A DNA stretch of 64,000 nucleotides, from contig CP113055.1 in the NCBI GenBank assembly GCA_026625625.1, positions 2,234,501-2,298,500 of the forward strand, written 5' to 3'. Below the pieces are notes generated by a model. That model was not told where the DNA came from and did not search any database. It saw only the letters and a list, made by a program, of their open reading frames with translations. The DNA is from Blastomonas sp. SL216. Its GTDB lineage: Bacteria > Pseudomonadota > Alphaproteobacteria > Sphingomonadales > Sphingomonadaceae. Below, piece after piece: positions 1 through 64,000 of the stretch. The position numbers were made by a program, and so were the translations under genes. How positions within the stretch are numbered: position 1 is the first letter of the stretch; every line of letters begins with the position of its first letter.

Positions 1-1121
1 CAGGCGCGCAGGTCGTTGATGCCAGCGGCCGCTGGGTGACGCCGGGCCTGTTTGCCGGCTTCAGCCGCCTGGGCCTGGTCGAGGTCGAGGCGGTCAACGA
101 AACCAATGACTCGAGCGCGAGCCGTGGCGATTTCTCCGCAGCGATCGATATCGTTCCGGCGATCAACCCCAAGGTCAGCGCGATTGCCGTCAACCGCGCT
201 GCCGGCATCACCCGCGCGGTAGTGGCCCCGGCCGCTCCCGCTGCGATCTTCGCGGGCATGGGCGCGGTGATCGATCTGGGCGATGATTACAACGCCGTCA
301 CCAAGGGCCGCGCCTTCCAGTTCGTCGAGCTGGGCGAGACCGGATCATCCAAGGCCGGTGGCAGCCGCGCCTCGGCCTTTCTGGAATTCCGCAACGCGCT
401 GATCGAGGCGCGCGCGCTCGCCAATGGCCAGCGCGGGCTGCCTGCGCATCCGCATGATGCGCTGCTCAACCGTCAGGATGCCGCCGCCCTGGTGCCGGTG
501 GTCAATGGCGAAATCCGCCTGCTGGTGCATGTCGAGCGCGCGGCCGATATCCTCAACGTGCTCAAGCTGCGCGAGGAATTCCCCGCGCTCAAGCTGGTGC
601 TGGTCGGCGTGTCGGAAGGCTGGCTGGTGGCGAACCAGATCGCGGCGGCGGGTGTCCCCGTCATCGCCTCGGCGCTCAACGACCTGCCATCGGAATTCGA
701 AAAGACCGCCGCAACCCAGTCGAATATCGGCCGGATGAAGCGTGTCGGGGTCACCGTCTCGATCGGCATGATCAACGACAATGACGCGCATCGCCTGCAT
801 TATTCGCCGCAATATGCGGGCAATCTGGTCGCGCTTCAGCGTGTTCCGGGGGCCAGCGGGCTCAGCTGGGACCAGGCCTTTGCCGCGATCTCGTCGGGCC
901 CGGCCCAGGCCATGGGCGTGGATGCGATGCTCGGCAGCCTGAAGCCCGGCCGCCAGGGCGATGTGGTGATCTGGGATGGCGACCCACTCGAGCTGTCGTC
1001 AGCGCCGGTGGCGGTGATGATCGACGGCGTGCAGCAGCCGCTGGACAACCGTCAGGCACGGCTGCGCGACCGCTATCGCACCCCGCAGGAAGGGGCTTTG
1101 CCCAAGGCGTATGAACGCTAA
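1..1121 (+). CDS. amidohydrolase-family protein, 5' end outside window
   Basis: The reading frame is open from base 3 to a TAA at 1119-1121, so the N-terminus lies upstream. The visible 370 or so residues resemble imidazolonepropionase-like amidohydrolases: a V-T-P-G-L strand-end motif near the left edge and a C-terminal part ending in the G-S-L-K-P-G-R-Q-G-D-V-V-I-W-D-G-D-P composite-sheet signature. In active members the TPGL motif is followed by an H-x-H metal pair; here it reads TPGLFAGFSRLG, without histidines. It is therefore probably a non-canonical or catalytically inactive paralogue, as in the secreted amidohydrolase-like pairs of sphingomonads and xanthomonads. A partner gene would lie upstream. 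The family call is firm; the substrate is unknown. Confidence 0.75.
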   Translation, partial: GAQVVDASGRWVTPGLFAGFSRLGLVEVEAVNETNDSSASRGDFSAAIDIVPAINPKVSAIAVNRAAGITRAVVAPAAPAAIFAGMGAVIDLGDDYNAVTKGRAFQFVELGETGSSKAGGSRASAFLEFRNALIEARALANGQRGLPAHPHDALLNRQDAAALVPVVNGEIRLLVHVERAADILNVLKLREEFPALKLVLVGVSEGWLVANQIAAAGVPVIASALNDLPSEFEKTAATQSNIGRMKRVGVTVSIGMINDNDAHRLHYSPQYAGNLVALQRVPGASGLSWDQAFAAISSGPAQAMGVDAMLGSLKPGRQGDVVIWDGDPLELSSAPVAVMIDGVQQPLDNRQARLRDRYRTPQEGALPKAYER

Positions 1122-1181
1122 GATGCGGTGAACGGAGGATTCGCTGCGGCGAGCCTCCCGGCGCGCAGGGGGAGAGCCGCG

Positions 1182-1862
1182 ATGCAGGGTTATGCGATGC
1201 TGTTGGCGGGGGCGGTCGGCTTTGTCGGCAGCCATTTCGCGATGTCGCACAGCTTGCGCGCGCCCATGGTTTCCCGGCTGGGGGACAAGGGCTTTCAGAT
1301 TGTCTATTCGCTGGTGTCCTTCGCCACGCTGTTCCTGATGATCGAAGGCTTCAAGCGCGCCCCGGTGACCGCGCCATTCTGGGTGGCGGGCGATGGGCTC
1401 TGGGCTGTCAGCACAGTATTGATGCTGATTGCGTTGATCCTGTTTGCAGGCTCGCTGATCGGCAATCCTGCGCTGCCCGTCCCCGAGGCTGCGGCCAAGC
1501 GGATCGCGGTGAAGGAGCCGGGCGGCGTTTTCCGCATCACCCGCCACCCGATGATGTGGGGCTTTGCGCTCTGGGGCATCGCCCATAGTCTTATCGCGCC
1601 GCGCGTCGACAGCTTCATCCTGTGCGGCGCGATCATCACGCTGGCGCTGGTCGGGGCGAAACTGCAGGACGGCAAGAAGTTCGTGCTGATGGGCGATGCC
1701 TGGCTGCACTGGCAATCGCGCACCAGCTTTCTGCCATTCGGGCGCGGCCTCGCCTTTCCCGGCTGGCTGGCGCTGATCGGTGGCGTGCTGCTGTGGCTGG
1801 CGGCGCAATGGGCGCATATGCCGCTGGGCGCAGGCGCGGCGGGCATCTTCCGCTGGCTGTAA
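1182..1862 (+). CDS. NnrU family integral membrane protein
   Basis: The product is a polytopic inner-membrane protein of about 226 residues with roughly six hydrophobic helices. The conserved R-I-T-R-H-P-M-M-W-G motif in the middle and the W-L-H-W-Q-S-R-T-S-F motif near the C-terminus are typical of NnrU and related isoprenylcysteine-methyltransferase-like membrane proteins. NnrU was named for a link to nitrite/nitric-oxide metabolism, but no denitrification genes are nearby, so that role is not supported here. I chose the ATG at 1182 because GGGGGAG lies just upstream; a GTG at 1128 in the same frame would add 18 residues without hydrophobic character. The upstream gene ends 60 bases before. 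Confidence 0.8.
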   Translation: MQGYAMLLAGAVGFVGSHFAMSHSLRAPMVSRLGDKGFQIVYSLVSFATLFLMIEGFKRAPVTAPFWVAGDGLWAVSTVLMLIALILFAGSLIGNPALPVPEAAAKRIAVKEPGGVFRITRHPMMWGFALWGIAHSLIAPRVDSFILCGAIITLALVGAKLQDGKKFVLMGDAWLHWQSRTSFLPFGRGLAFPGWLALIGGVLLWLAAQWAHMPLGAGAAGIFRWL

Positions 1863-1910
1863 TCGCCCCTCCCCTTTAGCCGACTGGCCAGGCGCCCTAT
1901 ATCCCAACCC

Positions 1911-4319
1911 ATGGCGCTGCCCGACATCATCACCCAATGGTTCGCGCAGCGCGGCTGGTCACCCCGGCGGCATCAGCTCGACATGCTCGAACAGGCCGAT
2001 TGCGGCCGCCATGCGCTGCTCGTCGCTTCGACCGGCGCGGGCAAGACACTGGCCGGCTTCCTGCCCAGCTTGCGCGATTTTGCCGATGGAAACGGTCCGG
2101 ACGGGCTGCACACGCTGTATATCTCGCCGCTCAAGGCGCTGGCGCATGACGTGCAGCGCAATCTGCTGACCCCGGTGCAGGACATGGACCTCAAGGTCCG
2201 CATCGAGACGCGCAGCGGCGACACGCCCTCTGATCGCAAGGCGCGCCAGCGCGCCCGCCCGCCGCACATCCTGCTGACCACGCCCGAATCCTTGAGCCTG
2301 CTGCTCTCCTATCCCGAAGCCGCCGAGATGTTCGCCAGCCTGAAGACGGTGATCATCGACGAGGTCCATGCCTTTGCCGCCTCCAAGCGCGGCGACCTGC
2401 TCAGCCTGTCGCTCTCCCGGCTGCAGGCGCTGGCCCCTCAGATGCGGCGCGTGGCCTTGTCCGCGACCGTGGCCGATGCGGACAGCTATCGCGCCTGGCT
2501 CGCCCCGCATGGCGATATCGAGACGGTGGCGCTGGTCGAGGGCGAGCCGGGCGCGGACCCGGACCTGTCGATCCTGATCACCGATGACCGCGTCCCCTGG
2601 GCCGGGCATAGCGGCCATTATGCCGTGCCGCAGGTGCTCGAAGAGATCGAGCGCAACCAGACGACGCTGGTGTTCTGCAACACGCGCTTTCTCGCCGAAT
2701 TCATCTTCCAGAAGCTGTGGGAGCTCAACGAGAAACACCTGCCGATCGGCATCCATCACGGCTCGCTCTCGGTCGAGGCGCGGCGCAAGGTCGAAGGCGC
2801 GATGGCGCGGGGCGAACTGCGCGCGCTGGTCGCCACGGCCAGCCTCGACCTTGGCGTCGACTGGGGCAATGTCGACTGCGTGATCCAGATGGGCGCGCCC
2901 AAGGGCTCGTCGCGGCTGCTGCAGCGCATCGGCCGCGCAAACCACCGGCTCGATTGCCCCAGCCGCGCGATCCTGGTCCCCGGCAATCGCTTCGAATATC
3001 TGGAGGCGCAGGCAGCCTTTGATGCGGTGAACGAGGGCCAGCGCGACGGTGAGACCTTCCGCCCGGGCGGGCTCGACGTGCTGGCACAGCACATATTGGG
3101 CCTCGCGTGCTCGGGGCCCTTTCACGAGGACGAACTGCTCGCCGAGGTGCAATCCGCATTGCCCTATAGCGCGCTCGACCGCGAGGGCTTCTTGCGCGTG
3201 CTCGGCTTTGTCGAAAATGGTGGCTATTCGCTGAGGGCCTATGACAAGTTCAAGCGGCTGGTGCGGCTGCCCGACGGCACCTGGCGGCTGGCGCATCCCA
3301 AATTCGCGCAAGCCTATAGGCTCAACGCCGGTATCATCGTCGATACCCCGATGCTCGACGTGCGGTTCAAGAACGGCCGCTCGCTGGGCCGGGTGGAAGA
3401 GGATTTCGCCGCGCAGCTTGCCCCCGGCGACACCTTTGTCTTTGCGGGAATGGGGCTGGAGGTCGAGCGGATCAAGGACCTCGACCTGATCGTCAAGGCC
3501 TCGGCAAAGGCGACGCAGATCCCCAGCTATAATGGCGCGCGCATGCCGCTGACGACGCATCTGTCGTCGCGCGTGCGCGAATTCCTCACCGACCGCGCAG
3601 GCTGGGCACGCTTTCCCGATGATGTGCGCGAATGGCTGGAAATGCAGGACTGGCGCTCTGCCATGCCCGAGCCCGATCAGCTGCTGGTCGAGACCTTCCC
3701 GCACCATGGGCGGCAGTACATGGTCTGCTATCCGTTCGAGGGATGGAACGCGCACCAGTCGCTGGGCATGCTGCTGACCCGGCGGATGGAGGATCGCGGG
3801 CTGCAGCCGATGGGCTTTGTCGCCAATGATTATGCGCTGGCGGTGTGGAGCCTGAAGCCCGTCACCGATCCCGCCGCCTTGTTCTCCGCCGACATATTGG
3901 CCAACGAGTTCACCGATTGGGTCGAAAGCTCCTACCTGCTCAAGCGCGCGTTTCGCGAGGTGGCGATTATCAGCGGGCTGGTCGAGCGGCAGCATCCGGG
4001 CAAGAAGAAGTCGGGCCGACAGGTCACCTTCTCGACCGACCTCATCTATGACGTGCTGCGCAAGTACGAGCCCGAGCATGTGCTGCTGGAAGCAGCCTGG
4101 GCCGATGCCCGCGCGCGGATGACCGATGTGGGGCGGCTAGGCGATCTGCTCGACCGCGCGGCGGGAACGATGCTGCATGTCGAGCTGGAACGGGTAAGCC
4201 CGCTGGCGGTGCCGGTGCTGGTGATGATCGGGCGCGAAAGCGTCGCGCAGGGTTCGGCCGATGATGCCTTGCTGACCGAGGCGGAGAGCCTGGCCGCCAC
4301 CGCGATGCGCGCGGACTGA
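1911..4319 (+). CDS. Lhr-type ligase-associated DEXH-box DNA helicase
   Basis: The product is an 802-residue superfamily 2 helicase of the Lhr core type. Visible motifs are Walker A S-T-G-A-G-K-T at about residues 40-46, T-T-P-E-S, D-E-V-H at 150-153, S-A-T at 184-186, and motif VI Q-R-I-G-R-A-N-H-R in the second RecA domain, followed by the long winged-helix/beta-barrel C-terminal part. Length and motif spelling match the ligase-associated DNA damage response helicase family, which usually sits with an ATP-dependent DNA ligase, a beta-lactamase-fold exonuclease and the PdeM phosphoesterase. None of these partners is adjacent; the next gene is a secreted protease-like protein. A role in DNA repair is inferred from the family only. 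Confidence 0.88.
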   Translation: MALPDIITQWFAQRGWSPRRHQLDMLEQADCGRHALLVASTGAGKTLAGFLPSLRDFADGNGPDGLHTLYISPLKALAHDVQRNLLTPVQDMDLKVRIETRSGDTPSDRKARQRARPPHILLTTPESLSLLLSYPEAAEMFASLKTVIIDEVHAFAASKRGDLLSLSLSRLQALAPQMRRVALSATVADADSYRAWLAPHGDIETVALVEGEPGADPDLSILITDDRVPWAGHSGHYAVPQVLEEIERNQTTLVFCNTRFLAEFIFQKLWELNEKHLPIGIHHGSLSVEARRKVEGAMARGELRALVATASLDLGVDWGNVDCVIQMGAPKGSSRLLQRIGRANHRLDCPSRAILVPGNRFEYLEAQAAFDAVNEGQRDGETFRPGGLDVLAQHILGLACSGPFHEDELLAEVQSALPYSALDREGFLRVLGFVENGGYSLRAYDKFKRLVRLPDGTWRLAHPKFAQAYRLNAGIIVDTPMLDVRFKNGRSLGRVEEDFAAQLAPGDTFVFAGMGLEVERIKDLDLIVKASAKATQIPSYNGARMPLTTHLSSRVREFLTDRAGWARFPDDVREWLEMQDWRSAMPEPDQLLVETFPHHGRQYMVCYPFEGWNAHQSLGMLLTRRMEDRGLQPMGFVANDYALAVWSLKPVTDPAALFSADILANEFTDWVESSYLLKRAFREVAIISGLVERQHPGKKKSGRQVTFSTDLIYDVLRKYEPEHVLLEAAWADARARMTDVGRLGDLLDRAAGTMLHVELERVSPLAVPVLVMIGRESVAQGSADDALLTEAESLAATAMRAD

Positions 4320-4401
4320 TTGCCAGTGGCCCGGCGGCTGTGTTACATTTTTCATGCACGCTCCGGGCACGGGAATCCCGAGCGGTGAGAGGATCAAACC
4401 G

Positions 4402-5394
4402 ATGCTGTATCGCCCGCTTGCCGGTGCGTTGACATTGCTGGTGGCACTGGTAGCCACGCCTGGTGCCCTTGCGCAGACCACCGCCGCGGAGCCGGGCTTT
4501 GCCAATACCGTGGTGGGCGAACTCACCGCCTCCGACACGCCGGGCGAGGACGCCGAAACGATCGATCTTGCCCGCGACCGCGCCAGCCGCATGACCGTTC
4601 CGGTCAGCATCGACGGACGCGGGCCGTTTTCGTTCATGATCGATACCGGGTCGGAACGCACCGTGGTGTCGACCGACATAGCCTCTGTCCTGTCGCTCGA
4701 AATGGCGCAGATTGCGCGGTTGGTGAGCATCGCCGGCAGCAAGATGGTGCAGACCGTGTATCTGCCCGAAGTGACGCTGGGCCGCCGCAATTATGGCGAG
4801 TTGATCGCGCCGATGCTGGAGGCGCACCATATCGGCGCAGACGGCATTCTGGGCCTGGATGGCCTGCAGGACCAGCGCATCCTGTTCGACTTCATCGAAA
4901 ATGCGATCACCGTCGAGGATGTTGCTCAGCGCGTACGCACCGGCGATTTCGAGATCGTGGTGAGCGCACGCCGCAAATCGGGCCAGCTCATCTTCACCGA
5001 TGCGACGCTGGGCGGCAAGCGGATCAGCGTGGTCATCGATACCGGTGCGCAGTCGAATATCGGCAACATGGCCCTGCTCAAGCGGCTGGGCGCAACGCAC
5101 CGGCTGAGCGCCCAGCAGGCCAGCCTCACCTCGGTCACTGGCCAGACGATCATGGCCGATGCAGGGCTAGCAGAGGATTTCCGGATCGGCCGTGCGCAGT
5201 TCGAATACGTGCCGATCGTCTTTGCCGATGCCGATGCGTTTCGCGAGCTTGGCCTGGACAAGACCCCCGCGCTGCTGCTGGGCATGAGCACGCTGAGGCT
5301 GTTCAGCCGGATGATGATCGATTTCAAGCAGCGCAGGGTGCTGTTCGACATGCCCGAAGGCGTGCGGATCAAGCCCGGCCGCACGCGTATCTGA
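4402..5394 (+). CDS. secreted retropepsin-like aspartic protease with two D-T-G motifs
   Basis: The product has 330 residues with a signal peptide at about 1-24 (a hydrophobic run ending A-L-A). Two copies of a retropepsin-like half follow. The first has M-I-D-T-G-S at about 79-84 and I-L-G-L-D-G near 149; the second has V-I-D-T-G-A at about 211-216 and L-L-G-M-S-T near 294. Both aspartates are present, so one chain could form a complete pseudodimeric active site, while many bacterial relatives carry a single domain and dimerise. Start: the ATG at 4402 begins the signal peptide and has GAGAGG upstream; an in-frame ATG at 4354 would put 16 polar residues before it. It lies 82 bases after the helicase stop. 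Substrate unknown; periplasmic location inferred. Confidence 0.8.
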   Translation: MLYRPLAGALTLLVALVATPGALAQTTAAEPGFANTVVGELTASDTPGEDAETIDLARDRASRMTVPVSIDGRGPFSFMIDTGSERTVVSTDIASVLSLEMAQIARLVSIAGSKMVQTVYLPEVTLGRRNYGELIAPMLEAHHIGADGILGLDGLQDQRILFDFIENAITVEDVAQRVRTGDFEIVVSARRKSGQLIFTDATLGGKRISVVIDTGAQSNIGNMALLKRLGATHRLSAQQASLTSVTGQTIMADAGLAEDFRIGRAQFEYVPIVFADADAFRELGLDKTPALLLGMSTLRLFSRMMIDFKQRRVLFDMPEGVRIKPGRTRI

Positions 5395-5397
5395 AGG

Positions 5398-5925
5398 TCA
5401 GCACCAATCAGGCTTGCCGTTGCCGTACCACACGGCCAGCCCCTCACCCACCAGCGTTCCGCCCAGGCTTTCCCCGTTGCGGGTGACCCGGAACAGTGCG
5501 CGGCCATAGCGGTCGGTCGCGCGATCGGCGGGCTCCAGCGCTATCGGGCCTGCATTGAGCAGCTGCTGCATCCGCTGCTTGGCGCGCTGGCCCAGTTGCA
5601 GCTCGGCATCGCAGCGCGGCGACGCAATTTCGGGCGTATCGATATCGGCGACGCGGATCTTCTGCCCTTGCAGCCAGAAGGTATCGCCATCGACCACGCA
5701 GGTGACGCGCTGCCCATGGCCGCAGATCGGGAAATAGGTCGCGCTTGTGGCGGTGGCAGCTATGGTCCCGACCCGGATCGGGCCCGACAGGCCCATCGGC
5801 ACTGTCGATTCCGGCCCGATCCAGCCGGGCATGTTCCAGCCGACCAGCGCGGCGAGGACGATCGCCAGCGCAAAGGTCCGTGTGCCATCGCGGCGACTGG
5901 AATGGGCGAGATAGGGCCGGGCCAT
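5398..5925 (-). CDS. thermonuclease (staphylococcal nuclease-like) family protein
   Basis: The product has 175 residues. An N-terminal hydrophobic segment (about 18-35) is followed by a short SNase domain. The signature V-V-D-G-D-T-F-W near residue 77, K-I-R-V-A-D-I-D-T-P-E-I (arginine and glutamate of the active site) and D-R-Y-G-R-A (second arginine) are all present, so catalysis of phosphodiester cleavage is plausible. Two cysteines flank the domain start and a cysteine is the last residue, suggesting a disulfide and export across the inner membrane. It converges on the aspartic-protease gene, with three bases between stops. The DUF486 gene lies 55 bases further on, also on the minus strand. 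Confidence 0.85.
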   Translation of the reverse strand: MARPYLAHSSRRDGTRTFALAIVLAALVGWNMPGWIGPESTVPMGLSGPIRVGTIAATATSATYFPICGHGQRVTCVVDGDTFWLQGQKIRVADIDTPEIASPRCDAELQLGQRAKQRMQQLLNAGPIALEPADRATDRYGRALFRVTRNGESLGGTLVGEGLAVWYGNGKPDWC

Positions 5926-5980
5926 CTGCCCAGAATGTGCCGCACAGGTGAATCAAAGCTTACCCGTGCGACGAGCCGCA

Positions 5981-6343
5981 TCATTTGCCGATGAACAGAA
6001 AGCCGACCCCGGCCATGATGCACGCGAACGCGGCCAGATGCCGCCAGTTCAGCGCCTCGCCCAGAACCGTGACCATGAAGATGCCAAAGATGGTCAGCGC
6101 CAGCGCCTCCTGCACCACCTTGAGCTGGCCCGGCGTCCAGCCATGGATGAACCCGATGCGGTTGGCGGGCACGGCAAAGCAATATTCGATCAGCGCGATG
6201 GCCCAGCTGGTCATGATCACCCAGAAGACCGGGCGCGACGCTGCAGCCGCGGGGCCGCCCTTCAGGTGCCAGTACCAGGCGGTGGTCATGAAGATGTTCG
6301 AGATGGCGAGCAGCACCAAGGTGGGGGCGATCTGGCTGGGCAT
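5981..6343 (-). CDS. DUF486 / DMT-type small membrane protein
   Basis: The product is a 120-residue protein with four hydrophobic helices. The S-N-I-F-M-T-T-A-W-Y-W-H-L-K start region and the F-I-H-G-W-T-P-G-Q-L-K-V-V-Q-E motif are characteristic of the DUF486 branch of the drug/metabolite transporter-like proteins. Family members have no established transport substrate. The gene is upstream of the thermonuclease on the same strand with a 55-base gap, so the two could be cotranscribed; nothing in the products points to a joint function. Confidence 0.82.
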   Translation of the reverse strand: MPSQIAPTLVLLAISNIFMTTAWYWHLKGGPAAAASRPVFWVIMTSWAIALIEYCFAVPANRIGFIHGWTPGQLKVVQEALALTIFGIFMVTVLGEALNWRHLAAFACIMAGVGFLFIGK

Positions 6344-6499
6344 GAGCGACTTTCAGGGGGCGGACCAGGGGCCCGGCAGGTCGTTGGGAGGTAAAGATAA
6401 GATAAATCTGTCGTCAACGCCTGCTTAACCTTTGGTGACAGGCCACGCTTAACCAGAGACACCCACATCGTGGTGAAACACCAAAAATTGGGGGTCAGT

Positions 6500-6757
6500 A
6501 TGTCACCGGACCATCTGTTCATTTCCTTTCTGTCGATCTCGCTCGCATCGGTCTTCATGGCGCTGATCATCGGCACGCGCGGTGATGAAATCCGCAAGAT
6601 CGCGGCGGCCATCGGCGAGGAAAGCGGCGGCTTTGCCAGGCGCAAGGCGACGCGCATCGCCGCGGTCGAGCGCAAGACCGCAATTGCCGACGAGGCGATG
6701 ATGGCGCGGGCGCGCGGAGAACGGTTTGTGCCACCCCGCGACTATCGCGGGCGCTGA
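6500..6757 (+). CDS. small single-pass membrane protein, function unknown
   Basis: The product has 85 residues. A hydrophobic helix at about 5-23 is followed by a charged, alanine/arginine-rich tail predicted to be helical. I do not recognise a family. The ATG at 6500 directly precedes the membrane segment; a GTG at 6470 in the same frame adds ten residues. The preceding 150 bases are relatively A+T-rich and can hold the promoter. It ends nine bases from the convergent PAS gene. Codon use matches the neighbours, so I regard it as real. Confidence 0.55.
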   Translation: MSPDHLFISFLSISLASVFMALIIGTRGDEIRKIAAAIGEESGGFARRKATRIAAVERKTAIADEAMMARARGERFVPPRDYRGR

Positions 6758-6766
6758 CGCTGCTGC

Positions 6767-7273
6767 TCAGGCCTTGGCATGGCCCGCCGGTCCCAGATCG
6801 ATGATGAAGCCCAGCACACCGACCGTGGTGCCGTCGCGGCCATAGCGGCAGGTCGCGCGCACCAGCACCTCGCGCGTTTCGCCCGCATCGGTGATGATGC
6901 GCGCGTGGAAATCGAAATCCTCGCCATGGTCGAGCGAACGCTGCACCGCATCGCTGACCTTCACCCGGTCGTCGGGGTGATAATAGCCGATCGCTTCCTG
7001 CAGCGGAGGCTGGCCGCGTCTGCGATCGCGCTGATGGATGACATAGACCTCGTCCGACCAGATCAGCGAGGTTTCCGACCGCTCATATTGCCAGTTGCCG
7101 ATACGCCCGACCGACAGCGCCAGATCCAGCGACAGGGCGATGCGATTGTTGGCCAGGCTCAGCGCATGCCGCTCGCGATCGGCCAGCCGCAGACGGCGCA
7201 GCAGTTCGAGCGCCGCCAGCGTCGCGACCAGCGCACAAATCCACGGAAGGTGTTCGATCAACGTCACGCTCAT
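6767..7273 (-). CDS. membrane-anchored PAS-domain protein without output domain
   Basis: The product has 168 residues. An N-terminal membrane segment (about 9-25) is followed by a short basic linker and one PAS fold at about 45-160 of the PAS_3 type: I-G-N-W-Q-Y-E, S-D-E-V-Y-V-I, Y-Y-H-P-D-D-R, V-L-V-R-A-T-C-R-Y and G-V-L-G-F-I-I-D-L in order. No kinase, GGDEF, EAL or DNA-binding part follows, so it may sense a ligand or redox state and signal through a partner. It is the last gene of a minus-strand run hemB - gamma-carbonic anhydrase - PAS with gaps of 4 and 9 bases, which suggests cotranscription. Confidence 0.7.
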   Translation of the reverse strand: MSVTLIEHLPWICALVATLAALELLRRLRLADRERHALSLANNRIALSLDLALSVGRIGNWQYERSETSLIWSDEVYVIHQRDRRRGQPPLQEAIGYYHPDDRVKVSDAVQRSLDHGEDFDFHARIITDAGETREVLVRATCRYGRDGTTVGVLGFIIDLGPAGHAKA

Positions 7274-7282
7274 GGCAGGTCT

Positions 7283-7834
7283 TCAGCTTTCGCCGCACGC
7301 CGCCTTGTGCGCCCTGGCATTCTCGACATAATGCGCAACGCCGATGCGCATGCCGGCAATCGCCGGCTCGGGCAGGTCGCGCATATATTGTGCCGGACGC
7401 CCGCCCCAGAGCTGGCCTGACGGCATCGACTTGCCCGGCGTCAGCATCGCGCCGGCCGCCAGCATCGCATCGCCGCCGATCCGGCACCCGTCCATGACGA
7501 TCGCCCCCAGCCCCACGAACGCGCGGTCATCCAGAATGCAGCCGTGGATCATCGCCATATGGCCGATCAGTACATCCTCGCCGATCAGGGTGGGAAAGCC
7601 CTCGGGTGCGCCGGGGCGCGGGCTGTCGCAATGGATGACGGTGCCGTCCTGCACATTGGTGCGCGCGCCGATGACGATGCGGTTCACATCCGCACGGATC
7701 ACGCAATTATACCAGATGCTGGCATCGGGCCCGATCTCGACATCGCCGATGATGCGGCAGCCGGGCGCGATAAAGGCGCTGTCATGGATGCGCGGCGTCT
7801 TGCCGTGCAGGCTGATGATCGAAACGTCGTTCAT
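7283..7834 (-). CDS. gamma-class carbonic anhydrase family protein
   Basis: The product has 183 residues and forms a left-handed beta-helix with hexapeptide repeats, of the gamma-carbonic anhydrase / YrdA type. The metal-ligand histidines are visible in V-I-H-C-D-S and in I-G-H-M-A-M-I-H-G-C, and the N-R-I-V-I-G-A-R-T-N-V-Q-D segment is well conserved. Activity as a carbonic anhydrase is common in the family but not guaranteed. Start: the ATG at 7834 gives the usual N-terminus; an upstream ATG at 7876 in frame would overlap the end of hemB. It follows hemB by four bases, so translational coupling is likely. Confidence 0.88.
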   Translation of the reverse strand: MNDVSIISLHGKTPRIHDSAFIAPGCRIIGDVEIGPDASIWYNCVIRADVNRIVIGARTNVQDGTVIHCDSPRPGAPEGFPTLIGEDVLIGHMAMIHGCILDDRAFVGLGAIVMDGCRIGGDAMLAAGAMLTPGKSMPSGQLWGGRPAQYMRDLPEPAIAGMRIGVAHYVENARAHKAACGES

Positions 7835-7838
7835 GGCC

Positions 7839-8861
<1,023 letters not shown>

Positions 8862-8917
8862 TTAGCGAGTGGACTGGCGCAGGGGAAGCGGTGTTGGATG
8901 TGGCAAATGCGACACTG

Positions 8918-8945
8918 CTCTCCCCTCCCCAAGGGGAGGGGAGAG
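8918..8945. repeat. palindromic repeat, copy 1 (perfect 13-bp hairpin)
   Basis: A 13-bp perfect inverted repeat built from CTCTCCCCTCCCC and its complement is separated by two adenines. It lies 13 bases beyond the stop of the histidine kinase, on the side where that gene's transcript ends. It is the simplest of five places in this window where C/T-rich and G/A-rich palindromes occur. It may also work as a 3'-end hairpin, but no T-run follows. Confidence 0.7.
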
Positions 8946-8957
8946 AGGATCAATCGC

Positions 8958-10364
8958 TCACCCCATCGGCAGCGTCAGCACCGCGCGCAGCCCTTCGACG
9001 GCGCCGCCTGACGCGCGCCTGTTCTCCAGCCGCAGCGCGCCGCCATGCTGCTGCATGATTGCGCGGGCGAGCGTGAGGCCCAGGCCCGTGCCGCCGGTGG
9101 CCATATTGCGCGAGGCCTCCAGCCGGGTGAACGGCTCGAACATCCGTTCGATCTGATCATCCGGAATGCCGGGGCCGTCATCATCAATGGTGATCACAAC
9201 CTGCCCCACGCCCTGAGCGATGCTCACCCGCGCGCGCGCGCCATAGCGCACCGCATTGCCGATGACGTTGCGCAACGCGCGGCGGATCCAGGTGAGCTGC
9301 AGCGGCACGACAATGCGCGGTGTTTCGGCCAGGGCGACATCATGGCCGAGGTCGCGATATTCGTCCGCGATCATGTCGACCAGCGCACCCAGATTGACCG
9401 GTTCGCGCGCTTCGCCGGTGCGGCCTATGCGCGCCAGGGTCAGGATATCGTCGAGCGTGCGGGTGATGTCGTCGATGCTGGCGACCATGCGTTCGCGCTG
9501 GCGGTCATCGGGCACCGATTCGACCCGCACGCGCAGCGCGGCGAGCGGCGTCTTCAGGTCATGCCCGATCGCGCCCAGCATCACGTCCTTCTCGTTCAGC
9601 ATCGCGGCAATCCGCGCGCTCATCGCGTTGAACGATCGGGTGAGGTCGGCCAGATCGCTGGGGCCGCTCGGCTCGATCGGCCGCGCTTCCTGCGTCTGCT
9701 CGAAATGCGCCACGCCTTCGCGCAGCGTGCCCATCGATCGGGCGATTCGCCGGGTCAGCCATATCAGCGGCACCAGCATGACGATGTACAGCACCACCGT
9801 CTGCACGATGATCGAGGCGATGATGCGGTTCGACGCCTCGGGCACCGGAACCCTGACGCTGAGCCACTGGCCATCGTCGCGCTGGATCGCGATCACCGCG
9901 AGCATGCGGACGCGGTCGTTGCTGCGCCCGCCGATTTCCGCTGCCAACCGGTCGACACGGCGCGAGCGCGGCGGCGCAGCCATGGTCGCTGCCTCGATCC
10001 GGCTGTAGCGCACGCCATAGCTTGGCAGGATGGCCCCCAGCCGCGAGACGAGCCCGGGCAGCGGGCGCATGCCGGGCTGGATCGGCAAGGCGGGGGTCAG
10101 GTCGGTGCGCCGGAACCTCAGGCCAGGTGCGCGCCCGAACCGTCCCAGAAAGCGCTCGCGCAGCGGGCGGCCCTGCTGCAGCCGGTCGGTCGCCGCAATC
10201 AGGCGGACCGAGGCTTCGGCCGCGACGCGGTCCATCGATGCCTCGCGCTGCCCGCGCACCAGCATCACCGCGTTGAGCAGCTGGCCGACCAGCAGCGCGA
10301 GCGCGATCGTCAGCAGCAAGCGCCCTGCAAGGCTCGACGGCCAGAGCCGCTTGAGCGCGCTCAT
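8958..10364 (-). CDS. sensor histidine kinase, OmpR/EnvZ class
   Basis: The product has 468 residues. Transmembrane helices lie at about 13-35 and 182-203 and enclose a periplasmic region of about 145 residues. A HAMP linker follows at about 203-255, then HisKA with phospho-acceptor His at about 268 (A-I-G-H-D-L-K-T-P), and a HATPase domain with N-V-I-G-N-A-V-R-Y, D-D-G-P-G-I and G-T-G-L-G-L-T. It overlaps the upstream response regulator by four bases (ATGA), a translationally coupled pair. The periplasmic domain is not a type I recognise, so the signal is unknown. All catalytic boxes appear intact. Confidence 0.93.
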   Translation of the reverse strand: MSALKRLWPSSLAGRLLLTIALALLVGQLLNAVMLVRGQREASMDRVAAEASVRLIAATDRLQQGRPLRERFLGRFGRAPGLRFRRTDLTPALPIQPGMRPLPGLVSRLGAILPSYGVRYSRIEAATMAAPPRSRRVDRLAAEIGGRSNDRVRMLAVIAIQRDDGQWLSVRVPVPEASNRIIASIIVQTVVLYIVMLVPLIWLTRRIARSMGTLREGVAHFEQTQEARPIEPSGPSDLADLTRSFNAMSARIAAMLNEKDVMLGAIGHDLKTPLAALRVRVESVPDDRQRERMVASIDDITRTLDDILTLARIGRTGEAREPVNLGALVDMIADEYRDLGHDVALAETPRIVVPLQLTWIRRALRNVIGNAVRYGARARVSIAQGVGQVVITIDDDGPGIPDDQIERMFEPFTRLEASRNMATGGTGLGLTLARAIMQQHGGALRLENRRASGGAVEGLRAVLTLPMG

Positions 10365-11095
10365 GCCGCGTCCGGGCTGGCGAGCCGCCGCACGCGTGCG
10401 GCCAGCGTGTAGCCGCCGCCCCAGACGGTCTTGATCAGGCGTGGGGACCGATTGTCCGCCTCCACCTTCTTGCGCAAGCGGCTGATCTGGTTGTCGATCG
10501 CGCGGTCGAACAGATGCGCCTCGCGGCCATGCGCCAGATCGAGCAGCTGGTCGCGGTTGAGCACATGCCCGGCATGTTCGCAGAACACCTGCAACAGCTT
10601 GAACTCGGCGGTGGATATGGGGACGAGCGCACCATCGGGATCGGTCAGGCGGCGCTTGACGGTATCGAGCCGCCAGCCATCGAACTCGAAGCCCTGCACC
10701 TCGTCTTCCGCCGGTTGCGGCACTCGCGCGGTGCGGCGCAGCACCGTCTTGATGCGGGCGACCAGCTCGCGCGGGTCAAAGGGTTTGACGACATAGTCAT
10801 CGGCGCCGATTTCCAGCCCGATGATGCGGTCCATCGCCTCTCCCTTGGCGGTGAGCAGAATGACCGGAATTTCGGATTGCGCCGCGACATGGCGGCAGAG
10901 GCTGAGACCATCCTCGCCGGGCATCATGATGTCGAGCAGCAGGATCGAGAAGCGCTGGTCGCGCATCAGCGTGCGCGCCCTCGCCGCATCGCCCGCCTCG
11001 GTCACGGCAAAGCCCTGGCCGACGAGATATTCGGCCAGCGGCTCGCGCAGACTTGGCTCGTCATCGATCAGCAGGATGTGCGCGGGCTCGGTCAT
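10361..11095 (-). CDS. OmpR-family response regulator
   Basis: The product has 244 residues. The receiver domain has acidic residues D11/D12 and phospho-acceptor D55 (L-L-L-D-I-M-M-P-G); the conserved T-A-K and K-P-F-D-P-R-E-L complete the switch. A C-terminal winged helix begins near residue 130 and includes L-T-x-x-E-F-K-L-L and the R-A-I-D-N-Q-I-S-R-L-R-K-K-V recognition helix. It is the first gene of the two-gene operon with the histidine kinase. A 113-base stretch separates it from the EF-hand gene and contains a 10-bp inverted repeat (11112-11121 with 11173-11182). Regulated genes cannot be named. Confidence 0.94.
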   Translation of the reverse strand: MTEPAHILLIDDEPSLREPLAEYLVGQGFAVTEAGDAARARTLMRDQRFSILLLDIMMPGEDGLSLCRHVAAQSEIPVILLTAKGEAMDRIIGLEIGADDYVVKPFDPRELVARIKTVLRRTARVPQPAEDEVQGFEFDGWRLDTVKRRLTDPDGALVPISTAEFKLLQVFCEHAGHVLNRDQLLDLAHGREAHLFDRAIDNQISRLRKKVEADNRSPRLIKTVWGGGYTLAARVRRLASPDAA

Positions 11096-11208
11096 CGTAG
11101 GTCAGCATGTGCCGGGTGCAGGGTTGAAAGGCAACCGGCTCCGGACGCTTGCCCCCCTGATCTTGGAGGAGTCTGCACCCGGAGCCGGAAGTTCGCGAAA
11201 GGCGCGGA

Positions 11209-11850
11209 TCAGCCCTGCGGCGCGGTGCGGCGCTGCTGCCAGCGCTGCTTCATCGCCTCGCGTGCGGCCTTGCGCTCTTCCTGGGTGATCTTGCCATCCT
11301 TGTTGGTGTCGTTGCGGCCGAAGCGCTCCAATGCGCCCGCCTCGAACTCGGCGAGCGTGATGGCCTGGTCCTTGTTCGCATCGAGCCGCATCATGTCACC
11401 GTGCATGCCGCGACCCATGCCGCCATGGCCGCCGCGCATGCCCATCTTGTGACCGCCGCGCCCGCCGCCCATATGGGCACCGGGTTCACCCGGACCACGC
11501 TCGCCGCCACGTTCGCCGCGCATCGCCATGCGCTCCATGCGCTTGGCCTGGCCGGCCTCGCGCGCGGCGGTCATCTCGGCGAGGCTCAGCTCGCCGCTGC
11601 CGTCGGTGTCCATCTTCTTGAAGCGTTCGGCCATGCGGGCGTCGCGATCGGCCTTGTCGATCTTGCCGTCCTTGTTGAAATCGATGCGGTCGAACATCTT
11701 GCGCGCCTGGGCCCGCACTTCATCCTGGGTGACGACGCCGTCCTGATTGGCATCCGGGCCGCGCATCTTGCCGGGTGCGGGCTGCGCGATCGCGATGCTG
11801 CCGGTGAGCATCGCGGCCAACGCGGCTCCGGCGATAAGGGTCTTTTTCAT
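11209..11850 (-). CDS. secreted EF-hand protein with five calcium-binding loops
   Basis: The product has 213 residues with a signal peptide at about 1-22 (K-K-T-L-I-A-G-A... A-I-A-Q). Five EF-hand loops are visible: D-A-N-Q-D-G, D-F-N-K-D-G, D-T-D-G-S-G, D-A-N-K-D-Q and D-T-N-K-D-G, three before and two after a Gly/His/Met/Arg-rich linker of about 45 residues. Loop 4 has Gln where most loops have Gly. The linker, rich in His and Met, could bind a transition metal. A role in periplasmic calcium binding is inferred from the family. The ATG at 11850 starts the signal peptide; an in-frame ATG at 11868 adds six residues. Confidence 0.85.
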   Translation of the reverse strand: MKKTLIAGAALAAMLTGSIAIAQPAPGKMRGPDANQDGVVTQDEVRAQARKMFDRIDFNKDGKIDKADRDARMAERFKKMDTDGSGELSLAEMTAAREAGQAKRMERMAMRGERGGERGPGEPGAHMGGGRGGHKMGMRGGHGGMGRGMHGDMMRLDANKDQAITLAEFEAGALERFGRNDTNKDGKITQEERKAAREAMKQRWQQRRTAPQG

Positions 11851-11884
11851 GGGGAACAGGTCCTTCAAATTCGTCTCGGGGGTC

Positions 11885-11985
11885 GGAAGCCGCCCCGGCC
11901 CCGGCTAGCAGGGGGGCGAGAAAGGGGCCGAGGCGGCTTCCATGACCGTCTTTCTAGCCCGGCATTGTCGCATGATTATGCCGGG
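11885..11985. other. two strong hairpins in the divergent EF-hand / ABC-F gap
   Basis: The 261 bases between the EF-hand start (11850) and the ABC-F start (12112) hold two inverted repeats. The first pairs 11885-11902 with 11924-11941, an 18-bp arm with one mismatch. The second pairs CCCGGCAT at 11958-11965 with ATGCCGGG at 11978-11985. Neither gene ends here, so they are not ordinary terminators. On the minus strand the first would lie in the 5' leader of the EF-hand gene, 34 bases from its start codon. I see no other feature in the gap. Confidence 0.5.
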
Positions 11986-12111
11986 GCCGCAGCAAAAGTG
12001 TCGCAAACTGTATCGGATCGGGCGGCCCGTTCACTCTGGGGCAAGGCTTTCGCTGCATCGCAGCAAGCCACGGCTTGGCGAACGCCGCGTCTGCTGATAG
12101 GCGCTCCTCCC

Positions 12112-13974
12112 ATGCTTTCTATGAACAACATCACCGTGCGCCTGGGCGGCCGCACCATCCTGGACGGCGCAACGGCGGCGATCCCGCCCGGCAGCCGTGT
12201 CGGCCTGATCGGGCGCAACGGCGCGGGCAAATCGACGCTGATGAAGGTCATGATCGGCGAGCTGGAGCCCGATGACGGCGAGATCGACATGCCGCGCCTG
12301 GCGCGCCTGGGCTATGTCGCGCAGGAAGCGCCGCACGGCGATGTCACCCCGCTCGATACCGTGCTCGCCGCCGATATCGAACGCACTGCGCTGCTGGAAG
12401 AGGCGGAAACCTGCACCGATCCCGACCGGTTGGGCGACGTGCACGAACGGCTGCTGGCGATCGACGCCTATAGCGCGCCCTCGCGCGCGGCGATCATCCT
12501 CACCGGGCTCGGCTTTGACGAAGAGATGCAGAACCGCCCGCTCGACAGCTTTTCCGGCGGCTGGAAAATGCGCGTCGCGCTGGGCGCGCTGCTGTTCTCG
12601 CAGCCCGATATCCTGCTGCTCGACGAACCGTCGAACCATCTCGATCTTGAAGCGACCGTCTGGCTGGAGAATTTCCTCAAGGCCTATCCGGCGACGCTGA
12701 TCGTCATCAGCCATGAACGCGACCTGCTCAACAATGTCGTCGACCATATCCTGCACCTGCAGGGCGGCAAGGTGACGCTCTATCCGGGCGGCTATGACAG
12801 TTTCGAGCGGCAGCGCGCCGAACGCGCCGCGCAGCTCGCCGCCGCCAAGGCCTCGCAAGATGCCCAGCGTGCCAAGCTGCAGGACTATATAGCCCGCAAC
12901 AGCGCGCGCGCCTCGACCGCCAAACAGGCCCAGTCGCGCGCCAAGATGCTGGCCAAGATGCAGCCGATCACCGCGCTGATCGACGATCCCAGCCTGACCT
13001 TCGATTTTCCCAGCCCGTCGGAATTGCGGCCGCCGCTGATCACGCTCGACCTGGCAGCGGTCGGCTATGGCGAGGCCAAGCCCATCTTGCAGCGGCTGAA
13101 CCTGCGCATCGATCCCGACGACCGCGTGGCGCTGCTGGGGCGAAACGGCAACGGCAAGACCACGCTCGCCCGGCTGCTCGCCGCACAGCTGCCGCCGATG
13201 GAAGGCGAAATGAACACCGCCGGCAAGATGCAGGTCGGCTATTTCACCCAGTATCAGGTCGAAGAGCTGGAGGCCGACAGCACCCCGCTGGAGCAGATGA
13301 CCCGCGCGATGCAGGGCAAGACCCCGGCCGCGGTGCGCGCGCAGCTGGGCCGGTTCGGCTTTTCCGGCAACCGAGCCATATCGCAGGTCGGCACCCTGTC
13401 CGGCGGCGAGCGCGCGCGGCTGGCGCTGGCGCTGATCACCCGCGATGCGCCGCATCTGCTGATCCTCGATGAGCCGACCAACCACCTTGATGTCGATGCG
13501 CGCGAGGCGCTGGTGCAAGCGCTCAACGAATATTCGGGCGCGGTGCTGCTGATCAGCCATGACCGCCATATGGTGGAGCTGACCGCCGACCGGCTGGTGC
13601 TGGTCGATAGCGGCACCGCCACCGAATATCAGGGCAGCATGGATGATTATATCGACTTCATCCTGGGCGTGAACCAGCCCAAGGGTGAGGGCAAGCCCAA
13701 GGCGAAGAAGGACAAGAAGGCCGAGGCCGAGCGCCGCGAGCAGGTGCGGCAGATCCGCGCCAAGGTGAGCGCGGCGGAAAAGACCATCGCCACGCTGCAG
13801 GCCCGGTGCAGCGAGTTCGACCGCGCGATGTTCGATCCGTCCACGGCCAGCGGCGAGCTTGCCAAGCTGACCATGAGCGAACTCTCCCGCCGCCGTGCCA
13901 AGGTGGCCGAGGAACTGGCCGAGGTCGAGGCGGCCTGGCTGGAGAACAACGAATTGCTCGAGGCACTGGATTGA
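12112..13974 (+). CDS. ABC-F family ATPase (Uup/YheS-like)
   Basis: The product has 620 residues and two ATP-binding cassettes with no membrane domain, so it is a soluble ABC-F protein expected to act on ribosomes. Cassette 1 has G-R-N-G-A-G-K-S-T, S-F-S-G-G-W and L-L-D-E-P-S-N-H-L-D. Cassette 2 has G-R-N-G-N-G-K-T-T, L-S-G-G-E-R-A-R and I-L-D-E-P-T-N-H-L-D. The linker is charged and the last 90 or so residues form a Lys/Glu-rich coiled coil after a K-P-K-A-K-K-D-K-K-A stretch. Start at ATG 12112 (M-L-S-M-N-N-I); ATG 12121 is also possible. No good Shine-Dalgarno is visible for either. No antibiotic-resistance role is indicated. Confidence 0.93.
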   Translation: MLSMNNITVRLGGRTILDGATAAIPPGSRVGLIGRNGAGKSTLMKVMIGELEPDDGEIDMPRLARLGYVAQEAPHGDVTPLDTVLAADIERTALLEEAETCTDPDRLGDVHERLLAIDAYSAPSRAAIILTGLGFDEEMQNRPLDSFSGGWKMRVALGALLFSQPDILLLDEPSNHLDLEATVWLENFLKAYPATLIVISHERDLLNNVVDHILHLQGGKVTLYPGGYDSFERQRAERAAQLAAAKASQDAQRAKLQDYIARNSARASTAKQAQSRAKMLAKMQPITALIDDPSLTFDFPSPSELRPPLITLDLAAVGYGEAKPILQRLNLRIDPDDRVALLGRNGNGKTTLARLLAAQLPPMEGEMNTAGKMQVGYFTQYQVEELEADSTPLEQMTRAMQGKTPAAVRAQLGRFGFSGNRAISQVGTLSGGERARLALALITRDAPHLLILDEPTNHLDVDAREALVQALNEYSGAVLLISHDRHMVELTADRLVLVDSGTATEYQGSMDDYIDFILGVNQPKGEGKPKAKKDKKAEAERREQVRQIRAKVSAAEKTIATLQARCSEFDRAMFDPSTASGELAKLTMSELSRRRAKVAEELAEVEAAWLENNELLEALD

Positions 13975-14038
13975 GGCTTGCGGCCCCCTTCGCGCTGGTT
14001 TAACTGAACGATTAAACAAGCCCGAGAGGAAATCTGAC

Positions 14039-15286
14039 ATGGCCGAAGCCTATATCATCGATGCCGTCCGCACCCCGCGCGGGGTCGGCAAGCCCGGCAA
14101 GGGCGCGCTGTCGCACCTGCACCCGCAGGATCTGGCCGCGACCGTGCTCAAGGCGATCAAGGAGCGCAACGCGCTCGACACCGCCACGGTCGACGACGTG
14201 ATCTGGTCGACCTCGACGCAAAAGGGCAAGCAGGGCGGCGATCTGGGCCGCATGGCGGCGCTGGCCGCGGGCTATGACACCAAGGCGAGCGGCATGACGC
14301 TGGACCGTTTCTGCGGCGGCGGCATCACCTCGGTCAACCTCGCCACGGCGGCGATCATGTCGGGCATGGAAGATTGCGTCATCGCCGGTGGTACCGAGAT
14401 GATGAGCTATACCCAGGTCGTCGCGGCTGCCGAGGCCAATGCCGGCATGCCCCCGCCGCTGATGGGATCGCACAACCCCGCGCTCGACGAACTGCACCCC
14501 CAGTCGCACCAGGGCGTGTGCGGCGATGCCATCGCCTCGATGGAAGGCATTTCGCGTGAAGCGCTCGATGCACTCGCACTCGTCAGCCAGCAGCGCGCGG
14601 CCCGCGCCATTGCCGAGGGCCGTTTCGACAAATCGGTGGTGCCGGTGCACAATCCCGATGGCAGCGTGGCGCTCGACAAGGAAGAATTCCCCCGTCCCGA
14701 TACCACCGCAGAGAGCCTGGCGGCGCTGAAGCCCGCCTTTGCCGGCATGGCCGATTTCGAGATCGGCGGCACGACCTTCCGCAAGCAGATCAACCGCCGC
14801 TATCCCGATCTGCAGATCGAGCACATGCACCATGCTGGCAACAGCTCGGGCGTGGTCGACGGCGCCGCCGCCGTGCTGCTGACGTCGAAGGAGTATGCCG
14901 ACAAGCATGGCCTCAAGCCCCGCGCGCGCATCGTCACCTATGTCAACATGGGCGATGACCCGACGCTGATGCTCAACGCGCCCGTCCCCGCCGCGAAAAA
15001 GGCGCTGGAGCGCGCTGGTCTCACCAAGGACGATATCGACGTCTGGGAAATCAACGAGGCCTTCGCCGTCGTCGCCGAGAAGTTCATCCGTGATCTCGAT
15101 CTCGACCGCGAGAAGGTGAACATCAACGGCGGCGCGATGGCGCTGGGCCACCCGATCGGTGCGACCGGATCGATGCTGATCGGCACCGCGCTTGACGAAC
15201 TGGAGCGTTCGGGCGGCCGTTATGGCCTGGTCACCATGTGCGCGGCGGGCGGCATGGCGCCTGCGATCATCATCGAACGCATCTGA
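14039..15286 (+). CDS. acetyl-CoA C-acyltransferase (thiolase)
   Basis: The product is a 415-residue thiolase that cleaves or forms beta-ketoacyl-CoA. The nucleophilic cysteine is at about 92 in D-R-F-C-G-G-G. The catalytic His is in G-H-P-I-G-A-T-G-S and the second Cys in T-M-C-A-A-G-G-M. The N-E-A-F-A motif is present. The start at ATG 14039 has GAGAGGAAA upstream. No other beta-oxidation gene adjoins it, so it could serve fatty-acid degradation, acetoacetyl-CoA formation or a catabolic pathway; chain length cannot be read from the sequence. It converges with divK across 25 bases. Confidence 0.93.
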   Translation: MAEAYIIDAVRTPRGVGKPGKGALSHLHPQDLAATVLKAIKERNALDTATVDDVIWSTSTQKGKQGGDLGRMAALAAGYDTKASGMTLDRFCGGGITSVNLATAAIMSGMEDCVIAGGTEMMSYTQVVAAAEANAGMPPPLMGSHNPALDELHPQSHQGVCGDAIASMEGISREALDALALVSQQRAARAIAEGRFDKSVVPVHNPDGSVALDKEEFPRPDTTAESLAALKPAFAGMADFEIGGTTFRKQINRRYPDLQIEHMHHAGNSSGVVDGAAAVLLTSKEYADKHGLKPRARIVTYVNMGDDPTLMLNAPVPAAKKALERAGLTKDDIDVWEINEAFAVVAEKFIRDLDLDREKVNINGGAMALGHPIGATGSMLIGTALDELERSGGRYGLVTMCAAGGMAPAIIIERI

Positions 15287-15311
15287 TGAAAAGGCAGGCG
15301 GTGGGCGCGGC

Positions 15312-15674
15312 TCAGACGAGCGCGTTCACCGCCGCCATGAACGGGCCGATCGAGACGGGCTTCGAGACATAGCCCTCTGCTCCGGCGGCGCGAATCCTGT
15401 CCTCGTCCCCCTTGCCGGCATATGCGGTGACCGCCATGATCGGGATCAGGCGCAGGTCGCGATCGGCCTTGATCGTCTCAATCAGCTCCAGCCCGCTGAC
15501 ATGCGGCAGCTGGATATCCATGATGATCAGCCCGGGCACGAACTGGCGCGCGCGCTCCATCACCTCGCGACCATCGGCCAGCCCCTCGACCGCAAAGCCA
15601 TGCGCGGTGAGGAGATCGCAGAAAAGTTTGCGATTGAGGTCGTTATCCTCGACAACCAGCACTCTTTTTGCCAC
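15312..15674 (-). CDS. divK: DivK-like single-domain response regulator
   Basis: The product is a 120-residue stand-alone receiver domain. V-V-E-D-N-D-L-N-R-K-L-F at the start, phospho-acceptor Asp in I-I-M-D-I-Q-L-P, A-V-T-A-Y-A and Y-V-S-K-P-V-S closely follow DivK, the alphaproteobacterial cell-cycle regulator that controls the DivJ/PleC-CckA-CtrA pathway. The best start is the GTG at 15674 (V-A-K-R-V-L-V); the frame continues open upstream to 16361, but that part overlaps two clear plus-strand genes and does not resemble any protein. The gene is divergent from the DUF3572 gene, an arrangement expected in sphingomonads. pleD is not adjacent. Confidence 0.85.
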   Translation of the reverse strand: MAKRVLVVEDNDLNRKLFCDLLTAHGFAVEGLADGREVMERARQFVPGLIIMDIQLPHVSGLELIETIKADRDLRLIPIMAVTAYAGKGDEDRIRAAGAEGYVSKPVSIGPFMAAVNALV

Positions 15675-15746
15675 TGAACCGCTTATCCAATTTGCCGGAT
15701 CTTTGCATCCGGCGGTTGCTTTCAACTGGGGATGTAGGCGAAAGCC

Positions 15747-16037
15747 GTGGGCGACACAATCAGGGCAGATGAAGAGGAATCGGGCGACGCGGTGACGCTG
15801 GCGTTGCTGGCGCTGGGATGGCTGCTGAGCGATGGGGATCGGGCCTCGCGGCTGCTCGCGCTGACCGGCATGACGGCGGACGATCTGCGCCAGGGGGCAA
15901 CCAATCCCCGCATCCTGGCAGAATTCATCCGCTATCTGGAAGGCTATGAGGCCGATCTGGTGGCGGCGGCCGATGCCATCGGCGCAAGCCCGGCGCAGCT
16001 GGTCAACGCCCGGATCGAGCTGGAACGCCGGACCTGA
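15747..16037 (+). CDS. DUF3572 family protein
   Basis: The product is a 96-residue, all-helical acidic protein: A-L-L-A-L-G-W-L-L, A-S-R-L-L-A-L-T-G-M, F-I-R-Y-L-E-G-Y-E-A-D-L. The motif order matches DUF3572, an uncharacterised alphaproteobacterial family found beside divK. It starts at GTG 15747, 72 bases from the divergent divK start, so the two may share a promoter region. A cell-cycle link is suggested only by position. It is the first gene of a plus-strand run that continues through the HAD hydrolase. Confidence 0.8.
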   Translation: MGDTIRADEEESGDAVTLALLALGWLLSDGDRASRLLALTGMTADDLRQGATNPRILAEFIRYLEGYEADLVAAADAIGASPAQLVNARIELERRT

Positions 16038-16053
16038 ACCGAATGGAGATTTG

Positions 16054-16725
16054 ATGACCGCAAATGCCACCCCCAACCGTCCGCTGCTGGTCACCGATTG
16101 TGACGAGGTGCTGCTGTACATGGTCGCACCGTTCAAGGCGTGGCTGGACGAAGAGCATGATATCGAGTTCGACTTTTCCGGTGGTGATTTCGCCAAGGCG
16201 CTGATCGACCGCAAGACGCGCGAGGCAGTGAAGCCCGGCGATATCTGGCCTTTGCTCGGCGCGTTTTTCGATACCGAGATGCACCGCCAGACGCCGATCA
16301 CCGGCGCGGTCGAGGCATTGAAGGCGATTGGCGAGCATGCCGACATCGTCGTGCTGACCAATTTGATGGACGACCGCCAGCAGGCGCGCAGCGAACAGCT
16401 GGCGCGGTTCGGGCTCCATCATCGCGTCGTGTGCAACCAGGGGCCCAAGGGCGAACCGCTGCGCAAGATCGTGGAAGAGCATAATCCCAGTGTCGCGATC
16501 TTTGTCGACGACCTGCCCCAGCACCATGAGTCCGCCGCCGAGCATGCGCCGCACGTCTGGCGGCTGCACATGGTCGGAGAGGAAGGCCTGGCCCCGCATA
16601 TCGCCTGCGCCGCCAATGCCGGCCATGCCCATGCACGCATCGACCGCTGGGACGAGGCGCTGGCCTGGGTTCTCGAACGTTTCGCGGTCGGAGCGCCCGC
16701 GCCCGGCATCCAGGCGGCCGCCTGA
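16054..16725 (+). CDS. HAD-family hydrolase
   Basis: The product has 223 residues. Motif I is V-T-D-C-D-E-V, with both aspartates but Val in place of the more usual Thr/Gly; motif II is V-V-L-T-N-L; a Lys in G-P-K-G-E-P serves as motif III; and I-F-V-D-D-L-P carries the acidic pair of motif IV. A cap insertion lies between motifs I and II. The fold is clear, the substrate is not. The ATG at 16054 follows GGAGAT by a few bases and lies 16 bases after the DUF3572 stop, so cotranscription is likely. Confidence 0.82.
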   Translation: MTANATPNRPLLVTDCDEVLLYMVAPFKAWLDEEHDIEFDFSGGDFAKALIDRKTREAVKPGDIWPLLGAFFDTEMHRQTPITGAVEALKAIGEHADIVVLTNLMDDRQQARSEQLARFGLHHRVVCNQGPKGEPLRKIVEEHNPSVAIFVDDLPQHHESAAEHAPHVWRLHMVGEEGLAPHIACAANAGHAHARIDRWDEALAWVLERFAVGAPAPGIQAAA

Positions 16726-16750
16726 ACCGTAACCTTTAGAAAGATATCCC

Positions 16751-17218
16751 ATGACCGACAGCATCGACGCCAAACTCGCCGAAATGGGCGTGGAACTGCC
16801 CCAGCCGGCAGCCCCCGTCGCCTCCTATGTCCCCACCGTCGAAGCGGGCGGCATGCTCTACATCTCTGGCCAGCTGCCCTTTATCGACGGCAAGGTCGTC
16901 ACCGGACGGCTGGGCGAGAATGTCTCGCTGGAACAGGGTGAGGCGGCGGCCCGCGCCTGCGGCATCATGCTGATCGCACAGATGAAGGCGGCCCTGGGCT
17001 CGCTCGACCGGGTCGAGCGCATCGTCAAGCTGGGCGCGTTCATCTCCAGCACGCCCGAATTCAATGCGCAGCCCAAGGTCGCCAATGGCGCATCGGACCT
17101 GATGGTGCAGGTGTTCGGCCCCGCCGGCCAGCATGCCCGCAGCGCCGTGGGCGTTCCCGTGCTGCCGCTGGGCGCAGCTGTAGAGATTGATGCCATTGTC
17201 GCCGTTCGGCCTGCTTGA
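16751..17218 (+). CDS. RidA (YjgF/YER057c/UK114) family protein
   Basis: The product has 155 residues of the longer RidA type: L-Y-I-S-G-Q-L-P near residue 36, and the conserved arginine in H-A-R-S-A-V-G-V-P followed by L-P-L-G-A-A-V-E-I-D at the C-terminus. RidA proteins hydrolyse reactive enamine/imine intermediates to ketones and ammonia. The active-site arginine is present. It starts 25 bases after the HAD gene and its last 29 bases overlap the next gene, so it is part of an operon. Confidence 0.9.
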   Translation: MTDSIDAKLAEMGVELPQPAAPVASYVPTVEAGGMLYISGQLPFIDGKVVTGRLGENVSLEQGEAAARACGIMLIAQMKAALGSLDRVERIVKLGAFISSTPEFNAQPKVANGASDLMVQVFGPAGQHARSAVGVPVLPLGAAVEIDAIVAVRPA

Positions 17219-17975
17219 CCGCTGGCTGGCACCGACGCCAGCACCGCGACGCATCGAATGGCTGGGGCAGCAGCCTTATGCCCATCGCGGCCTGCATGAC
17301 GGCATGTGGGATGGCCCGGTGCTGGAAAACGCCCTGCCCGCCTTCACCGCAGCGATTGCGGCGGGCCATGGCATCGAATGCGATGTCCAGCGCAGCGGCG
17401 ACAACCGCGCGGTGGTGTTCCACGATTTCTCGCTGGGTCGGCTGACCCTGGCGCAGGGCCGCGTTGCCAGCAAGACGGCGGCGGAGCTCACGCAGATCCG
17501 CCTGCTCGGCCAGAATGGCGCGATTGCAGAGCTGGGCGCGGTGCTGGGCGTGGTGCGCGGGCGCGCGCCGATCCTGATCGAGATCAAGACCGAAACCGGC
17601 CATGTCGCACCGCTCTGCCTAGCGGTGCGCCGCGCGCTGGAAGGCTATGGCGGCAAGGCGGCGGTGATGAGCTTTGACCCGGCGGTGAGCGCCTGGTTCC
17701 GCAAACAGGCCAGGCACATCACGCGCGGGCTGGTGATCACCGAAGAGGATGCGCGCGGCTGGAAGGGCAATCTGCGCCGTCATCGCGACCTGTGGAAGGC
17801 CAAGCCCGATTTCCTGGCCTATGACATTCGCGATCTGCCCAGCAGCTTTGCCTGTTCGCAGCGCGCCCGCGGGCTGCCGCTGCTGACCTGGACGGTACGC
17901 AGCGACGATCAGCATGCCCTGGCTGCCGAATATGCCGATGCGCCGATTTACGAGCGAGGCCAGCCCCAGCCATGA
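17190..17975 (+). CDS. glycerophosphodiester phosphodiesterase family protein
   Basis: The product is a 261-residue TIM-barrel protein of the GDPD family. A-H-R-G near residue 33, E-N (48-49), G-I-E-C-D-V-Q and V-V-F-H-D-F supply the general acid/base and metal residues, and I-L-I-E-I-K-T-E is the second metal motif. There is no signal peptide, so it is cytosolic. It may hydrolyse glycerophosphodiesters from phospholipid turnover. It begins inside the end of the RidA gene (ATG 17190 preceded by TTG 17187) and its stop overlaps the next start (ATGA), so translation is coupled on both sides. Confidence 0.87.
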   Translation: MPLSPFGLLDRWLAPTPAPRRIEWLGQQPYAHRGLHDGMWDGPVLENALPAFTAAIAAGHGIECDVQRSGDNRAVVFHDFSLGRLTLAQGRVASKTAAELTQIRLLGQNGAIAELGAVLGVVRGRAPILIEIKTETGHVAPLCLAVRRALEGYGGKAAVMSFDPAVSAWFRKQARHITRGLVITEEDARGWKGNLRRHRDLWKAKPDFLAYDIRDLPSSFACSQRARGLPLLTWTVRSDDQHALAAEYADAPIYERGQPQP

Positions 17976-19120
17976 ACGAGCGCGCGATCACCGCCGAGGT
18001 CGGTCGCAGCATCGCCGCGCTGGATGCCGACCAGTGGGACGCGCTGGCCGGGCCCGACAATCCGTTCGTTTCTCACGCTTTCCTCAGCCTGCTCGAACAA
18101 TCGGGCAGTGTCGGGCGCGGCACCGGCTGGAATCCTGCGCCGATCACGATCAGGGGCGAGGATGGCAGGCTGGTCGCCGCCTTACCCGCCTATCTCAAGA
18201 GCCATAGCCAGGGCGAATATGTGTTCGACCATAGCTGGGCGCATGCCTGGGAAAATGCCGGCGGGCACTATTATCCCAAGCTGCAGATTTCGGTACCCTT
18301 TACCCCGGCAACAGGCCCGCGCTTGCTGCTCGCCGACCCTGTCTGGGCCCCTGCCATCCTGAGCGCGGCGGAAAATCTGGCCGACCAGAACGGGCTGTCC
18401 TCAGCCCATGCGACCTTTATCGAACCGGCGCAGGTGCCGCTGTTCGAACAGGCGGGATGGCTGATGCGATCGGACACCCAGTTCCACTGGCACGATGATG
18501 GCTATGGCGATTTCGAGGGCTTTCTGGGATCGCTCACCTCGCGCAAGCGCAAGGACCTACGCAAGGAACGCGCCAAGGCGCAGGAAGGGGTGGAGATCGT
18601 CCATCTGACCGGCGACGCGATCACCGAGGCGCATTGGGACGCGTTCTGGATCTTCTATCAGGATACCGGCGCGCGCAAATGGGGCCAGCCCTATCTGACC
18701 CGCGAGGCCTTCAGCCTGATGGGGAAGACCATGGCCGACCGTATCCTGCTGATCCTGGCGCTGGTCGAGGGGCACCCGATCGCAGGCGCGCTCAATTTCA
18801 TCGGCAGCGACACGCTCTATGGCCGCTATTGGGGCTGCACCATCGACAAGCCGTTCCTGCATTTCGAGCTGTGCTATTATCAGGCGATCGACGCGGCGCT
18901 GGCGCGCGGTCTGGCCCGGGTCGAAGCCGGTGCGCAGGGTGGGCACAAGATGGCGCGCGGCTATGCGCCCGAACTCACCTGGTCGGCGCATTACATCCCC
19001 GACCCCGGTTTTCGCCGTGCGGTGGCCGATTTCCTGGTGCGCGAGCGCGCTGCGGTGGCTGCCGACCGCGAAATGCTGTCCGAGATGCTGCCTTTCCGGC
19101 GCGGACCATCTGCCGCTTGA
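17972..19120 (+). CDS. FemAB/GNAT-like acyltransferase (DUF482, COG3146)
   Basis: The product has 382 residues. The S-H-A-F-L-S-L-L-E start, the H-S-W-A-H-A-W segment, the long Y-P-K-L-Q-I-S-V-P-F-T-P block and the C-terminal G-A-Q-G-G-H-K-M-A-R-G-Y-A-P motif match the DUF482/COG3146 family. This family is related to FemABX aminoacyl transferases and GNAT enzymes and is often labelled as a peptidoglycan-related N-acetyltransferase. It overlaps the GDPD gene by four bases (ATGA). The substrate is unproven. A K-R-K-D-L-R-K-E-R basic helix near residue 192 is typical of the fold. Confidence 0.83.
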   Translation: MNERAITAEVGRSIAALDADQWDALAGPDNPFVSHAFLSLLEQSGSVGRGTGWNPAPITIRGEDGRLVAALPAYLKSHSQGEYVFDHSWAHAWENAGGHYYPKLQISVPFTPATGPRLLLADPVWAPAILSAAENLADQNGLSSAHATFIEPAQVPLFEQAGWLMRSDTQFHWHDDGYGDFEGFLGSLTSRKRKDLRKERAKAQEGVEIVHLTGDAITEAHWDAFWIFYQDTGARKWGQPYLTREAFSLMGKTMADRILLILALVEGHPIAGALNFIGSDTLYGRYWGCTIDKPFLHFELCYYQAIDAALARGLARVEAGAQGGHKMARGYAPELTWSAHYIPDPGFRRAVADFLVRERAAVAADREMLSEMLPFRRGPSAA

Positions 19121-19191
19121 CGCCGCCTGCCGCGCAGCGCACGCTGCGTTCAATCCCAACCTGTTGCGATTCCAGCAGAAAGCTCCATTCC

Positions 19192-21240
19192 ATGCGCCCG
19201 ATCCGCCTTGCCGCCATGTTGCTCGCCTTTGCCAGCCCCACCGCCCTGTTCGCGCAGGACGCGCCCGACAGCCGCTTGAGCGGACAGGACCTGTTCTCGC
19301 TCGAAGTCGCTGCCGATCCGCAGATTTCGCCCGATGGCGGCAGGGTGGCGTTCGTCCGCCGCGCCAATGACATCATGGCCGACAGGGCCGTCTCCTCGAT
19401 CTGGCTGATCGACAGCGCCAGCGGCGAGCTGACCCCGCTGGCCGCCGGTCCCGGCAGCCACAGCCAGCCGCGCTGGTCGCCCGATGGCAAGCGCCTGGCC
19501 TATGTCTCCACCGCAGAAGGCGGCGCGCCCCAGCTGTACGTGCGCTGGGTCGGCACCGGCCAGTCGGTGCGGATCACCGGCCTGCCCGAAAGCCCCGGCA
19601 ACATCGCCTGGTCGCCCGATGGCACGCAGATCGCCTATACGATGTTCATGCCCGCCGAAGGGCCGAAGCTGGGCAAGGCACCTGACAAGCCCGAGGGCGC
19701 GCAATGGGTCGCGCCGCTCGAGACCTATGACCTGCTGACCTACCGGGCCGATGGTGCCGGGTATCTGAAGCCCGGCTTCGACAAGATCTTTGTCGTGCCC
19801 GCGACCGGCGGCGCACCGCGCCAGCTGAGCTTTGGCCCGTATCATGATGGCGGCGGCCTGACCTGGGGCAAGGACGGACAGACGCTCTATTTCTCCGGCA
19901 ACCGCTCGCCCGATTGGGAAAACGACCCGCAGGATGCCGAAATCTACGCGCTCGACATTGCCAGCGGCACGATCACCGCACTGACCGATCGCGACGGGCC
20001 GGACGCATCGCCGGTAGTCTCGCCCGATGGCAGCAAGATCGCCTATGTCGGTTTCGACGACAAGCTGCTCGGTTATCATAATGCCGGGGCCTATGTGATG
20101 AACCGCGATGGCAGCGCAAAGCGCGCGGTTGCGCCGTCGCTGGACCGCAGCATCGATGCCATGGTCTGGGCCCCCGATGGCCAGGCGCTGATCGCGCAAT
20201 ATGACGATCATGGCGAAACCCTGGTCGCGCGCATCGGCCTTGACGGGTCGGTACGCGAGATCGTGCGCGGCCTGACCGGCCCGGCGCTCGACCGGCCCTA
20301 TTCGGGCGGATCGTTCAGCGTCGCCAAGACCGGCGCGATCGCCTATTCGGGCGGCAATGCCACCAAGCCTGCCGATGTCATGCTGGCAAGCGGTGGCAAG
20401 ATGCGGGCGCTGACCCGGCTGAACAGCACGCTGATGGCATCCAGGCGGCTGGGCGAGGTGCGCAAGATGACCGTCGCCTCCTCGTTCGACGGTCGTACGA
20501 TCGAAGGCTGGCTGACGCTTCCCCCCGGCTATGCTGCCGGGCAGCGCGTGCCGCTGGTGCTGGAAATCCACGGTGGTCCGTTCGCCGCCTATGGCCCGCA
20601 TTTTTCGACCGACAACCAGCTTTATGCCGCATCGGGCTATGCCGTGCTCTCGGTCAATCCGCGCGGATCGACCAGCTATGGCGCGGAATTCGCCAATCTC
20701 ATCCACCATGCCTATCCCGGCAATGATTATGACGACCTGATATCGATGGTGGACAAGGCGATTGCCGATGGCATCGTCGATCCCGACCAGCTGTTCGTGA
20801 CCGGCGGTTCGGGCGGCGGGGTGCTGACCAGCTGGATCGTCGGCAAGACGACGCGGTTCAAGGCCGCTGCGACGCAAAAGCCGGTGATCAACTGGACCAG
20901 CCAGGCGCTGACCGCCGATGGCCCTGCGTTCTTTGCGAAATACTGGTTCGGCAAGATGCCCTGGGAGGACCAGGCGAGCTATTGGGCGCGTTCGCCGCTG
21001 TCGCTGGTCGCCAATGTGAAGACGCCGACGCTGGTTGTCGTCGGCAGCGAGGATTATCGCACCCCGGTGAGCGAGTCAGAGCAATATTATACCGCGCTCA
21101 AGCTGGTTGGCGTCCCCACGGCCCTGGTCAAGGTGCCGGGCGCGAGCCATGGCGGAATCGCGGCCAGACCGTCGCAAAGCGCGGCCAAGGCTTCGGCGAT
21201 CATCGCCTGGTTCGAACGCTACCGCAAGGCAGCGCGCTGA
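19192..21240 (+). CDS. secreted S9-family prolyl oligopeptidase-like peptidase
   Basis: The product has 682 residues with a signal peptide at about 1-20 (ending A-L-F-A-Q). It has an N-terminal beta-propeller of PD40 repeats (P-R-W-S-P-D-G-K, I-A-W-S-P-D-G, V-S-P-D-G-S-K and similar) to about residue 390, then an alpha/beta-hydrolase domain. The nucleophile motif reads G-G-S-G-G-G rather than the common G-G-S-Y-G-G; the Asp is in G-S-E-D-Y-R-T-P and the His in G-A-S-H-G-G. The triad is complete, so peptidase activity is expected. ATG 19192 begins the signal peptide. A 9-bp hairpin follows the stop. Confidence 0.92.
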   Translation: MRPIRLAAMLLAFASPTALFAQDAPDSRLSGQDLFSLEVAADPQISPDGGRVAFVRRANDIMADRAVSSIWLIDSASGELTPLAAGPGSHSQPRWSPDGKRLAYVSTAEGGAPQLYVRWVGTGQSVRITGLPESPGNIAWSPDGTQIAYTMFMPAEGPKLGKAPDKPEGAQWVAPLETYDLLTYRADGAGYLKPGFDKIFVVPATGGAPRQLSFGPYHDGGGLTWGKDGQTLYFSGNRSPDWENDPQDAEIYALDIASGTITALTDRDGPDASPVVSPDGSKIAYVGFDDKLLGYHNAGAYVMNRDGSAKRAVAPSLDRSIDAMVWAPDGQALIAQYDDHGETLVARIGLDGSVREIVRGLTGPALDRPYSGGSFSVAKTGAIAYSGGNATKPADVMLASGGKMRALTRLNSTLMASRRLGEVRKMTVASSFDGRTIEGWLTLPPGYAAGQRVPLVLEIHGGPFAAYGPHFSTDNQLYAASGYAVLSVNPRGSTSYGAEFANLIHHAYPGNDYDDLISMVDKAIADGIVDPDQLFVTGGSGGGVLTSWIVGKTTRFKAAATQKPVINWTSQALTADGPAFFAKYWFGKMPWEDQASYWARSPLSLVANVKTPTLVVVGSEDYRTPVSESEQYYTALKLVGVPTALVKVPGASHGGIAARPSQSAAKASAIIAWFERYRKAAR

Positions 21241-21256
21241 GCGGTTAGCCCGTGTT

Positions 21257-21279
21257 CGCTTTTGATTGCCTCAAAAGCG
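21257..21279 (+). terminator. hairpin downstream of the S9 peptidase gene
   Basis: CGCTTTTGA (21257-21265) pairs perfectly with TCAAAAGCG (21271-21279) around a five-base loop, 17 bases after the stop codon. No T-run follows, so it is a weak terminator candidate rather than a classical one. A second short inverted repeat, GTGAAAT/ATTTCAC, lies at 21316-21334. Confidence 0.4.
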
Positions 21280-21345
21280 CGGTCCAAATAGCTGTTCTGC
21301 CGTGATTTCCGAGCCGTGAAATGTACGATTTCACTCGAAATCACT

Positions 21346-21642
21346 CTAGGCGGCGCGCGCTGCGATCTGCTGGAGCCAGGCGCGGGCTTCGCGCTGGGCT
21401 TCGGCGATCTGCCGTGCGGTCATCTCTTCCGAGATCTCGGCGCGGCACAGCTGGCTTTCCTCATGGCCCTTCACGGCGGCGAGGTTGAACCATTTGTGCG
21501 CCTCGATCAGGTCGACATTGACCCCTTGGCCGCCGGTGGAAAAAGCTACGCCGAGTTCGAAATAGGCGTTGATGTCGCCGCGGGCTGCTGCCGCAAGTTT
21601 GCTTTCGATCAAGAACGTGGCGGACTTCAGACTGTTTGCCAT
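21346..21642 (-). CDS. small Sel1/TPR-like repeat protein
   Basis: The product has 98 residues. The core A-A-R-G-D-I-N-A-Y-F-E-L-G-V-A-F-S-T-G followed by A-H-K-W-F-N-L-A-A-V-K-G-H is a Sel1-like repeat (helix pair with conserved A-x-x-W-x-x-x-A-A). There is no signal peptide. ATG 21642 was chosen because a purine-rich GTGAG lies upstream and the N-terminus fits the family; an upstream in-frame ATG at 21687 adds 15 basic residues. Such proteins usually mediate protein-protein contacts. It ends near a convergent hairpin and is separated from panC by 107 bases. Confidence 0.75.
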   Translation of the reverse strand: MANSLKSATFLIESKLAAAARGDINAYFELGVAFSTGGQGVNVDLIEAHKWFNLAAVKGHEESQLCRAEISEEMTARQIAEAQREARAWLQQIAARAA

Positions 21643-21749
21643 CTCACATGCCCCTCTAATGCATGGTCGGACCTTCCGACGGGGCAACAGTGTGTAAGCG
21701 TGGTAAAAAAACGGTTAATTCGGCATACACCATGCCAGAAGTTTTACAA

Positions 21750-22595
21750 TCAGACTGGCTTTACCGGCATATTGTCGATCAATCGGGTCCGTCCGATGCG
21801 GGCTGCGACCAGCAGACGTGCGGGTCGATCGGCCATTTCCATGGGCTCCAGCGTTGCCGCATCGGCCAGCGTGACGTAATCGATCGAGGCAAATCCGGCG
21901 GCGAGCAGCGCCTGTTCGATCCCTTCGATGGCGACCTTGACCGGTCCGCCCGCCTCGATCACCGCAATGCCCGCCTGCATCGCGCGCGGCAGCATCGCAG
22001 CGGCGGCGCGTTCCTCGCCGGTCAGATAGGCATTGCGCGACGACAGGGCCAGGCCATCGGCATCGCGAACCGTCGGCACACCGATGATATCGAGCCCGAA
22101 ATTGAGATCGCGCGCCATCGCGCGGATCACCGCGAGTTGCTGGTAATCCTTCTCGCCGAACAGGGCCATATCGGGCTGGATCTGGTTGAACAGCTTGGCA
22201 ACCACAGTGGCGACGCCATCGAAATGGCCAGGCCGGGCCGCGCCGCACAGCCCATCGCTGACCCCGAGCACGCTGACATTGGTCGCAAAACCAGCGGGAT
22301 AGACCTGTTCGACATCGGGCGCCCACAGGATCGCCACGCCTGCCTCGCTCAACATGGCGGCATCGGCCTCTTCCTGCCGGGGATAGGCGTCCAGATCCTC
22401 ATTGGCACCGAACTGCTTCGGGTTGACGAAGATCGACACGACGACATGGTCCGCCCGCTGCCTGGCTTCCTTGACCAGCTGCATATGGCCTGCATGCAGT
22501 GCCCCCATGGTGGGCACGAGCGCCACATGGCCGCCCTGCCCCCGGAGCAGCGACACAGCCGACCGCAACCTGTCAACCCGACGTAAGATTTGCAC
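21750..22595 (-). CDS. panC: pantoate--beta-alanine ligase (pantothenate synthetase)
   Basis: The product is a 281-residue cytosolic enzyme that joins pantoate and beta-alanine with ATP to make pantothenate. P-T-M-G-A-L-H-A-G-H near residue 30 is the HIGH-type nucleotide motif; F-V-N-P-K-Q-F, G-E-K-D-Y-Q-Q-L and A-L-S-S-R-N-A-Y-L (KMSKS-like) complete the active site. I chose the GTG at 22595 because GGAGG lies ten bases upstream and the length is then typical; an in-frame ATG at 22676 would overlap the divergent mipZ region. panC and mipZ are divergent with about 110 bases between starts. panB is not adjacent. Confidence 0.96.
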   Translation of the reverse strand: MQILRRVDRLRSAVSLLRGQGGHVALVPTMGALHAGHMQLVKEARQRADHVVVSIFVNPKQFGANEDLDAYPRQEEADAAMLSEAGVAILWAPDVEQVYPAGFATNVSVLGVSDGLCGAARPGHFDGVATVVAKLFNQIQPDMALFGEKDYQQLAVIRAMARDLNFGLDIIGVPTVRDADGLALSSRNAYLTGEERAAAAMLPRAMQAGIAVIEAGGPVKVAIEGIEQALLAAGFASIDYVTLADAATLEPMEMADRPARLLVAARIGRTRLIDNMPVKPV

Positions 22596-22708
22596 CTTGG
22601 TTAAGCCTCCGATAGGGAACGCCGCAGCATAAGGCGGCGCAGGCCGCAAACGATTCACGCAGCAGCACTGGCACAATCATGGGCCTGCTGGAAGGGGCTG
22701 GAAAGACA

Positions 22709-23527
22709 ATGGACATGATGACGCGCAAGGCGTCCACGCACCATATCGTGTTTGCCAATGAAAAGGGCGGCACCGGCAAATCGACCAGCGCGGTCCATGT
22801 GGCCGTGGCCCTGTCCTATCTCGGCTTCCGGGTGAGCGCGATCGACCTCGATCCGCGCCAGCGCACGCTGCACCGCTATCTGGAAAACCGAGTCGCAACC
22901 CAGGAACGGCGCGGCATCGACCTGCCGACGCCGAAATTCGATGTGTTCAAGGACGACAACCAGGCGCGGCTGGAGCAGATGGTCTCCACGCTCAGCCAGG
23001 ACTGCGATTTTCTGGTGTTCGACACCCCGGGCCGCGACGACAAGTTCGCCCGGTTCGTCGCCACCCGTGCCGACACGCTGGTGACCCCGCTCAATGACAG
23101 CTTTGTCGATTTCGACCTGATCGGGCAGGTGGACCCTGAAAACTTCAAGGTCCGCCGCCTCAGCTTCTATGCCGAACTGATCTGGGAGGCGCGCAAGGCC
23201 CGCGCCAAGACCGACGGCATCGAAATCGACTGGGTGGTGCTGCGTAACCGCACCCAGCAGACCGATGCCCGCAACAAGCGCCGTCTGGACGCGGCGCTCG
23301 CCGAACTCTCCAAGCGTGTCGGCTTCCGCTATGTCCAGGGCCTGTCCGAACGCGTGGTCTATCGCGAACTGTTCCCTTCGGGCCTGACCCTGCTCGACAA
23401 GGGCCATCTGGCGGATCTGGGCACCAGCCATATCATCGCACGGCAGGAACTGCGCGAGATGGTCTCCGCGCTCAACCTGCCGGGCGTGGGCAGCCGGTCG
23501 CCGGAGCGCCAGCCGCAGCTTCTGTAA
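22709..23527 (+). CDS. mipZ: MipZ division-site positioning ATPase
   Basis: The product has about 272 residues of the ParA/MinD superfamily. The deviant Walker A N-E-K-G-G-T-G-K-S-T lies at about 18-27, D-L-D-P-R-Q at about 50 and F-D-T-P-G-R-D-D at about 112 (Walker B/switch). F-V-D-F-D-L-I-G-Q-V-D-P and L-F-P-S-G-L-T-L-L-D are characteristic of MipZ, which forms a gradient from ParB at the poles and inhibits FtsZ polymerisation away from midcell in alphaproteobacteria. An in-frame ATG at 22679 would add ten residues. The stop directly abuts the convergent amidohydrolase stop. Confidence 0.92.
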   Translation: MDMMTRKASTHHIVFANEKGGTGKSTSAVHVAVALSYLGFRVSAIDLDPRQRTLHRYLENRVATQERRGIDLPTPKFDVFKDDNQARLEQMVSTLSQDCDFLVFDTPGRDDKFARFVATRADTLVTPLNDSFVDFDLIGQVDPENFKVRRLSFYAELIWEARKARAKTDGIEIDWVVLRNRTQQTDARNKRRLDAALAELSKRVGFRYVQGLSERVVYRELFPSGLTLLDKGHLADLGTSHIIARQELREMVSALNLPGVGSRSPERQPQLL

Positions 23528-24868
23528 TCAGGGCTGCTTGGCCATCAGCTTCAGCGTCATCGCGGTCATCGCCTCGGCCGCGGTGGCGATCACCGTGTCG
23601 GCCTCGGGCGCCCAGAACGGGCTGTGCAGCGAGGGCATTTCGATGCCCTCCTTCTTCGCCTTGTTATATTCCGCCAGCGGCACCCCGCCGACCCAGAAGA
23701 TCATGCTTTTGATATTGTCGGGATCGGCGCGATAGAAGCGGCTGAAATCCTCGCCGCCCATCGACGGCGGGACTTGCGCGACGCGCTTGTCGCCAAAGCG
23801 ACTCTTGAGGAATGTCCCGATTTCCTGGGTGAATTCGGGGCTGTTATAGACCGCGGGCGTGAACGTGTCGGCCAGCTTGACCTCGGGCATGCGGTCTTCC
23901 GGAACGCCTGCGGCAATGGCCTCTCCCTTGGCGATCCGCTTGATGCCTTCGATGATCCTGGCGCGCGTCTCGTCCGAATAGCTGCGCACGGTGAGCAGCA
24001 GCGTCGCTTCATCCGAAATGATGTTGTGCTTCGCGCCGCCCTGGAAGCTGCCCACGGTGACGACGGCGGCGTCCTGCGGGTCGAGCTCGCGGCTGATCAG
24101 CGTCTGCAACGTGGTGACGATGCGCGCGCCCAGCACGATCGGGTCCTTGGTCGATTGCGGATAGGCACCGTGCCCGCCCAGCCCCTTCACCTTGATATCG
24201 ACACTGTCGACATTGGCGAGCGCGAAGCCCGGCGTATAGCCGATGAACCCGGCGGGGGCCTGGGCAGCGTCATGAAAGCCCAGCACATATTGCGGCTTGG
24301 GGAAGCGGGTGAACAGCCCGTCGTTGAGCATCGCCACCGCGCCCGAGCCGATTTCCTCTGCCGGCTGCAGGATCATCACCAGCGTGCCCGACCATTCGGC
24401 CTTGCGCTTGACCAGCTGCCGCGCGGTCGCGACCCAGCCGGTCATGTGCGTGTCGTGGCCGCAAGCATGCATCACCCCGGTCTCGATCCCCGCCGGGCTC
24501 ATCGCGCGGACCTTGCTGGCAAAGGCCAGGCCCGTCTGCTCGACCACCGGCAGCCCGTCCATGTCGGCACGCAGCATGACCACCGGGCCGGGACCGTTCT
24601 TCATCACGGCCACGACGCCGGTCTTGCCGACGCCCTCGGTCACCTCGAACCCGAGCTTGCGCGCCTCTTCGGCCAGCTTCCTGGCGGTACGCACCTCCTG
24701 AAAGCTGAGCTCCGGATTGGCGTGCAGGTCGCGATAGATGTCCATCAGGCCGGGCATGTCGGAGGCGATATCGGCGCGGATGCTGTCCTGCGCGGCGACC
24801 GGCACGGCCGCCGCCAGCGCGAGGGCGGATACGGCAAGGCTGCGCGCGAAAAACGATGCGACCGGCAT
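23528..24868 (-). CDS. secreted M20-family amidohydrolase
   Basis: The product has 446 residues with a signal peptide at about 1-26 (ending V-A-A-Q). It follows the aminoacylase/carboxypeptidase layout of M20D: M-H-A-C-G-H-D-T-H-M with metal His and Asp, I-L-Q-P-A-E-E-I-G-S-G-A with the catalytic and metal glutamates, a dimerisation insert, and M-G-G-E-D-F-S-R near the end. It probably hydrolyses N-acyl amino acids or peptides in the periplasm. ATG 24868 begins the signal peptide and has GGGAGA upstream; an in-frame ATG at 24886 adds six residues. Confidence 0.92.
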   Translation of the reverse strand: MPVASFFARSLAVSALALAAAVPVAAQDSIRADIASDMPGLMDIYRDLHANPELSFQEVRTARKLAEEARKLGFEVTEGVGKTGVVAVMKNGPGPVVMLRADMDGLPVVEQTGLAFASKVRAMSPAGIETGVMHACGHDTHMTGWVATARQLVKRKAEWSGTLVMILQPAEEIGSGAVAMLNDGLFTRFPKPQYVLGFHDAAQAPAGFIGYTPGFALANVDSVDIKVKGLGGHGAYPQSTKDPIVLGARIVTTLQTLISRELDPQDAAVVTVGSFQGGAKHNIISDEATLLLTVRSYSDETRARIIEGIKRIAKGEAIAAGVPEDRMPEVKLADTFTPAVYNSPEFTQEIGTFLKSRFGDKRVAQVPPSMGGEDFSRFYRADPDNIKSMIFWVGGVPLAEYNKAKKEGIEMPSLHSPFWAPEADTVIATAAEAMTAMTLKLMAKQP

Positions 24869-24938
24869 AAGTGTCTCCCCAGACATATGTTTGTCGGGGA
24901 AGCTAACGCCTTGTTTTTGCCATGTCAGTCAAAAAAGG

Positions 24939-25391
24939 TCAGCCGATCCGCCGCGCCATGATCACGCCGATCGTCATCACGACCATTCCGCTGATGCGCA
25001 GCGCCGTCAAAGGACTGCGCGGGACGCCGAAAAGACCGAAATGATCGATCATCGCCGCCGCGACAATCTGGCCCAGCAGCACCAGGAACACAGCATTGCC
25101 GATGCCGAAGCGCGGCCCGATCCAGGTGATCGACAGGACGTAAAAGGCGACGAATGCGCCCGAGAAGAACAGGTGAACGGGCGCGGCGCGCAGCCTGGCC
25201 AGATCGGGCAGGCCGACGAAACCCGTAGCCGCAATGGCGATCAGCAAGGCCGACAGGAACAGGATCACCGACGCAGCGGCGGGGTTACCCAGCCGGACGC
25301 CCAGCTGCCCGTTGAGCGCCGCCATCACCGGGATTCCGATCCCGGTCATCAGCATGATGATCGAATAGCCCAGAGCCGTCCCGCTTGGCAT
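24939..25391 (-). CDS. DMT-family transporter, YdcZ/DUF606 type
   Basis: The product has 150 residues and five hydrophobic helices. G-I-P-V-M-A-A-L-N-G-Q-L-G near the start, the central L-F-F-S-G-A-F-V-A-F-Y-V and the C-terminal G-M-V-V-M-T-I-G-V are typical of the half-size YdcZ (DUF606) branch of drug/metabolite transporters, which work as dimers. Substrate unknown. It lies six bases downstream of the DUF4893-like gene on the same strand, so the two are likely cotranscribed. Confidence 0.85.
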   Translation of the reverse strand: MPSGTALGYSIIMLMTGIGIPVMAALNGQLGVRLGNPAAASVILFLSALLIAIAATGFVGLPDLARLRAAPVHLFFSGAFVAFYVLSITWIGPRFGIGNAVFLVLLGQIVAAAMIDHFGLFGVPRSPLTALRISGMVVMTIGVIMARRIG

Positions 25392-25397
25392 GATCGC

Positions 25398-25988
25398 CTA
25401 ACTTATGGGCCTGAGATCGATGATATCCATCGTCGATTCATAATAGGGCCGGGGAAAGACGATGCGCCAGCGGGTCTTGCCGATGCGCTCGACCGTCCCG
25501 GCCAGGTCGCGCTCCTTGTCCTGGCCATAGGGCACCAGCCCCTCGTCATCGCCCAGCATCAGCGATCCCAGAAACACGCCGCTGCGCTTGCCATCCGCAT
25601 GGATATAGCCGACCGGGCGCTGCGATCCGGTCAGCTTGACGAACTGCCGCCGGTCGCCGCTGCCATAGACGGCGCAGACGAAATCCGGATAGGCGATATA
25701 GGCCAGAAACTGCCCGCCCAGCTTGTGCGTCGAACACAGATACTTGCCTTCGGGCGGCAGCGGATTGTCGAGCCGCTTCCTGGGATCGTAGAGCAGGGCG
25801 TGCCTGGCCAGCTCGCCTGCATATTCGGAGGCACGCACTTCCTTGAGCGCGGCGGCGAAGGTCGCATCACGGCCCTTGAGCCGCTCGGCATCGGCGGGGG
25901 TGGCGACATCCTGCCAGCGTTCGGCCAGTGCTGCCCCGGCACCGCCCAGCAGAACCAGCGCCGCAAGCGCCCCGAACATCGTCTTCAT
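25398..25988 (-). CDS. secreted protein, probably DUF4893 family
   Basis: The product has 196 residues with a signal peptide at about 1-22 (M-F-G-A-L-A-A-L-V-L... A-L-A). The mature part has a helical start (W-Q-D-V-A-T-P-A-D-A-E-R-L) and a beta-rich end with two cysteines (K-Y-L-C-S-T-H-K and D-F-V-C-A-V-Y) that could pair. The layout fits DUF4893, a sphingomonad-enriched family without known function; I recognise this by pattern only. ATG 25988 follows GAGGCGAG. It starts 22 bases beyond the patatin gene stop on the same strand. Confidence 0.6.
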   Translation of the reverse strand: MKTMFGALAALVLLGGAGAALAERWQDVATPADAERLKGRDATFAAALKEVRASEYAGELARHALLYDPRKRLDNPLPPEGKYLCSTHKLGGQFLAYIAYPDFVCAVYGSGDRRQFVKLTGSQRPVGYIHADGKRSGVFLGSLMLGDDEGLVPYGQDKERDLAGTVERIGKTRWRIVFPRPYYESTMDIIDLRPIS

Positions 25989-26010
25989 CTCGCCTCTCCC
26001 GCAGCGTGGC

Positions 26011-27165
26011 CTATTTGTGCGGCGCAAGATCGAATGCGGCGGTCTTTCCGTCCAGAATATTCTGCGCCAGGATGTCGCCTTTCTGCATCGTGGCGCGCAC
26101 CGCGTCTATGCCCTGCTGCCAGTGCACTTCCATCGTCCCGCGCGAGAATTCGAAATCGCGCATCCCGCTCTCCCATTTCTGCACCTTGTAGATGAGATGG
26201 ACGATGTTGACCGCATTGTCCTCCACCAGAGCGCGGACGCGCCGCACATCGGGCTGCGAACACATGTCCGGCGGCAGCATCGCCAGCACGTTGCGCAGCG
26301 CCGCGTGCTCCTTGCGGAGCTTCAGATAATAGTCCGTCACCTGCCGGGTGCGGCTGGAATAGCGGATGTCCTTCTCGCGGCTCAGCACGTCGGCGAACTT
26401 GGTGGGCAGTTCCCCCCGCGCCGGGAAGAGATCGACCTGGAAGGCGAGCATGTCGCTGGTCTGGTTGTCGAGCACATAAGCCAGCGGCGTGTTGCTGACC
26501 AGGCCACCGTCCCAGTAATGCTTGCCGTTGATCTCGATCGCGGGAAAGCCCGGCGGCAGCGCGCCGCTGGCCAGCACATGGCGCGCATCGATGGTCGTCG
26601 CGCCTTGCGGATCATGGGTGTCGAAATAATAGAAATTGCCCGATTCCACGTTCACCGCACCCACCGAGAAGCGCACCGGGCCGTTGTTGAGCCGGTCCCA
26701 GTCGACAAAGCGGTCGAGCGTCTGGGCCATCTCGCTGGTGTCGTACATGCTGACCGCAGCGGGCGTGCCCGGCCAGGCGAGCGGCGCAGGGACCATGTGC
26801 GGGCGGAAAAAGCCGGGAACGCCGATGCTTGCGGCTGTCGCAGCGCCGGCGAAATGGTTGATCTCGCGCATATAGTCGGTGTTGCCCCAGGCGAAATCGG
26901 GCGAACCCGATGTCACCAGCTCCCAGAATTCGCGCAGCCGATGGCAGGCCTGTGCCGGCTCGTTGCCCGCGATGATCGCCGAGTTGATCGCCCCGATCGA
27001 AATGCCCGCCACCCAGTCGATGCGCACATTCTGGCGCACCAGCTCGCTGAACACGCCCGCCTGATAGGAGCCCAGCGCGCCGCCGCCCTGGAGCAGCAGG
27101 GCAACCGTCGGCGGCAGCGGAACGGCGGCGGATTGCAGGTCGATATCGTCTTGGGATGCGGGCAT
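26011..27165 (-). CDS. patatin-like phospholipase with C-terminal DUF3734 region
   Basis: The product has 384 residues. L-L-Q-G-G-G-A-L-G-S-Y-Q-A-G-V is the oxyanion loop, G-I-S-I-G-A holds the nucleophile serine (about 60), and W-D-G-G-L-V-S-N holds the catalytic aspartate of the Ser-Asp dyad. The C-terminal 100 or so residues correspond to the DUF3734 extension seen in cytosolic bacterial patatins. It probably hydrolyses phospholipids or lipid esters. The ATG at 27165 has GGAGA seven bases upstream; an earlier in-frame ATG at 27195 lacks one. First gene of a likely run with the DUF4893 and YdcZ genes. Confidence 0.9.
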   Translation of the reverse strand: MPASQDDIDLQSAAVPLPPTVALLLQGGGALGSYQAGVFSELVRQNVRIDWVAGISIGAINSAIIAGNEPAQACHRLREFWELVTSGSPDFAWGNTDYMREINHFAGAATAASIGVPGFFRPHMVPAPLAWPGTPAAVSMYDTSEMAQTLDRFVDWDRLNNGPVRFSVGAVNVESGNFYYFDTHDPQGATTIDARHVLASGALPPGFPAIEINGKHYWDGGLVSNTPLAYVLDNQTSDMLAFQVDLFPARGELPTKFADVLSREKDIRYSSRTRQVTDYYLKLRKEHAALRNVLAMLPPDMCSQPDVRRVRALVEDNAVNIVHLIYKVQKWESGMRDFEFSRGTMEVHWQQGIDAVRATMQKGDILAQNILDGKTAAFDLAPHK

Positions 27166-27313
27166 ATCGGCGTCTCCAGGCAGGGCATTCGGCATCAAAA
27201 GCGCTTATGCCGCACTGCACAATAAGGCAATCGGCGCGAAAATCGATGGTGCTAAATCACGTCGTCCGGTGTTACTGTTCGATGCCAAGGCCCAAAAAGG
27301 AACAGCGCCGCCC

Positions 27314-28189
27314 ATGAAGCTCGACGACTATCGCACCAGCGACAATATTTCGGACCAGCGCGGCGGCGGCGGTGGCGGACCGCGCTTTCCCATCGGCGGC
27401 GGCAAGATGGGCATCGGCACGATCGTGATCCTGGGCATCGCCGCGCTCGTCTTCGGCATCAATCCGATGGAGCTGATGCAGGGCGGCGGCATGACCGGCG
27501 GCGCGCCGGTGCAGACCCAGGCGGGCGGCCAGAATGCCGAGCAAAGCTGCGCTGTGGATGAAAAAAGCAAGTTCAGCTGTCAGGTTCTGGCCAGCACCGA
27601 GGACACCTGGGGCGCGATCTTCCGCGAGCAGGGCCAGAATTACCAGCCCGCCACGCTGACTTTCTATGACCGCAACGGCCAGTCCGGCTGCGGCGCGGCG
27701 CAGAGCGCGATGGGCCCGTTCTATTGTCCGGCGGACAATGGCATTTACCTGGACACCAGCTTTTTCGACGAGCTGGCCACCCGCTTCCAGGCGGCGGGTG
27801 ATTTCGCCCAGGCCTATGTCATCGCGCATGAGGTGGGCCACCATATCCAGACCGTCACCGGTCGCTCGAATGAGGTGCGCCGCGCGCAGCAACAGGCGGG
27901 CGAAGCCGAAGGCAACGAGCTGCAGGTGCGCATGGAGCTGGAGGCGGACTGCTATGCCGGTGTCTGGGCCGCGCGCAACCGCGATCGGATCGAACCCGGC
28001 GATATCGAGGAAGGCCTGACCGCCGCCAACGCCATCGGCGACGATACGCTGCAAAAGGCCGCAGGGCGCCGGCCCGTGCCGGAAAGCTTCACGCACGGCA
28101 CCTCTGCCCAGCGCATGGCCTGGCTCAAAAAGGGTCTGAGCACGGGCGATCCGGCCCAGTGCGACACGTTCAGCGCCGCGCGCCTGTAA
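27314..28189 (+). CDS. neutral zinc metallopeptidase, YpfJ family
   Basis: The product has 291 residues. It has a charged, glycine-rich N-terminus (R-G-G-G-G-G-G-P-R) and a single membrane helix at about 33-50, and the rest lies outside the cytosol. H-E-V-G-H-H-I-Q is the zinc motif, with downstream glutamate in E-L-E-A-D-C-Y-A-G-V-W as the third ligand, and A-Q-R-M-A-W-L-K-K-G-L near the end is conserved in YpfJ/KPN_00206-type proteins. No substrate is known. The ATG at 27314 was chosen to start at M-K-L-D-D-Y-R, the usual family N-terminus; 27269 is also in frame. It is divergent from the patatin gene. Confidence 0.9.
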   Translation: MKLDDYRTSDNISDQRGGGGGGPRFPIGGGKMGIGTIVILGIAALVFGINPMELMQGGGMTGGAPVQTQAGGQNAEQSCAVDEKSKFSCQVLASTEDTWGAIFREQGQNYQPATLTFYDRNGQSGCGAAQSAMGPFYCPADNGIYLDTSFFDELATRFQAAGDFAQAYVIAHEVGHHIQTVTGRSNEVRRAQQQAGEAEGNELQVRMELEADCYAGVWAARNRDRIEPGDIEEGLTAANAIGDDTLQKAAGRRPVPESFTHGTSAQRMAWLKKGLSTGDPAQCDTFSAARL

Positions 28190-28276
28190 TCCCCGGTGCA
28201 GCCTTTGGCCGGGTAGTGCGTATGCGTGAAAACCAAGGCGTCTGACCGGACGCCGCCGACCAACAGGGGAAGAACC

Positions 28277-28804
28277 ATGCGCCGCACCGTCACCGCCTTT
28301 GCCACCGTCGCCATCCTGGCCTCCGCCCTGCCCGCCGCCGCGCAGAACCAGGCGGCAGACAAGCCTCGGACCACCGAGAAGGTCGCCGAGGATGTCGTCA
28401 CCCAACCGGTCCAGGATGTGGGCATCGACAAGAAGGACATTCCGGAAAACCTGCTGCGCATCCAGGACAAGCCCTATTCGCTCGTAGGCATCAAGACCTG
28501 CGCCCAGATCCGCAGCGCCATAGGCGACATGGATGCGGTGCTGGGCGAGGATCTGGACGTGGTGAACGAGGCGAGCCGCGATGAAAAGCGCAAGGACACC
28601 GCCGGCAAGGTGGGCGGGCTGATCGTCAACTCGATCATCCCGTTCCGCGGCGTGATCCGCGAGATTTCGGGCGCTGCAGCGCAGGAGCGGCGCTATAACG
28701 CTGCCGTCTATGCTGGCGTGGTCCGCCGCAGCTTCCTGAAGGGCGTCGGCCTGCAGCGCGGCTGCAAATACCCGTCGGCACCGCAGCCGAGCGCGCTGAA
28801 ATAA
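28277..28804 (+). CDS. secreted protein of unknown function
   Basis: The product has 175 residues with a signal peptide at about 1-23 (ending A-A-A-Q). The mature protein has two cysteines (I-K-T-C-A-Q and R-G-C-K-Y), a predicted helix around D-A-V-L-G-E-D-L-D-V, and a hydrophobic glycine-containing segment G-L-I-V-N-S-I-I-P-F-R-G that might be membrane-associated. I do not recognise a family. ATG 28277 has AGGGGAAGAA upstream, a good ribosome-binding site. It follows the metallopeptidase by 87 bases on the same strand. Confidence 0.7.
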   Translation: MRRTVTAFATVAILASALPAAAQNQAADKPRTTEKVAEDVVTQPVQDVGIDKKDIPENLLRIQDKPYSLVGIKTCAQIRSAIGDMDAVLGEDLDVVNEASRDEKRKDTAGKVGGLIVNSIIPFRGVIREISGAAAQERRYNAAVYAGVVRRSFLKGVGLQRGCKYPSAPQPSALK

Positions 28805-28928
28805 ACTCTGCCCTTGATGAATTGCCGTTCTGCGGCAAAAGCCGGAGTCCAGAAGCGGGATGCATTGGTCTCGCCGCTGGATTTCGGCTCTGGTCGGAAC
28901 CGGTGATGGACGGTGAGGTGGGCAAGTT

Positions 28929-30095
28929 ATGCGACGTTTTCCGGTCCGGCGGCTGAGCGATTGCCACACGGTCGATGATTTCCGCGAGCTGGCGCGCAAG
29001 AAGCTGCCCTATCCGGTCTTCCATTATATCGACGGTGCCGCCGATGACGAGGTGACCCGCAACCGCAACACCCAGGCCTATGAGGACTGCGATCTCGTCC
29101 CCAATGTGCTGGCAGGCGTGTCCGATATCGACATGTCGACCACGCTGATGGGCCGCAAGATCGATATGCCGCTGTTCCTCTCGCCCACCGCGCTGCAACG
29201 CCTGTTCCACTGGCGCGGCGAAAAGGCGGTCGGTGCGGCTGCGGAAAAGTTCGGCACGTTCTTCGGCATCTCATCGCTCGCGACCGTCAGCCTGGGCGAG
29301 ATTGGCGACAGCATATCCAGTCCCAAGCTGTTCCAGCTCTATGTCCACAAGGACAAGGGGCTGAACGCGGCGCTGATCGAGGCGGCCAAGGCGGCGAAGT
29401 TCGACGCGCTAGCGCTGACGGTGGACACCATCGTTTCGGGCAAGCGCGAACGCTGCCTGCACACCGGCTTCACCTCGCCGCCGCGGCTGACTCCGGGATC
29501 GGCGATGAGCTTTGCCATGCACCCTTCCTGGACGCTCAACTATCTGGGGCGGGAGCGGTTCTCGCTGCCCAATCTGGAAAGCCATATCGCAGCGGGCAGC
29601 AACGCGGCCATTTCGGTGGCGGACTATTTCAACACCATGCTCGACCAGAACATGGACTGGGCGATGGCCGAGCAGATCCGCGCTGCCTGGGGCGGTCCGT
29701 TCTGCCTCAAGGGCGTGATGAGCGTCGAGGACGCACGCCGCGCGGTCGATATCGGCGCGACGGCGATCATGGTCTCCAACCATGGCGGCCGTCAGCTCGA
29801 TGGCAGCCGTGCCCCGTTCGACCAGCTGGCAGAGATCGTCGATGCGGTCGGCGACCGGATCGAGGTGATCTGCGATGGCGGCATCACGCGCGGCACCCAT
29901 GTGCTGAAGGCGCTGAGCGTCGGGGCCAAGGCGTGCTCGGGCGGGCGGCTCTACCTCTATGCGCTCGCCGCCGGGGGCCAGCGCGGCGTGGAGCGGACGC
30001 TTGCCAATCTGCGCGGGGAAATCGAACGCGGCATGAAGCTGATGGGCGTCACCAATCTCGATCAGCTCAGCCGGGGCAACCTGCGCTGGCGGTGA
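28929..30095 (+). CDS. FMN-dependent alpha-hydroxy-acid dehydrogenase (LldD-like)
   Basis: The product has 388 residues. It oxidises 2-hydroxy acids such as lactate with FMN. Y-I-D-G-A-A-D-D-E near the start, F-L-S-P-T-A-L, L-T-V-D-T, C-L-K-G-V-M-S with the FMN lysine, and S-N-H-G-G-R-Q-L-D with the catalytic His and Arg are all in place. The typical membrane-binding loop of E. coli LldD cannot be judged, so L-lactate specificity is only likely. The stop is directly adjacent to the stop of gspH on the other strand. A short 6-bp hairpin (TTGCCG/CGGCAA, 28822-28838) precedes it. Confidence 0.88.
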   Translation: MRRFPVRRLSDCHTVDDFRELARKKLPYPVFHYIDGAADDEVTRNRNTQAYEDCDLVPNVLAGVSDIDMSTTLMGRKIDMPLFLSPTALQRLFHWRGEKAVGAAAEKFGTFFGISSLATVSLGEIGDSISSPKLFQLYVHKDKGLNAALIEAAKAAKFDALALTVDTIVSGKRERCLHTGFTSPPRLTPGSAMSFAMHPSWTLNYLGRERFSLPNLESHIAAGSNAAISVADYFNTMLDQNMDWAMAEQIRAAWGGPFCLKGVMSVEDARRAVDIGATAIMVSNHGGRQLDGSRAPFDQLAEIVDAVGDRIEVICDGGITRGTHVLKALSVGAKACSGGRLYLYALAAGGQRGVERTLANLRGEIERGMKLMGVTNLDQLSRGNLRWR

Positions 30096-30656
30096 TCATT
30101 TGGGGCGGCCGACCTCGCCGGTCGCGCTGATGACGATGCGGTCGCTGTTGGTGCCGCGCGCCAGCACCACGGTGACGGGCATGTTCGGCAGCCCGGTCGA
30201 ATCGAACCAGAAGCGCGCGCGGCCCTGATCCTCCGCCTTCTCGTCTCCCTCTGCCACGGTGCCTTCGATCCGCGCCATCGTGCCCGGCTTCCAGTCGCGA
30301 TTGGCTAGCGTGCGCGCGTTGAGCGGCACCCATTGCCGGTCCTGCCGCGCGTCGAAGCCATAGCCCGACGGCGCGATCCATACCGCGATCGGGCGCGCGC
30401 TCACCACCGCCTCATCGCGCGCCGCCGCGACGCGCGCGGCGAAGCGATCGGCATCTTCGGACAGGGCAGCGCTGTCGCCGGGCAGCGCCAGCACCACTGC
30501 GCCTGCCACCAGGCCGATGATGAACAGCACCACCATCAGTTCGATCATGGTGAAGCCGCTGCTAAAATCCTCCCCGAGCTTGTCTCGGGGAGGGGGACCG
30601 CGCCGCGCAGCGGCGGGGTGGAGGGGAAGCGTGGCGCACATCTTTTCACGGGGCAT
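30096..30656 (-). CDS. gspH: type II secretion minor pseudopilin GspH
   Basis: The product contains the prepilin motif S-S-G / F-T-M-I-E-L-M-V-V with Glu at +5 and a following hydrophobic helix, then a GspH-type beta domain ending in a C-terminal S-A-T-G-E-V-G-R-P. GspH sits in the minor pilin tip of the T2SS pseudopilus. The start is unusual: no native start codon lies close to the cleavage site. The only usable codons are ATG 30656 or ATG 30641, which give leaders of 34 or 29 residues encoded largely by a dispersed palindromic repeat. GGTGGAGG lies upstream of 30656. It is the last gene of this gsp cluster; gspI-N are not here. Confidence 0.8.
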   Translation of the reverse strand: MPREKMCATLPLHPAAARRGPPPRDKLGEDFSSGFTMIELMVVLFIIGLVAGAVVLALPGDSAALSEDADRFAARVAAARDEAVVSARPIAVWIAPSGYGFDARQDRQWVPLNARTLANRDWKPGTMARIEGTVAEGDEKAEDQGRARFWFDSTGLPNMPVTVVLARGTNSDRIVISATGEVGRPK

Positions 30657-30757
30657 GCACCCGCTGCCCCTCCACCATTTGCTGCGCAAATGGTCCCCCT
30701 CCCCCAGCGAGCTGGGGGAGGATTTGAGAAGACCTGGCCCCAGCGCGCTGGGGGAGG
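30569..30757. repeat. palindromic repeat cluster, copy 2 (within the gsp operon)
   Basis: Several inverted repeats are packed between gspG and gspH: CCTCCCCGAG/CTCGGGGAGG at 30569-30593, ACCATTTGC/GCAAATGGT around 30674-30694, CTCCCCCAGC/GCTGGGGGAG around 30700-30720 and CCCCAGCG/CGCTGGGG at 30738-30753. The string GCTGGGGGAGGATTTGAG occurs twice in direct orientation. The cluster fills the whole gspG-gspH gap and extends into the gspH coding frame. Confidence 0.75.
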
Positions 30758-30768
30758 ATTTGAGGGCG

Positions 30769-31239
30769 TTAAGCCCCATCGGCCTTGATGTCCGCATTCT
30801 CGGCTTCACCGCCCGGTGCGCCATCGGCGCCCAGCGAATAGAGGTCGAAAGCCCCGGTCGTGCCCGGGCTGATATACTGGTACGGGCGGCCCCAGGGGTC
30901 CTGTGGCAGCTTCTTGATATAGCCGCCGCTGCGATAGCGGCCCGGCTGTGCCAGCGTCGGCGGTGCCGAAACCAGCGCGTTCAGCCCCTCGGCGGTGCCG
31001 GGATAGGCCAGGTTGTCGAGCCGGTACATTTCCAGCGCCTGGCCCAATGTGGCGATATCGCTGCGTGCCTTTTCGGTCATCGCCTTGTCCTGGCTGGGCA
31101 GCACGTTGATGACGACGATGGTCGCGAGCAGGCCGATGATGAAGATCACCACCATCAGCTCGACCAGGGTAAAGCCGTTGGCGCGCTTGGCGGCCTTGGG
31201 GCTGAGGCGCTTCAACAGCAGGGTTCGGATATTCAGCAT
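30769..31239 (-). CDS. gspG: type II secretion major pseudopilin GspG
   Basis: The product has 156 residues. The leader is 22 residues, basic, ending A-N-G before the cleavage site; the mature N-terminus F-T-L-V-E-L-M-V-V-I-F-I-I-G has Glu at +5. The C-terminal part has the GspG signature D-P-W-G-R-P-Y-Q-Y and the calcium-site loop with G-A-D-G-A-P-G-G. It is processed by a prepilin peptidase (gspO, not in the window) and polymerises into the T2SS pseudopilus. It lies nine bases after gspF. Confidence 0.95.
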   Translation of the reverse strand: MLNIRTLLLKRLSPKAAKRANGFTLVELMVVIFIIGLLATIVVINVLPSQDKAMTEKARSDIATLGQALEMYRLDNLAYPGTAEGLNALVSAPPTLAQPGRYRSGGYIKKLPQDPWGRPYQYISPGTTGAFDLYSLGADGAPGGEAENADIKADGA

Positions 31240-31248
31240 GGTCTTCCT

Positions 31249-32457
31249 CTAAAGTCCGGTCAGGTTCTGAAGCTGCAGGATCGGCAGCAGGATCGACAGG
31301 ATGATCAGCGCGACCGCCCCGCCCATCACCACGATGATCGCAGGTTCCAGCAGCGCCATCGCCGTGGTGGTGAAATTGCGGAACTCGCGCTCGAGATAAT
31401 CGGCAGCGCGTTCCAGCATGATATCGAGCTGCCCCGCGCTCTCGCCGCTGGCGACAAGATAGACCAGCAGCGGCGGAAACGTCCCTGCATTGCGCAGCGC
31501 CGCCGACAGCGAGCCACCCGAGCGGATCGCCTCCACCGCCTGTTCCAGCGCCTCGCGCAGCACACTGTTGCGCACGGTGCGCGTGGTGAGCTTCATCCCC
31601 TCGAGCAGCGGCAGGCGGCTTTGCACCATGGTCGCCAGCGTCCGCGCCAGCCTTGCGGCATTCATGTCGCGGATCAGCCGCCCGATAAAGGGCAGCTTCA
31701 GCAGCAGCGTATCGACCCGGTATTTGAACGCAGGCACTTTCATGGCGCGCCAGAAGCCGATTGCGGCGAGCAGGCCTGCCAGCATCATCGCCCACCACCA
31801 GTCGGCGAGAAAGGCCGAAATGCCGATGACGATGCGGGTGATCAGCGGCAGCTGGGTCTGCGCATTGTCGAACTGTTCGACCACGCGCGGCACCACCGAG
31901 ATCATCAGGCCGGCGACCACGCCCAGCGCCACCAGCGTCAGGATGATCGGATAGGCCAGCGCCGAAATGAGCTTGCCGCGCACCTCGGCCTGTTGTTCGA
32001 GCAGCATCGCCAGCCGCTCGGTTATGACGGGCAGCGAGCCCGAGCTTTCGCCCGCACTGATCATCGCGCGGTACAGCGGCGGGAAGCTGCGCGGTTCGCG
32101 CGCCATCGCCTCGGCCAGCGACTGGCCCTCCATCACCCCGCCATGCACATTGATCAGCACCGCGCGCGCGTTCGCCTTCTCGGTCTGGCGGCTGATCGTG
32201 CGCAAGGCCTCTTCGAGCGGGCTGACCGACATCAGCGATGACATCTGCCGGGTGAACAGCGTCAGCTGCTTGGGGCTCAATCGCGCGGTGGCATCGCGCG
32301 ACAACAGGGGCTTGCGCGGCGGCGCAGGGCTAACCGCGACGATATGGAACGACTTGCGGATAAGCGCGGCGCGCGCCTGTGCGTCGGAAGCGGCGGAGAT
32401 GCGCCCTTCCCGCTCGCGCCCGGCCGCATCGATCACCCGATAGGCAAAGTCAGCCAT
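31249..32457 (-). CDS. gspF: type II secretion inner-membrane platform protein GspF
   Basis: The product has 402 residues. Two homologous T2SF domains, each with conserved helices and a G-E-x-S-G motif (S-A-G-E-S-S-G-S-L-P and V-A-S-G-E-S-A-G-Q-L-D), and three transmembrane helices (two around residues 170-225, one near the C-terminus) match GspF. The N-terminal F-A-Y-R-V-I-D-A-A-G-R-E start is typical. The start overlaps the gspE stop by eight bases. It forms the inner-membrane core with GspC and the ATPase. Confidence 0.95.
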   Translation of the reverse strand: MADFAYRVIDAAGREREGRISAASDAQARAALIRKSFHIVAVSPAPPRKPLLSRDATARLSPKQLTLFTRQMSSLMSVSPLEEALRTISRQTEKANARAVLINVHGGVMEGQSLAEAMAREPRSFPPLYRAMISAGESSGSLPVITERLAMLLEQQAEVRGKLISALAYPIILTLVALGVVAGLMISVVPRVVEQFDNAQTQLPLITRIVIGISAFLADWWWAMMLAGLLAAIGFWRAMKVPAFKYRVDTLLLKLPFIGRLIRDMNAARLARTLATMVQSRLPLLEGMKLTTRTVRNSVLREALEQAVEAIRSGGSLSAALRNAGTFPPLLVYLVASGESAGQLDIMLERAADYLEREFRNFTTTAMALLEPAIIVVMGGAVALIILSILLPILQLQNLTGL

Positions 32458-34039
32458 CGATCGTTTCAGGCGGCACCGGCTCGGCCTCGCGCCGGGAGAT
32501 GCGGATCGCCTCTTCCGCCGTGGTCTGGCCGGTCCGCACCAGTTCGCGCGCGGCCGAGCCCAGGTTCGGCGCGTTCAGGAACGCATGCCGCGCGATGATC
32601 GCCTCGTCGCCATTGTCGTTGATCAGGCGGCGGAGAGTCTCATCGACCCGCACCGCCTCGAACACGCCGATCCGGCCCTGGAAGCCGGTATGGTTGCAAT
32701 GATCGCAGCCGACCGGACGATAGACCACCGTGCCCTTGTCGAAGCCGAGCAGCGAGGCGAGCGAACCATCGGCCTGCACCGGCTCGCGGCATTCGGGGCA
32801 CAGCCGCCGTACCAGTCGCTGGGCAACTACCGCGCGCAGGGTGGAGGCGAGCAGGAACGGCTCGATCTTCATGTCGCGCATGCGCGTGATCGCGCCGATC
32901 GCGTCATTGGTGTGCACGGTCGAGAGCACCAGATGCCCGGTGAGCGAGGCCTGGACCGCGATTTCCGCCGTCTCGTGGTCGCGGATTTCGCCGATCATCA
33001 CGACATCGGGGTCCTGGCGCAGGATGGCGCGCAGCCCGGCGGCAAAGGTGAGCCCGACCTTGGGATTGACCTGGGTCTGGCCGACGCCTTCGATCGCATA
33101 TTCGACCGGATCCTCGACGGTCAGCATGTTGCGCGATCCGTCATTCAACTGCTTGAGGCACGAATAGAGCGTGGTCGTCTTGCCCGATCCGGTGGGGCCG
33201 GTGACCAGAATGATGCCATTGGGCTCGCCCAGCGCCTCGGCCAGGATCTTGTGGGTGCGCGGGCTCATGCCCAGCAGCCCCAGGTCCATATTGGCATTTT
33301 CCTTGTCGAGCAGGCGCAGCACGACGCGCTCGCCCGCGCGGCTGGGCAGGGTCGAGACGCGCACGTCGAGCAGCTTGCCGCCGATGGTGAGGCCGATACG
33401 GCCGTCCTGCGGCACGCGGCGTTCGGCAATGTCCAGGCGCGCCATCACCTTGATGCGGCTGACGATCACCGGCGCGACATTGGGCGGCATCCGCAGCTTT
33501 TCCTGCAGCACGCCATCCATGCGCATGCGGATGACAAGGCCTGTCTCATAGGGCTCGATATGGATGTCCGACACGCCCTGGCGCGCGGCCTCTGCAATCA
33601 CCCCGTTGATCAGGCGGATGGCGGGCGCATCGTCGGCGCTGTCGAGCAGATCCTCGGCGCTCGGCAGGTCGCTCGCCAGCAGCTCCAGATCGCCACCATC
33701 GATGTTGAGCGAGCTGGCCATGGCCGCGGCATTGCCTTCGACCGCATAATGATCGGACAGATAGCGCTCGAACTGCGCCACCGGGGCCAGTTCGACATCG
33801 AACGGCATTGCCAGGTAACGCCGGACCTCGAGCAGCGCCAGCGGGTCCGCACCCTCGCGCAGCGCGACCTTCAGCCGCCCATCGGCCTCGCCCAGCATGA
33901 CCACGCCATTGTCGCGGGCAAAGCCATAGGGAATGTCGAGCATCACGCGGGTCAGCGTCCGCTCCACATCGGCGGCAGCCACCGCCTCGGTCACGCTTTC
34001 GACAGCCTCGTCGGGCGCATCGCCCTTGCGGATGATCAT
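32450..34039 (-). CDS. gspE: type II secretion ATPase GspE
   Basis: The product has 529 residues. An N-terminal GspE/MshEN domain precedes the ATPase core with Walker A G-P-T-G-S-G-K-T-T at 281-289, the Asp box around V-E-D-P-V-E-Y, Walker B V-V-M-I-G-E-I-R-D, and the His box S-T-V-H-T-N-D. A zinc-binding tetracysteine C-P-E-C ... C-D-H-C near residues 425-448 is intact, as in active T2SS ATPases. It is cytosolic and powers pseudopilus assembly. It overlaps gspD by four bases (ATGA) and gspF by eight. Confidence 0.95.
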   Translation of the reverse strand: MIIRKGDAPDEAVESVTEAVAAADVERTLTRVMLDIPYGFARDNGVVMLGEADGRLKVALREGADPLALLEVRRYLAMPFDVELAPVAQFERYLSDHYAVEGNAAAMASSLNIDGGDLELLASDLPSAEDLLDSADDAPAIRLINGVIAEAARQGVSDIHIEPYETGLVIRMRMDGVLQEKLRMPPNVAPVIVSRIKVMARLDIAERRVPQDGRIGLTIGGKLLDVRVSTLPSRAGERVVLRLLDKENANMDLGLLGMSPRTHKILAEALGEPNGIILVTGPTGSGKTTTLYSCLKQLNDGSRNMLTVEDPVEYAIEGVGQTQVNPKVGLTFAAGLRAILRQDPDVVMIGEIRDHETAEIAVQASLTGHLVLSTVHTNDAIGAITRMRDMKIEPFLLASTLRAVVAQRLVRRLCPECREPVQADGSLASLLGFDKGTVVYRPVGCDHCNHTGFQGRIGVFEAVRVDETLRRLINDNGDEAIIARHAFLNAPNLGSAARELVRTGQTTAEEAIRISRREAEPVPPETIDG

Positions 34040-36225
34040 GGCTGGCCTCCGCCATTGGTCTGCTGCTGTTGCTGTGCAGGCTGGCTGGGCGGCAGGGTGG
34101 TGCTGTCCAGCGGCGCCGTACCCGGAATCGCGCGCGGTGCGATGATCTGGTCGCTCGGCCCGGCAGGCGGCGCGACCGGCACGTTGGCGCCGAGATATTC
34201 GAGCACGATCTTGTCGAGCGAAGGCTCGGCCTTGGGGTCGAATTCGACCTGCGCCGCACGGACATAATTGTAGCGACGCGCCGCCAGCGCCTGCGCATCC
34301 TCCGCCGTCCGCAGGATGGTCGGGCGGATGAAGACCATCAGATTGGTCTTTGTCCGCTCCTTGCCGCGCGACTTGAAAAGCTCGCCCAGGATCGGAATGT
34401 CGCCGAGCAGCGGGATCTTCTGGATCGTGCGCCGCTCGTTGTCGTCGAGCAGGCCGCCGAGCGCAATGATCTCGCGGTCCTTGACCGTGACCGTCGTCTT
34501 GACCTCGCGCTTGTTGATGATCAGCTCGTTGAAATCATCGCTGACCGGGCCGACGATCGAGCTGACCTCCTGCCGGATGTCGAGCTTGACCTGATTGCCC
34601 GCGTTGATCTGCGGCTTTACCTCCAGCTCGATGCCGACATTCTGGCGCTGGATAGTGCGGAAGGCATTGTCGAAATTGTTCGACAGCGCCTCGCCGGTGC
34701 TGATCGGAATTTCCTGGCCGAACAGGATCGACCCCTTCACGTTGTCGTTCACGGTGAGCGACGGCGTCGACAGGATGTTCGACTCGCTGTCTTCCTGCAC
34801 CGCGTTGATGATCGCACCCAGCACGCGGTTGTTGCCGATGTCCGCAGCAAAGCCCGAATAGCCACCGCGCGCGCCCAGAATGCTGCTCGCAGCATTCTGG
34901 CGCAGCGTGTCGCCGATCGCGCTGTTGGTGCTGGTGGTGACGGTGTTGCCGTTGATCACCGTGGTGGTCTGGTCGAGATTGTCCGCCAGGATGCCGCCGG
35001 CAATATCGAGAATGTTCGGCGACACGTTCGAGAATGGCGTGACGAGGAACGGAATATCCTTGCCACCGATCAGGAACTGCACGCCCAGTTCGCGCGCCAC
35101 CCGGTCGGAAATCTCGACGATGATCGCCTCGACCAGCACCTGCTCCTGGCGGATGTCGAGCTGACGCACCAGCTCTGCCAGCGAGCGCTGAACGTCGACC
35201 GGCGCAGAGATGATGACCGCATTTGCGCCCTCATAGCGGGTGATGATCGCCTGGCCGCGTCCGTTGGAAAGCGCCACCGCGCCGCCGACCGGGGCCGATG
35301 CCGCTGCGGAGGCCGCGCCGTTGGCAGACGGGGCCGCAGCCGGGGTCGCGGACATCGGGCTTACCGCCCCGCCCCCTTGCGCGCCGACCATCATCTGCAG
35401 CACCGGCACCAGCTGTTCGGCATCGGCATAGTCGAGCCAGATGACGCGAATTTCGCTGCCATTGGCAGCGCGCGCGTCGAGTTCCTTGGCAATCGCTGTC
35501 AGCCGCGCGACGGTCGGTGCATCGCCGCGCAGCGCGACCGAATTGCTCGAATCCACCGCGACCACCGATACCAGCGGCGCACCGCCGCCACCTTCGGCAC
35601 CGCCACCTGGCGCAGGCGCAAGCTGCTGCAGCGTCATCGCGATCTCGCGCGCGCCGGCATGCGAAAGCGTGATGACCTGGGTAGTCGCATTGTCGCGATC
35701 GATCTGGCCGATCAGCTGACGGATGCGGCGGATATTGTCGGCATAATCGGCGACGACCAGGCTGTTGCCGCTGCGATTGGCGGTGATCGATCCCTCGCGG
35801 CTGACCAGCGGGCGCAGCGTCTCGACCGCCGTGGTGGCGTCGATCGCGCGCAGGCGGAACACCTCGGTCACGAACTCGTTCTGCGCGCCGCGGCTGCCCA
35901 CCCGGCCCGGCGCAGAGGCGGCACCATCGGTCGGCTGGATGCGATATGCACCATTGGCGGTCGGCACCGCGATCAGCCCGTTGGCGCGCAGCGTCGACAG
36001 GAAGACCTCGAAATATTCGCTGCGGCTCAAGGGCCGGTCGGTGACCACCGAGACCTTGCCCTGCACGCGGCCATCGATGATGAAGGTGCGCCCGGTGACT
36101 TGCGCGGCATCCTCAATGAACGCGCGCACATCGGCATCGCGCACATTCAGGCTGTGCTGCGCCGCTGCGGGCTGGGCGAAAACGAGGGCCACGCCCAGCG
36201 CGAAAAGGGAGATGTGTTTTTTCAT
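34036..36225 (-). CDS. gspD: type II secretion outer-membrane secretin GspD
   Basis: The product has 729 residues with a signal peptide at about 1-22 (ending A-A-A-Q). The N0 domain starts with L-N-V-R-D-A-D-V-R-A-F and is followed by N1-N3 ring domains; N3 carries a long Ala/Gly-rich insert. The secretin domain has V-P-L-L-G-D-I-P-I-L-G-E-L-F and ends near residue 650, with a Pro/Gln-rich tail ending in a run of five glutamines. It forms the outer-membrane pore. No pilotin gene is visible. The start overlaps gspC by four bases. Confidence 0.95.
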   Translation of the reverse strand: MKKHISLFALGVALVFAQPAAAQHSLNVRDADVRAFIEDAAQVTGRTFIIDGRVQGKVSVVTDRPLSRSEYFEVFLSTLRANGLIAVPTANGAYRIQPTDGAASAPGRVGSRGAQNEFVTEVFRLRAIDATTAVETLRPLVSREGSITANRSGNSLVVADYADNIRRIRQLIGQIDRDNATTQVITLSHAGAREIAMTLQQLAPAPGGGAEGGGGAPLVSVVAVDSSNSVALRGDAPTVARLTAIAKELDARAANGSEIRVIWLDYADAEQLVPVLQMMVGAQGGGAVSPMSATPAAAPSANGAASAAASAPVGGAVALSNGRGQAIITRYEGANAVIISAPVDVQRSLAELVRQLDIRQEQVLVEAIIVEISDRVARELGVQFLIGGKDIPFLVTPFSNVSPNILDIAGGILADNLDQTTTVINGNTVTTSTNSAIGDTLRQNAASSILGARGGYSGFAADIGNNRVLGAIINAVQEDSESNILSTPSLTVNDNVKGSILFGQEIPISTGEALSNNFDNAFRTIQRQNVGIELEVKPQINAGNQVKLDIRQEVSSIVGPVSDDFNELIINKREVKTTVTVKDREIIALGGLLDDNERRTIQKIPLLGDIPILGELFKSRGKERTKTNLMVFIRPTILRTAEDAQALAARRYNYVRAAQVEFDPKAEPSLDKIVLEYLGANVPVAPPAGPSDQIIAPRAIPGTAPLDSTTLPPSQPAQQQQQTNGGGQP

Positions 36226-37130
36226 TTTTCCGGGATGATGATCGCGATGGGAAGGGTTTCGGTGCCACGTTCGACCTGCAGAGACAGGCGCGCGCCGGGC
36301 TTGAGCTGGCTGGAAAGCGCCGCCGCATCAGCTGCGGAACTGACTTTGCGGCCATTGATTTCGACGACGATGTCACCCGGCTTGAACCCGGCCTGCGCGA
36401 ACACCCCGCCATCGCCCTTGGCGCTGACGGCAAAGCCAGTGGCGCGGCCATTTTCCATGCGCGGGGCAAAGCCGATGCCGCCGGTGATCGCCTCGGCGCT
36501 GAGCGGCCCGGGGGCCTGAACCGTGGGCGGAGGCGTGGTGCCGGGGGCGGGCGCAGCGGTCATCGGCGCATCGCCGACGGTTTCGGCCGGGATCGACTGA
36601 TCGAGGAACAGGCTTTCGCGCGCGCCTCCGCGTTCCAGCACGACATGGTCGAACAGCACCTGCACCAGCTTGACGCCGGGCGAGACTTCTTCGCCGACGC
36701 CATAGCTGCGCTGGACGCCATCTGACCCGGCAATAATGGCGGAACCGCCACCGGAAGCCTCGTTCATCCGCAGGCCGTAAAGCGTGAGATCGAGCGAGGT
36801 CACGGCAGCGCTTGCCTCGCCACCCCCGGCGGCAGCGCGATCGAACCCGTCAAAGCTTGCGAACAGGGCGGCGCGTGCGGCAGGTGACATGACATTGGCG
36901 GTGCGCGCCTGCCATTCGCCCAGCGGCGCTATGGGGGTAACGATGGTCCAGACCAGCCGCGCGACCTGGATGATCAAGGCCAGCACGAGCAGTGCGCGCA
37001 ACCAGCCGTAAAGGCCTTGCGGAAGCCATCCAGCCCAGCCGCCCTGCCGTCCCTGAAACCGCGCCAGGCGGAATCGGGAGAGCGAAGCACTGAGGCCGGT
37101 CTGCGCGCCATTCTGGGCCGCTGATGCCAC
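36222..37130 (-). CDS. gspC: type II secretion inner-membrane protein GspC
   Basis: The product has 302 residues. A single transmembrane helix lies at about 43-64, then an HR domain that contacts the secretin N0, a Pro/Thr linker near 190-210 and a C-terminal PDZ domain at about 215-300 (F-K-P-G-D-I-V-V-E-I-N-G-R-K). PDZ-type GspC proteins help recognise substrates. The start is GTG at 37130, preceded by GGGAGTG. It is the first gene of the operon gspC-D-E-F-G-H, and a Pho-box-like array lies 60-88 bases upstream. Confidence 0.9.
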   Translation of the reverse strand: MASAAQNGAQTGLSASLSRFRLARFQGRQGGWAGWLPQGLYGWLRALLVLALIIQVARLVWTIVTPIAPLGEWQARTANVMSPAARAALFASFDGFDRAAAGGGEASAAVTSLDLTLYGLRMNEASGGGSAIIAGSDGVQRSYGVGEEVSPGVKLVQVLFDHVVLERGGARESLFLDQSIPAETVGDAPMTAAPAPGTTPPPTVQAPGPLSAEAITGGIGFAPRMENGRATGFAVSAKGDGGVFAQAGFKPGDIVVEINGRKVSSAADAAALSSQLKPGARLSLQVERGTETLPIAIIIPEK

Positions 37131-37189
37131 GAATCACTCCCCGCTACGGGCCGATCCCCATGGCCCATGGACGCTGCTAGGCGCAGGTC

Positions 37190-37218
37190 ATGACGGTTGG
37201 ATTACCAGTTTGTGACAG
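37190..37218 (-). promoter_or_regulatory. Pho-box-like array upstream of gspC
   Basis: Read on the minus strand, three heptamers recur with an 11-base period: CTGTCAC (37212-37218), TGGTAAT (37201-37207) and CCGTCAT (37190-37196). PhoB sites consist of CTGTCAT-like heptamers separated by four bases. The outer two are good matches (six of seven each) and the middle one is weaker. The site is 60-88 bases upstream of the gspC start, a position fitting PhoB activation. Confidence 0.5.
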
Positions 37219-37260
37219 ATATTTGAAGGAATTGCCGCTCGCGCCTGCAACCCGGACGCA

Positions 37261-37295
37261 GAAAAGGGGACCAGCACGATGCAGGCCCCCTTTTC
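37261..37295 (-). terminator. hairpin downstream of the TonB-dependent receptor gene
   Basis: GAAAAGGGG (37261-37269) pairs with CCCCTTTTC (37287-37295) around a 17-base loop, 28 bases beyond the receptor stop codon on the minus strand. The T-rich side is within the stem instead of after it, so it is a moderate terminator candidate. It would separate the receptor transcript from the gspC promoter region. Confidence 0.45.
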
Positions 37296-37323
37296 CGGAC
37301 GTTTCAAAAGGATGGTCGGATGA

Positions 37324-40041
37324 TCAGAATTCGAGCGAAGCGCTGATCGAGAAGGCCCGGCCGATCTCATAGGCATTGTTGCGGATCACCGACGTGTTGA
37401 GCCGCTGGAACTCGACATAATCGGTGCTCAGCAGGTTGCGCGCCTCGAACTTGAGTTCGCCCGTCTTGTTGAACAGCTTGAATCCCTCACGCCACACGAA
37501 GTCGAGACGCGGGCCGGTAAACTCGACGAAATCGGGCTGGCCTGCAGGACCGCGATTGGTGACGCGGTTGCTGTTCCACGACAGCAGGATGGTCTGCTGC
37601 GACAACCGCTCGCCGGTGCTTTCCATGCCGAACTGCACGTTGGCGATATGATCCGACTGGCCGGTCAGCGCAAAGCCACCGGTGCGGAAGATCGTCGAAG
37701 CGGCGACCATTGCGCCGCTCAGCGGGTCGGCGATCTGGTCCTGCGCGGTGACCTTCACGTCCGAATTGGTGTAGGTATAGTTGCCAGCCAGCAGCATGCG
37801 ACGCTCTTCGAAGAACGTACCGCCCAGGTCGATCAGGTCGAAATATTTCACCAGCTCGATTTCCGCACCGTACAGCGTCGCGGTCGGGGCGTTGGCAAAG
37901 GTGGTGAAGAAGTTGTCGCCCTGACGGAAGCCGAGATTTTCGATCGGGTCCTTGATGTCCTTGTAGAAGATCGCGGCGGTGAAGCGCTGGTCACGCTCGA
38001 AATACCATTCGAAACGGGTTTCAAGGTTGATCAGGCGGCTGTTCTTGAGGAACGGGTTGCCGAAGAAGGTGCGGTCGAACTCGAGATCGAGATATTGCTG
38101 CGGTGCCAGCTCGCGGAACTGCGGGCGGGCGATGGTCTTCGACGCAGCAAAGCGCAGCTGCATGTTTTCCGCCAGGTTCCAGGTCAGCGTCGCCGCCGGC
38201 AGCCAGTCGTCCTTCTTGATGTTGGTCGGCACCAGATTGGCGCTGCCCAGGCCGAACAGGTCGATCGGGGCCACGAACTGGTCGCCATCCTCGTAGCGAA
38301 CACCCGCCTGCAGCCTCAGGCTGTCGGCCAGTTCGGCTTCGAACTGCAGATAACCGGCCTGCACCTCCAGGCCCGCGTCATAGGCTGCGGCACCGTTGGT
38401 GCCCGAGGTTTCGACCAGACGGACATCGAACGTGTAGACGTTGAAATCCGACAGCAGGAAGTCGGGCCGCTGCTGCGACACGGCAAAGGGCAGCGGGCCC
38501 TGGCCGCTGAGGAAGCGGAAGTCGCGGCGGACCGAGGTACGGTCGTTCTTGTAATAGGCATAGCCCGCCGTGAACGTGATCGGCACGCCGATATCGGTTT
38601 CGTAGGCCAGATCGACGTTCGCGCCATAGACATTGTCGTCCAGGTCGCTGAACGCGATGCGCGCGCCTTCACCGGCAGACTGCAGATCGTTGACGAAGTC
38701 ATTGGCGACGGCATTGAAGGTGTAATCGAAGGTCCGCTCATACGGCGCTTCGCGCTGCGAATTAGCATAGCTGCCACGGAAGTTGAGGCGGAACGCGTCA
38801 AACTTCATCTCGCCGACAAACTGCGTGTTCATCAGCTGCCGCTCGAACCAGGTGGTACGGCTGCGGTTGATCAGCCGGGTATCGGTGACGCGGGCATCGA
38901 TACCCTCGCGGATCGATGCGTCCTTCACCGTGTCGCGGATGAACACGTTGGTCCATTTGAACTTGTGTTCGCCCACATCGGCGGTGACGCCGAACAGGCC
39001 GTTGACGACGATGCGGTTTTCGGTGGTCAGATAGTCGAAGTCGATATCGGGCAGCAGCGTATTGACGCCGTTCACCGGCACGATGCCCTGCGAAATCTGC
39101 TGCACGCCGCCGCGCGTACGCCAGGTATTGTTGATGCCGGCTGCGCCAACGATGCCGATATTGACATCACCCACCAGGAAGCTGGTCGCGCCGCTGATCT
39201 GGCCGGAGAAATTCACCGGAATGTTGTTGTTGCGCTGGATCAGCGAGGTGTTGGCATTGGCGAGGCTCGCCGTCAGGTCACGCACCTGCGCTGCGGTAAA
39301 GTTCGCGCCCGCAGCGATCGGGTTGCCGGAAGCAAATGCGTCGCGCAGGTTGCGCGGCAGGGTCCGCGCGCCGTTGTCGAAGCCGGTAAAGTCGGTCGAC
39401 GATCCGAAATAGGTATAACCCACCTCGCCCGTGGTGATCGTGTCGCCGCCGGTGCTGAACTCGATCTTGAAGAAGGGATCGCGCGGGACCGACTTGGTGG
39501 TGAGGTTGATGGCACCACCGCCGAATTCACCCGGATAATCCACCGAATAGCTCTTCTGGATGGTGGTCGAGGCGATGACGCTGGTGGGGAAGATGTCGAG
39601 CGGCACCGTACGGCGCAGCGGATCGGGCGAGGTCAGCGGTGATCCGTTCATCAGCGCGAGCGAATAGCGTTCGCCCAGGCCGCGCACGAACACGAAACGG
39701 CCGCCCACGACGCTGAGGCCGGTGACGCGCTGGAGCGATCCGGCAATGTCGCCATCGGCGGTGCGGGCGATGTCCGCCTCGCTCAGCACCGACACGACTT
39801 CAGGGGTCGCCTTGATCGGGTTGGGAATGAAGCGGCCACGCACCACGATTTCACTGTTGCCACCGGCACCGGGGCCGGAAATCTCGATATCCCCCTCGGC
39901 AGGTGCCTCTTCGGCGGGCGCATCGGCAGCCGGCGTCTCGGCCTGCGGCGCGGGAGCCTCCTGCGCAAAGGCGGCCGGCGAAACCAGCGCCGAGCTGACC
40001 ATCAGCAATGCAGCGAATGAAAGCGGCGTGAACTTCGCCAT
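37324..40041 (-). CDS. TonB-dependent outer-membrane receptor
   Basis: The product has 905 residues with a signal peptide at about 1-26 (ending A-F-A-Q), then a Pro/Ala/Glu-rich linker. The plug domain includes E-I-V-V-R-G-R-F, V-F-V-R-G-L-G-E-R-Y and Y-P-G-E-F-G-G-G-A-I-N-L-T-T-K, followed by a 22-strand-type barrel ending in an aromatic-rich strand I-S-A-S-L-E-F. It would import a ligand across the outer membrane with TonB energy. It follows the beta-helix lipoprotein gene by 77 bases with a strong terminator between. Ligand unknown; the neighbouring phoD and Pho-box-like sites suggest a phosphorus compound. Confidence 0.93.
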   Translation of the reverse strand: MAKFTPLSFAALLMVSSALVSPAAFAQEAPAPQAETPAADAPAEEAPAEGDIEISGPGAGGNSEIVVRGRFIPNPIKATPEVVSVLSEADIARTADGDIAGSLQRVTGLSVVGGRFVFVRGLGERYSLALMNGSPLTSPDPLRRTVPLDIFPTSVIASTTIQKSYSVDYPGEFGGGAINLTTKSVPRDPFFKIEFSTGGDTITTGEVGYTYFGSSTDFTGFDNGARTLPRNLRDAFASGNPIAAGANFTAAQVRDLTASLANANTSLIQRNNNIPVNFSGQISGATSFLVGDVNIGIVGAAGINNTWRTRGGVQQISQGIVPVNGVNTLLPDIDFDYLTTENRIVVNGLFGVTADVGEHKFKWTNVFIRDTVKDASIREGIDARVTDTRLINRSRTTWFERQLMNTQFVGEMKFDAFRLNFRGSYANSQREAPYERTFDYTFNAVANDFVNDLQSAGEGARIAFSDLDDNVYGANVDLAYETDIGVPITFTAGYAYYKNDRTSVRRDFRFLSGQGPLPFAVSQQRPDFLLSDFNVYTFDVRLVETSGTNGAAAYDAGLEVQAGYLQFEAELADSLRLQAGVRYEDGDQFVAPIDLFGLGSANLVPTNIKKDDWLPAATLTWNLAENMQLRFAASKTIARPQFRELAPQQYLDLEFDRTFFGNPFLKNSRLINLETRFEWYFERDQRFTAAIFYKDIKDPIENLGFRQGDNFFTTFANAPTATLYGAEIELVKYFDLIDLGGTFFEERRMLLAGNYTYTNSDVKVTAQDQIADPLSGAMVAASTIFRTGGFALTGQSDHIANVQFGMESTGERLSQQTILLSWNSNRVTNRGPAGQPDFVEFTGPRLDFVWREGFKLFNKTGELKFEARNLLSTDYVEFQRLNTSVIRNNAYEIGRAFSISASLEF

Positions 40042-40059
40042 ATGTCCCTCCAGTAATTC

Positions 40060-40096
40060 AAAAAAGGGGGCGGCGGCGTGTGTTCGCCGCCGCCCC
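40060..40096 (-). terminator. rho-independent terminator between lipoprotein and receptor genes
   Basis: On the minus strand a perfect 12-bp G+C stem (arms 40085-40096 and 40067-40078, loop of six) is followed, after one further C, by six T residues (40060-40065). This is a classical intrinsic terminator. It lies after the lipoprotein stop (40119) and ends 18 bases before the receptor start codon (40041), so it sits inside an otherwise continuous gene pair and may lower receptor expression relative to the lipoprotein. Confidence 0.85.
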
Positions 40097-40118
40097 GCAA
40101 CCGGTCAGCGGTCTGCAA

Positions 40119-41669
40119 TCAGGTGGTCGGAATGCTCGGTGCTGCCGTGCAGGCCGGGGTCGTGCTGTAGAGACCGCAGGTCCAACCCTGGAAGCGCGTG
40201 TCAGCCGCATCGCGCACCGCACCGATATAGGTGACGGCAGTGTAGAAGCTGTTGATCGCGGTCACGTTGAACACCGGACGCGCCGTCTCGTTCGCGCCGT
40301 TGATGAAGATGCCCGACAGCGTCGAGGTGCCGTTGATGGTGTTGTTCGAACCAGCGGTGAACAGCGCCTGGATCGAGGCAACGGTCACGTTGCCATCGTC
40401 GGTAAAGGCGTTGGGGCAGCTCAGGAACACCGATTCAAAGCGCGGCGGACCAGCTTCATCGCCGGCACCGGCGGTGCCGGTGGCCTGCATGGTGACAGCC
40501 GAGTCGACGTCGAGACACCAGCCGGGACCGGTGATGACGCTGTTGAACGCGGCAAAGTCCATGCCGCCGCGCAGCAGGATATCGGCTTCATCAGCCGTGG
40601 TCTGGGTCGACACGAAGGTGGCGTTCGACATCGACCAGGCGGTGCGCGGCTCGGCCTGTTCGTTGCCGTTCGAATCGCCTTCGATCACGTGGTTGGCGCT
40701 GGCAGTCTGGATGCCGAGCAGGAACTGGTTGAAGCCCTTGTAGCCCAGATCCATGTCGAAGGTGTCGTCGTCATTGCCCAGGCCGACCAGGTTGCGGCCA
40801 TTGACGCGTCCGCCGAACCATTCGATGCCATCATCCGAGCTGTTATAGACCTGGACGTTCTGGAAGAAGGTGCCAGAGCCCACGCCTGCCAGGGTGATGC
40901 CGTTCAGTTCGTTGCCCGGCTGAACTTCAAAGCCCGAATAGCGGACCTGGAAGAAGGCGATGCGGCCGCTATTGTCGGTCGGCACGGCACCGCCATAATT
41001 GGCGTTGGTGCCTTCGACGACGCCCGAACAGTCGGTGCGGGTGCCGCCGGGGTTGGTCGGCGAACCGGTGGCGCAGTCGGACAGCGGTGCGCGGCCGAGG
41101 ATGACGACGCCGCCCCACAGGCCCTTGGAGTTGGCAGTGGCAGTGCCCACCACGTTGTCGCGTGCGGTGAAGATGATCGGACGGTCAGCGGTGCCTTCGG
41201 CGAACAGCTGCGAGCCGCGGTTGACCAGCAGGAAGTCGGCGCCCGACGAACCGAAGAAGGTCACGCCCGGCTCGATCGTCAGGATGGCGGCGGTACCGGT
41301 GCTGGCGGTGGGGCCGACATCGATGCCGACCTGAACGCGGCCCGAGAGCGAATAGATGGTACCGGCGCGGCGCGGGATCACCAGGTTGGTGGTGATGGTG
41401 CCCGACAGCTGGCAGTTGCGAGCGACAGCGCCCGAACCGGTGGTGATGGTGCCGACATTGGCGGTGCCGTTGGGGCAATCAGCTGCAGGTCCGGTCGGCG
41501 TGGGGGTCGGGGTCGGGGTCGGCGTGGGGGCCGGAGCAGGCGCGGGCGCCGGGGCCGGAACGACGATGGTGCCTTCGCCGGGCGAGGCAACGTCATCTGC
41601 GCCGCAGGCCGACACCGCAAGGGCGGCCACCGAAACCATCAGGACCGAACGAACACGTGCATTAAGCAT
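40119..41669 (-). CDS. outer-membrane-type lipoprotein with predicted beta-helix
   Basis: The product has 516 residues. The lipobox is L-A-V-S-A-C with Cys at residue 22 followed by Gly-Ala-Asp-Asp, so outer-membrane sorting is plausible. A Pro-Ala then Pro-Thr repeat linker of about 28 residues follows, then a long region rich in short beta strands, Gly and Asn (G-L-W-G-G-V-V-I-L-G, N-S-S-D-D-G-I-E-W-F-G-G), like right-handed beta-helix proteins. Paired cysteines occur. I know similar proteins beside TonB-dependent receptors in Sphingomonadales but no function. ATG 41669 has GGAGA upstream. A Pho-box-like array lies about 140 bases upstream. Confidence 0.75.
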   Translation of the reverse strand: MLNARVRSVLMVSVAALAVSACGADDVASPGEGTIVVPAPAPAPAPAPTPTPTPTPTPTGPAADCPNGTANVGTITTGSGAVARNCQLSGTITTNLVIPRRAGTIYSLSGRVQVGIDVGPTASTGTAAILTIEPGVTFFGSSGADFLLVNRGSQLFAEGTADRPIIFTARDNVVGTATANSKGLWGGVVILGRAPLSDCATGSPTNPGGTRTDCSGVVEGTNANYGGAVPTDNSGRIAFFQVRYSGFEVQPGNELNGITLAGVGSGTFFQNVQVYNSSDDGIEWFGGRVNGRNLVGLGNDDDTFDMDLGYKGFNQFLLGIQTASANHVIEGDSNGNEQAEPRTAWSMSNATFVSTQTTADEADILLRGGMDFAAFNSVITGPGWCLDVDSAVTMQATGTAGAGDEAGPPRFESVFLSCPNAFTDDGNVTVASIQALFTAGSNNTINGTSTLSGIFINGANETARPVFNVTAINSFYTAVTYIGAVRDAADTRFQGWTCGLYSTTPACTAAPSIPTT

Positions 41670-41805
41670 CTTGGAATCTCCGCAAATCAGGACAGCGGGC
41701 GCTGCCAGCCTTTTGAGGAACGAGCGGAGATGAGCTGATTCCACCCCCTGGAACACCGTTCGGGGCGGCAGATAGGCAGGCATGATGACCCTGCGGGGCC
41801 ATTTC

Positions 41806-41834
41806 AATGACAGTGGAGAGACAGGAATGTGACT
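41806..41834 (-). promoter_or_regulatory. Pho-box-like array upstream of the lipoprotein gene
   Basis: On the minus strand three heptamers with an 11-base period are seen: AGTCACA (41828-41834), TGTCTCT (41817-41823) and TGTCATT (41806-41812). The spacing and the GTC core match PhoB-type direct repeats; the middle unit is the weakest. It lies 137-165 bases upstream of the lipoprotein start codon, leaving room for a promoter and leader. Confidence 0.45.
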
Positions 41835-42030
41835 CTTTGGAGTCTTATGTGAACATTGTGCGACAAGGCCGGGCAGGCCAGCCCAAAACCCTTGGATTCG
41901 CGTGACTCTGATGGCGCGGCGATGCTGGCGGAATGGCCTTGCAAACAATTGCCGGGTTCATCGCCCTGTCCCGATTATCGACACTATGGGCGTCGCACGT
42001 GACTATTGTGCAACACGGCATGACCGGCAA

Positions 42031-42063
42031 AACAAAACCCGGCCGGATGATGATCCGGCCGGG
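42031..42063 (-). terminator. rho-independent terminator of the TPR-like gene
   Basis: An 11-bp stem, CCCGGCCGGAT with its complement ATCCGGCCGGG (42038-42063, four-base loop), is followed on the minus strand by TTTTGTT. It lies 35 bases beyond the stop of the minus-strand TPR-like gene, the expected position. Confidence 0.8.
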
Positions 42064-42097
42064 TCGATAGCGTTAACCCTTTCGGGATGAAGGAGGA

Positions 42098-42508
42098 TCA
42101 GCGGCTGGCATAGCCCTGATCGAGGCGGCGCAGCGCATGGCGTGCAGCGACGCGGCTGTCCATCACCCGTCCGTCGGACAGGATGACATCGAACGAACGC
42201 TCGGCGCTGATCGCAGCCTGGTAATGGCTGCGGGCCATGGCGAGATCGCCCATCTTGGCATAGGCCAGACCCATGTTGATCAACCGTGCGGGATCGCGGC
42301 GGGCGGCCGGAGAAACCTGTTGCTCAGCCGCCTGCATCTGTTCGAGCGCGACCGGATAATTGCCCTTGAGCAGCGCGGCATAACCCAGCGCGCCCGTCTC
42401 ATAGCCGATTTCGTTCGCCGCCACCCGGGTCTGCACAGGCTGGGCAATCGCCGGAGCAGCCATACCGAGGGCGGCCAGGGCCGCGAATGTGATAACTTTG
42501 GTGTTCAT
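42098..42508 (-). CDS. small secreted TPR-like protein
   Basis: The product has 136 residues with a signal peptide at about 1-22 (ending A-I-A-Q). The mature part has tetratricopeptide-like helices: Y-A-A-L-L-K-G-N-Y-P-V-A-L-E-Q-M and I-N-M-G-L-A-Y-A-K-M-G-D-L-A-M-A-R-S-H-Y. It is probably periplasmic and could act in protein-protein contacts. It is divergent from phoD across a 208-base region that carries the Pho-box-like site, so shared control is possible. An intrinsic terminator follows it. Confidence 0.8.
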   Translation of the reverse strand: MNTKVITFAALAALGMAAPAIAQPVQTRVAANEIGYETGALGYAALLKGNYPVALEQMQAAEQQVSPAARRDPARLINMGLAYAKMGDLAMARSHYQAAISAERSFDVILSDGRVMDSRVAARHALRRLDQGYASR

Positions 42509-42575
42509 GTCAGCATTCCTTTCTGTCTGTGACGAGAGGAATGCTACGCTTATGTGACAGCTGTAGCAATACGAA

Positions 42576-42615
42576 TGTCACATAAAATACGCCTGAATGT
42601 CATATTTCTGTAATT
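42576..42615 (+). promoter_or_regulatory. Pho-box-like site upstream of phoD
   Basis: Heptamers TGTCACA (42576-42582), TGTCATA (42598-42604) and TGTAATT (42609-42615) lie in phase with an 11-base period (one unit skipped). The 18 bases at 42597-42614 read ATGTCATATTTCTGTAAT, which agrees with the enterobacterial Pho-box consensus at 15 of 18 positions by my count. It lies 102 bases upstream of the chosen phoD start. A further CTGTCAC half-site is on the other strand near 42560, facing the TPR-like gene. Confidence 0.6.
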
Positions 42616-42716
42616 TTGTGGATCAGGCGGTTTGTCACACGCCCGCAATGTCCCTTGACCAAAAGGCCCCCGCGCTGTCCGATGCGCGCAAACACAAAGC
42701 GGAGAGGGGCACCCCC

Positions 42717-44402
42717 ATGACCATGACGATCGATCGCAGGCTGCTGATCAAGGCCGGAACCTTCGGCCTCGCGGCACTGTCGCTGCCCGGCGCGGCCAGG
42801 GCGCTGTTCGCCGGTCGCGGATTTACCCATGGCGTGGCCAGTGGTGAGCCTTCGGCCGATTCGGTGCTGCTGTGGACCCGCTATGTCGCGGACAATGACG
42901 CACGCCTCACCGCAGAGCTTTCGCCCACCCCCGATTTTGCCAAGGTCACCGGTGGCGGGTCGGTCACCGCCAGCGGCACGCGCGACCATATCGCCAAGAT
43001 CACGGTGCGCGGCCTGAAGCCGGGCAGCTGGTATTTCTATCGTTTCGTGGCGGAGGACGGCAGCATGTCGCCGGTCGGTCGCACTCGCACCCTGCCCAAG
43101 GGCGAAACCGGCGCGTTCAACCTGGGCGTCTTTTCCTGCTCCAACCTGCCCTTTGGCTGGTTCAACGCCTATGGCCATGCCGCAGCGCGCAACGATATCG
43201 ACCTCGCGCTGCACCTGGGCGACTATATCTATGAATATGGGCCTGACGTGTATCCGACGCGCGGCCAGGCGCTGCCCGGACGTCTGGTCCAGCCCGATCA
43301 CGAGATGGTCACGCTCGCCGATTATCGCCTGCGCTATGCCAGCTACCGGCTCGACCCCGATCTGCAGCGGCTGCACCAGAGCGTGCCGATGATCGCGATG
43401 TGGGACGATCACGAGATTGCCAATGATGCCTGGAAGGGCGGCGCGCAGAACCATCAGGATGCAACCGAAGGCGACTACGCCACCCGCCGCCGCATCGCCG
43501 AACAGGTCTATCGCGAGTGGATGCCGGTGGCTGACCTTGCGCCCGCCGATGCGCTGTGGACGAGCTATCAGATCGGCAATCTCGCCACCATCATTCGCAC
43601 CGAAAGCCGACTGTCCGGCCGCGACAAGCCCGCCGAGCTGGCCGAAGCCTTTGCCGGCGGCGGCGACATCGCCAAGGCACTGGCCAAGTTCCGCGACGAG
43701 ACCTGGATGGACCCCAGCCGCCAAATGTTCGGCGACGATCAGGCACGCTGGCTGGGCGAGCAGTTCAAGGCATCGAAAAAGGCCGGCACGCGCTGGCAAG
43801 TCTGGGCGCAGCAATGCGTGATGGGATCGCTCAAGCTGCCGGTCGAAACCGCGCAATGGGTGCCCAAGGATGCGCCCGAGATCGTCCGCACCCGTTCGGC
43901 CGCCGGTCTCGCCGCGAGCAAGGCAGGGCTGCCGTTCAACATGGACGCGTGGGATGGCTATCCGGTGCAGCGCGAGGCACTGCTCAAGTCGGCCCAGGCC
44001 GCCGATGCCGATCTGGTCGTGCTGTCGGGTGACAGCCACAATGGCTGGGGCTTTGATCTGGCCGCCGATGGCAAGCCGGCGGGCGTCGAGTTTGCGGGCC
44101 ATTCGGTCAGCTCGCCGGGGTTCGAAACCTACGCGCCGACCGTATCGCCCAAGGATGTCGCAGGCGCGCTGATTCGCGGCAATCCGCAGCTCAAATGGGC
44201 CGATACCAGCAGTCGCGGCTATATGACGGTCAATCTGACGCAGGAGCGCGCGACCGCCAACTGGCATGCGATGCGCACCATTCGGGAGCATTCGCTCGAC
44301 CTGGCCGGAACCGAAAGCCGCAGCGTGCTGCCCGGCCGCAAGGTGCTGGCAGAGCCCGGCTGGTCGCGCTGGAGCCCGTCGGACGCCGCCACACAGGCCT
44401 GA
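42717..44402 (+). CDS. phoD: PhoD-type alkaline phosphatase / phosphodiesterase, Tat-exported
   Basis: The product has 561 residues. The N-terminus has a Tat signal (I-D-R-R-L-L-I-K-A-G, hydrophobic run to about 30). An N-terminal Ig-like domain starts at F-T-H-G-V-A-S-G-E-P, then comes the metal-dependent PhoD domain: L-H-L-G-D-Y-I-Y-E, M-W-D-D-H-E-I-A-N-D and S-G-D-S-H-N-G-W. It releases phosphate from mono- and diesters outside the cytosol, usually with Ca/Fe. ATG 42717 was chosen because an upstream in-frame ATG at 42597 is part of the Pho-box-like site and would break the Tat signal. It may be a substrate of the nearby T2SS. Confidence 0.93.
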   Translation: MTMTIDRRLLIKAGTFGLAALSLPGAARALFAGRGFTHGVASGEPSADSVLLWTRYVADNDARLTAELSPTPDFAKVTGGGSVTASGTRDHIAKITVRGLKPGSWYFYRFVAEDGSMSPVGRTRTLPKGETGAFNLGVFSCSNLPFGWFNAYGHAAARNDIDLALHLGDYIYEYGPDVYPTRGQALPGRLVQPDHEMVTLADYRLRYASYRLDPDLQRLHQSVPMIAMWDDHEIANDAWKGGAQNHQDATEGDYATRRRIAEQVYREWMPVADLAPADALWTSYQIGNLATIIRTESRLSGRDKPAELAEAFAGGGDIAKALAKFRDETWMDPSRQMFGDDQARWLGEQFKASKKAGTRWQVWAQQCVMGSLKLPVETAQWVPKDAPEIVRTRSAAGLAASKAGLPFNMDAWDGYPVQREALLKSAQAADADLVVLSGDSHNGWGFDLAADGKPAGVEFAGHSVSSPGFETYAPTVSPKDVAGALIRGNPQLKWADTSSRGYMTVNLTQERATANWHAMRTIREHSLDLAGTESRSVLPGRKVLAEPGWSRWSPSDAATQA

Positions 44403-44563
44403 TCGCGCTGCCGTTTGTCGACGGCGAACGGTCACCTGCCGAAAAGCTTTGCAGCCCCCCGATAGCCTGATTACGCTTGCAACCATCATCGCCGTCCGCA
44501 GTCATGCGGGCCGATGGCGATTGCCCGTATTTCCGGGCCTTCAGACACTTACGGGGAGCTATG

Positions 44564-46762
44564 ATGGTCAAGAATTTCCTGTTCGCTTCGGCGGCGCTCA
44601 TTGCGCTGGCCAGCGCACCGGCCCAGGCCAACGAGCCTGATGCCCAGGCTGGCGAGATCGATCTGCTGATCGAAGCCGAAGCCGCTGGCGACACCGCCAC
44701 CGGCGGCACCACCGATGCCGAGGGCGTCACCACGACCGCGCGCGATTATTGGGGCAGCTGGGGCGTCGATACCTCGCTGATGAACCCTGCCGTCAAGCCT
44801 GGCGATGATTTCTACGCCTATGTCAACGGCAAGTGGCTCGACAGCTTCGCGATTCCGGCAGACCGATCGCGCTATGGCGCCTTCACCCTGCTCGCCGAAA
44901 AGTCCGAGCAGCGCGTGCGCAAGATCATCGACGAGCTGGCCGCCACCAAGCCCGCGATCAACACCGGCGCAGGCAAGGTCGCCGCGTTCTACAACGCCTA
45001 TCTGGACACGGCCGCGATCGATGCTGCGGGCCTCGCCCCTGCCCAGCCCTATCTCGACAAGATCAAGGCGGTGAAGACGCGTGAAGACCTGGCCAGGCTG
45101 TTCGGCACGCCGGGCTTCCGCAGCCCGGTTGCCGGCTTTGTCGACATCGATTCCAAGCAGACCGACAAGTACATCTTCCAGGTGACCCAGGCGGGTCTGG
45201 GCATGCCCGACCGCGATTATTATCTGGTCGACAGCGAAGCGAACCTGAAGGTCCGTGCTGCCTATATGCAGTATCTGACCTTCCTCCTGGGCAAGGCGGG
45301 CTATGCCGATCCGGCCAAGGCGGCGCAGATGGTCTATGACCTGGAAAAGGCGATCGCCACCGAACATTGGGACCGCGCCGTCGGCCGCAACCGCAACCTG
45401 ACCTATAACAAGCTGACCAAGGCCGAGATGATCGCGCTGGGCAATGGCTTCCCGGTCGAAACCTTCATCAAGACCGTCGGCGTCGATGGCGAGCAGGACT
45501 TTGTCGTGCGCCAGCTCACCCCGACAGCGGACGAGCTTGCCGCCGAAAAGCTGACGCCCGAACAGGCGGCCAAGCTGGGCAGCGGCATTACCGGCCTGTT
45601 CAAGCTGGCCAATACCGCGCCGATCGAAGCCTGGCAGGCCTGGCTCGCCGCCGGCTTCCTCTCCGGCGCGGCCAGCGTGCTGCCGTCGGACATCGATGCT
45701 GCCAATTTCGCTTTCTATGGCACCGTGCTCGGCGGCCAGCAGAAGCAGCGCGAGCGCTGGCAGCGTGGCGTGGCCGCGGTCGAGGGATCGATGGGCGAGA
45801 TCGTCGGCAAGATCTATGCGGACCGCTATTTCCCGGCGGAAAACAAGGCTGCGATGGACGAGCTGGTCGGCAATCTGCGCAAGGCGATGGCCGCAAACCT
45901 GACCGATATCAAGTGGATGGGCGAGGCGACCAAGGTTGAGGCGCGCGAGAAGCTCGCCAAGTTCACCCCCAAGATCGGCTATACCGAAAAGTTCGAAACC
46001 TATGACACGCTGACCATCACCCCCGGCAAGGCGCTGGACAATGCGATCGCGGCAGGGACCTGGGCCTATCGCGACAACCTCTCGAAGCTGGGCAAGCCGA
46101 TCGACAAGACCGAATGGTTCATGCTGCCGCAGACGGTGAACGCCTATTATTCGCCGCCGCGCAACGAGATCGTCTTCCCGGCCGCGATCCTCCAGCCGCC
46201 GTTCTTCAACCTGTCGGCCGACCCGGCGGTGAACTATGGCGCGATCGGTGGCGTGATCGGGCACGAAATGGGCCATGGCTTTGACGACCAGGGTTCCAAG
46301 TCCGACGGCGATGGCGTGCTGCGCGACTGGTGGACGCCCGAGGACCAGGCCAATTTCAAGAAGCTGACCAGCGCGCTCGTCGCCCAGTACAGCGCGTTGT
46401 GCCCGCTCGACGACGGCAAGACCTGCGTCAACGGCGCGCTCACCCTGGGTGAGAATATCGGCGATGTCGGCGGTCTTTCGATGGCCTATCGCGCCTACAA
46501 GATCCACCTCAATGGCAAGGAAGACAAGGTGATCGACGGGCTGACCGGCGACCAGCGCTTCTTCATGGCCTGGGCGCAGGTGTGGCGGAACAAGTCGCGC
46601 GACGAGTATCTGCGCCAGCAGCTCAACACCGATCCGCACTCGCCGCCCAACTATCGCGCCAACGGCACCGTCCGCAATTTCGACGAATGGTACAAGGCGT
46701 TCAACGTGAAGCCGGGCGACGCGCTCTACCTGCCGCCGGAACAGCGCATCCGCATCTGGTAA
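44564..46762 (+). CDS. secreted M13-family metallopeptidase (neprilysin/PepO-like)
   Basis: The product has 732 residues with a signal peptide at about 1-22 (ending A-Q-A). The N-terminal M13 domain is followed by the catalytic domain with N-A-Y-Y-S-P-P-R-N-E-I, G-H-E-M-G-H-G-F-D-D-Q (zinc HExxH at about 567) and G-E-N-I-G-D-V-G-G (third ligand Glu). The C-terminus ends R-I-R-I-W, as in functional members. It cleaves peptides in the periplasm or outside. Two adjacent ATGs (44561, 44564) follow GGGGAG; 44564 has the better spacing. It is 161 bases after phoD. Confidence 0.94.
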   Translation: MVKNFLFASAALIALASAPAQANEPDAQAGEIDLLIEAEAAGDTATGGTTDAEGVTTTARDYWGSWGVDTSLMNPAVKPGDDFYAYVNGKWLDSFAIPADRSRYGAFTLLAEKSEQRVRKIIDELAATKPAINTGAGKVAAFYNAYLDTAAIDAAGLAPAQPYLDKIKAVKTREDLARLFGTPGFRSPVAGFVDIDSKQTDKYIFQVTQAGLGMPDRDYYLVDSEANLKVRAAYMQYLTFLLGKAGYADPAKAAQMVYDLEKAIATEHWDRAVGRNRNLTYNKLTKAEMIALGNGFPVETFIKTVGVDGEQDFVVRQLTPTADELAAEKLTPEQAAKLGSGITGLFKLANTAPIEAWQAWLAAGFLSGAASVLPSDIDAANFAFYGTVLGGQQKQRERWQRGVAAVEGSMGEIVGKIYADRYFPAENKAAMDELVGNLRKAMAANLTDIKWMGEATKVEAREKLAKFTPKIGYTEKFETYDTLTITPGKALDNAIAAGTWAYRDNLSKLGKPIDKTEWFMLPQTVNAYYSPPRNEIVFPAAILQPPFFNLSADPAVNYGAIGGVIGHEMGHGFDDQGSKSDGDGVLRDWWTPEDQANFKKLTSALVAQYSALCPLDDGKTCVNGALTLGENIGDVGGLSMAYRAYKIHLNGKEDKVIDGLTGDQRFFMAWAQVWRNKSRDEYLRQQLNTDPHSPPNYRANGTVRNFDEWYKAFNVKPGDALYLPPEQRIRIW

Positions 46763-46770
46763 ATATTGCA

Positions 46771-46973
46771 CCTCCCCCTCCCGCCTGCGGGAGGGGGTAT
46801 CCGGACGATCCCCTCCCCCTTGATGGGGGAGGCTGCGGAGACTTGGCTGCTTGCAGCCTATGTCGCAGCGGTGGGGGTGAGGGTGCGGTTATGCGAACGG
46901 GGTCGACCGCTGATGGATGCTTAATCCGACGCGATCACCCCCACCCAACCCTTCCCCATCAAGGGGGAGGGCT
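46771..46973. repeat. palindromic repeat cluster, copy 3
   Basis: The gap between the M13 peptidase and the convergent dehydrogenase gene is filled with C/T- and G/A-rich palindromes: CCCCCTCCCGC/GCGGGAGGGGG at about 46775-46797, CCTCCCCCTTGATGGGGGAGG at about 46812-46832, and a reverse-oriented partner CTTCCCCATCAAGGGGGAGG at about 46951-46970. The inner part has G-rich strings ending GTGGGGGTGAGGGTGCGG. It lies at the convergent 3' ends of both genes. Confidence 0.75.
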
Positions 46974-46999
46974 TCCAGAGCAACAATTGCGGTCCGTGT

Positions 47000-48403
47000 T
47001 CAGCGCATCGCCGTCTGGACGGGCTTGGCCTTGATCTGCGGGTTGGTCACCCGCCAGACGATGCCCGCGACATCGTCGGTGACGAGCAGCGCGCCCTTGC
47101 TGTCGATGGTCACATCGGCCGGGCGGCCCTTGGCCGAACCATCCTTGGCCAGGAAGCCGGTCAGCACATTGACCGGCAGTCCGCCGGTGACCTTGCGCTT
47201 GGCATCGCGGGTGACGGCGGGGCGGCCGTCATTGCCGAACGGCACGAACACTACCTGATAGCCGGCGGCGGGCTTACGGTTCCACGATCCGTGCAGCGCG
47301 ACGAACGCGCCATTGGCGAAGCCGCCGCCCAGTGCCGCCTTGCTGGCAAACGTCAGCCCCAGCGGCGCGACATGGGTGCCAAGCGCATAATCGGGGCGGC
47401 GGGTATATTCGCGCAGTTCAGGACGGCGCGGCTCGACACGGAAATCCTCATAGCCGCCCCAGTAATTCCACGGCCAGCCGAAATGCATGCCCGCCTCGAC
47501 CTTGGTCAGGTAATCGGGCACCAGGTCAGACCCCAGCATGTCGCGTTCGTTGACGACGGTCCACAGCGCGTCGGAATTGGGCTCCCACGCCATGCCGACG
47601 GGGTTGCGCAGGCCGACCGCAAAGTCGCGCTTCTTGCCGGTCTTGAGATCGAGCTCGATGATCCGCGCGCGGCCCTTCTCAACCTCCAGCCCCTTTTCGG
47701 CGACATTGGAGGCCGAACCGATCGCGACAAACAGCTTGGTGCCATCGGCATTGGCGATGAGATTGCGCGTCCAGTGGTTGTTGGGCTTTTGCGAGGGCAG
47801 GCTCAGCACCTTGCGGCCCTTGGCGGTGATCTTGGTCTGGCCTGCGGAATAGGGAAAAGCCATCACGGCATCGGTATTGGCGACGTACAGCGTGTCACCG
47901 ATGAGCACCATGCCATAAGGCGAGTTCAGCCTTTCGAGGAACGGGGTCTTGCTCTCGGCCTTGCCGTCGCCATCGCTGTCGCGCAGCAGCGAGATGCGGT
48001 TGGCAGACGGCACGCCTGCGCCAGCCTTGTTCATCAGCAGCCGCATGACCATGCCCTCGACGCCCTTGTTCTCGCGCGGGGGGCTGTTGGTTTCGGCGAC
48101 CAGCACATCGCCATTGGGCAGCACCAGCATCGATCGGGGATGGTCGAGCCCCTCGGCAAAGCGCGCCACTGTCAGGCCCTTGGCTGCCTCGGGTGCTTCG
48201 CCCGCGCCCCAGACCTTGACGTCGGCGACATTGATCGTCGGGAACGTCTCCTTGCGCGGCGCACCGATGACCGGCGACGGGCCGCTGACCTCGGCAATGT
48301 GGAGCTTGGCGGTATCGCCGCTGAGGAAATACCAGCCGCCGCCAGCGACCACCGCAGTGGTCAGGCCCAGAAAAATGAGGATGTTGCGCGTTTTTGTGTT
48401 CAT
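47000..48403 (-). CDS. PQQ-type sorbosone dehydrogenase family protein
   Basis: The product has 467 residues. An N-terminal membrane anchor lies at about 8-26, followed by a six-bladed beta-propeller of the GDH-B / L-sorbosone dehydrogenase type: G-L-D-H-P-R-S-M-L-V-L-P-N-G-D-V-L, N-S-P-Y-G-M, G-L-R-N-P-V-G-M-A-W and A-L-H-G-S-W-N-R. PQQ-dependent oxidation of a sugar or aldose in the periplasm is the family expectation; PQQ synthesis genes are not in the window. It is followed by the palindromic repeat cluster. Confidence 0.88.
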   Translation of the reverse strand: MNTKTRNILIFLGLTTAVVAGGGWYFLSGDTAKLHIAEVSGPSPVIGAPRKETFPTINVADVKVWGAGEAPEAAKGLTVARFAEGLDHPRSMLVLPNGDVLVAETNSPPRENKGVEGMVMRLLMNKAGAGVPSANRISLLRDSDGDGKAESKTPFLERLNSPYGMVLIGDTLYVANTDAVMAFPYSAGQTKITAKGRKVLSLPSQKPNNHWTRNLIANADGTKLFVAIGSASNVAEKGLEVEKGRARIIELDLKTGKKRDFAVGLRNPVGMAWEPNSDALWTVVNERDMLGSDLVPDYLTKVEAGMHFGWPWNYWGGYEDFRVEPRRPELREYTRRPDYALGTHVAPLGLTFASKAALGGGFANGAFVALHGSWNRKPAAGYQVVFVPFGNDGRPAVTRDAKRKVTGGLPVNVLTGFLAKDGSAKGRPADVTIDSKGALLVTDDVAGIVWRVTNPQIKAKPVQTAMR

Positions 48404-48444
48404 GCGCTCAAATTAGGGCGCACCACCACCCCGCGCAAGCGGCA

Positions 48445-49176
48445 TCACCCGGTATAATCCGGCAGCGACTGAAAAGCGCTTTTCAGCGCATCGCTCCACT
48501 GGTCGGCGATCAGGTTGTAATAGGGGTCGCTCGCGTGGATGCGGCGGTTGCGCCCGGCAAAGCTGTTGGCGGCATAGATCTGCAGATCGAGCGGCAGCGC
48601 GACCGAGAGGTTCGCCTTGATCGTCGAATCGAACGACACCATCAGCAGCTTGATGGCATCGTGAAACGACATGTCGCGGTCATAGGCGCGCACCAGGATC
48701 GGGCGGCCGTATTTGGTCTCGCCGATCTGGAAGAACGGCGTGTCGTCGCCCGCCTCGATGAAATTCCCCTCGGGGTAGATCATGAACAATTTGGGGTCCA
48801 TGCCCGCAATCTGACCGCCGACGATGATCGAGGCGCTGAAGGTGGAAGAGGCGGTTTCCCCCGCAATGGCACGCGTGCGGGCGATCTCGTCGCGCAGCGT
48901 TTCGCCCACGATCCGCGCCACCTGAAACATCGTGGGCGCTTCCATGATCGAAGGCTTGCGCTCGTGAGGGGCCTTGGTGCGCTCCTCGAGCACGCTGATC
49001 ACGCCCTGGGTGGTGGCGAGATTGCCCGCCGTCATCACCGTGATGTAGCGGTCGCCCGGCTTTTCCCAGGTGAACATCTTCTTGAACGTGCTGATATTGT
49101 CGACACCCGAGTTCGTCCGGGTGTCCGACATGAACACCAGCCCCTTGTCCAGGCGCATCCCGACGCAATATGTCAT
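48445..49176 (-). CDS. Anbu-type proteasome-homologue (Ntn hydrolase)
   Basis: The product has 243 residues. After Met, Thr1 begins T-Y-C-V-G, the expected N-terminal nucleophile; S-D-T-R-T-N-S-G gives Asp17 and F-K-K-M the lysine (31/32), matching the catalytic triad of proteasome beta subunits. F-S-A-S-I-I-V-G-G-Q is the central strand. This is the Anbu (ancestral beta subunit) type. In proteobacteria Anbu is genetically linked to a circularly permuted ATP-grasp protein, an alpha-E protein and a transglutaminase, exactly as here. ATG 49176 has GGAGG upstream at good spacing; an earlier in-frame ATG at 49239 would mask Thr1. The transglutaminase gene ends 159 bases before this start. Confidence 0.93.
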   Translation of the reverse strand: MTYCVGMRLDKGLVFMSDTRTNSGVDNISTFKKMFTWEKPGDRYITVMTAGNLATTQGVISVLEERTKAPHERKPSIMEAPTMFQVARIVGETLRDEIARTRAIAGETASSTFSASIIVGGQIAGMDPKLFMIYPEGNFIEAGDDTPFFQIGETKYGRPILVRAYDRDMSFHDAIKLLMVSFDSTIKANLSVALPLDLQIYAANSFAGRNRRIHASDPYYNLIADQWSDALKSAFQSLPDYTG

Positions 49177-49335
49177 AGGTGCGTCCTCCCCCTTCATTCG
49201 CATGGCGCGTATAAGGCGCGATGCGCAACAATCGGTCAAGCGGCAATGGCCGTTGTGGAAAAGTCGGATCGATCGCGCCGCTGCTTAGCCAGTCCTGCGA
49301 ACGCGGGAGTGACGATTGCGGTCAGTATGGAAATC

Positions 49336-50151
49336 CTATTGCTGAACCTGCTGCACCTGCAGGCTGACGGTCATCGCCTCGGTCCCGCGGCCGAACGTGA
49401 TCCCCGCGATCGGCGCGGCCTCGCGATAGTCGAGCCCTGTGGCGACGCGGACATAGCGCTCATCGGGTGAATAGCCGTTCGACACGTCGAAGCCGACCCA
49501 GCCCAGGCCGTCGGCATGCACCTCGGCCCAGCCATGGCCTGCATCCTGGTCGATCCGGTCGTTCATCAGCAGATAGCCGCTGACATAACGCGCCGGATAG
49601 CCCAGCATCCGCGCGAGCGTGATGAACAGATGCGCATGATCCTGGCACACGCCATGCCCGGCATTCAGCGCCTCTTCCGCCGTGGTGGTGACGCCGGTCT
49701 GCCCGACCTGATAGGCCACCGCGCCGCGCACCAGAGCGGACAAGGCGTGCAGCCGCGGCGCATCGCCCTGGCCGTTGCCGGGATCCTCGAACTGGCGCAG
49801 CAGCTTGCGGATCGACGGGCCGGAGCGCGTGAACGGCGTCTCGCGGCGGAAATACCATAACGGGGCAGAGCCGATATGCTGGCCGACCATGCCGGCATGA
49901 TCGCTGGTCTCGACCTCGCCCTCGCACTGGATGACGATCTCGTGCTGGTCGGGATCGAAGCTGAACAGCTCGACATGGTTGTTGTGGTGGTCGTAATATT
50001 CGACCTGCTTGGTCCCGCCTTCGACATTGGTCTTCCAGCGGACGACCTTCTGCCCGTGCGAATCCTTGGGGATCATGCGCAGCCGCTGCAGCGCATAAGG
50101 CATGGGCGTGTCGTAATGATAGCTTGTCCGGTGGACGATGTGCAGCCGCAT
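49336..50151 (-). CDS. transglutaminase-like cysteine protease family protein
   Basis: The product has 271 residues. An N-terminal beta domain (H-I-V-H-R-T-S-Y-H-Y-D, typical of bacterial transglutaminase N domains) is followed by the papain-like core with Cys169 (G-H-G-V-C-Q-D-H-A-H), His206 (A-G-H-G-W-A-E-V-H) and Asp222 (V-G-F-D-V-S-N-G). The triad is intact. It is linked in known Anbu clusters with the ATP-grasp and alpha-E proteins, in a pathway proposed to make and hydrolyse or crosslink a peptide tag; the substrate is unknown. It starts 38 bases after the alpha-E gene stop. Confidence 0.93.
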   Translation of the reverse strand: MRLHIVHRTSYHYDTPMPYALQRLRMIPKDSHGQKVVRWKTNVEGGTKQVEYYDHHNNHVELFSFDPDQHEIVIQCEGEVETSDHAGMVGQHIGSAPLWYFRRETPFTRSGPSIRKLLRQFEDPGNGQGDAPRLHALSALVRGAVAYQVGQTGVTTTAEEALNAGHGVCQDHAHLFITLARMLGYPARYVSGYLLMNDRIDQDAGHGWAEVHADGLGWVGFDVSNGYSPDERYVRVATGLDYREAAPIAGITFGRGTEAMTVSLQVQQVQQ

Positions 50152-50189
50152 GAGTGACCCGTAACCTCTAAATCCTGCCCGCAGCCCGC

Positions 50190-51131
50190 TTAATGGTAGA
50201 AGCGGAATTCCTGCTCGATCCGCGCCGAGATCGTGTTGTTGCGCTTGATGAAATCCTGGATGAACTGGTGCAGGCCGTTGTCGACGACCATGTCGATATT
50301 GGTACTGGCGAGCTCCTGGCTGAGTGCCGAGGCCAGCGCCAGGCTTTCCCCTGCCCCACCATATTCGCGCGCGATGGCCTCCAGCGCGCTCGCCATGCGG
50401 CTGGCGCAGAACGAAAGCGATCGCGGCATCACCTGATCGAGGATCATGAACTGCGCGATGTTGCGCGGGTTCGTCTCACCCGGGTTCAGCCAGCGGAACG
50501 CCCGATAGGCCGAGACCGAGCGCAGGATCGTTTCCCACTGAACATTGTCGAGGCTGGATCCGACATAGGACAGCGATGGCAGCAGCACGTAATATTTGAC
50601 GTCCAGGATTCGCGCGGTGCTGTCCGCACGTTCCACAAAGGTGCCGAGCTGCGCGAAGAAATAGATGTCGTTGCGCATCATCGTGCCGCTCTGCGCGCCG
50701 CGCACCTGGGCGCTTTGCTGGCGGATCAGGCTCAGCACATCGGGCAGCTCGTTATCCGAGATCTGCGTGCGCAGCGCCTCTTTGAGCGTCATCCAGCATT
50801 CGTTGGTCGCCTCCCACACCTCGCGGGTCAGCGCGGTGCGGACCAGCCGGGCATTGTTGCGCGCGCCTTCGATCACCGACAGCACGCTCGACGGGTTGGT
50901 TTTGTCGCGCAGCAGGAAGTTGATGACGCTCGATCCATCGACCTTGTCGTAGCGCTGCGAATAGGCCTGGCGCACCCCGGCGGTGGTCAGAACCGATGCC
51001 CATTCATCCTCTGCCGCCTCTGATCGGGTGAGCGCGATGCGGAAACCGGCGTCCACCAGCCGCGCGATATTCTCGCTGCGCTCCAGATAGCGCTGCATCC
51101 AGAACAGGCCGCCTGCGGTCTTGCCCAGCAT
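50190..51131 (-). CDS. alpha-E domain protein (DUF403)
   Basis: The product has 313 residues, almost entirely helical. The N-terminus M-L-G-K-T-A-G-G-L-F-W-M-Q-R-Y-L-E-R-S-E-N-I-A and the segment L-G-T-F-V-E-R-A-D-S-T-A-R-I-L-D are diagnostic of the alpha-E family, named for conserved glutamates in helices. It always accompanies the circularly permuted ATP-grasp protein and is thought to assist it in peptide-bond formation. The stop lies 38 bases before the transglutaminase start and its own start is 31 bases after the ATP-grasp stop. Confidence 0.93.
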   Translation of the reverse strand: MLGKTAGGLFWMQRYLERSENIARLVDAGFRIALTRSEAAEDEWASVLTTAGVRQAYSQRYDKVDGSSVINFLLRDKTNPSSVLSVIEGARNNARLVRTALTREVWEATNECWMTLKEALRTQISDNELPDVLSLIRQQSAQVRGAQSGTMMRNDIYFFAQLGTFVERADSTARILDVKYYVLLPSLSYVGSSLDNVQWETILRSVSAYRAFRWLNPGETNPRNIAQFMILDQVMPRSLSFCASRMASALEAIAREYGGAGESLALASALSQELASTNIDMVVDNGLHQFIQDFIKRNNTISARIEQEFRFYH

Positions 51132-51162
51132 CAGCGCCCTCCCTCAATCATCGCAGCGGCGC

Positions 51163-52596
51163 TCATTCGTCCAGCACCCAGCTGTCCTTGGTGCCGCCAC
51201 CCTGGCTGGAATTGACCACCAGCGACCCTTTCTTCAGCGCCACGCGGGTCAGGCCGCCGGGGGTGATATCGATGCCATTGGGCGAGACGAGCACGAACGG
51301 GCGCAGGTCGACATGGCGCGGGGCCAGGCCCTGGCGGGTCATGATCGGCACGGTCGACAGCGACAGGGTCGGCTGCGCGATATAGTTGCCGGGCCGCGCC
51401 TTCAGCTTCTGGCGGAACGCGGCAATCTCCTTGCGGCTCGCCGCCGGGCCGACCAGCATGCCATAGCCGCCAGAGCCGTGGACTTCCTTCACCACCAGCT
51501 CGTGCAGATGCTCCATTACGTACGCCAGCGAATCGGCCTCGGAGCATCGCCAGGTCGGCACGTTTTCGAGGATCGCCTTCTCGCCGGTATAGAATTCGAC
51601 GATCTCGGGCATGTAGCTGTAGATCGCCTTGTCGTCGGAAATGCCGGTGCCCGGCGCATTGGCAATGGTGATGCCGCCCGCGCGATAGACATCCATGATG
51701 CCCGGCACGCCCAGTGCCGAATCCGGACGGAAGGTCAGCGGATCGAGAAAATCGTCATCGACGCGGCGATAGAGCACATCGATCGGGCGATAGCCCTGCG
51801 TCGTGCGCATCGCGACCCGGCCGTCGACGACGCGGAGATCATGCCCTTCGACGAGCTCCGCCCCCATCTGGTCGGCCAGAAAGCTGTGCTCGAAATAGGC
51901 GCTGTTGTGGATGCCGGGCGTCAGCACCGCGATCTCGGGCGGGCCGTTGCAGGCGCGCGGCGCACTGGCGGCGAGCGAACGGCGCAGCTTGCGCGGATAA
52001 TCGGACACCTCGCGCACGCGCACGTTGCGGAACAGCTCGGGGAACATGTGCAGCATCGTCTCACGATTTTCGAGCATGTACGACACGCCCGAGGGTGTCC
52101 GCGCATTGTCCTCCAGCACATAGAACTGGTCGGGCCCGGTGCGCACGATATCGACGCCGATGATGTGCGTGTAGATGCCGCCAGGCGGATCCATGCCGAT
52201 CATCTGTGGCAGAAAAGCTTCGTTCTTCGCGATCAGCTCGACCGGGATGCGGCCCGCGCGCAGGATTTCCTGCCGGTGGTAGATATCGTGCAGAAAGGCG
52301 TTGATCGCGCGGACCCGCTGCTCGATGCCGCGGCTCAATCGCGCCCATTCGCGCCCCGAAATGATGCGCGGCACGATGTCGAACGGGATCAGACGCTCGC
52401 TCGCCTCCTCTTCGCCATAGACGGCAAAGGTGATGCCGGTGCGGCGGAAGAAATTCTCCGCATCGCGCGCCTTGGTGCGCAGACGCGACGCATCCTGTGC
52501 GCCGTACCATTCGCAAAATTCGTTATAGGGCGCGCGCACCGAACCATCGGGCAGCAGCATCTCGTCAAAGTGCGGTTTATCCCCTGTCATTGACAT
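51163..52596 (-). CDS. circularly permuted type 2 ATP-grasp protein (DUF404/407)
   Basis: The product has 477 residues. I-P-F-D-I-V-P-R-I-I, R-A-I-N-A-F-L-H-D-I-Y-H, G-V-S-Y-M-L-E-N-R, G-S-G-G-Y-G-M-L-V-G and P-I-M-T-R-Q-G-L-A-P-R-H-V-D-L-R-P-F are hallmarks of the circularly permuted ATP-grasp ligases. Such enzymes activate a carboxylate as acyl-phosphate to form amide bonds and are proposed to make short peptides or tag a protein. First gene of the operon ATP-grasp, alpha-E, transglutaminase, Anbu. An inverted repeat CTGTCA/TGACAG spans the start codon (52596); a second ATG is at 52590. No strong Shine-Dalgarno is seen. Confidence 0.93.
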   Translation of the reverse strand: MSMTGDKPHFDEMLLPDGSVRAPYNEFCEWYGAQDASRLRTKARDAENFFRRTGITFAVYGEEEASERLIPFDIVPRIISGREWARLSRGIEQRVRAINAFLHDIYHRQEILRAGRIPVELIAKNEAFLPQMIGMDPPGGIYTHIIGVDIVRTGPDQFYVLEDNARTPSGVSYMLENRETMLHMFPELFRNVRVREVSDYPRKLRRSLAASAPRACNGPPEIAVLTPGIHNSAYFEHSFLADQMGAELVEGHDLRVVDGRVAMRTTQGYRPIDVLYRRVDDDFLDPLTFRPDSALGVPGIMDVYRAGGITIANAPGTGISDDKAIYSYMPEIVEFYTGEKAILENVPTWRCSEADSLAYVMEHLHELVVKEVHGSGGYGMLVGPAASRKEIAAFRQKLKARPGNYIAQPTLSLSTVPIMTRQGLAPRHVDLRPFVLVSPNGIDITPGGLTRVALKKGSLVVNSSQGGGTKDSWVLDE

Positions 52597-52608
52597 AAGA
52601 TGTGACAG
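52584..52608. promoter_or_regulatory. CTGTCA-N13-TGACAG palindrome over the ATP-grasp start
   Basis: CTGTCA at 52584-52589 and TGACAG at 52603-52608 form an inverted repeat with a 13-base spacer. It overlaps the first codons of the ATP-grasp gene and lies about 140 bases upstream of the divergent DUF2891 gene. It looks like an operator, but could be chance. It does not have the 11-base direct-repeat phasing of the Pho-box-like sites elsewhere. Confidence 0.3.
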
Positions 52609-52745
52609 CTATTGTGCACTGCCGCAAGACAGGAAATGCGGTTGCATGCGGGCACTCCTTTCCGGTGATTTCACGCGCCGCGATCCTTGTCATGCCCCGG
52701 CTTCTGGTGTGTATTCGCCGCGAAACCGAGCGAAGGGACAAGACT

Positions 52746-53873
52746 TTGAAAAATTGGATGGGGTTGGCGCTGTGCGGTGCCATGCTGGTGACCGGCTGCG
52801 GCGCACCCGAGGCGAGCGATAGCCAGGAGGCGGTCGTCATTCCGGAGGCGCGGCCCGACGCGGTGAACGATCGCTTCGCGCGGCTGGCGCTGACCTGCGT
52901 GCACAAGGAATATCCCAACAAGATTTCGCATGTGCTCAACGATGCCGGCGACGCCCGGCCACCGAGCGAACTGACGCCCGCATTCTATGGCTGTTTCGAC
53001 TGGCACAGCTCGGTGCACGGCCATTGGCTGCTGGCGCGCATCCTGAAGACCGACCCGCAATCGCCGATGAAACCCGCGATCCTGGCAGCGCTCGACCGCA
53101 GCTTCACGAAAGAGAATATCGCCGCCGAGCTGAAATATATCGAGGGTGAAGGCCGCAAGGGGTTCGAGCGGCCTTATGGCACCGCCTGGTTGCTGCAGCT
53201 GGTCGCCGAGCTCGATGAAAGCGACGATCCCAAGCTGAAGGCCTGGCGCGAGACGCTCCGTCCGCTGGAGGAGAAGATCGTTGCCGAAACCCAGGCCTGG
53301 CTGCCCAAGCTCGCCTATCCGATCCGGCTGGGCACGCACAACCAGAGCGCGTTCGCCTTTGGCCTGATGCTCGATTATGCCCGCCGCACCGGCAATGCGG
53401 CGTTCGAAAAGCAGCTGGCAGACAAGGCGCTGGAATTCCACCGTGCCGATGTGAACTGCCCGCTCGCCTATGAACCTTCGGGCGAGGATTTCCTCTCGCC
53501 CTGCCTGATGGAAGCCGATCTGATGCGCCGCGTGATGCCGCAAGCGGATTATGCTGCCTGGCTGGGCAAGTTCCTGCCGGAGATCCCGGCGGATGGCTCG
53601 ACCGGCTGGCTCAAGCCCGGCGAGGTGCGCGACCCCACCGACGGCAAGCTGGTGCATCTGGATGGCGTCAACCTCTCGCGCGCCTGGGCGATGGAGGGGA
53701 TCGCGAGCGCGCTGCCGAGCGATGATCCGCGCATCCCCGCGTTGCTCGCAACTGCGAAGCTGCATGCAGACAGCGGCCTCAAGGCGGTGAGCGACAAGAA
53801 TTACGAAGGCAGCCACTGGCTGGGCAGCTTCGCGACCTATCTCACGACGAAGCGTGGGATCGGCGGGAGCTGA
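52746..53873 (+). CDS. DUF2891-family lipoprotein
   Basis: The product has about 375 residues. The lipobox M-L-V-T-G-C has Cys near residue 18, so it is an envelope lipoprotein. The mature part is helical with L-T-P-A-F-Y-G-C-F-D-W-H-S-S-V-H-G-H-W near residue 78, R-P-Y-G-T-A-W-L-L and R-L-G-T-H-N-Q-S-A-F-A, the DUF2891 signature; conserved His, Asp and Glu residues suggest an alpha/alpha-toroid enzyme. Function unknown. The TTG at 52746 gives a standard n-region and has AAGGGA upstream; an ATG at 52758 is an alternative, and an ATG-less extension to 52602 is unlikely. It is divergent from the Anbu operon. Confidence 0.8.
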   Translation: MKNWMGLALCGAMLVTGCGAPEASDSQEAVVIPEARPDAVNDRFARLALTCVHKEYPNKISHVLNDAGDARPPSELTPAFYGCFDWHSSVHGHWLLARILKTDPQSPMKPAILAALDRSFTKENIAAELKYIEGEGRKGFERPYGTAWLLQLVAELDESDDPKLKAWRETLRPLEEKIVAETQAWLPKLAYPIRLGTHNQSAFAFGLMLDYARRTGNAAFEKQLADKALEFHRADVNCPLAYEPSGEDFLSPCLMEADLMRRVMPQADYAAWLGKFLPEIPADGSTGWLKPGEVRDPTDGKLVHLDGVNLSRAWAMEGIASALPSDDPRIPALLATAKLHADSGLKAVSDKNYEGSHWLGSFATYLTTKRGIGGS

Positions 53874-53881
53874 AGCACCCT

Positions 53882-53998
53882 TCTCCCCTCCCCTTGGGGA
53901 GGGGCAGGCTCAGCCTGCTGAGCCGGGGTGGGATCGACCACGATCAAGCGTAGCCCCACCCCGCCCTGCGGGCACCCCTCCCGCAGGCGGGAGGGGAT
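53882..53998. repeat. palindromic repeat cluster, copy 4
   Basis: The cluster lies between the DUF2891 gene and the convergent clpB stop. It contains CCCCTCCCCTTGGGGAGGGG at 53885-53904, CAGGCTCAGCCTGCTGAGCC nearby, a G/A-rich string with complementary GTAGCCCCACCCCGCC, and CCCCTCCCGCAGGCGGGAGGGG at about 53975-53996. It fills the whole gap of about 130 bases. Confidence 0.75.
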
Positions 53999-54005
53999 AG
54001 GCCTA

Positions 54006-56585
<2,580 letters not shown>

Positions 56586-56622
56586 GGGAGTTTCTCCACC
56601 CTATCTAGCCCTTGCCCCAGAG

Positions 56623-56650
56623 ACATAGTGTTGCATCTTTGCAACGCAAG
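56623..56650 (-). promoter_or_regulatory. possible RpoH-type promoter of clpB
   Basis: On the minus strand CTTGCG (56645-56650) and CTATGT (56623-56628) are separated by 16 bases, a plausible -35/-10 pair for alphaproteobacterial RpoH. TTGCAAAGATGCAA between them is an imperfect inverted repeat. The position, 38-65 bases upstream of the clpB start codon, is right for a promoter, but the elements are only partly like the consensus. Confidence 0.35.
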
Positions 56651-56684
56651 GGGAGGCGCCGGCAGAATTTGAAGCGCGCCTGGC

Positions 56685-57572
56685 TCAGCCCCTGCCCGCG
56701 CGCGCCAGCAGCTGCTGCGCACGCGACAGATGCGGGCGGTCGAGCATGCCGCCCTTGTAACCGATCGTGCCAACTCCCGGATGGGCCGCGAACAGGTCGA
56801 CGATCGCCTGCGCCTCGGCCAGTTCTTCATCGCCTGGGGTGAAGGCCGCGTTGATGACATCGACCTGCGCCGGGTGGATCGCCAGCATTCCGGCAAAGCC
56901 ATCGCGGCGTACCTTTTCCGCGCGCGCCTTCAGCCCCTCGAGGTCGCGGAAATCGGCCTGGATGGTCTCGATCGCCGCCACCCCTGCGCTTGCCGCGCCC
57001 AGCAGGCACAGGCTGCGCGCCAGTTCATAGGTAAAGCCATAGCTTCCGTCCGGGTTGCGGTTGCTGGCCGCGCCGATCGAATCGGCCAGATCCTCCGCGC
57101 CCCAGCTCATCGCCACCAGCCGGGCCGCACCCTTGTAGCTGCCGGTATGAAACATCGATTCGGCCGTCTCGGTGACCAGCGCGATGACTGGCGTCGAGCC
57201 CCGCTCGATCCCGTTCGCCACCTCCAGCGCGGAAAGATAGTGATCGAGCAGTTCGACATCCTGCCGCCCATTGGCCTTGGGCAGCATGATGCCGCCCGGC
57301 CGCGCCGGCATCACGGCAGCCAGATCCTCCAGCGTCCAGGCTCCATCGAGCGGGTTCACCCGCACCCACAGACGCGACCGTCCCTCGTCGCGGCTTTCCA
57401 GCATGGTGCGGACCAGCTGACGCGCGGCGGGCTTGTTCTCTGCGGCCACCGCATCCTCCAGATCGAACAGCGCGATATCGGCGGCGCTGTCGGCCGCCTT
57501 GGCCATCTTCTTCTCGCTGTCGCCCGGCGCAAACAGCCAGGACCGCATGGGAAGCTGTGTCATGATCGTCAT
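56685..57572 (-). CDS. CitE-like CoA ester lyase (HpcH/HpaI aldolase family)
   Basis: The product has 295 residues. R-S-W-L-F-A-P-G-D-S at the start, F-D-L-E-D-A-V near residue 40, R-V-N-P-L-D, I-M-L-P-K-A-N-G, V-T-E-T-A-E-S with the metal glutamate, W-G-A-E-D-L with metal Asp, and A-I-H-P-A-Q near the end are all typical. Family members cleave malyl-CoA, citramalyl-CoA or beta-methylmalyl-CoA; the substrate here is not decided. ATG 57572 (M-T-I-M-T-Q) or 57563 are possible starts. It lies 99 bases from the clpB start on the same strand. Confidence 0.85.
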   Translation of the reverse strand: MTIMTQLPMRSWLFAPGDSEKKMAKAADSAADIALFDLEDAVAAENKPAARQLVRTMLESRDEGRSRLWVRVNPLDGAWTLEDLAAVMPARPGGIMLPKANGRQDVELLDHYLSALEVANGIERGSTPVIALVTETAESMFHTGSYKGAARLVAMSWGAEDLADSIGAASNRNPDGSYGFTYELARSLCLLGAASAGVAAIETIQADFRDLEGLKARAEKVRRDGFAGMLAIHPAQVDVINAAFTPGDEELAEAQAIVDLFAAHPGVGTIGYKGGMLDRPHLSRAQQLLARAGRG

Positions 57573-57940
57573 CGCTCGGCGCCCGCTCCTGGAAATGGGA
57601 TGATTTTGTAAAGCCTTGTGCGCATTTACCGCGCCGCGCTGCAAGCGCAATTCTGCGCGGGTGGGGCGCTGAAAAACCCCAAAAATGGCGGAAAGCTGCC
57701 GGATGGCGGACAAGAACCGAGGGCGCAGATCGCAGCCCACTGACGGCGGATAATCCCGAATTCATCCGAAATGGAACAAGAAATTACCCCAAATCCGGCT
57801 TCATCCCCCAAAAACCGGGGTGGTAAGCGATTGAAGATACTGCAAGAAGTGTCCCGACAGGGCCGCCGCTGCCTTCGATCATCGCGATCGCAAGGGCAGC
57901 AGGAGAACAGGCCAGCGGGCGCGTGAACAGTAACAGGGAC
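57573..57940. other. 368-base intergenic region, divergent
   Basis: The stretch separates the minus-strand lyase from the plus-strand winged-helix gene. It is less G+C-rich than its surroundings, with several A-runs (57670-57690, 57770-57820), so it probably contains promoters for both genes. I see no gene, strong hairpin or recognisable operator. In-frame extension of the lyase upstream to 57740 gives a basic, unstructured sequence and is unlikely. Confidence 0.5.
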
Positions 57941-58390
57941 ATGCACGTGAAATCGTTAGCAAGAGACACCAGCCCCCGTCCGACGACCGCATGGCATCGC
58001 CCCATCCGGACGGACGGCGCACATCCTGACCCCGCCCGTTCGGGCACGGTCGAGGGTGATCGGAGAACCCGTTTGATCATGCGCGAACAGCAGGCCGCCC
58101 GCCTGCGGAGCAGCTGCTTTCCCGAACTGAAGCTGCGCAACCCGCTATGGGACATGCTCGTCGCGCTGCTCGCGGCAAAGCGCAACGGCAACCAGCTGTC
58201 GATGAGCGACCTGTGCCTGATGAGCGACGCCCCCGAAAGCACGGCACTGCGGCTGATCCATCAGCTGCGCGAAAAAGGCTATGCCGATATGGTGGCGGAT
58301 CGGTCCGACCGTCGCCGTACACGGGTGACGCTGACCCCGCTGGGCGAGGCGCAGTTCGAACAGTATCTGGATCGCTTCGATCTGGTCTGA
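57941..58390 (+). CDS. MarR-like winged-helix transcriptional regulator
   Basis: The product has 149 residues from ATG 57941. The C-terminal 90 residues carry the winged helix: N-P-L-W-D-M-L-V-A-L-L-A-A-K, L-S-M-S-D-L-C-L-M-S-D-A-P-E-S-T-A-L-R helix-turn-helix, and the wing A-D-R-S-D-R-R-R-T-R-V-T-L-T-P-L-G. This is the sphingomonad MarR-like DNA-binding type. The first 50 residues are basic and low in structure, so an ATG at 58079 (M-R-E-Q-Q) preceded by GGAG could be the true start. AGGGA precedes 57941. Target genes are unknown. Confidence 0.75.
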   Translation: MHVKSLARDTSPRPTTAWHRPIRTDGAHPDPARSGTVEGDRRTRLIMREQQAARLRSSCFPELKLRNPLWDMLVALLAAKRNGNQLSMSDLCLMSDAPESTALRLIHQLREKGYADMVADRSDRRRTRVTLTPLGEAQFEQYLDRFDLV

Positions 58391-58461
58391 CCTCTACGCC
58401 GAGATTTTACCTCGATTTAAGGGTTGTTTGCTAGCGCGGTGCTCTAAAGGACGCACCCGCT

Positions 58462-58923
58462 ATGTCATTTGGACGCAAAGGCCTTACCGAATCCTCCGGC
58501 TTTGCCGGGCAAGACAGTGGCGCACCTCTGCCGGTGCGTGAGCCACGCGTGCATCGGCTGATGAAGGTCACGGTGTTTCACCGCCGCTTTGGTAGTGCCG
58601 ATGGCGTGATCCGCGACATTTCCAGCGGTGGCATCGGCGGACGCTGCGCTGCCCTGCTCATGCCGGGCGACATTGTCGAGATCGACCGGCCGGGACTGGG
58701 CCGGTTCGAGGCCGAAGTGCGCTGGGTCCGCAATGGCCAGTTCGGCGCGCGCCTGACCACCGACTTGCGGATCGACACCAAAGAGGTCGAGAATCTCTCG
58801 TTCAACAACGGCAAGTGGGACAGCGAGGTCAACAAGCCGCTGGAGAACCATGTCTTCACCCGCTTCAAGCCGATGAAGAGCACCTATCGCCCCACCATCT
58901 CGCTGGCGCGCCGCGACAAGTGA
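58462..58923 (+). CDS. PilZ-domain protein
   Basis: The product has 153 residues. The PilZ core at about 30-110 has R-D-I-S-S-G-G-I-G-G (D-x-S-x-x-G motif) and V-E-I-D-R-P-G-L-G-R-F-E-A-E-V-R-W-V strands. The upstream arginine motif is only loosely kept (E-P-R-V-H-R), so c-di-GMP binding is likely but not certain. No other domain is fused. It lies 71 bases downstream of the winged-helix gene on the same strand. Confidence 0.85.
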   Translation: MSFGRKGLTESSGFAGQDSGAPLPVREPRVHRLMKVTVFHRRFGSADGVIRDISSGGIGGRCAALLMPGDIVEIDRPGLGRFEAEVRWVRNGQFGARLTTDLRIDTKEVENLSFNNGKWDSEVNKPLENHVFTRFKPMKSTYRPTISLARRDK

Positions 58924-58983
58924 CCTGCGGCGATGCCCCGCCCCGGCATCGAGGCCGGGGACAGGGCATCCACCGCAACCCTG

Positions 58984-60570
58984 TCAGCTGAACTTCAGGC
59001 TCTTGACGGTCTTCACGCCGGCAATCTGGCACAGCTTCCACAGCACCGGCTCGGCCACGGCTCCATCGACCGACAGCAGCAGCACCGCTTCACCGCCTGC
59101 ACGCGCCTCGCGGCGACCCAGGTGGAAGGTGGCGATATTGACATTGGCCTCGCCCAGCGTCGATCCGAGACGACCGATAAAGCCGGGCTCGTCGCGGTTG
59201 ACGATGTACAGCATATGGCCGTCGAGATCGGCTTCGATCTTGATGCCATAGATTTCGACCAGACGCGGCGTGGCATTGCCGAACAAAGTGCCGGCGACCG
59301 AGCGCTCGCCGTCCGCCGTGGCGACCGAGACGCGCACCAGCGTGTGGTAATCGCCTTCGCGATCATGCCGCACCTCGCGCACGTCGAGACCGCGATCCTT
59401 GGCGAGGAACGGCGCGTTGACCATGTTCACGGCATCGCTGAACGCGCTCATGAACCCGGCGAGCACCGCTGCGGTGATCGGCTTCATGTCGAGTTCGGCC
59501 GCAGCGCCTTCGACTTCGATCGCGATGCTCTTGACGCGGTCGCTCTCCAGCTGGCCGACAAGCCGGCCCAGATTGGTCGCCAGCGCCATATAGGGCTTCA
59601 GCTTGGGGGCCTGCTCCGCCGACAGGCTGGGCATGTTGAGCGCGTTGGTGACCCCGCCCTTGACCAGATAATCGGCCATCTGTTCGGCGACCTGGATCGC
59701 GACATTGACCTGCGCTTCGCTGGTCGATGCGCCCAGATGCGGGGTGGCCACGAAGTTGGGCGTGTTGAACAGCGCGTGCTCGTGCGCCGGTTCGGTGGCG
59801 AACACGTCGAGCGCCGCGCCTGCAACATGGCCCGAATCGAGCGCTTCCTTGAGCGCGGCCTCATCGATCAGCCCGCCACGCGCGCAGTTGATGATGCGCA
59901 CGCCTTTCTTGGTCTTGGCCAGCGCCTCCTTGCTCAGGATGTTGCGCGTCTGGTCGGTCAGCGGGGTGTGCAGCGTGATGAAGTCGGCGCGCGCGAGAAG
60001 ATCGTCGAGCGTCACCTTCTCGATGCCCAGTTCCACCGCGCGCTCGGGCGTCAGGAACGGATCGAACGCGATGACCTTCATCTTCAGGCCCAGCGCACGG
60101 TCGGCGACGATCGAGCCGATATTGCCCGCACCGATCAGGCCCAGGGTCTTGGCGGTCAGCTCGACGCCCATGAAGCGGTTCTTTTCCCACTTGCCGGCCT
60201 GGGTCGAGGCATCGGCCTCGGGCAGCTGGCGGGCGAGCGCGAACATCAGCGCGATGGCGTGCTCCGCAGTGGTGATCGAGTTGCCGAACGGCGTGTTCAT
60301 CACGACGACGCCCTTTGCCGAGGCGGCTGGGATATCGACATTGTCCACGCCGATCCCGGCGCGGCCGACGACCTTGAGATTGGGGGCCGCATCGAGGATC
60401 GCCTTGGTCACCTTGGTCGAGGAACGGATGGCCAGGCCATCATATTGACCGATGATCGCGGCCAGCTCTTCGGGCGTCTGGCCGGTAATGACATCGACTT
60501 CGCAACCGCGCTCGCGAAAGATCTGCGCGGCCTTGGGGTCCATTTTGTCGGAAATGAGAACTTTGGGCAT
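58984..60570 (-). CDS. serA: D-3-phosphoglycerate dehydrogenase
   Basis: The product has 528 residues and carries out the first step of serine synthesis, oxidising 3-phosphoglycerate with NAD. It has an N-terminal substrate domain, a Rossmann motif G-L-I-G-A-G-N-I-G-S near 146, catalytic Arg in I-N-C-A-R-G-G and His in T-P-H-L-G-A-S-T. After the intervening domain a C-terminal ACT domain (about 455-528) can bind serine for feedback. It is the second gene of serC-serA. Its Shine-Dalgarno (GGGGAGAGGGAG) lies within the palindromic repeat in the gap, so ribosome access could depend on that hairpin. Confidence 0.97.
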   Translation of the reverse strand: MPKVLISDKMDPKAAQIFRERGCEVDVITGQTPEELAAIIGQYDGLAIRSSTKVTKAILDAAPNLKVVGRAGIGVDNVDIPAASAKGVVVMNTPFGNSITTAEHAIALMFALARQLPEADASTQAGKWEKNRFMGVELTAKTLGLIGAGNIGSIVADRALGLKMKVIAFDPFLTPERAVELGIEKVTLDDLLARADFITLHTPLTDQTRNILSKEALAKTKKGVRIINCARGGLIDEAALKEALDSGHVAGAALDVFATEPAHEHALFNTPNFVATPHLGASTSEAQVNVAIQVAEQMADYLVKGGVTNALNMPSLSAEQAPKLKPYMALATNLGRLVGQLESDRVKSIAIEVEGAAAELDMKPITAAVLAGFMSAFSDAVNMVNAPFLAKDRGLDVREVRHDREGDYHTLVRVSVATADGERSVAGTLFGNATPRLVEIYGIKIEADLDGHMLYIVNRDEPGFIGRLGSTLGEANVNIATFHLGRREARAGGEAVLLLSVDGAVAEPVLWKLCQIAGVKTVKSLKFS

Positions 60571-60578
60571 TGTATGTC

Positions 60579-60722
60579 TCCCTCTCCCCTTCAGGGGAGG
60601 GGGCCGGGTAGAGGGGAATGGCCTCTGGTCCCGGCCCTGTTGTTGAGTGAAATGAAGCGGGTAAGCCCCTCTCCCTTCGCCGCTGCGCGGCTCTTCCCTC
60701 TCCCCTGAAGGAGAGAGGGCGG
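60579..60722. repeat. palindromic repeat cluster, copy 5 (inside the serC-serA operon)
   Basis: The 159-base gap between serC and serA, both minus strand, is almost filled by repeat: CCTCTCCCCTTCAGGGGAGG near 60581-60600, GGCCGGG/CCCGGCC around 60601-60639, CCGCTGCGCGG, and CCCTCTCCCCTGAAGGAGAGAGG near 60697-60720. The first palindrome provides the purine-rich string before the serA start. Confidence 0.75.
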
Positions 60723-60729
60723 GTGGGTG

Positions 60730-61884
60730 TTACTTGGAGGTCAGCTCGGAATAGGCCCAGTCGAGCCACGGACCCAGCGCCTCGATATCGGCGGTGTCCA
60801 CGGTTGCGCCGCACCAGATGCGCAGGCCCGGAGGGGCATCGCGATAGCCCGCGATGTCAAAGGCCGCGCCTTCCTTTTCGAGCAGCCCGGCAAAGGCCTT
60901 GATAAAGGCCTCATCCGCGCCTTCAACCGTCAGACAGACGCTGGTGGTCGACCGCGTTGCGGCATCGGGCGCAAGATGGCCGAGCCACGGACGCGCCTGC
61001 ACGATGGCATCGAGCGCGGCGGCATTGGCGTTGGAGCGGGCAACCATGCCTTCTGCCCCACCGATCGACTTGCCCCATTCGAGCGCGAAGATCGCGTCTT
61101 CCACGGCCAGCATCGACGGCGTGTTGATCGTCTCGCCCTTGAACACGCCTTCGGCCAGCTTGCCCTTGCTCATCAGGCGGAACACCTTGGGCAGCGGCCA
61201 GGCAGGGGTGTAATTCTCAAGCCGTTCGACGGCGCGTGGGCCCAGGATCAGCACGCCATGCGCGCCCTCGCCGCCCAGCACCTTCTGCCAGGAGAAAGTG
61301 GCGACGTCGATCTTGTCCCAGGGCAGGTCATAGGCGAACACCGCGCTGGTGGCGTCGGCAAAGCTCAGGCCTTCACGGTCGTCGGCGATCCAGTCGCCAT
61401 TGGGAACGCGCGCGCCAGAGGTGGTGCCGTTCCAGGTGAACAGCACGTCATGCGACCAATCGACAGCATTCAGGTCGGGGATCTGGCCGTAATCGGCGCG
61501 CAGGATGACGGGGTCGAGCTTCAGCTGCTTGGCAGCATCGGTCACCCAGCCTTCGCCAAAGCTTTCCCAGGCGAGCGCGGTGACCGGGCGTGCGCCCAGC
61601 ATCGTCCACATCGCCATTTCAAACGCGCCGGTGTCGGAGCCGGGTACGATGCCGATGCGATGGGTGTCGGGGAGCTTGAGCAGCTCGCGCATCAGGTCGA
61701 TACAATATTGCAGACGCGCCTTGCCGATCTTCGACCGGTGCGAACGTCCCAGCGATTCGGTGGAAAGCTGCTGCGGGGTCCAGCCCGGGGGCTTGGCACA
61801 GGGGCCGGAAGAAAAATACGGCCGAGCAGGCAGGGTAGCAGGTTTATCGGCGAGCACAGCGCCCGCACCAACGGTATCAGTCAT
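60730..61884 (-). CDS. serC: phosphoserine transaminase
   Basis: The product is a 384-residue PLP enzyme for the second step of serine synthesis. Y-F-S-S-G-P-C-A-K-P-P-G-W at the start and the Schiff-base lysine in F-S-W-Q-K-V-L-G-G-E-G-A-H-G match the alphaproteobacterial SerC subgroup; I-V-P-G-S-D-T-G-A-F-E and G-E-T-I-N-T-P-S are also conserved. ATG 61884 follows GGAGAGAC; 61908 is an in-frame alternative. It is the first gene of the operon with serA. A structured leader with a hairpin over its Shine-Dalgarno lies upstream. Confidence 0.96.
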   Translation of the reverse strand: MTDTVGAGAVLADKPATLPARPYFSSGPCAKPPGWTPQQLSTESLGRSHRSKIGKARLQYCIDLMRELLKLPDTHRIGIVPGSDTGAFEMAMWTMLGARPVTALAWESFGEGWVTDAAKQLKLDPVILRADYGQIPDLNAVDWSHDVLFTWNGTTSGARVPNGDWIADDREGLSFADATSAVFAYDLPWDKIDVATFSWQKVLGGEGAHGVLILGPRAVERLENYTPAWPLPKVFRLMSKGKLAEGVFKGETINTPSMLAVEDAIFALEWGKSIGGAEGMVARSNANAAALDAIVQARPWLGHLAPDAATRSTTSVCLTVEGADEAFIKAFAGLLEKEGAAFDIAGYRDAPPGLRIWCGATVDTADIEALGPWLDWAYSELTSK

Positions 61885-61887
61885 GTA

Positions 61888-61943
61888 GTCTCTCCTTGCA
61901 GAGAGCACGCGCGGCGTTGGGACCGCGTGGCCCGTCGACGGCC
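61888..61943 (-). promoter_or_regulatory. structured serC leader, candidate serC RNA
   Basis: On the minus strand the 60 bases before serC contain three successive stems: GGCC/GGCC around GTCGACG (61929-61943), CGCGG/CCGCG (61910-61914 with 61923-61927) and CTCTC/GAGAG (61889-61905), the last enclosing GGAGAG, the serC ribosome-binding site. A conserved serC RNA motif is known upstream of serC in alphaproteobacteria. Position fits; I cannot confirm that the consensus is met without a covariance search. Confidence 0.45.
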
Positions 61944-61999
61944 CTAGGGATGAATTGCACGGTTGGCAATCACCAATTGGCCGACGGCGCCAGAATCAC

Positions 62000-62030
62000 G
62001 CTGCCCTGTGCAACAAAAGCGCAGGGCAGC
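62000..62030 (-). terminator. hairpin downstream of the PepSY gene
   Basis: GCTGCCCTG (62000-62008) pairs with CAGGGCAGC (62022-62030) around a 13-base loop, directly after the PepSY gene stop. No T-run follows on the minus strand, so termination is uncertain. The hairpin lies between this gene and the serC leader. Confidence 0.45.
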
Positions 62031-62036
62031 GATCGA

Positions 62037-62348
62037 TCACTTCTTGAAAATAACCTTGCCGCGCTGCGATACGAGCAGCTTTTCCATCGTCACCGGATGG
62101 AAATAGGCTTCGACATTCTGGCCCTCGGGCGTCACGCCATAGACCTCATAGCAGCCGCCATCGACCTTGGACTTCTTGATCGTCCAGCCATCCTTCTTGA
62201 GCTTGGCCTCCAGATCGGTGCGGCTCTTCCAGCTCGACTGCGGGCCGGCGTCGCACTTCATCTTGCCAGTGGCAAATGCTGCCGGGCTGGCGGAAAACTG
62301 CATTGCGGTGGCTGCGGCCACTGCCAGCATGGCTTGTCCGAATTTCAT
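62037..62348 (-). CDS. small secreted PepSY-domain protein
   Basis: The product has 103 residues with a signal peptide at about 1-26. The mature 75 residues carry a PepSY-like fold: S-R-T-D-L-E-A-K-L-K-K-D-G-W-T-I, then G-G-C-Y-E-V-Y-G-V-T-P-E-G-Q-N-V-E-A-Y-F-H-P. Two cysteines could form a disulfide. Small PepSY proteins are often encoded beside haem-containing membrane reductases, as here. ATG 62348 follows GAGGGACAAGAG. It lies 40 bases downstream of the reductase-like gene on the same strand. Confidence 0.8.
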   Translation of the reverse strand: MKFGQAMLAVAAATAMQFSASPAAFATGKMKCDAGPQSSWKSRTDLEAKLKKDGWTIKKSKVDGGCYEVYGVTPEGQNVEAYFHPVTMEKLLVSQRGKVIFKK

Positions 62349-62388
62349 CTCTTGTCCCTCTTCTCTTCGCCAGGTTTCCTGGGTCCAT

Positions 62389-62994
62389 TCAACCGGTTGC
62401 AATCCCTGTGCCTCGTCGCGCTGAACGCCGCTTGAACATAAGTATGACGCGTGCGGTTTCCAGGACAAGCAGCGGAACAAAATGCACGAGCATCCCCATA
62501 TACTCGCCGTCGACATAGAACCAGTGCAGCCCGATCAGCACCGCGGCGGGATAGACCAGCCGCTGCAGCCGTTTCCAGTTGGCCCGCATGGCGCGCTGCG
62601 ACGCGTTGTTGCTGGTCACCCCCATGGCCACGAAGATCAGCAGCGCCGCATAGCCGGTCCAGATGCTGAAGATCAGCGCCTCTTCGGCAATCATGCCCCA
62701 ATCGCCCATGTCATACAGATAAAAGGCCAGGTGCAGCAGGCCGTAGCCGCATGCCGCAACGCCCAGCGCCCGCCTGCGCGCGAGCAGCCAGTCGAGCCAG
62801 CGTTGCCGCCCGAAGATCGCGCGCAGCGGCGACAGCATCATTGCGATGATCATGAACCGGACCGAAAATTCGCCGCTGGGGTGGATCAGATCGAACGCGG
62901 TGACCGGATCGCGCACGAATCCGATGGTCATGCCGATCGCCGGAATCGCGAGTAGCAGCCAGAAAAAACCATGGACATTGATCAGTCGCAACAT
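62389..62994 (-). CDS. ferric-reductase-like / MsrQ-like haem membrane protein
   Basis: The product has 201 residues and about six hydrophobic helices. Histidines typical of haem-binding ferric-reductase-like domains are in Y-G-L-L-H-L-A-F-Y, and in the R-L-Q-R-L-V-Y-P-A-A-V-L-I-G-L-H-W-F-Y segment, as in MsrQ. No MsrP-type molybdopterin partner is adjacent; a PepSY protein takes its place. ATG 62994 (M-L-R-L-I-N-V-H-G) was chosen because the frame upstream to 63081 is not hydrophobic or conserved. Probably an inner-membrane electron transfer protein. Confidence 0.78.
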   Translation of the reverse strand: MLRLINVHGFFWLLLAIPAIGMTIGFVRDPVTAFDLIHPSGEFSVRFMIIAMMLSPLRAIFGRQRWLDWLLARRRALGVAACGYGLLHLAFYLYDMGDWGMIAEEALIFSIWTGYAALLIFVAMGVTSNNASQRAMRANWKRLQRLVYPAAVLIGLHWFYVDGEYMGMLVHFVPLLVLETARVILMFKRRSARRGTGIATG

Positions 62995-63327
62995 CGTGTC
63001 TGCACCATCCCTTGCCTCGCGCCCGTTTATCCCGCCCAGAGCTAGACCTGCCGCAACAGGCGCGCAATGGCCCGGTTGCAATCCCTATCGCCGCGTTAAC
63101 CACGCTCGGCACATCAGGGTTAAATTTCATTGATTATAGCCAAGGCCATGACCCAAGGCGCTCATCAAGGTCCCACCCCGGCCACCGGCTGCTCGTTGCC
63201 TTATGGTAGCGGCCCGATGGCGATGAGCGCCGGCGAGAGCGCGGGTCCGAAGGCGCATGCGCGATCCGCGCCGCGCCGGGCGGACCCGCGCTTCAACGCC
63301 ATCAGCGAATCTCCCGAATTGCAGCGC
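62995..63327. other. intergenic region before the extensin-family gene
   Basis: This stretch between divergent genes is A+T-richer at 63095-63140 and likely holds promoters. The extensin frame is open from ATG 63148 and would encode a polar 60-residue N-terminus before the signal peptide; ATGs at 63217 and 63223 are also in frame. I take the coding start at 63328 because a signal peptide begins there. No hairpin or operator was recognised. Confidence 0.45.
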
Positions 63328-64000
63328 ATGGCGCTGGTCGCGGCGCTTTCGGTGCTGATCGCGGGATGCTCGGTGCTGCCAGAGGGCCGCACCCTGTCGC
63401 GCGCCCCGGTGCAGCCGCCCGCGCGCAGCATGCAGGCCGCGCGGCCTGCGCTCGCCGCGCCGCCGGTCAGGGAAACCCGCCAGTGCATCAGCCAGCTGGC
63501 TCAGGCGCAGGTGCGCTTCACCCCGGTGCCGGACCAGACCTTTGGCGCGGGCTGCTCGCAACTGGGGAGTGTGCGGCTTTCGACCATCGGCCTGATGGAG
63601 ACCGGACGCGGGCGCAGCGAACTGGCGATCAGCAATATCGGCCCGGTCCGCTGCGAACTGGCGCAGCGCTTTGCCGGATGGGCGCAATTCGGCATCGCTC
63701 GCGCCGCAGAGCAGATGCTGGGCAGTCCGCTGGTCAAGATCGAAACGATGGGCAGCTATGCCTGCCGCAATATCGCCGGGTCGCTGAAGCTTTCACAGCA
63801 TGCCCATGCCAATGCCATCGACATTGCCGGGTTCGTCCTGGCCGATGGTCGCCGCATCACCGTCAAGGACGGATGGAATGGCAGCAATCAGGAGCGCGCG
63901 TTCCTGCGCACCATCCATGCCAGCGCCTGCAAGCGCTTCGGCACGGTACTGGGGCCGGAATATAATGCGGCGCACCGCGACCATCTGCACGTCGACATGA
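63328..64000 (+). CDS. extensin-family protein (3' end outside window)
   Basis: The frame runs off the window end; the visible 224 residues include a lipoprotein-like signal (A-L-V-A-A-L-S-V-L-I-A-G-C, Cys near residue 14), a Pro/Arg/Ala-rich linker and a C-terminal extensin-like domain. That domain has S-Y-A-C-R-N-I-A-G-S, L-S-Q-H-A-H-A-N-A-I-D-I-A-G-F, D-G-W-N-G and Y-N-A-A-H-R-D-H-L-H-V-D, a D-Ala-D-Ala peptidase-related motif set with zinc-type His/Asp residues. The role is envelope-related by family only. The start is uncertain (63328, or ATG 63148 upstream). Confidence 0.8.
   Translation, partial: MALVAALSVLIAGCSVLPEGRTLSRAPVQPPARSMQAARPALAAPPVRETRQCISQLAQAQVRFTPVPDQTFGAGCSQLGSVRLSTIGLMETGRGRSELAISNIGPVRCELAQRFAGWAQFGIARAAEQMLGSPLVKIETMGSYACRNIAGSLKLSQHAHANAIDIAGFVLADGRRITVKDGWNGSNQERAFLRTIHASACKRFGTVLGPEYNAAHRDHLHVDM

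Follow-up and report, generated by a model that had tools for sequence, protein, structure and literature searches.

The 64,000-nucleotide stretch analyzed here, hereafter the window, comes from Blastomonas sp. SL216 (contig CP113055.1 of assembly GCA_026625625.1; the genome is a single 3.86-Mb contig). It carries what is probably the Blastomonas version of the Caulobacter-type ElpS/TonB-receptor/T2SS locus under the control of PhoB, and we regard this as the best explanation of the data as a whole. The genes, their order, the regulatory sites, and the strand and conservation of these sites were observed directly. On the minus strand, the order is gspH, G, F, E, D, and C (30096-37130), a TonB-dependent receptor gene, a lipoprotein gene, and a small TPR gene. 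The plus strand carries phoD (42717-44402), followed by an M13 peptidase gene (44564-46762). The features of the locus are as follows:

30096..30824, minus strand: gspH, the last gene of the gsp run (PF12019 GspH)
30769..31239, minus strand: gspG (PF08334 T2SSG)
31249..32457, minus strand: gspF, assigned from its position, the gene order, and tblastn matches in relatives
32450..34039, minus strand: gspE, the ATPase (PF00437, 473 bits)
34036..36225, minus strand: gspD, the secretin (TIGR02517, 545 bits)
36222..37130, minus strand: gspC (PF11356 T2SSC and PDZ; TIGR01713 at 71 bits, under the cut-off of 101.6)
37190..37218, minus strand: putative three-unit Pho box facing gspC, CTGTCAC-aaac-TGGTAAT-ccaa-CCGTCAT, 60-88 bases before the start
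37324..40041, minus strand: TonB-dependent receptor, the partner of elpS, in the position of Caulobacter cc0171 (PF00593, PF07715)
40067..40096, minus strand: 12-pair G+C hairpin in the gap from elpS to the receptor gene, with a T run after it (fold z-score −4.85)
40119..41669, minus strand: elpS-like lipoprotein gene, 516 residues, with the lipobox VSAC, a P/T-rich linker, and a predicted right-handed beta-helix
41807..41835, minus strand: putative three-unit Pho box facing elpS, GAGTCAC-attc-CTGTCTC-tcca-CTGTCAT
42098..42508, minus strand: small TPR-repeat protein (PF07719; signal peptide judged by eye)
42543..42560, minus strand: fourth and weaker Pho-box-like site, oriented toward the TPR gene, CTGTCACataaGCGTAGC, score 13.4
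42597..42614, plus strand: putative two-unit Pho box facing phoD, ATGTCAT-attt-CTGTAAT, lying 103-120 bases upstream of the likely start (42717)
42717..44402, plus strand: phoD, phosphatase/phosphodiesterase (PF09423, 331 bits; PF16655, 89 bits)

A convergent open reading frame of another kind (28929-30095, plus strand) abuts gspH. The lipoprotein is 96% identical to that of the Blastomonas natatoria DSM 3183 locus. A promoter scan detected no sigma-70-like promoter at the gene starts and two elsewhere, against 1.3 expected. The earlier note had described three CTGTCAT-like sites, upstream of gspC, of the lipoprotein gene, and of phoD. All three sites are present, with the elpS site shifted by one base from where it had been placed; the T2SS is also present, but the window holds only gspC-H.

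The layout is shared with the elpS locus of Caulobacter, which has the lipoprotein, the TonB receptor, and the gsp genes in the same order and a lipoprotein gene under low-phosphate control. In the excerpts of the 2010 report on that locus, elpS (cc0170), cc0171, and gspC-N (cc0172-0184) are given in this order, and Caulobacter ElpS is described as a palmitoylated outer-membrane surface lipoprotein that was detected solely in phosphate-poor media (PMC2996285). Its overproduction raises the alkaline phosphatase activity of the medium, and none was seen for ElpS itself, according to the same text (PMC2996285). For Caulobacter gspE and gspL, expression is stated there for either medium, 1.7-fold higher in the poor one, and cc0171 is reported to be constitutive (PMC2996285). 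A 2024 study, again as excerpted, lists the T2SS in a Caulobacter PhoB regulon that comprises 47 genes (PMC11208175). The earlier note did not know a combined locus of this kind from sphingomonads; the combination is on record, since the excerpts of the 2010 report name Sphingomonas alaskensis, together with Hyphomonas neptunium and Xanthomonas campestris, as carrying an elpS homologue and T2SS genes in tandem (PMC2996285).

The Blastomonas locus differs from that of Caulobacter in several respects. Its gsp run stops after gspH, with the remaining genes at two further places in the genome; a strong three-unit Pho box faces gspC; phoD is attached with a Pho box of its own; and a strong hairpin separates elpS from the receptor gene. 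The core (lipoprotein, receptor, and T2SS) is already known, and no record was found of the form with phoD attached: among the matches listed from the PubMed Central open subset, no paper concerned the Blastomonas form of the locus or PhoD export by a T2SS. Hxc of Pseudomonas is a phosphate-regulated T2SS, and its likeness to the Blastomonas locus lies in that idea. To our knowledge, Hxc has no ElpS-receptor-PhoD arrangement. As a precedent proposed for the present locus, Hxc holds for the idea of a phosphate-regulated T2SS, but the Caulobacter ElpS locus is nearer.

The sites were scored with a Pho-box matrix in 11-base phase that was trained solely on pst-promoter sites of relatives. Twelve of 19 pst loci were used, and the seven without a clear site, by our own judgement, were excluded. 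The training sites were picked by the CTGTCAT consensus; the matrix thus owes nothing to this locus, though it does depend on the motif idea. Chance expectations were taken from 30 simulated first-order Markov windows of 64 kb, scored on both strands. The phoD site ranks first in the window with a two-unit score of 20.8 (0.03 expected per simulated window), and the gspC site ranks second with 18.2 (0.07 expected). As three units, the gspC site has the highest score of the window, 28.0, which was reached in none of the 30 simulated windows. The two-unit score of the elpS site, 9.6, is ordinary (4.0 expected per simulated window), and its three-unit score of 12.2 is expected 0.03 times. Hence, in the weight-matrix comparison that had been suggested, the phoD and gspC sites take the top ranks of the window and the elpS site stands out only as three units. 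In 117 kb of sequence from this genome that was unselected for the motif and includes the window, two positions reach a score of 18. The plain consensus of 14 letters has four sites with at least 11 matches in 64 kb, and the phoD and elpS sites have 12 matches each.

Conservation was investigated in the window and in stretches of 40 relatives by scoring upstream regions, that of elpS over 300 bases. The mean best score was compared with those from 200 column-permuted matrices, in which the base preferences are kept. Within the genus (n = 9 including the window), the two-unit mean for phoD is 21.0 against a permuted maximum of 15.0 and that for gspC is 18.6 against 14.7, and none of the 200 permuted matrices reaches either value. 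The three-unit mean for phoD is weaker, as would be expected of a two-unit site: 4 of 200 permuted matrices reach it. The core of this site is identical in the 7 relatives listed. For elpS in the genus (n = 9), one of 200 permuted matrices reaches the two-unit mean and none the three-unit mean. Outside the genus, the elpS signal is clear (n = 32; two-unit mean 12.8, permuted maximum 9.8, with 0 of 200 reaching the two- or three-unit mean), and the gspC signal is marginal (n = 16; two-unit mean reached by 2 of 200, three-unit mean by 1 of 200). The site facing the TPR gene has a genus mean of 11.1, which 7 of 200 permuted matrices reach; it is only suggestive of a real Pho-box-like site.

Named loci, 79 in all, were examined as a further set. 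They were divided roughly, by our own judgement, into Sphingomonadales-type loci and other taxa, with some genus-less MAGs in the first group and some sphingomonad fragments (L127, L130, L159, and L161 among them) in the second. A score of at least 12 was found in the Sphingomonadales-type loci for 27 of 45 elpS and 9 of 18 gspC upstream regions, and in the other taxa for 10 of 30 and 2 of 14, respectively. The elpS and gspC means of the Sphingomonadales-type loci were each reached by none of 300 permuted matrices. Because the sets of relatives share some genomes, these counts must not be added across sets. With the sphingomonad matrix, an elpS box was found in 3 of 8 Caulobacteraceae-family loci and in none of 3 Brevundimonas loci. 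From these patterns, Pho control of elpS seems to extend widely among sphingomonads. That of gspC looks patchy, with candidate sites in Blastomonas, Sphingopyxis, and Sphingobium and none in several Sphingomonas loci.

Could the heptamer repeats be chance promoter sequence instead of PhoB sites? Upstream regions may be richer in A+T, and the elpS two-unit score is ordinary by itself. However, the column-permuted matrices have the same base preferences and score far lower. The opposite strand upstream of elpS and gspC also scores low, and the internal controls of the relatives set, taken upstream of the receptor gene, of gspD, and of the M13 gene, have background scores only. The opposite strand of the phoD region reaches 11.1 because the divergent TPR site lies there. 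We rejected a chance origin on the simulated windows, the permuted matrices, and the named loci, and consider it highly improbable. The 11-base-phased CTGTCAT-like repeats recur on the strand of the gene in orthologues, most strongly for phoD and gspC within the genus and more weakly for the elpS site of the window. Thus the sites are strand-specific and recurrent in relatives, as the conservation check proposed in the earlier note had called for, and its suggestion of PhoB-type control of elpS, gspC, and phoD gains computational support from the matrix and permutation scores.

A stringent Pho-box pattern has five exact matches in this genome, against two for the backwards control. They include phoD, a site before a phosphate-selective porin O/P gene, and a site before a TonB receptor gene; the remaining two belong to a Pycsar-effector-domain gene and an HNH gene, neither with a phosphate role. 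The stringent pattern misses the gspC and elpS sites because of their degeneracy. The exact pattern at the Pycsar match (2075761-2075777) overlaps the listed 5' part of the PycTM-domain open reading frame. If functional, this Pho box would tie phosphate status to phage defence.

The T2SS genes of SL216 are split over three chromosomal places, namely gspC-H in the window, gspI-J-K near 2.147 Mb (L255:9099-11163), and gspL-M-N near 2.575 Mb (L270:4786-7096), and the uninterrupted gspC-gspN cluster that defines the Caulobacter type is absent from this genome. A first search at E 0.001 did not find GspL in the genome, and GspL scores under the Pfam cut-offs. An incomplete T2SS was considered and rejected: a weak GspL match (E 0.00103) led to gspL-M-N, and GspK led to gspI-J-K. 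No site scoring at least 9 precedes gspI or gspL in this genome, where a Pho box was found only for the gspC-H part of the T2SS. In one relative (G006), a site of 18.0 lies near gspK on the opposite strand. The gspD gene follows elpS-receptor in 30 of 67 named loci and in 6 of the 8 Caulobacteraceae-family loci with enough sequence.

PhoD of the window has the catalytic and N-terminal domains, and its score of 239 with the NCBIfam equivalog NF058638 is under the cut-off of 1000. A putative Tat-like signal with the twin-arginine motif DRRLLIKAG was judged by eye, and the genome has a second PhoD. The three transcription units may all be PhoB targets with PhoD as a mere neighbor that stays periplasmic, in which case the T2SS would serve the release of ElpS and unrelated enzymes; we give this alternative about an even chance. 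The phoD promoter is divergent from, and separate from, the elpS side. Among the other relatives, phoD was beside elpS in none of 32 stretches (up to 20 kb); of 79 named loci, one has a phoD, by a 30% match. In two relatives (G030 and G017), phoD lies 14-15 kb from elpS, and that of G030 has no Pho box (best score 3.2). In addition, the excerpted Caulobacter work links the T2SS to the release of ElpS, which is T2SS-dependent and protease-inhibitor-sensitive, the T2SS effect being an indirect one (PMC2996285). Against a mere neighbor, phoD adjoins elpS and keeps its own Pho box in all 8 Blastomonas relatives, including two in which the neighboring cassette has been swapped (see below). The idea that PhoD forms part of a combined locus is thus sustained for Blastomonas but only in that genus, and the closely attached phoD gene looks special to it.

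The lipoprotein was set beside cc0170 by gene order and description; its identity to three Brevundimonas homologues is 43-45%. With a profile of 31 homologues, 113 of the 249 Brevundimonas-family genomes gave a match, mostly at full length. Brevundimonas and other genomes of that family have relatives of the lipoprotein next to receptor and gsp genes, with the gene order unchanged. Matches to ElpS were also seen in frames of about 910-1000 residues with two tandem copies (L105-L108 and L112-L114), which belong to several other families of the order and class. The small TPR gene is a recurrent neighbor of elpS, with a match in 19 of 79 named loci, divergent in a number of them. After the lipid-carrying cysteine, the lipoprotein has a CGADxxASPGxG-like motif (window 41571-41606, residues 22-33). 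C-x(4-8)-SPG occurs within the first 60 residues in 41 of 55 homologues, several of the others being without an N-terminus, and the motif is a possible sorting signal.

A right-handed beta-helix is predicted for ElpS, for which no specific enzyme relative was found. The mean pLDDT of the model is 88, and residues 15-40 are below 50. Searches of Pfam, NCBIfam, and PDB sequences with the lipoprotein gave no family; the best Pfam hint, seen for 3 of 31 members, was Beta_helix at E 0.16. The model had no Foldseek match at E 0.001 or better, and the VIA list for the model contains the common beta-helix only. Among 55 aligned sequences, the acidic residues D279, D280, E283, D301, D305, and E330 are invariant; the structure alignment excludes L141, L167, L170, L176, and L133, which have a stop inside the given coordinates, and L202.

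These features bear on another possible reading, in which ElpS and the receptor would form an uptake pair for a phosphorus-containing glycan or polymer, the T2SS would release a matching depolymerase, and the beta-helix would bind or cut the polymer. The invariant acidic residues are in its favor, and the structures nearest to the ElpS model are beta-helix polysaccharide enzymes and tailspikes. Against it, beta-helices are alike at this level, and there was no Foldseek match at the above threshold. The excerpts of a study on Flavobacterium, which also speak for this reading, describe abundant low-phosphate lipoproteins (FI, FII, and FIII) as polygalacturonase-like and as modestly homologous to ElpS of Caulobacter, with 31-36% identity at a coverage of 50-54% (PMC8115612). 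Two of them lie beside TonB transporters, as here, and no T2SS gene is named for these loci in the excerpted text (PMC8115612). Unlike the Blastomonas pair, the Flavobacterium Pus systems (PusCD) have SusD-type partners, as far as the excerpts tell. We hold the polymer-uptake reading tentatively, as somewhat doubtful.

The elpS and receptor genes form a tight pair. The receptor gene lies immediately 3' of elpS in all 8 Blastomonas relatives and all 8 Caulobacteraceae-family loci, as well as in 30 of 32 other relatives and 78 of 79 named loci. In two Blastomonas relatives (L076 and L117), elpS and the receptor gene have been swapped together for a version whose proteins are 62-69% identical to those of Sphingopyxis-type loci. 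Compared with window positions 37300-41600, the DNA identity per 400-base bin is 50-70% inside this cassette and 65-87% in the flanks. This joint exchange suggests that the two genes move as one. A Pho box of the receptor gene's own was considered and rejected, as its upstream regions score at background in the window and in relatives. The place given to the receptor in the phosphate module therefore goes too far: it adjoins elpS, but it has no Pho box of its own and sits behind the terminator-like hairpin. Six Blastomonas loci with the same cassette have this hairpin and the 2 with the swapped one do not, and one of a similar kind was found in 44 of the 101 elpS-receptor gaps examined in all taxa. 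It would let ElpS exceed the receptor in amount, and such an effect would fit the report that cc0171 is not phosphate-controlled.

In our preferred explanation, the Caulobacter-type locus under PhoB would operate as follows. At low phosphate, PhoB would bind the three promoters of elpS, gspC-H, and phoD. ElpS, with its beta-helix tethered by a flexible P/T-rich linker, would reach the cell surface beside the receptor, which would be made at a lower or constitutive level behind the terminator. The two would work together to capture phosphorus-containing compounds, and the receptor would import the compounds that ElpS captures or that secreted enzymes set free. The T2SS would release ElpS and possibly other enzymes, and PhoD, exported by the Tat pathway, would free phosphate from esters. 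We infer the binding and induction by PhoB, the surface exposure, the joint action of receptor and ElpS, and any secretion of PhoD from sequence data. A bolder version is conceivable but unlikely: only gspC-H of the divided T2SS would respond to PhoB, so that secretion is switched on via a limiting subset; PhoD would be a Tat-exported cargo; and ElpS-receptor would be an exchangeable pair, a beta-helix counterpart of SusD-SusC, for phosphorus-containing polymers.

The Caulobacter-type locus under PhoB would extend the phosphate-starvation secretion system of Caulobacter to sphingomonads, with evidence at the level of sites that elpS, the secretion genes, and a phosphatase may share PhoB control. 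It would also offer a tractable case for studying the function of ElpS and the choice of T2SS cargo alongside the phosphate response in alphaproteobacteria.
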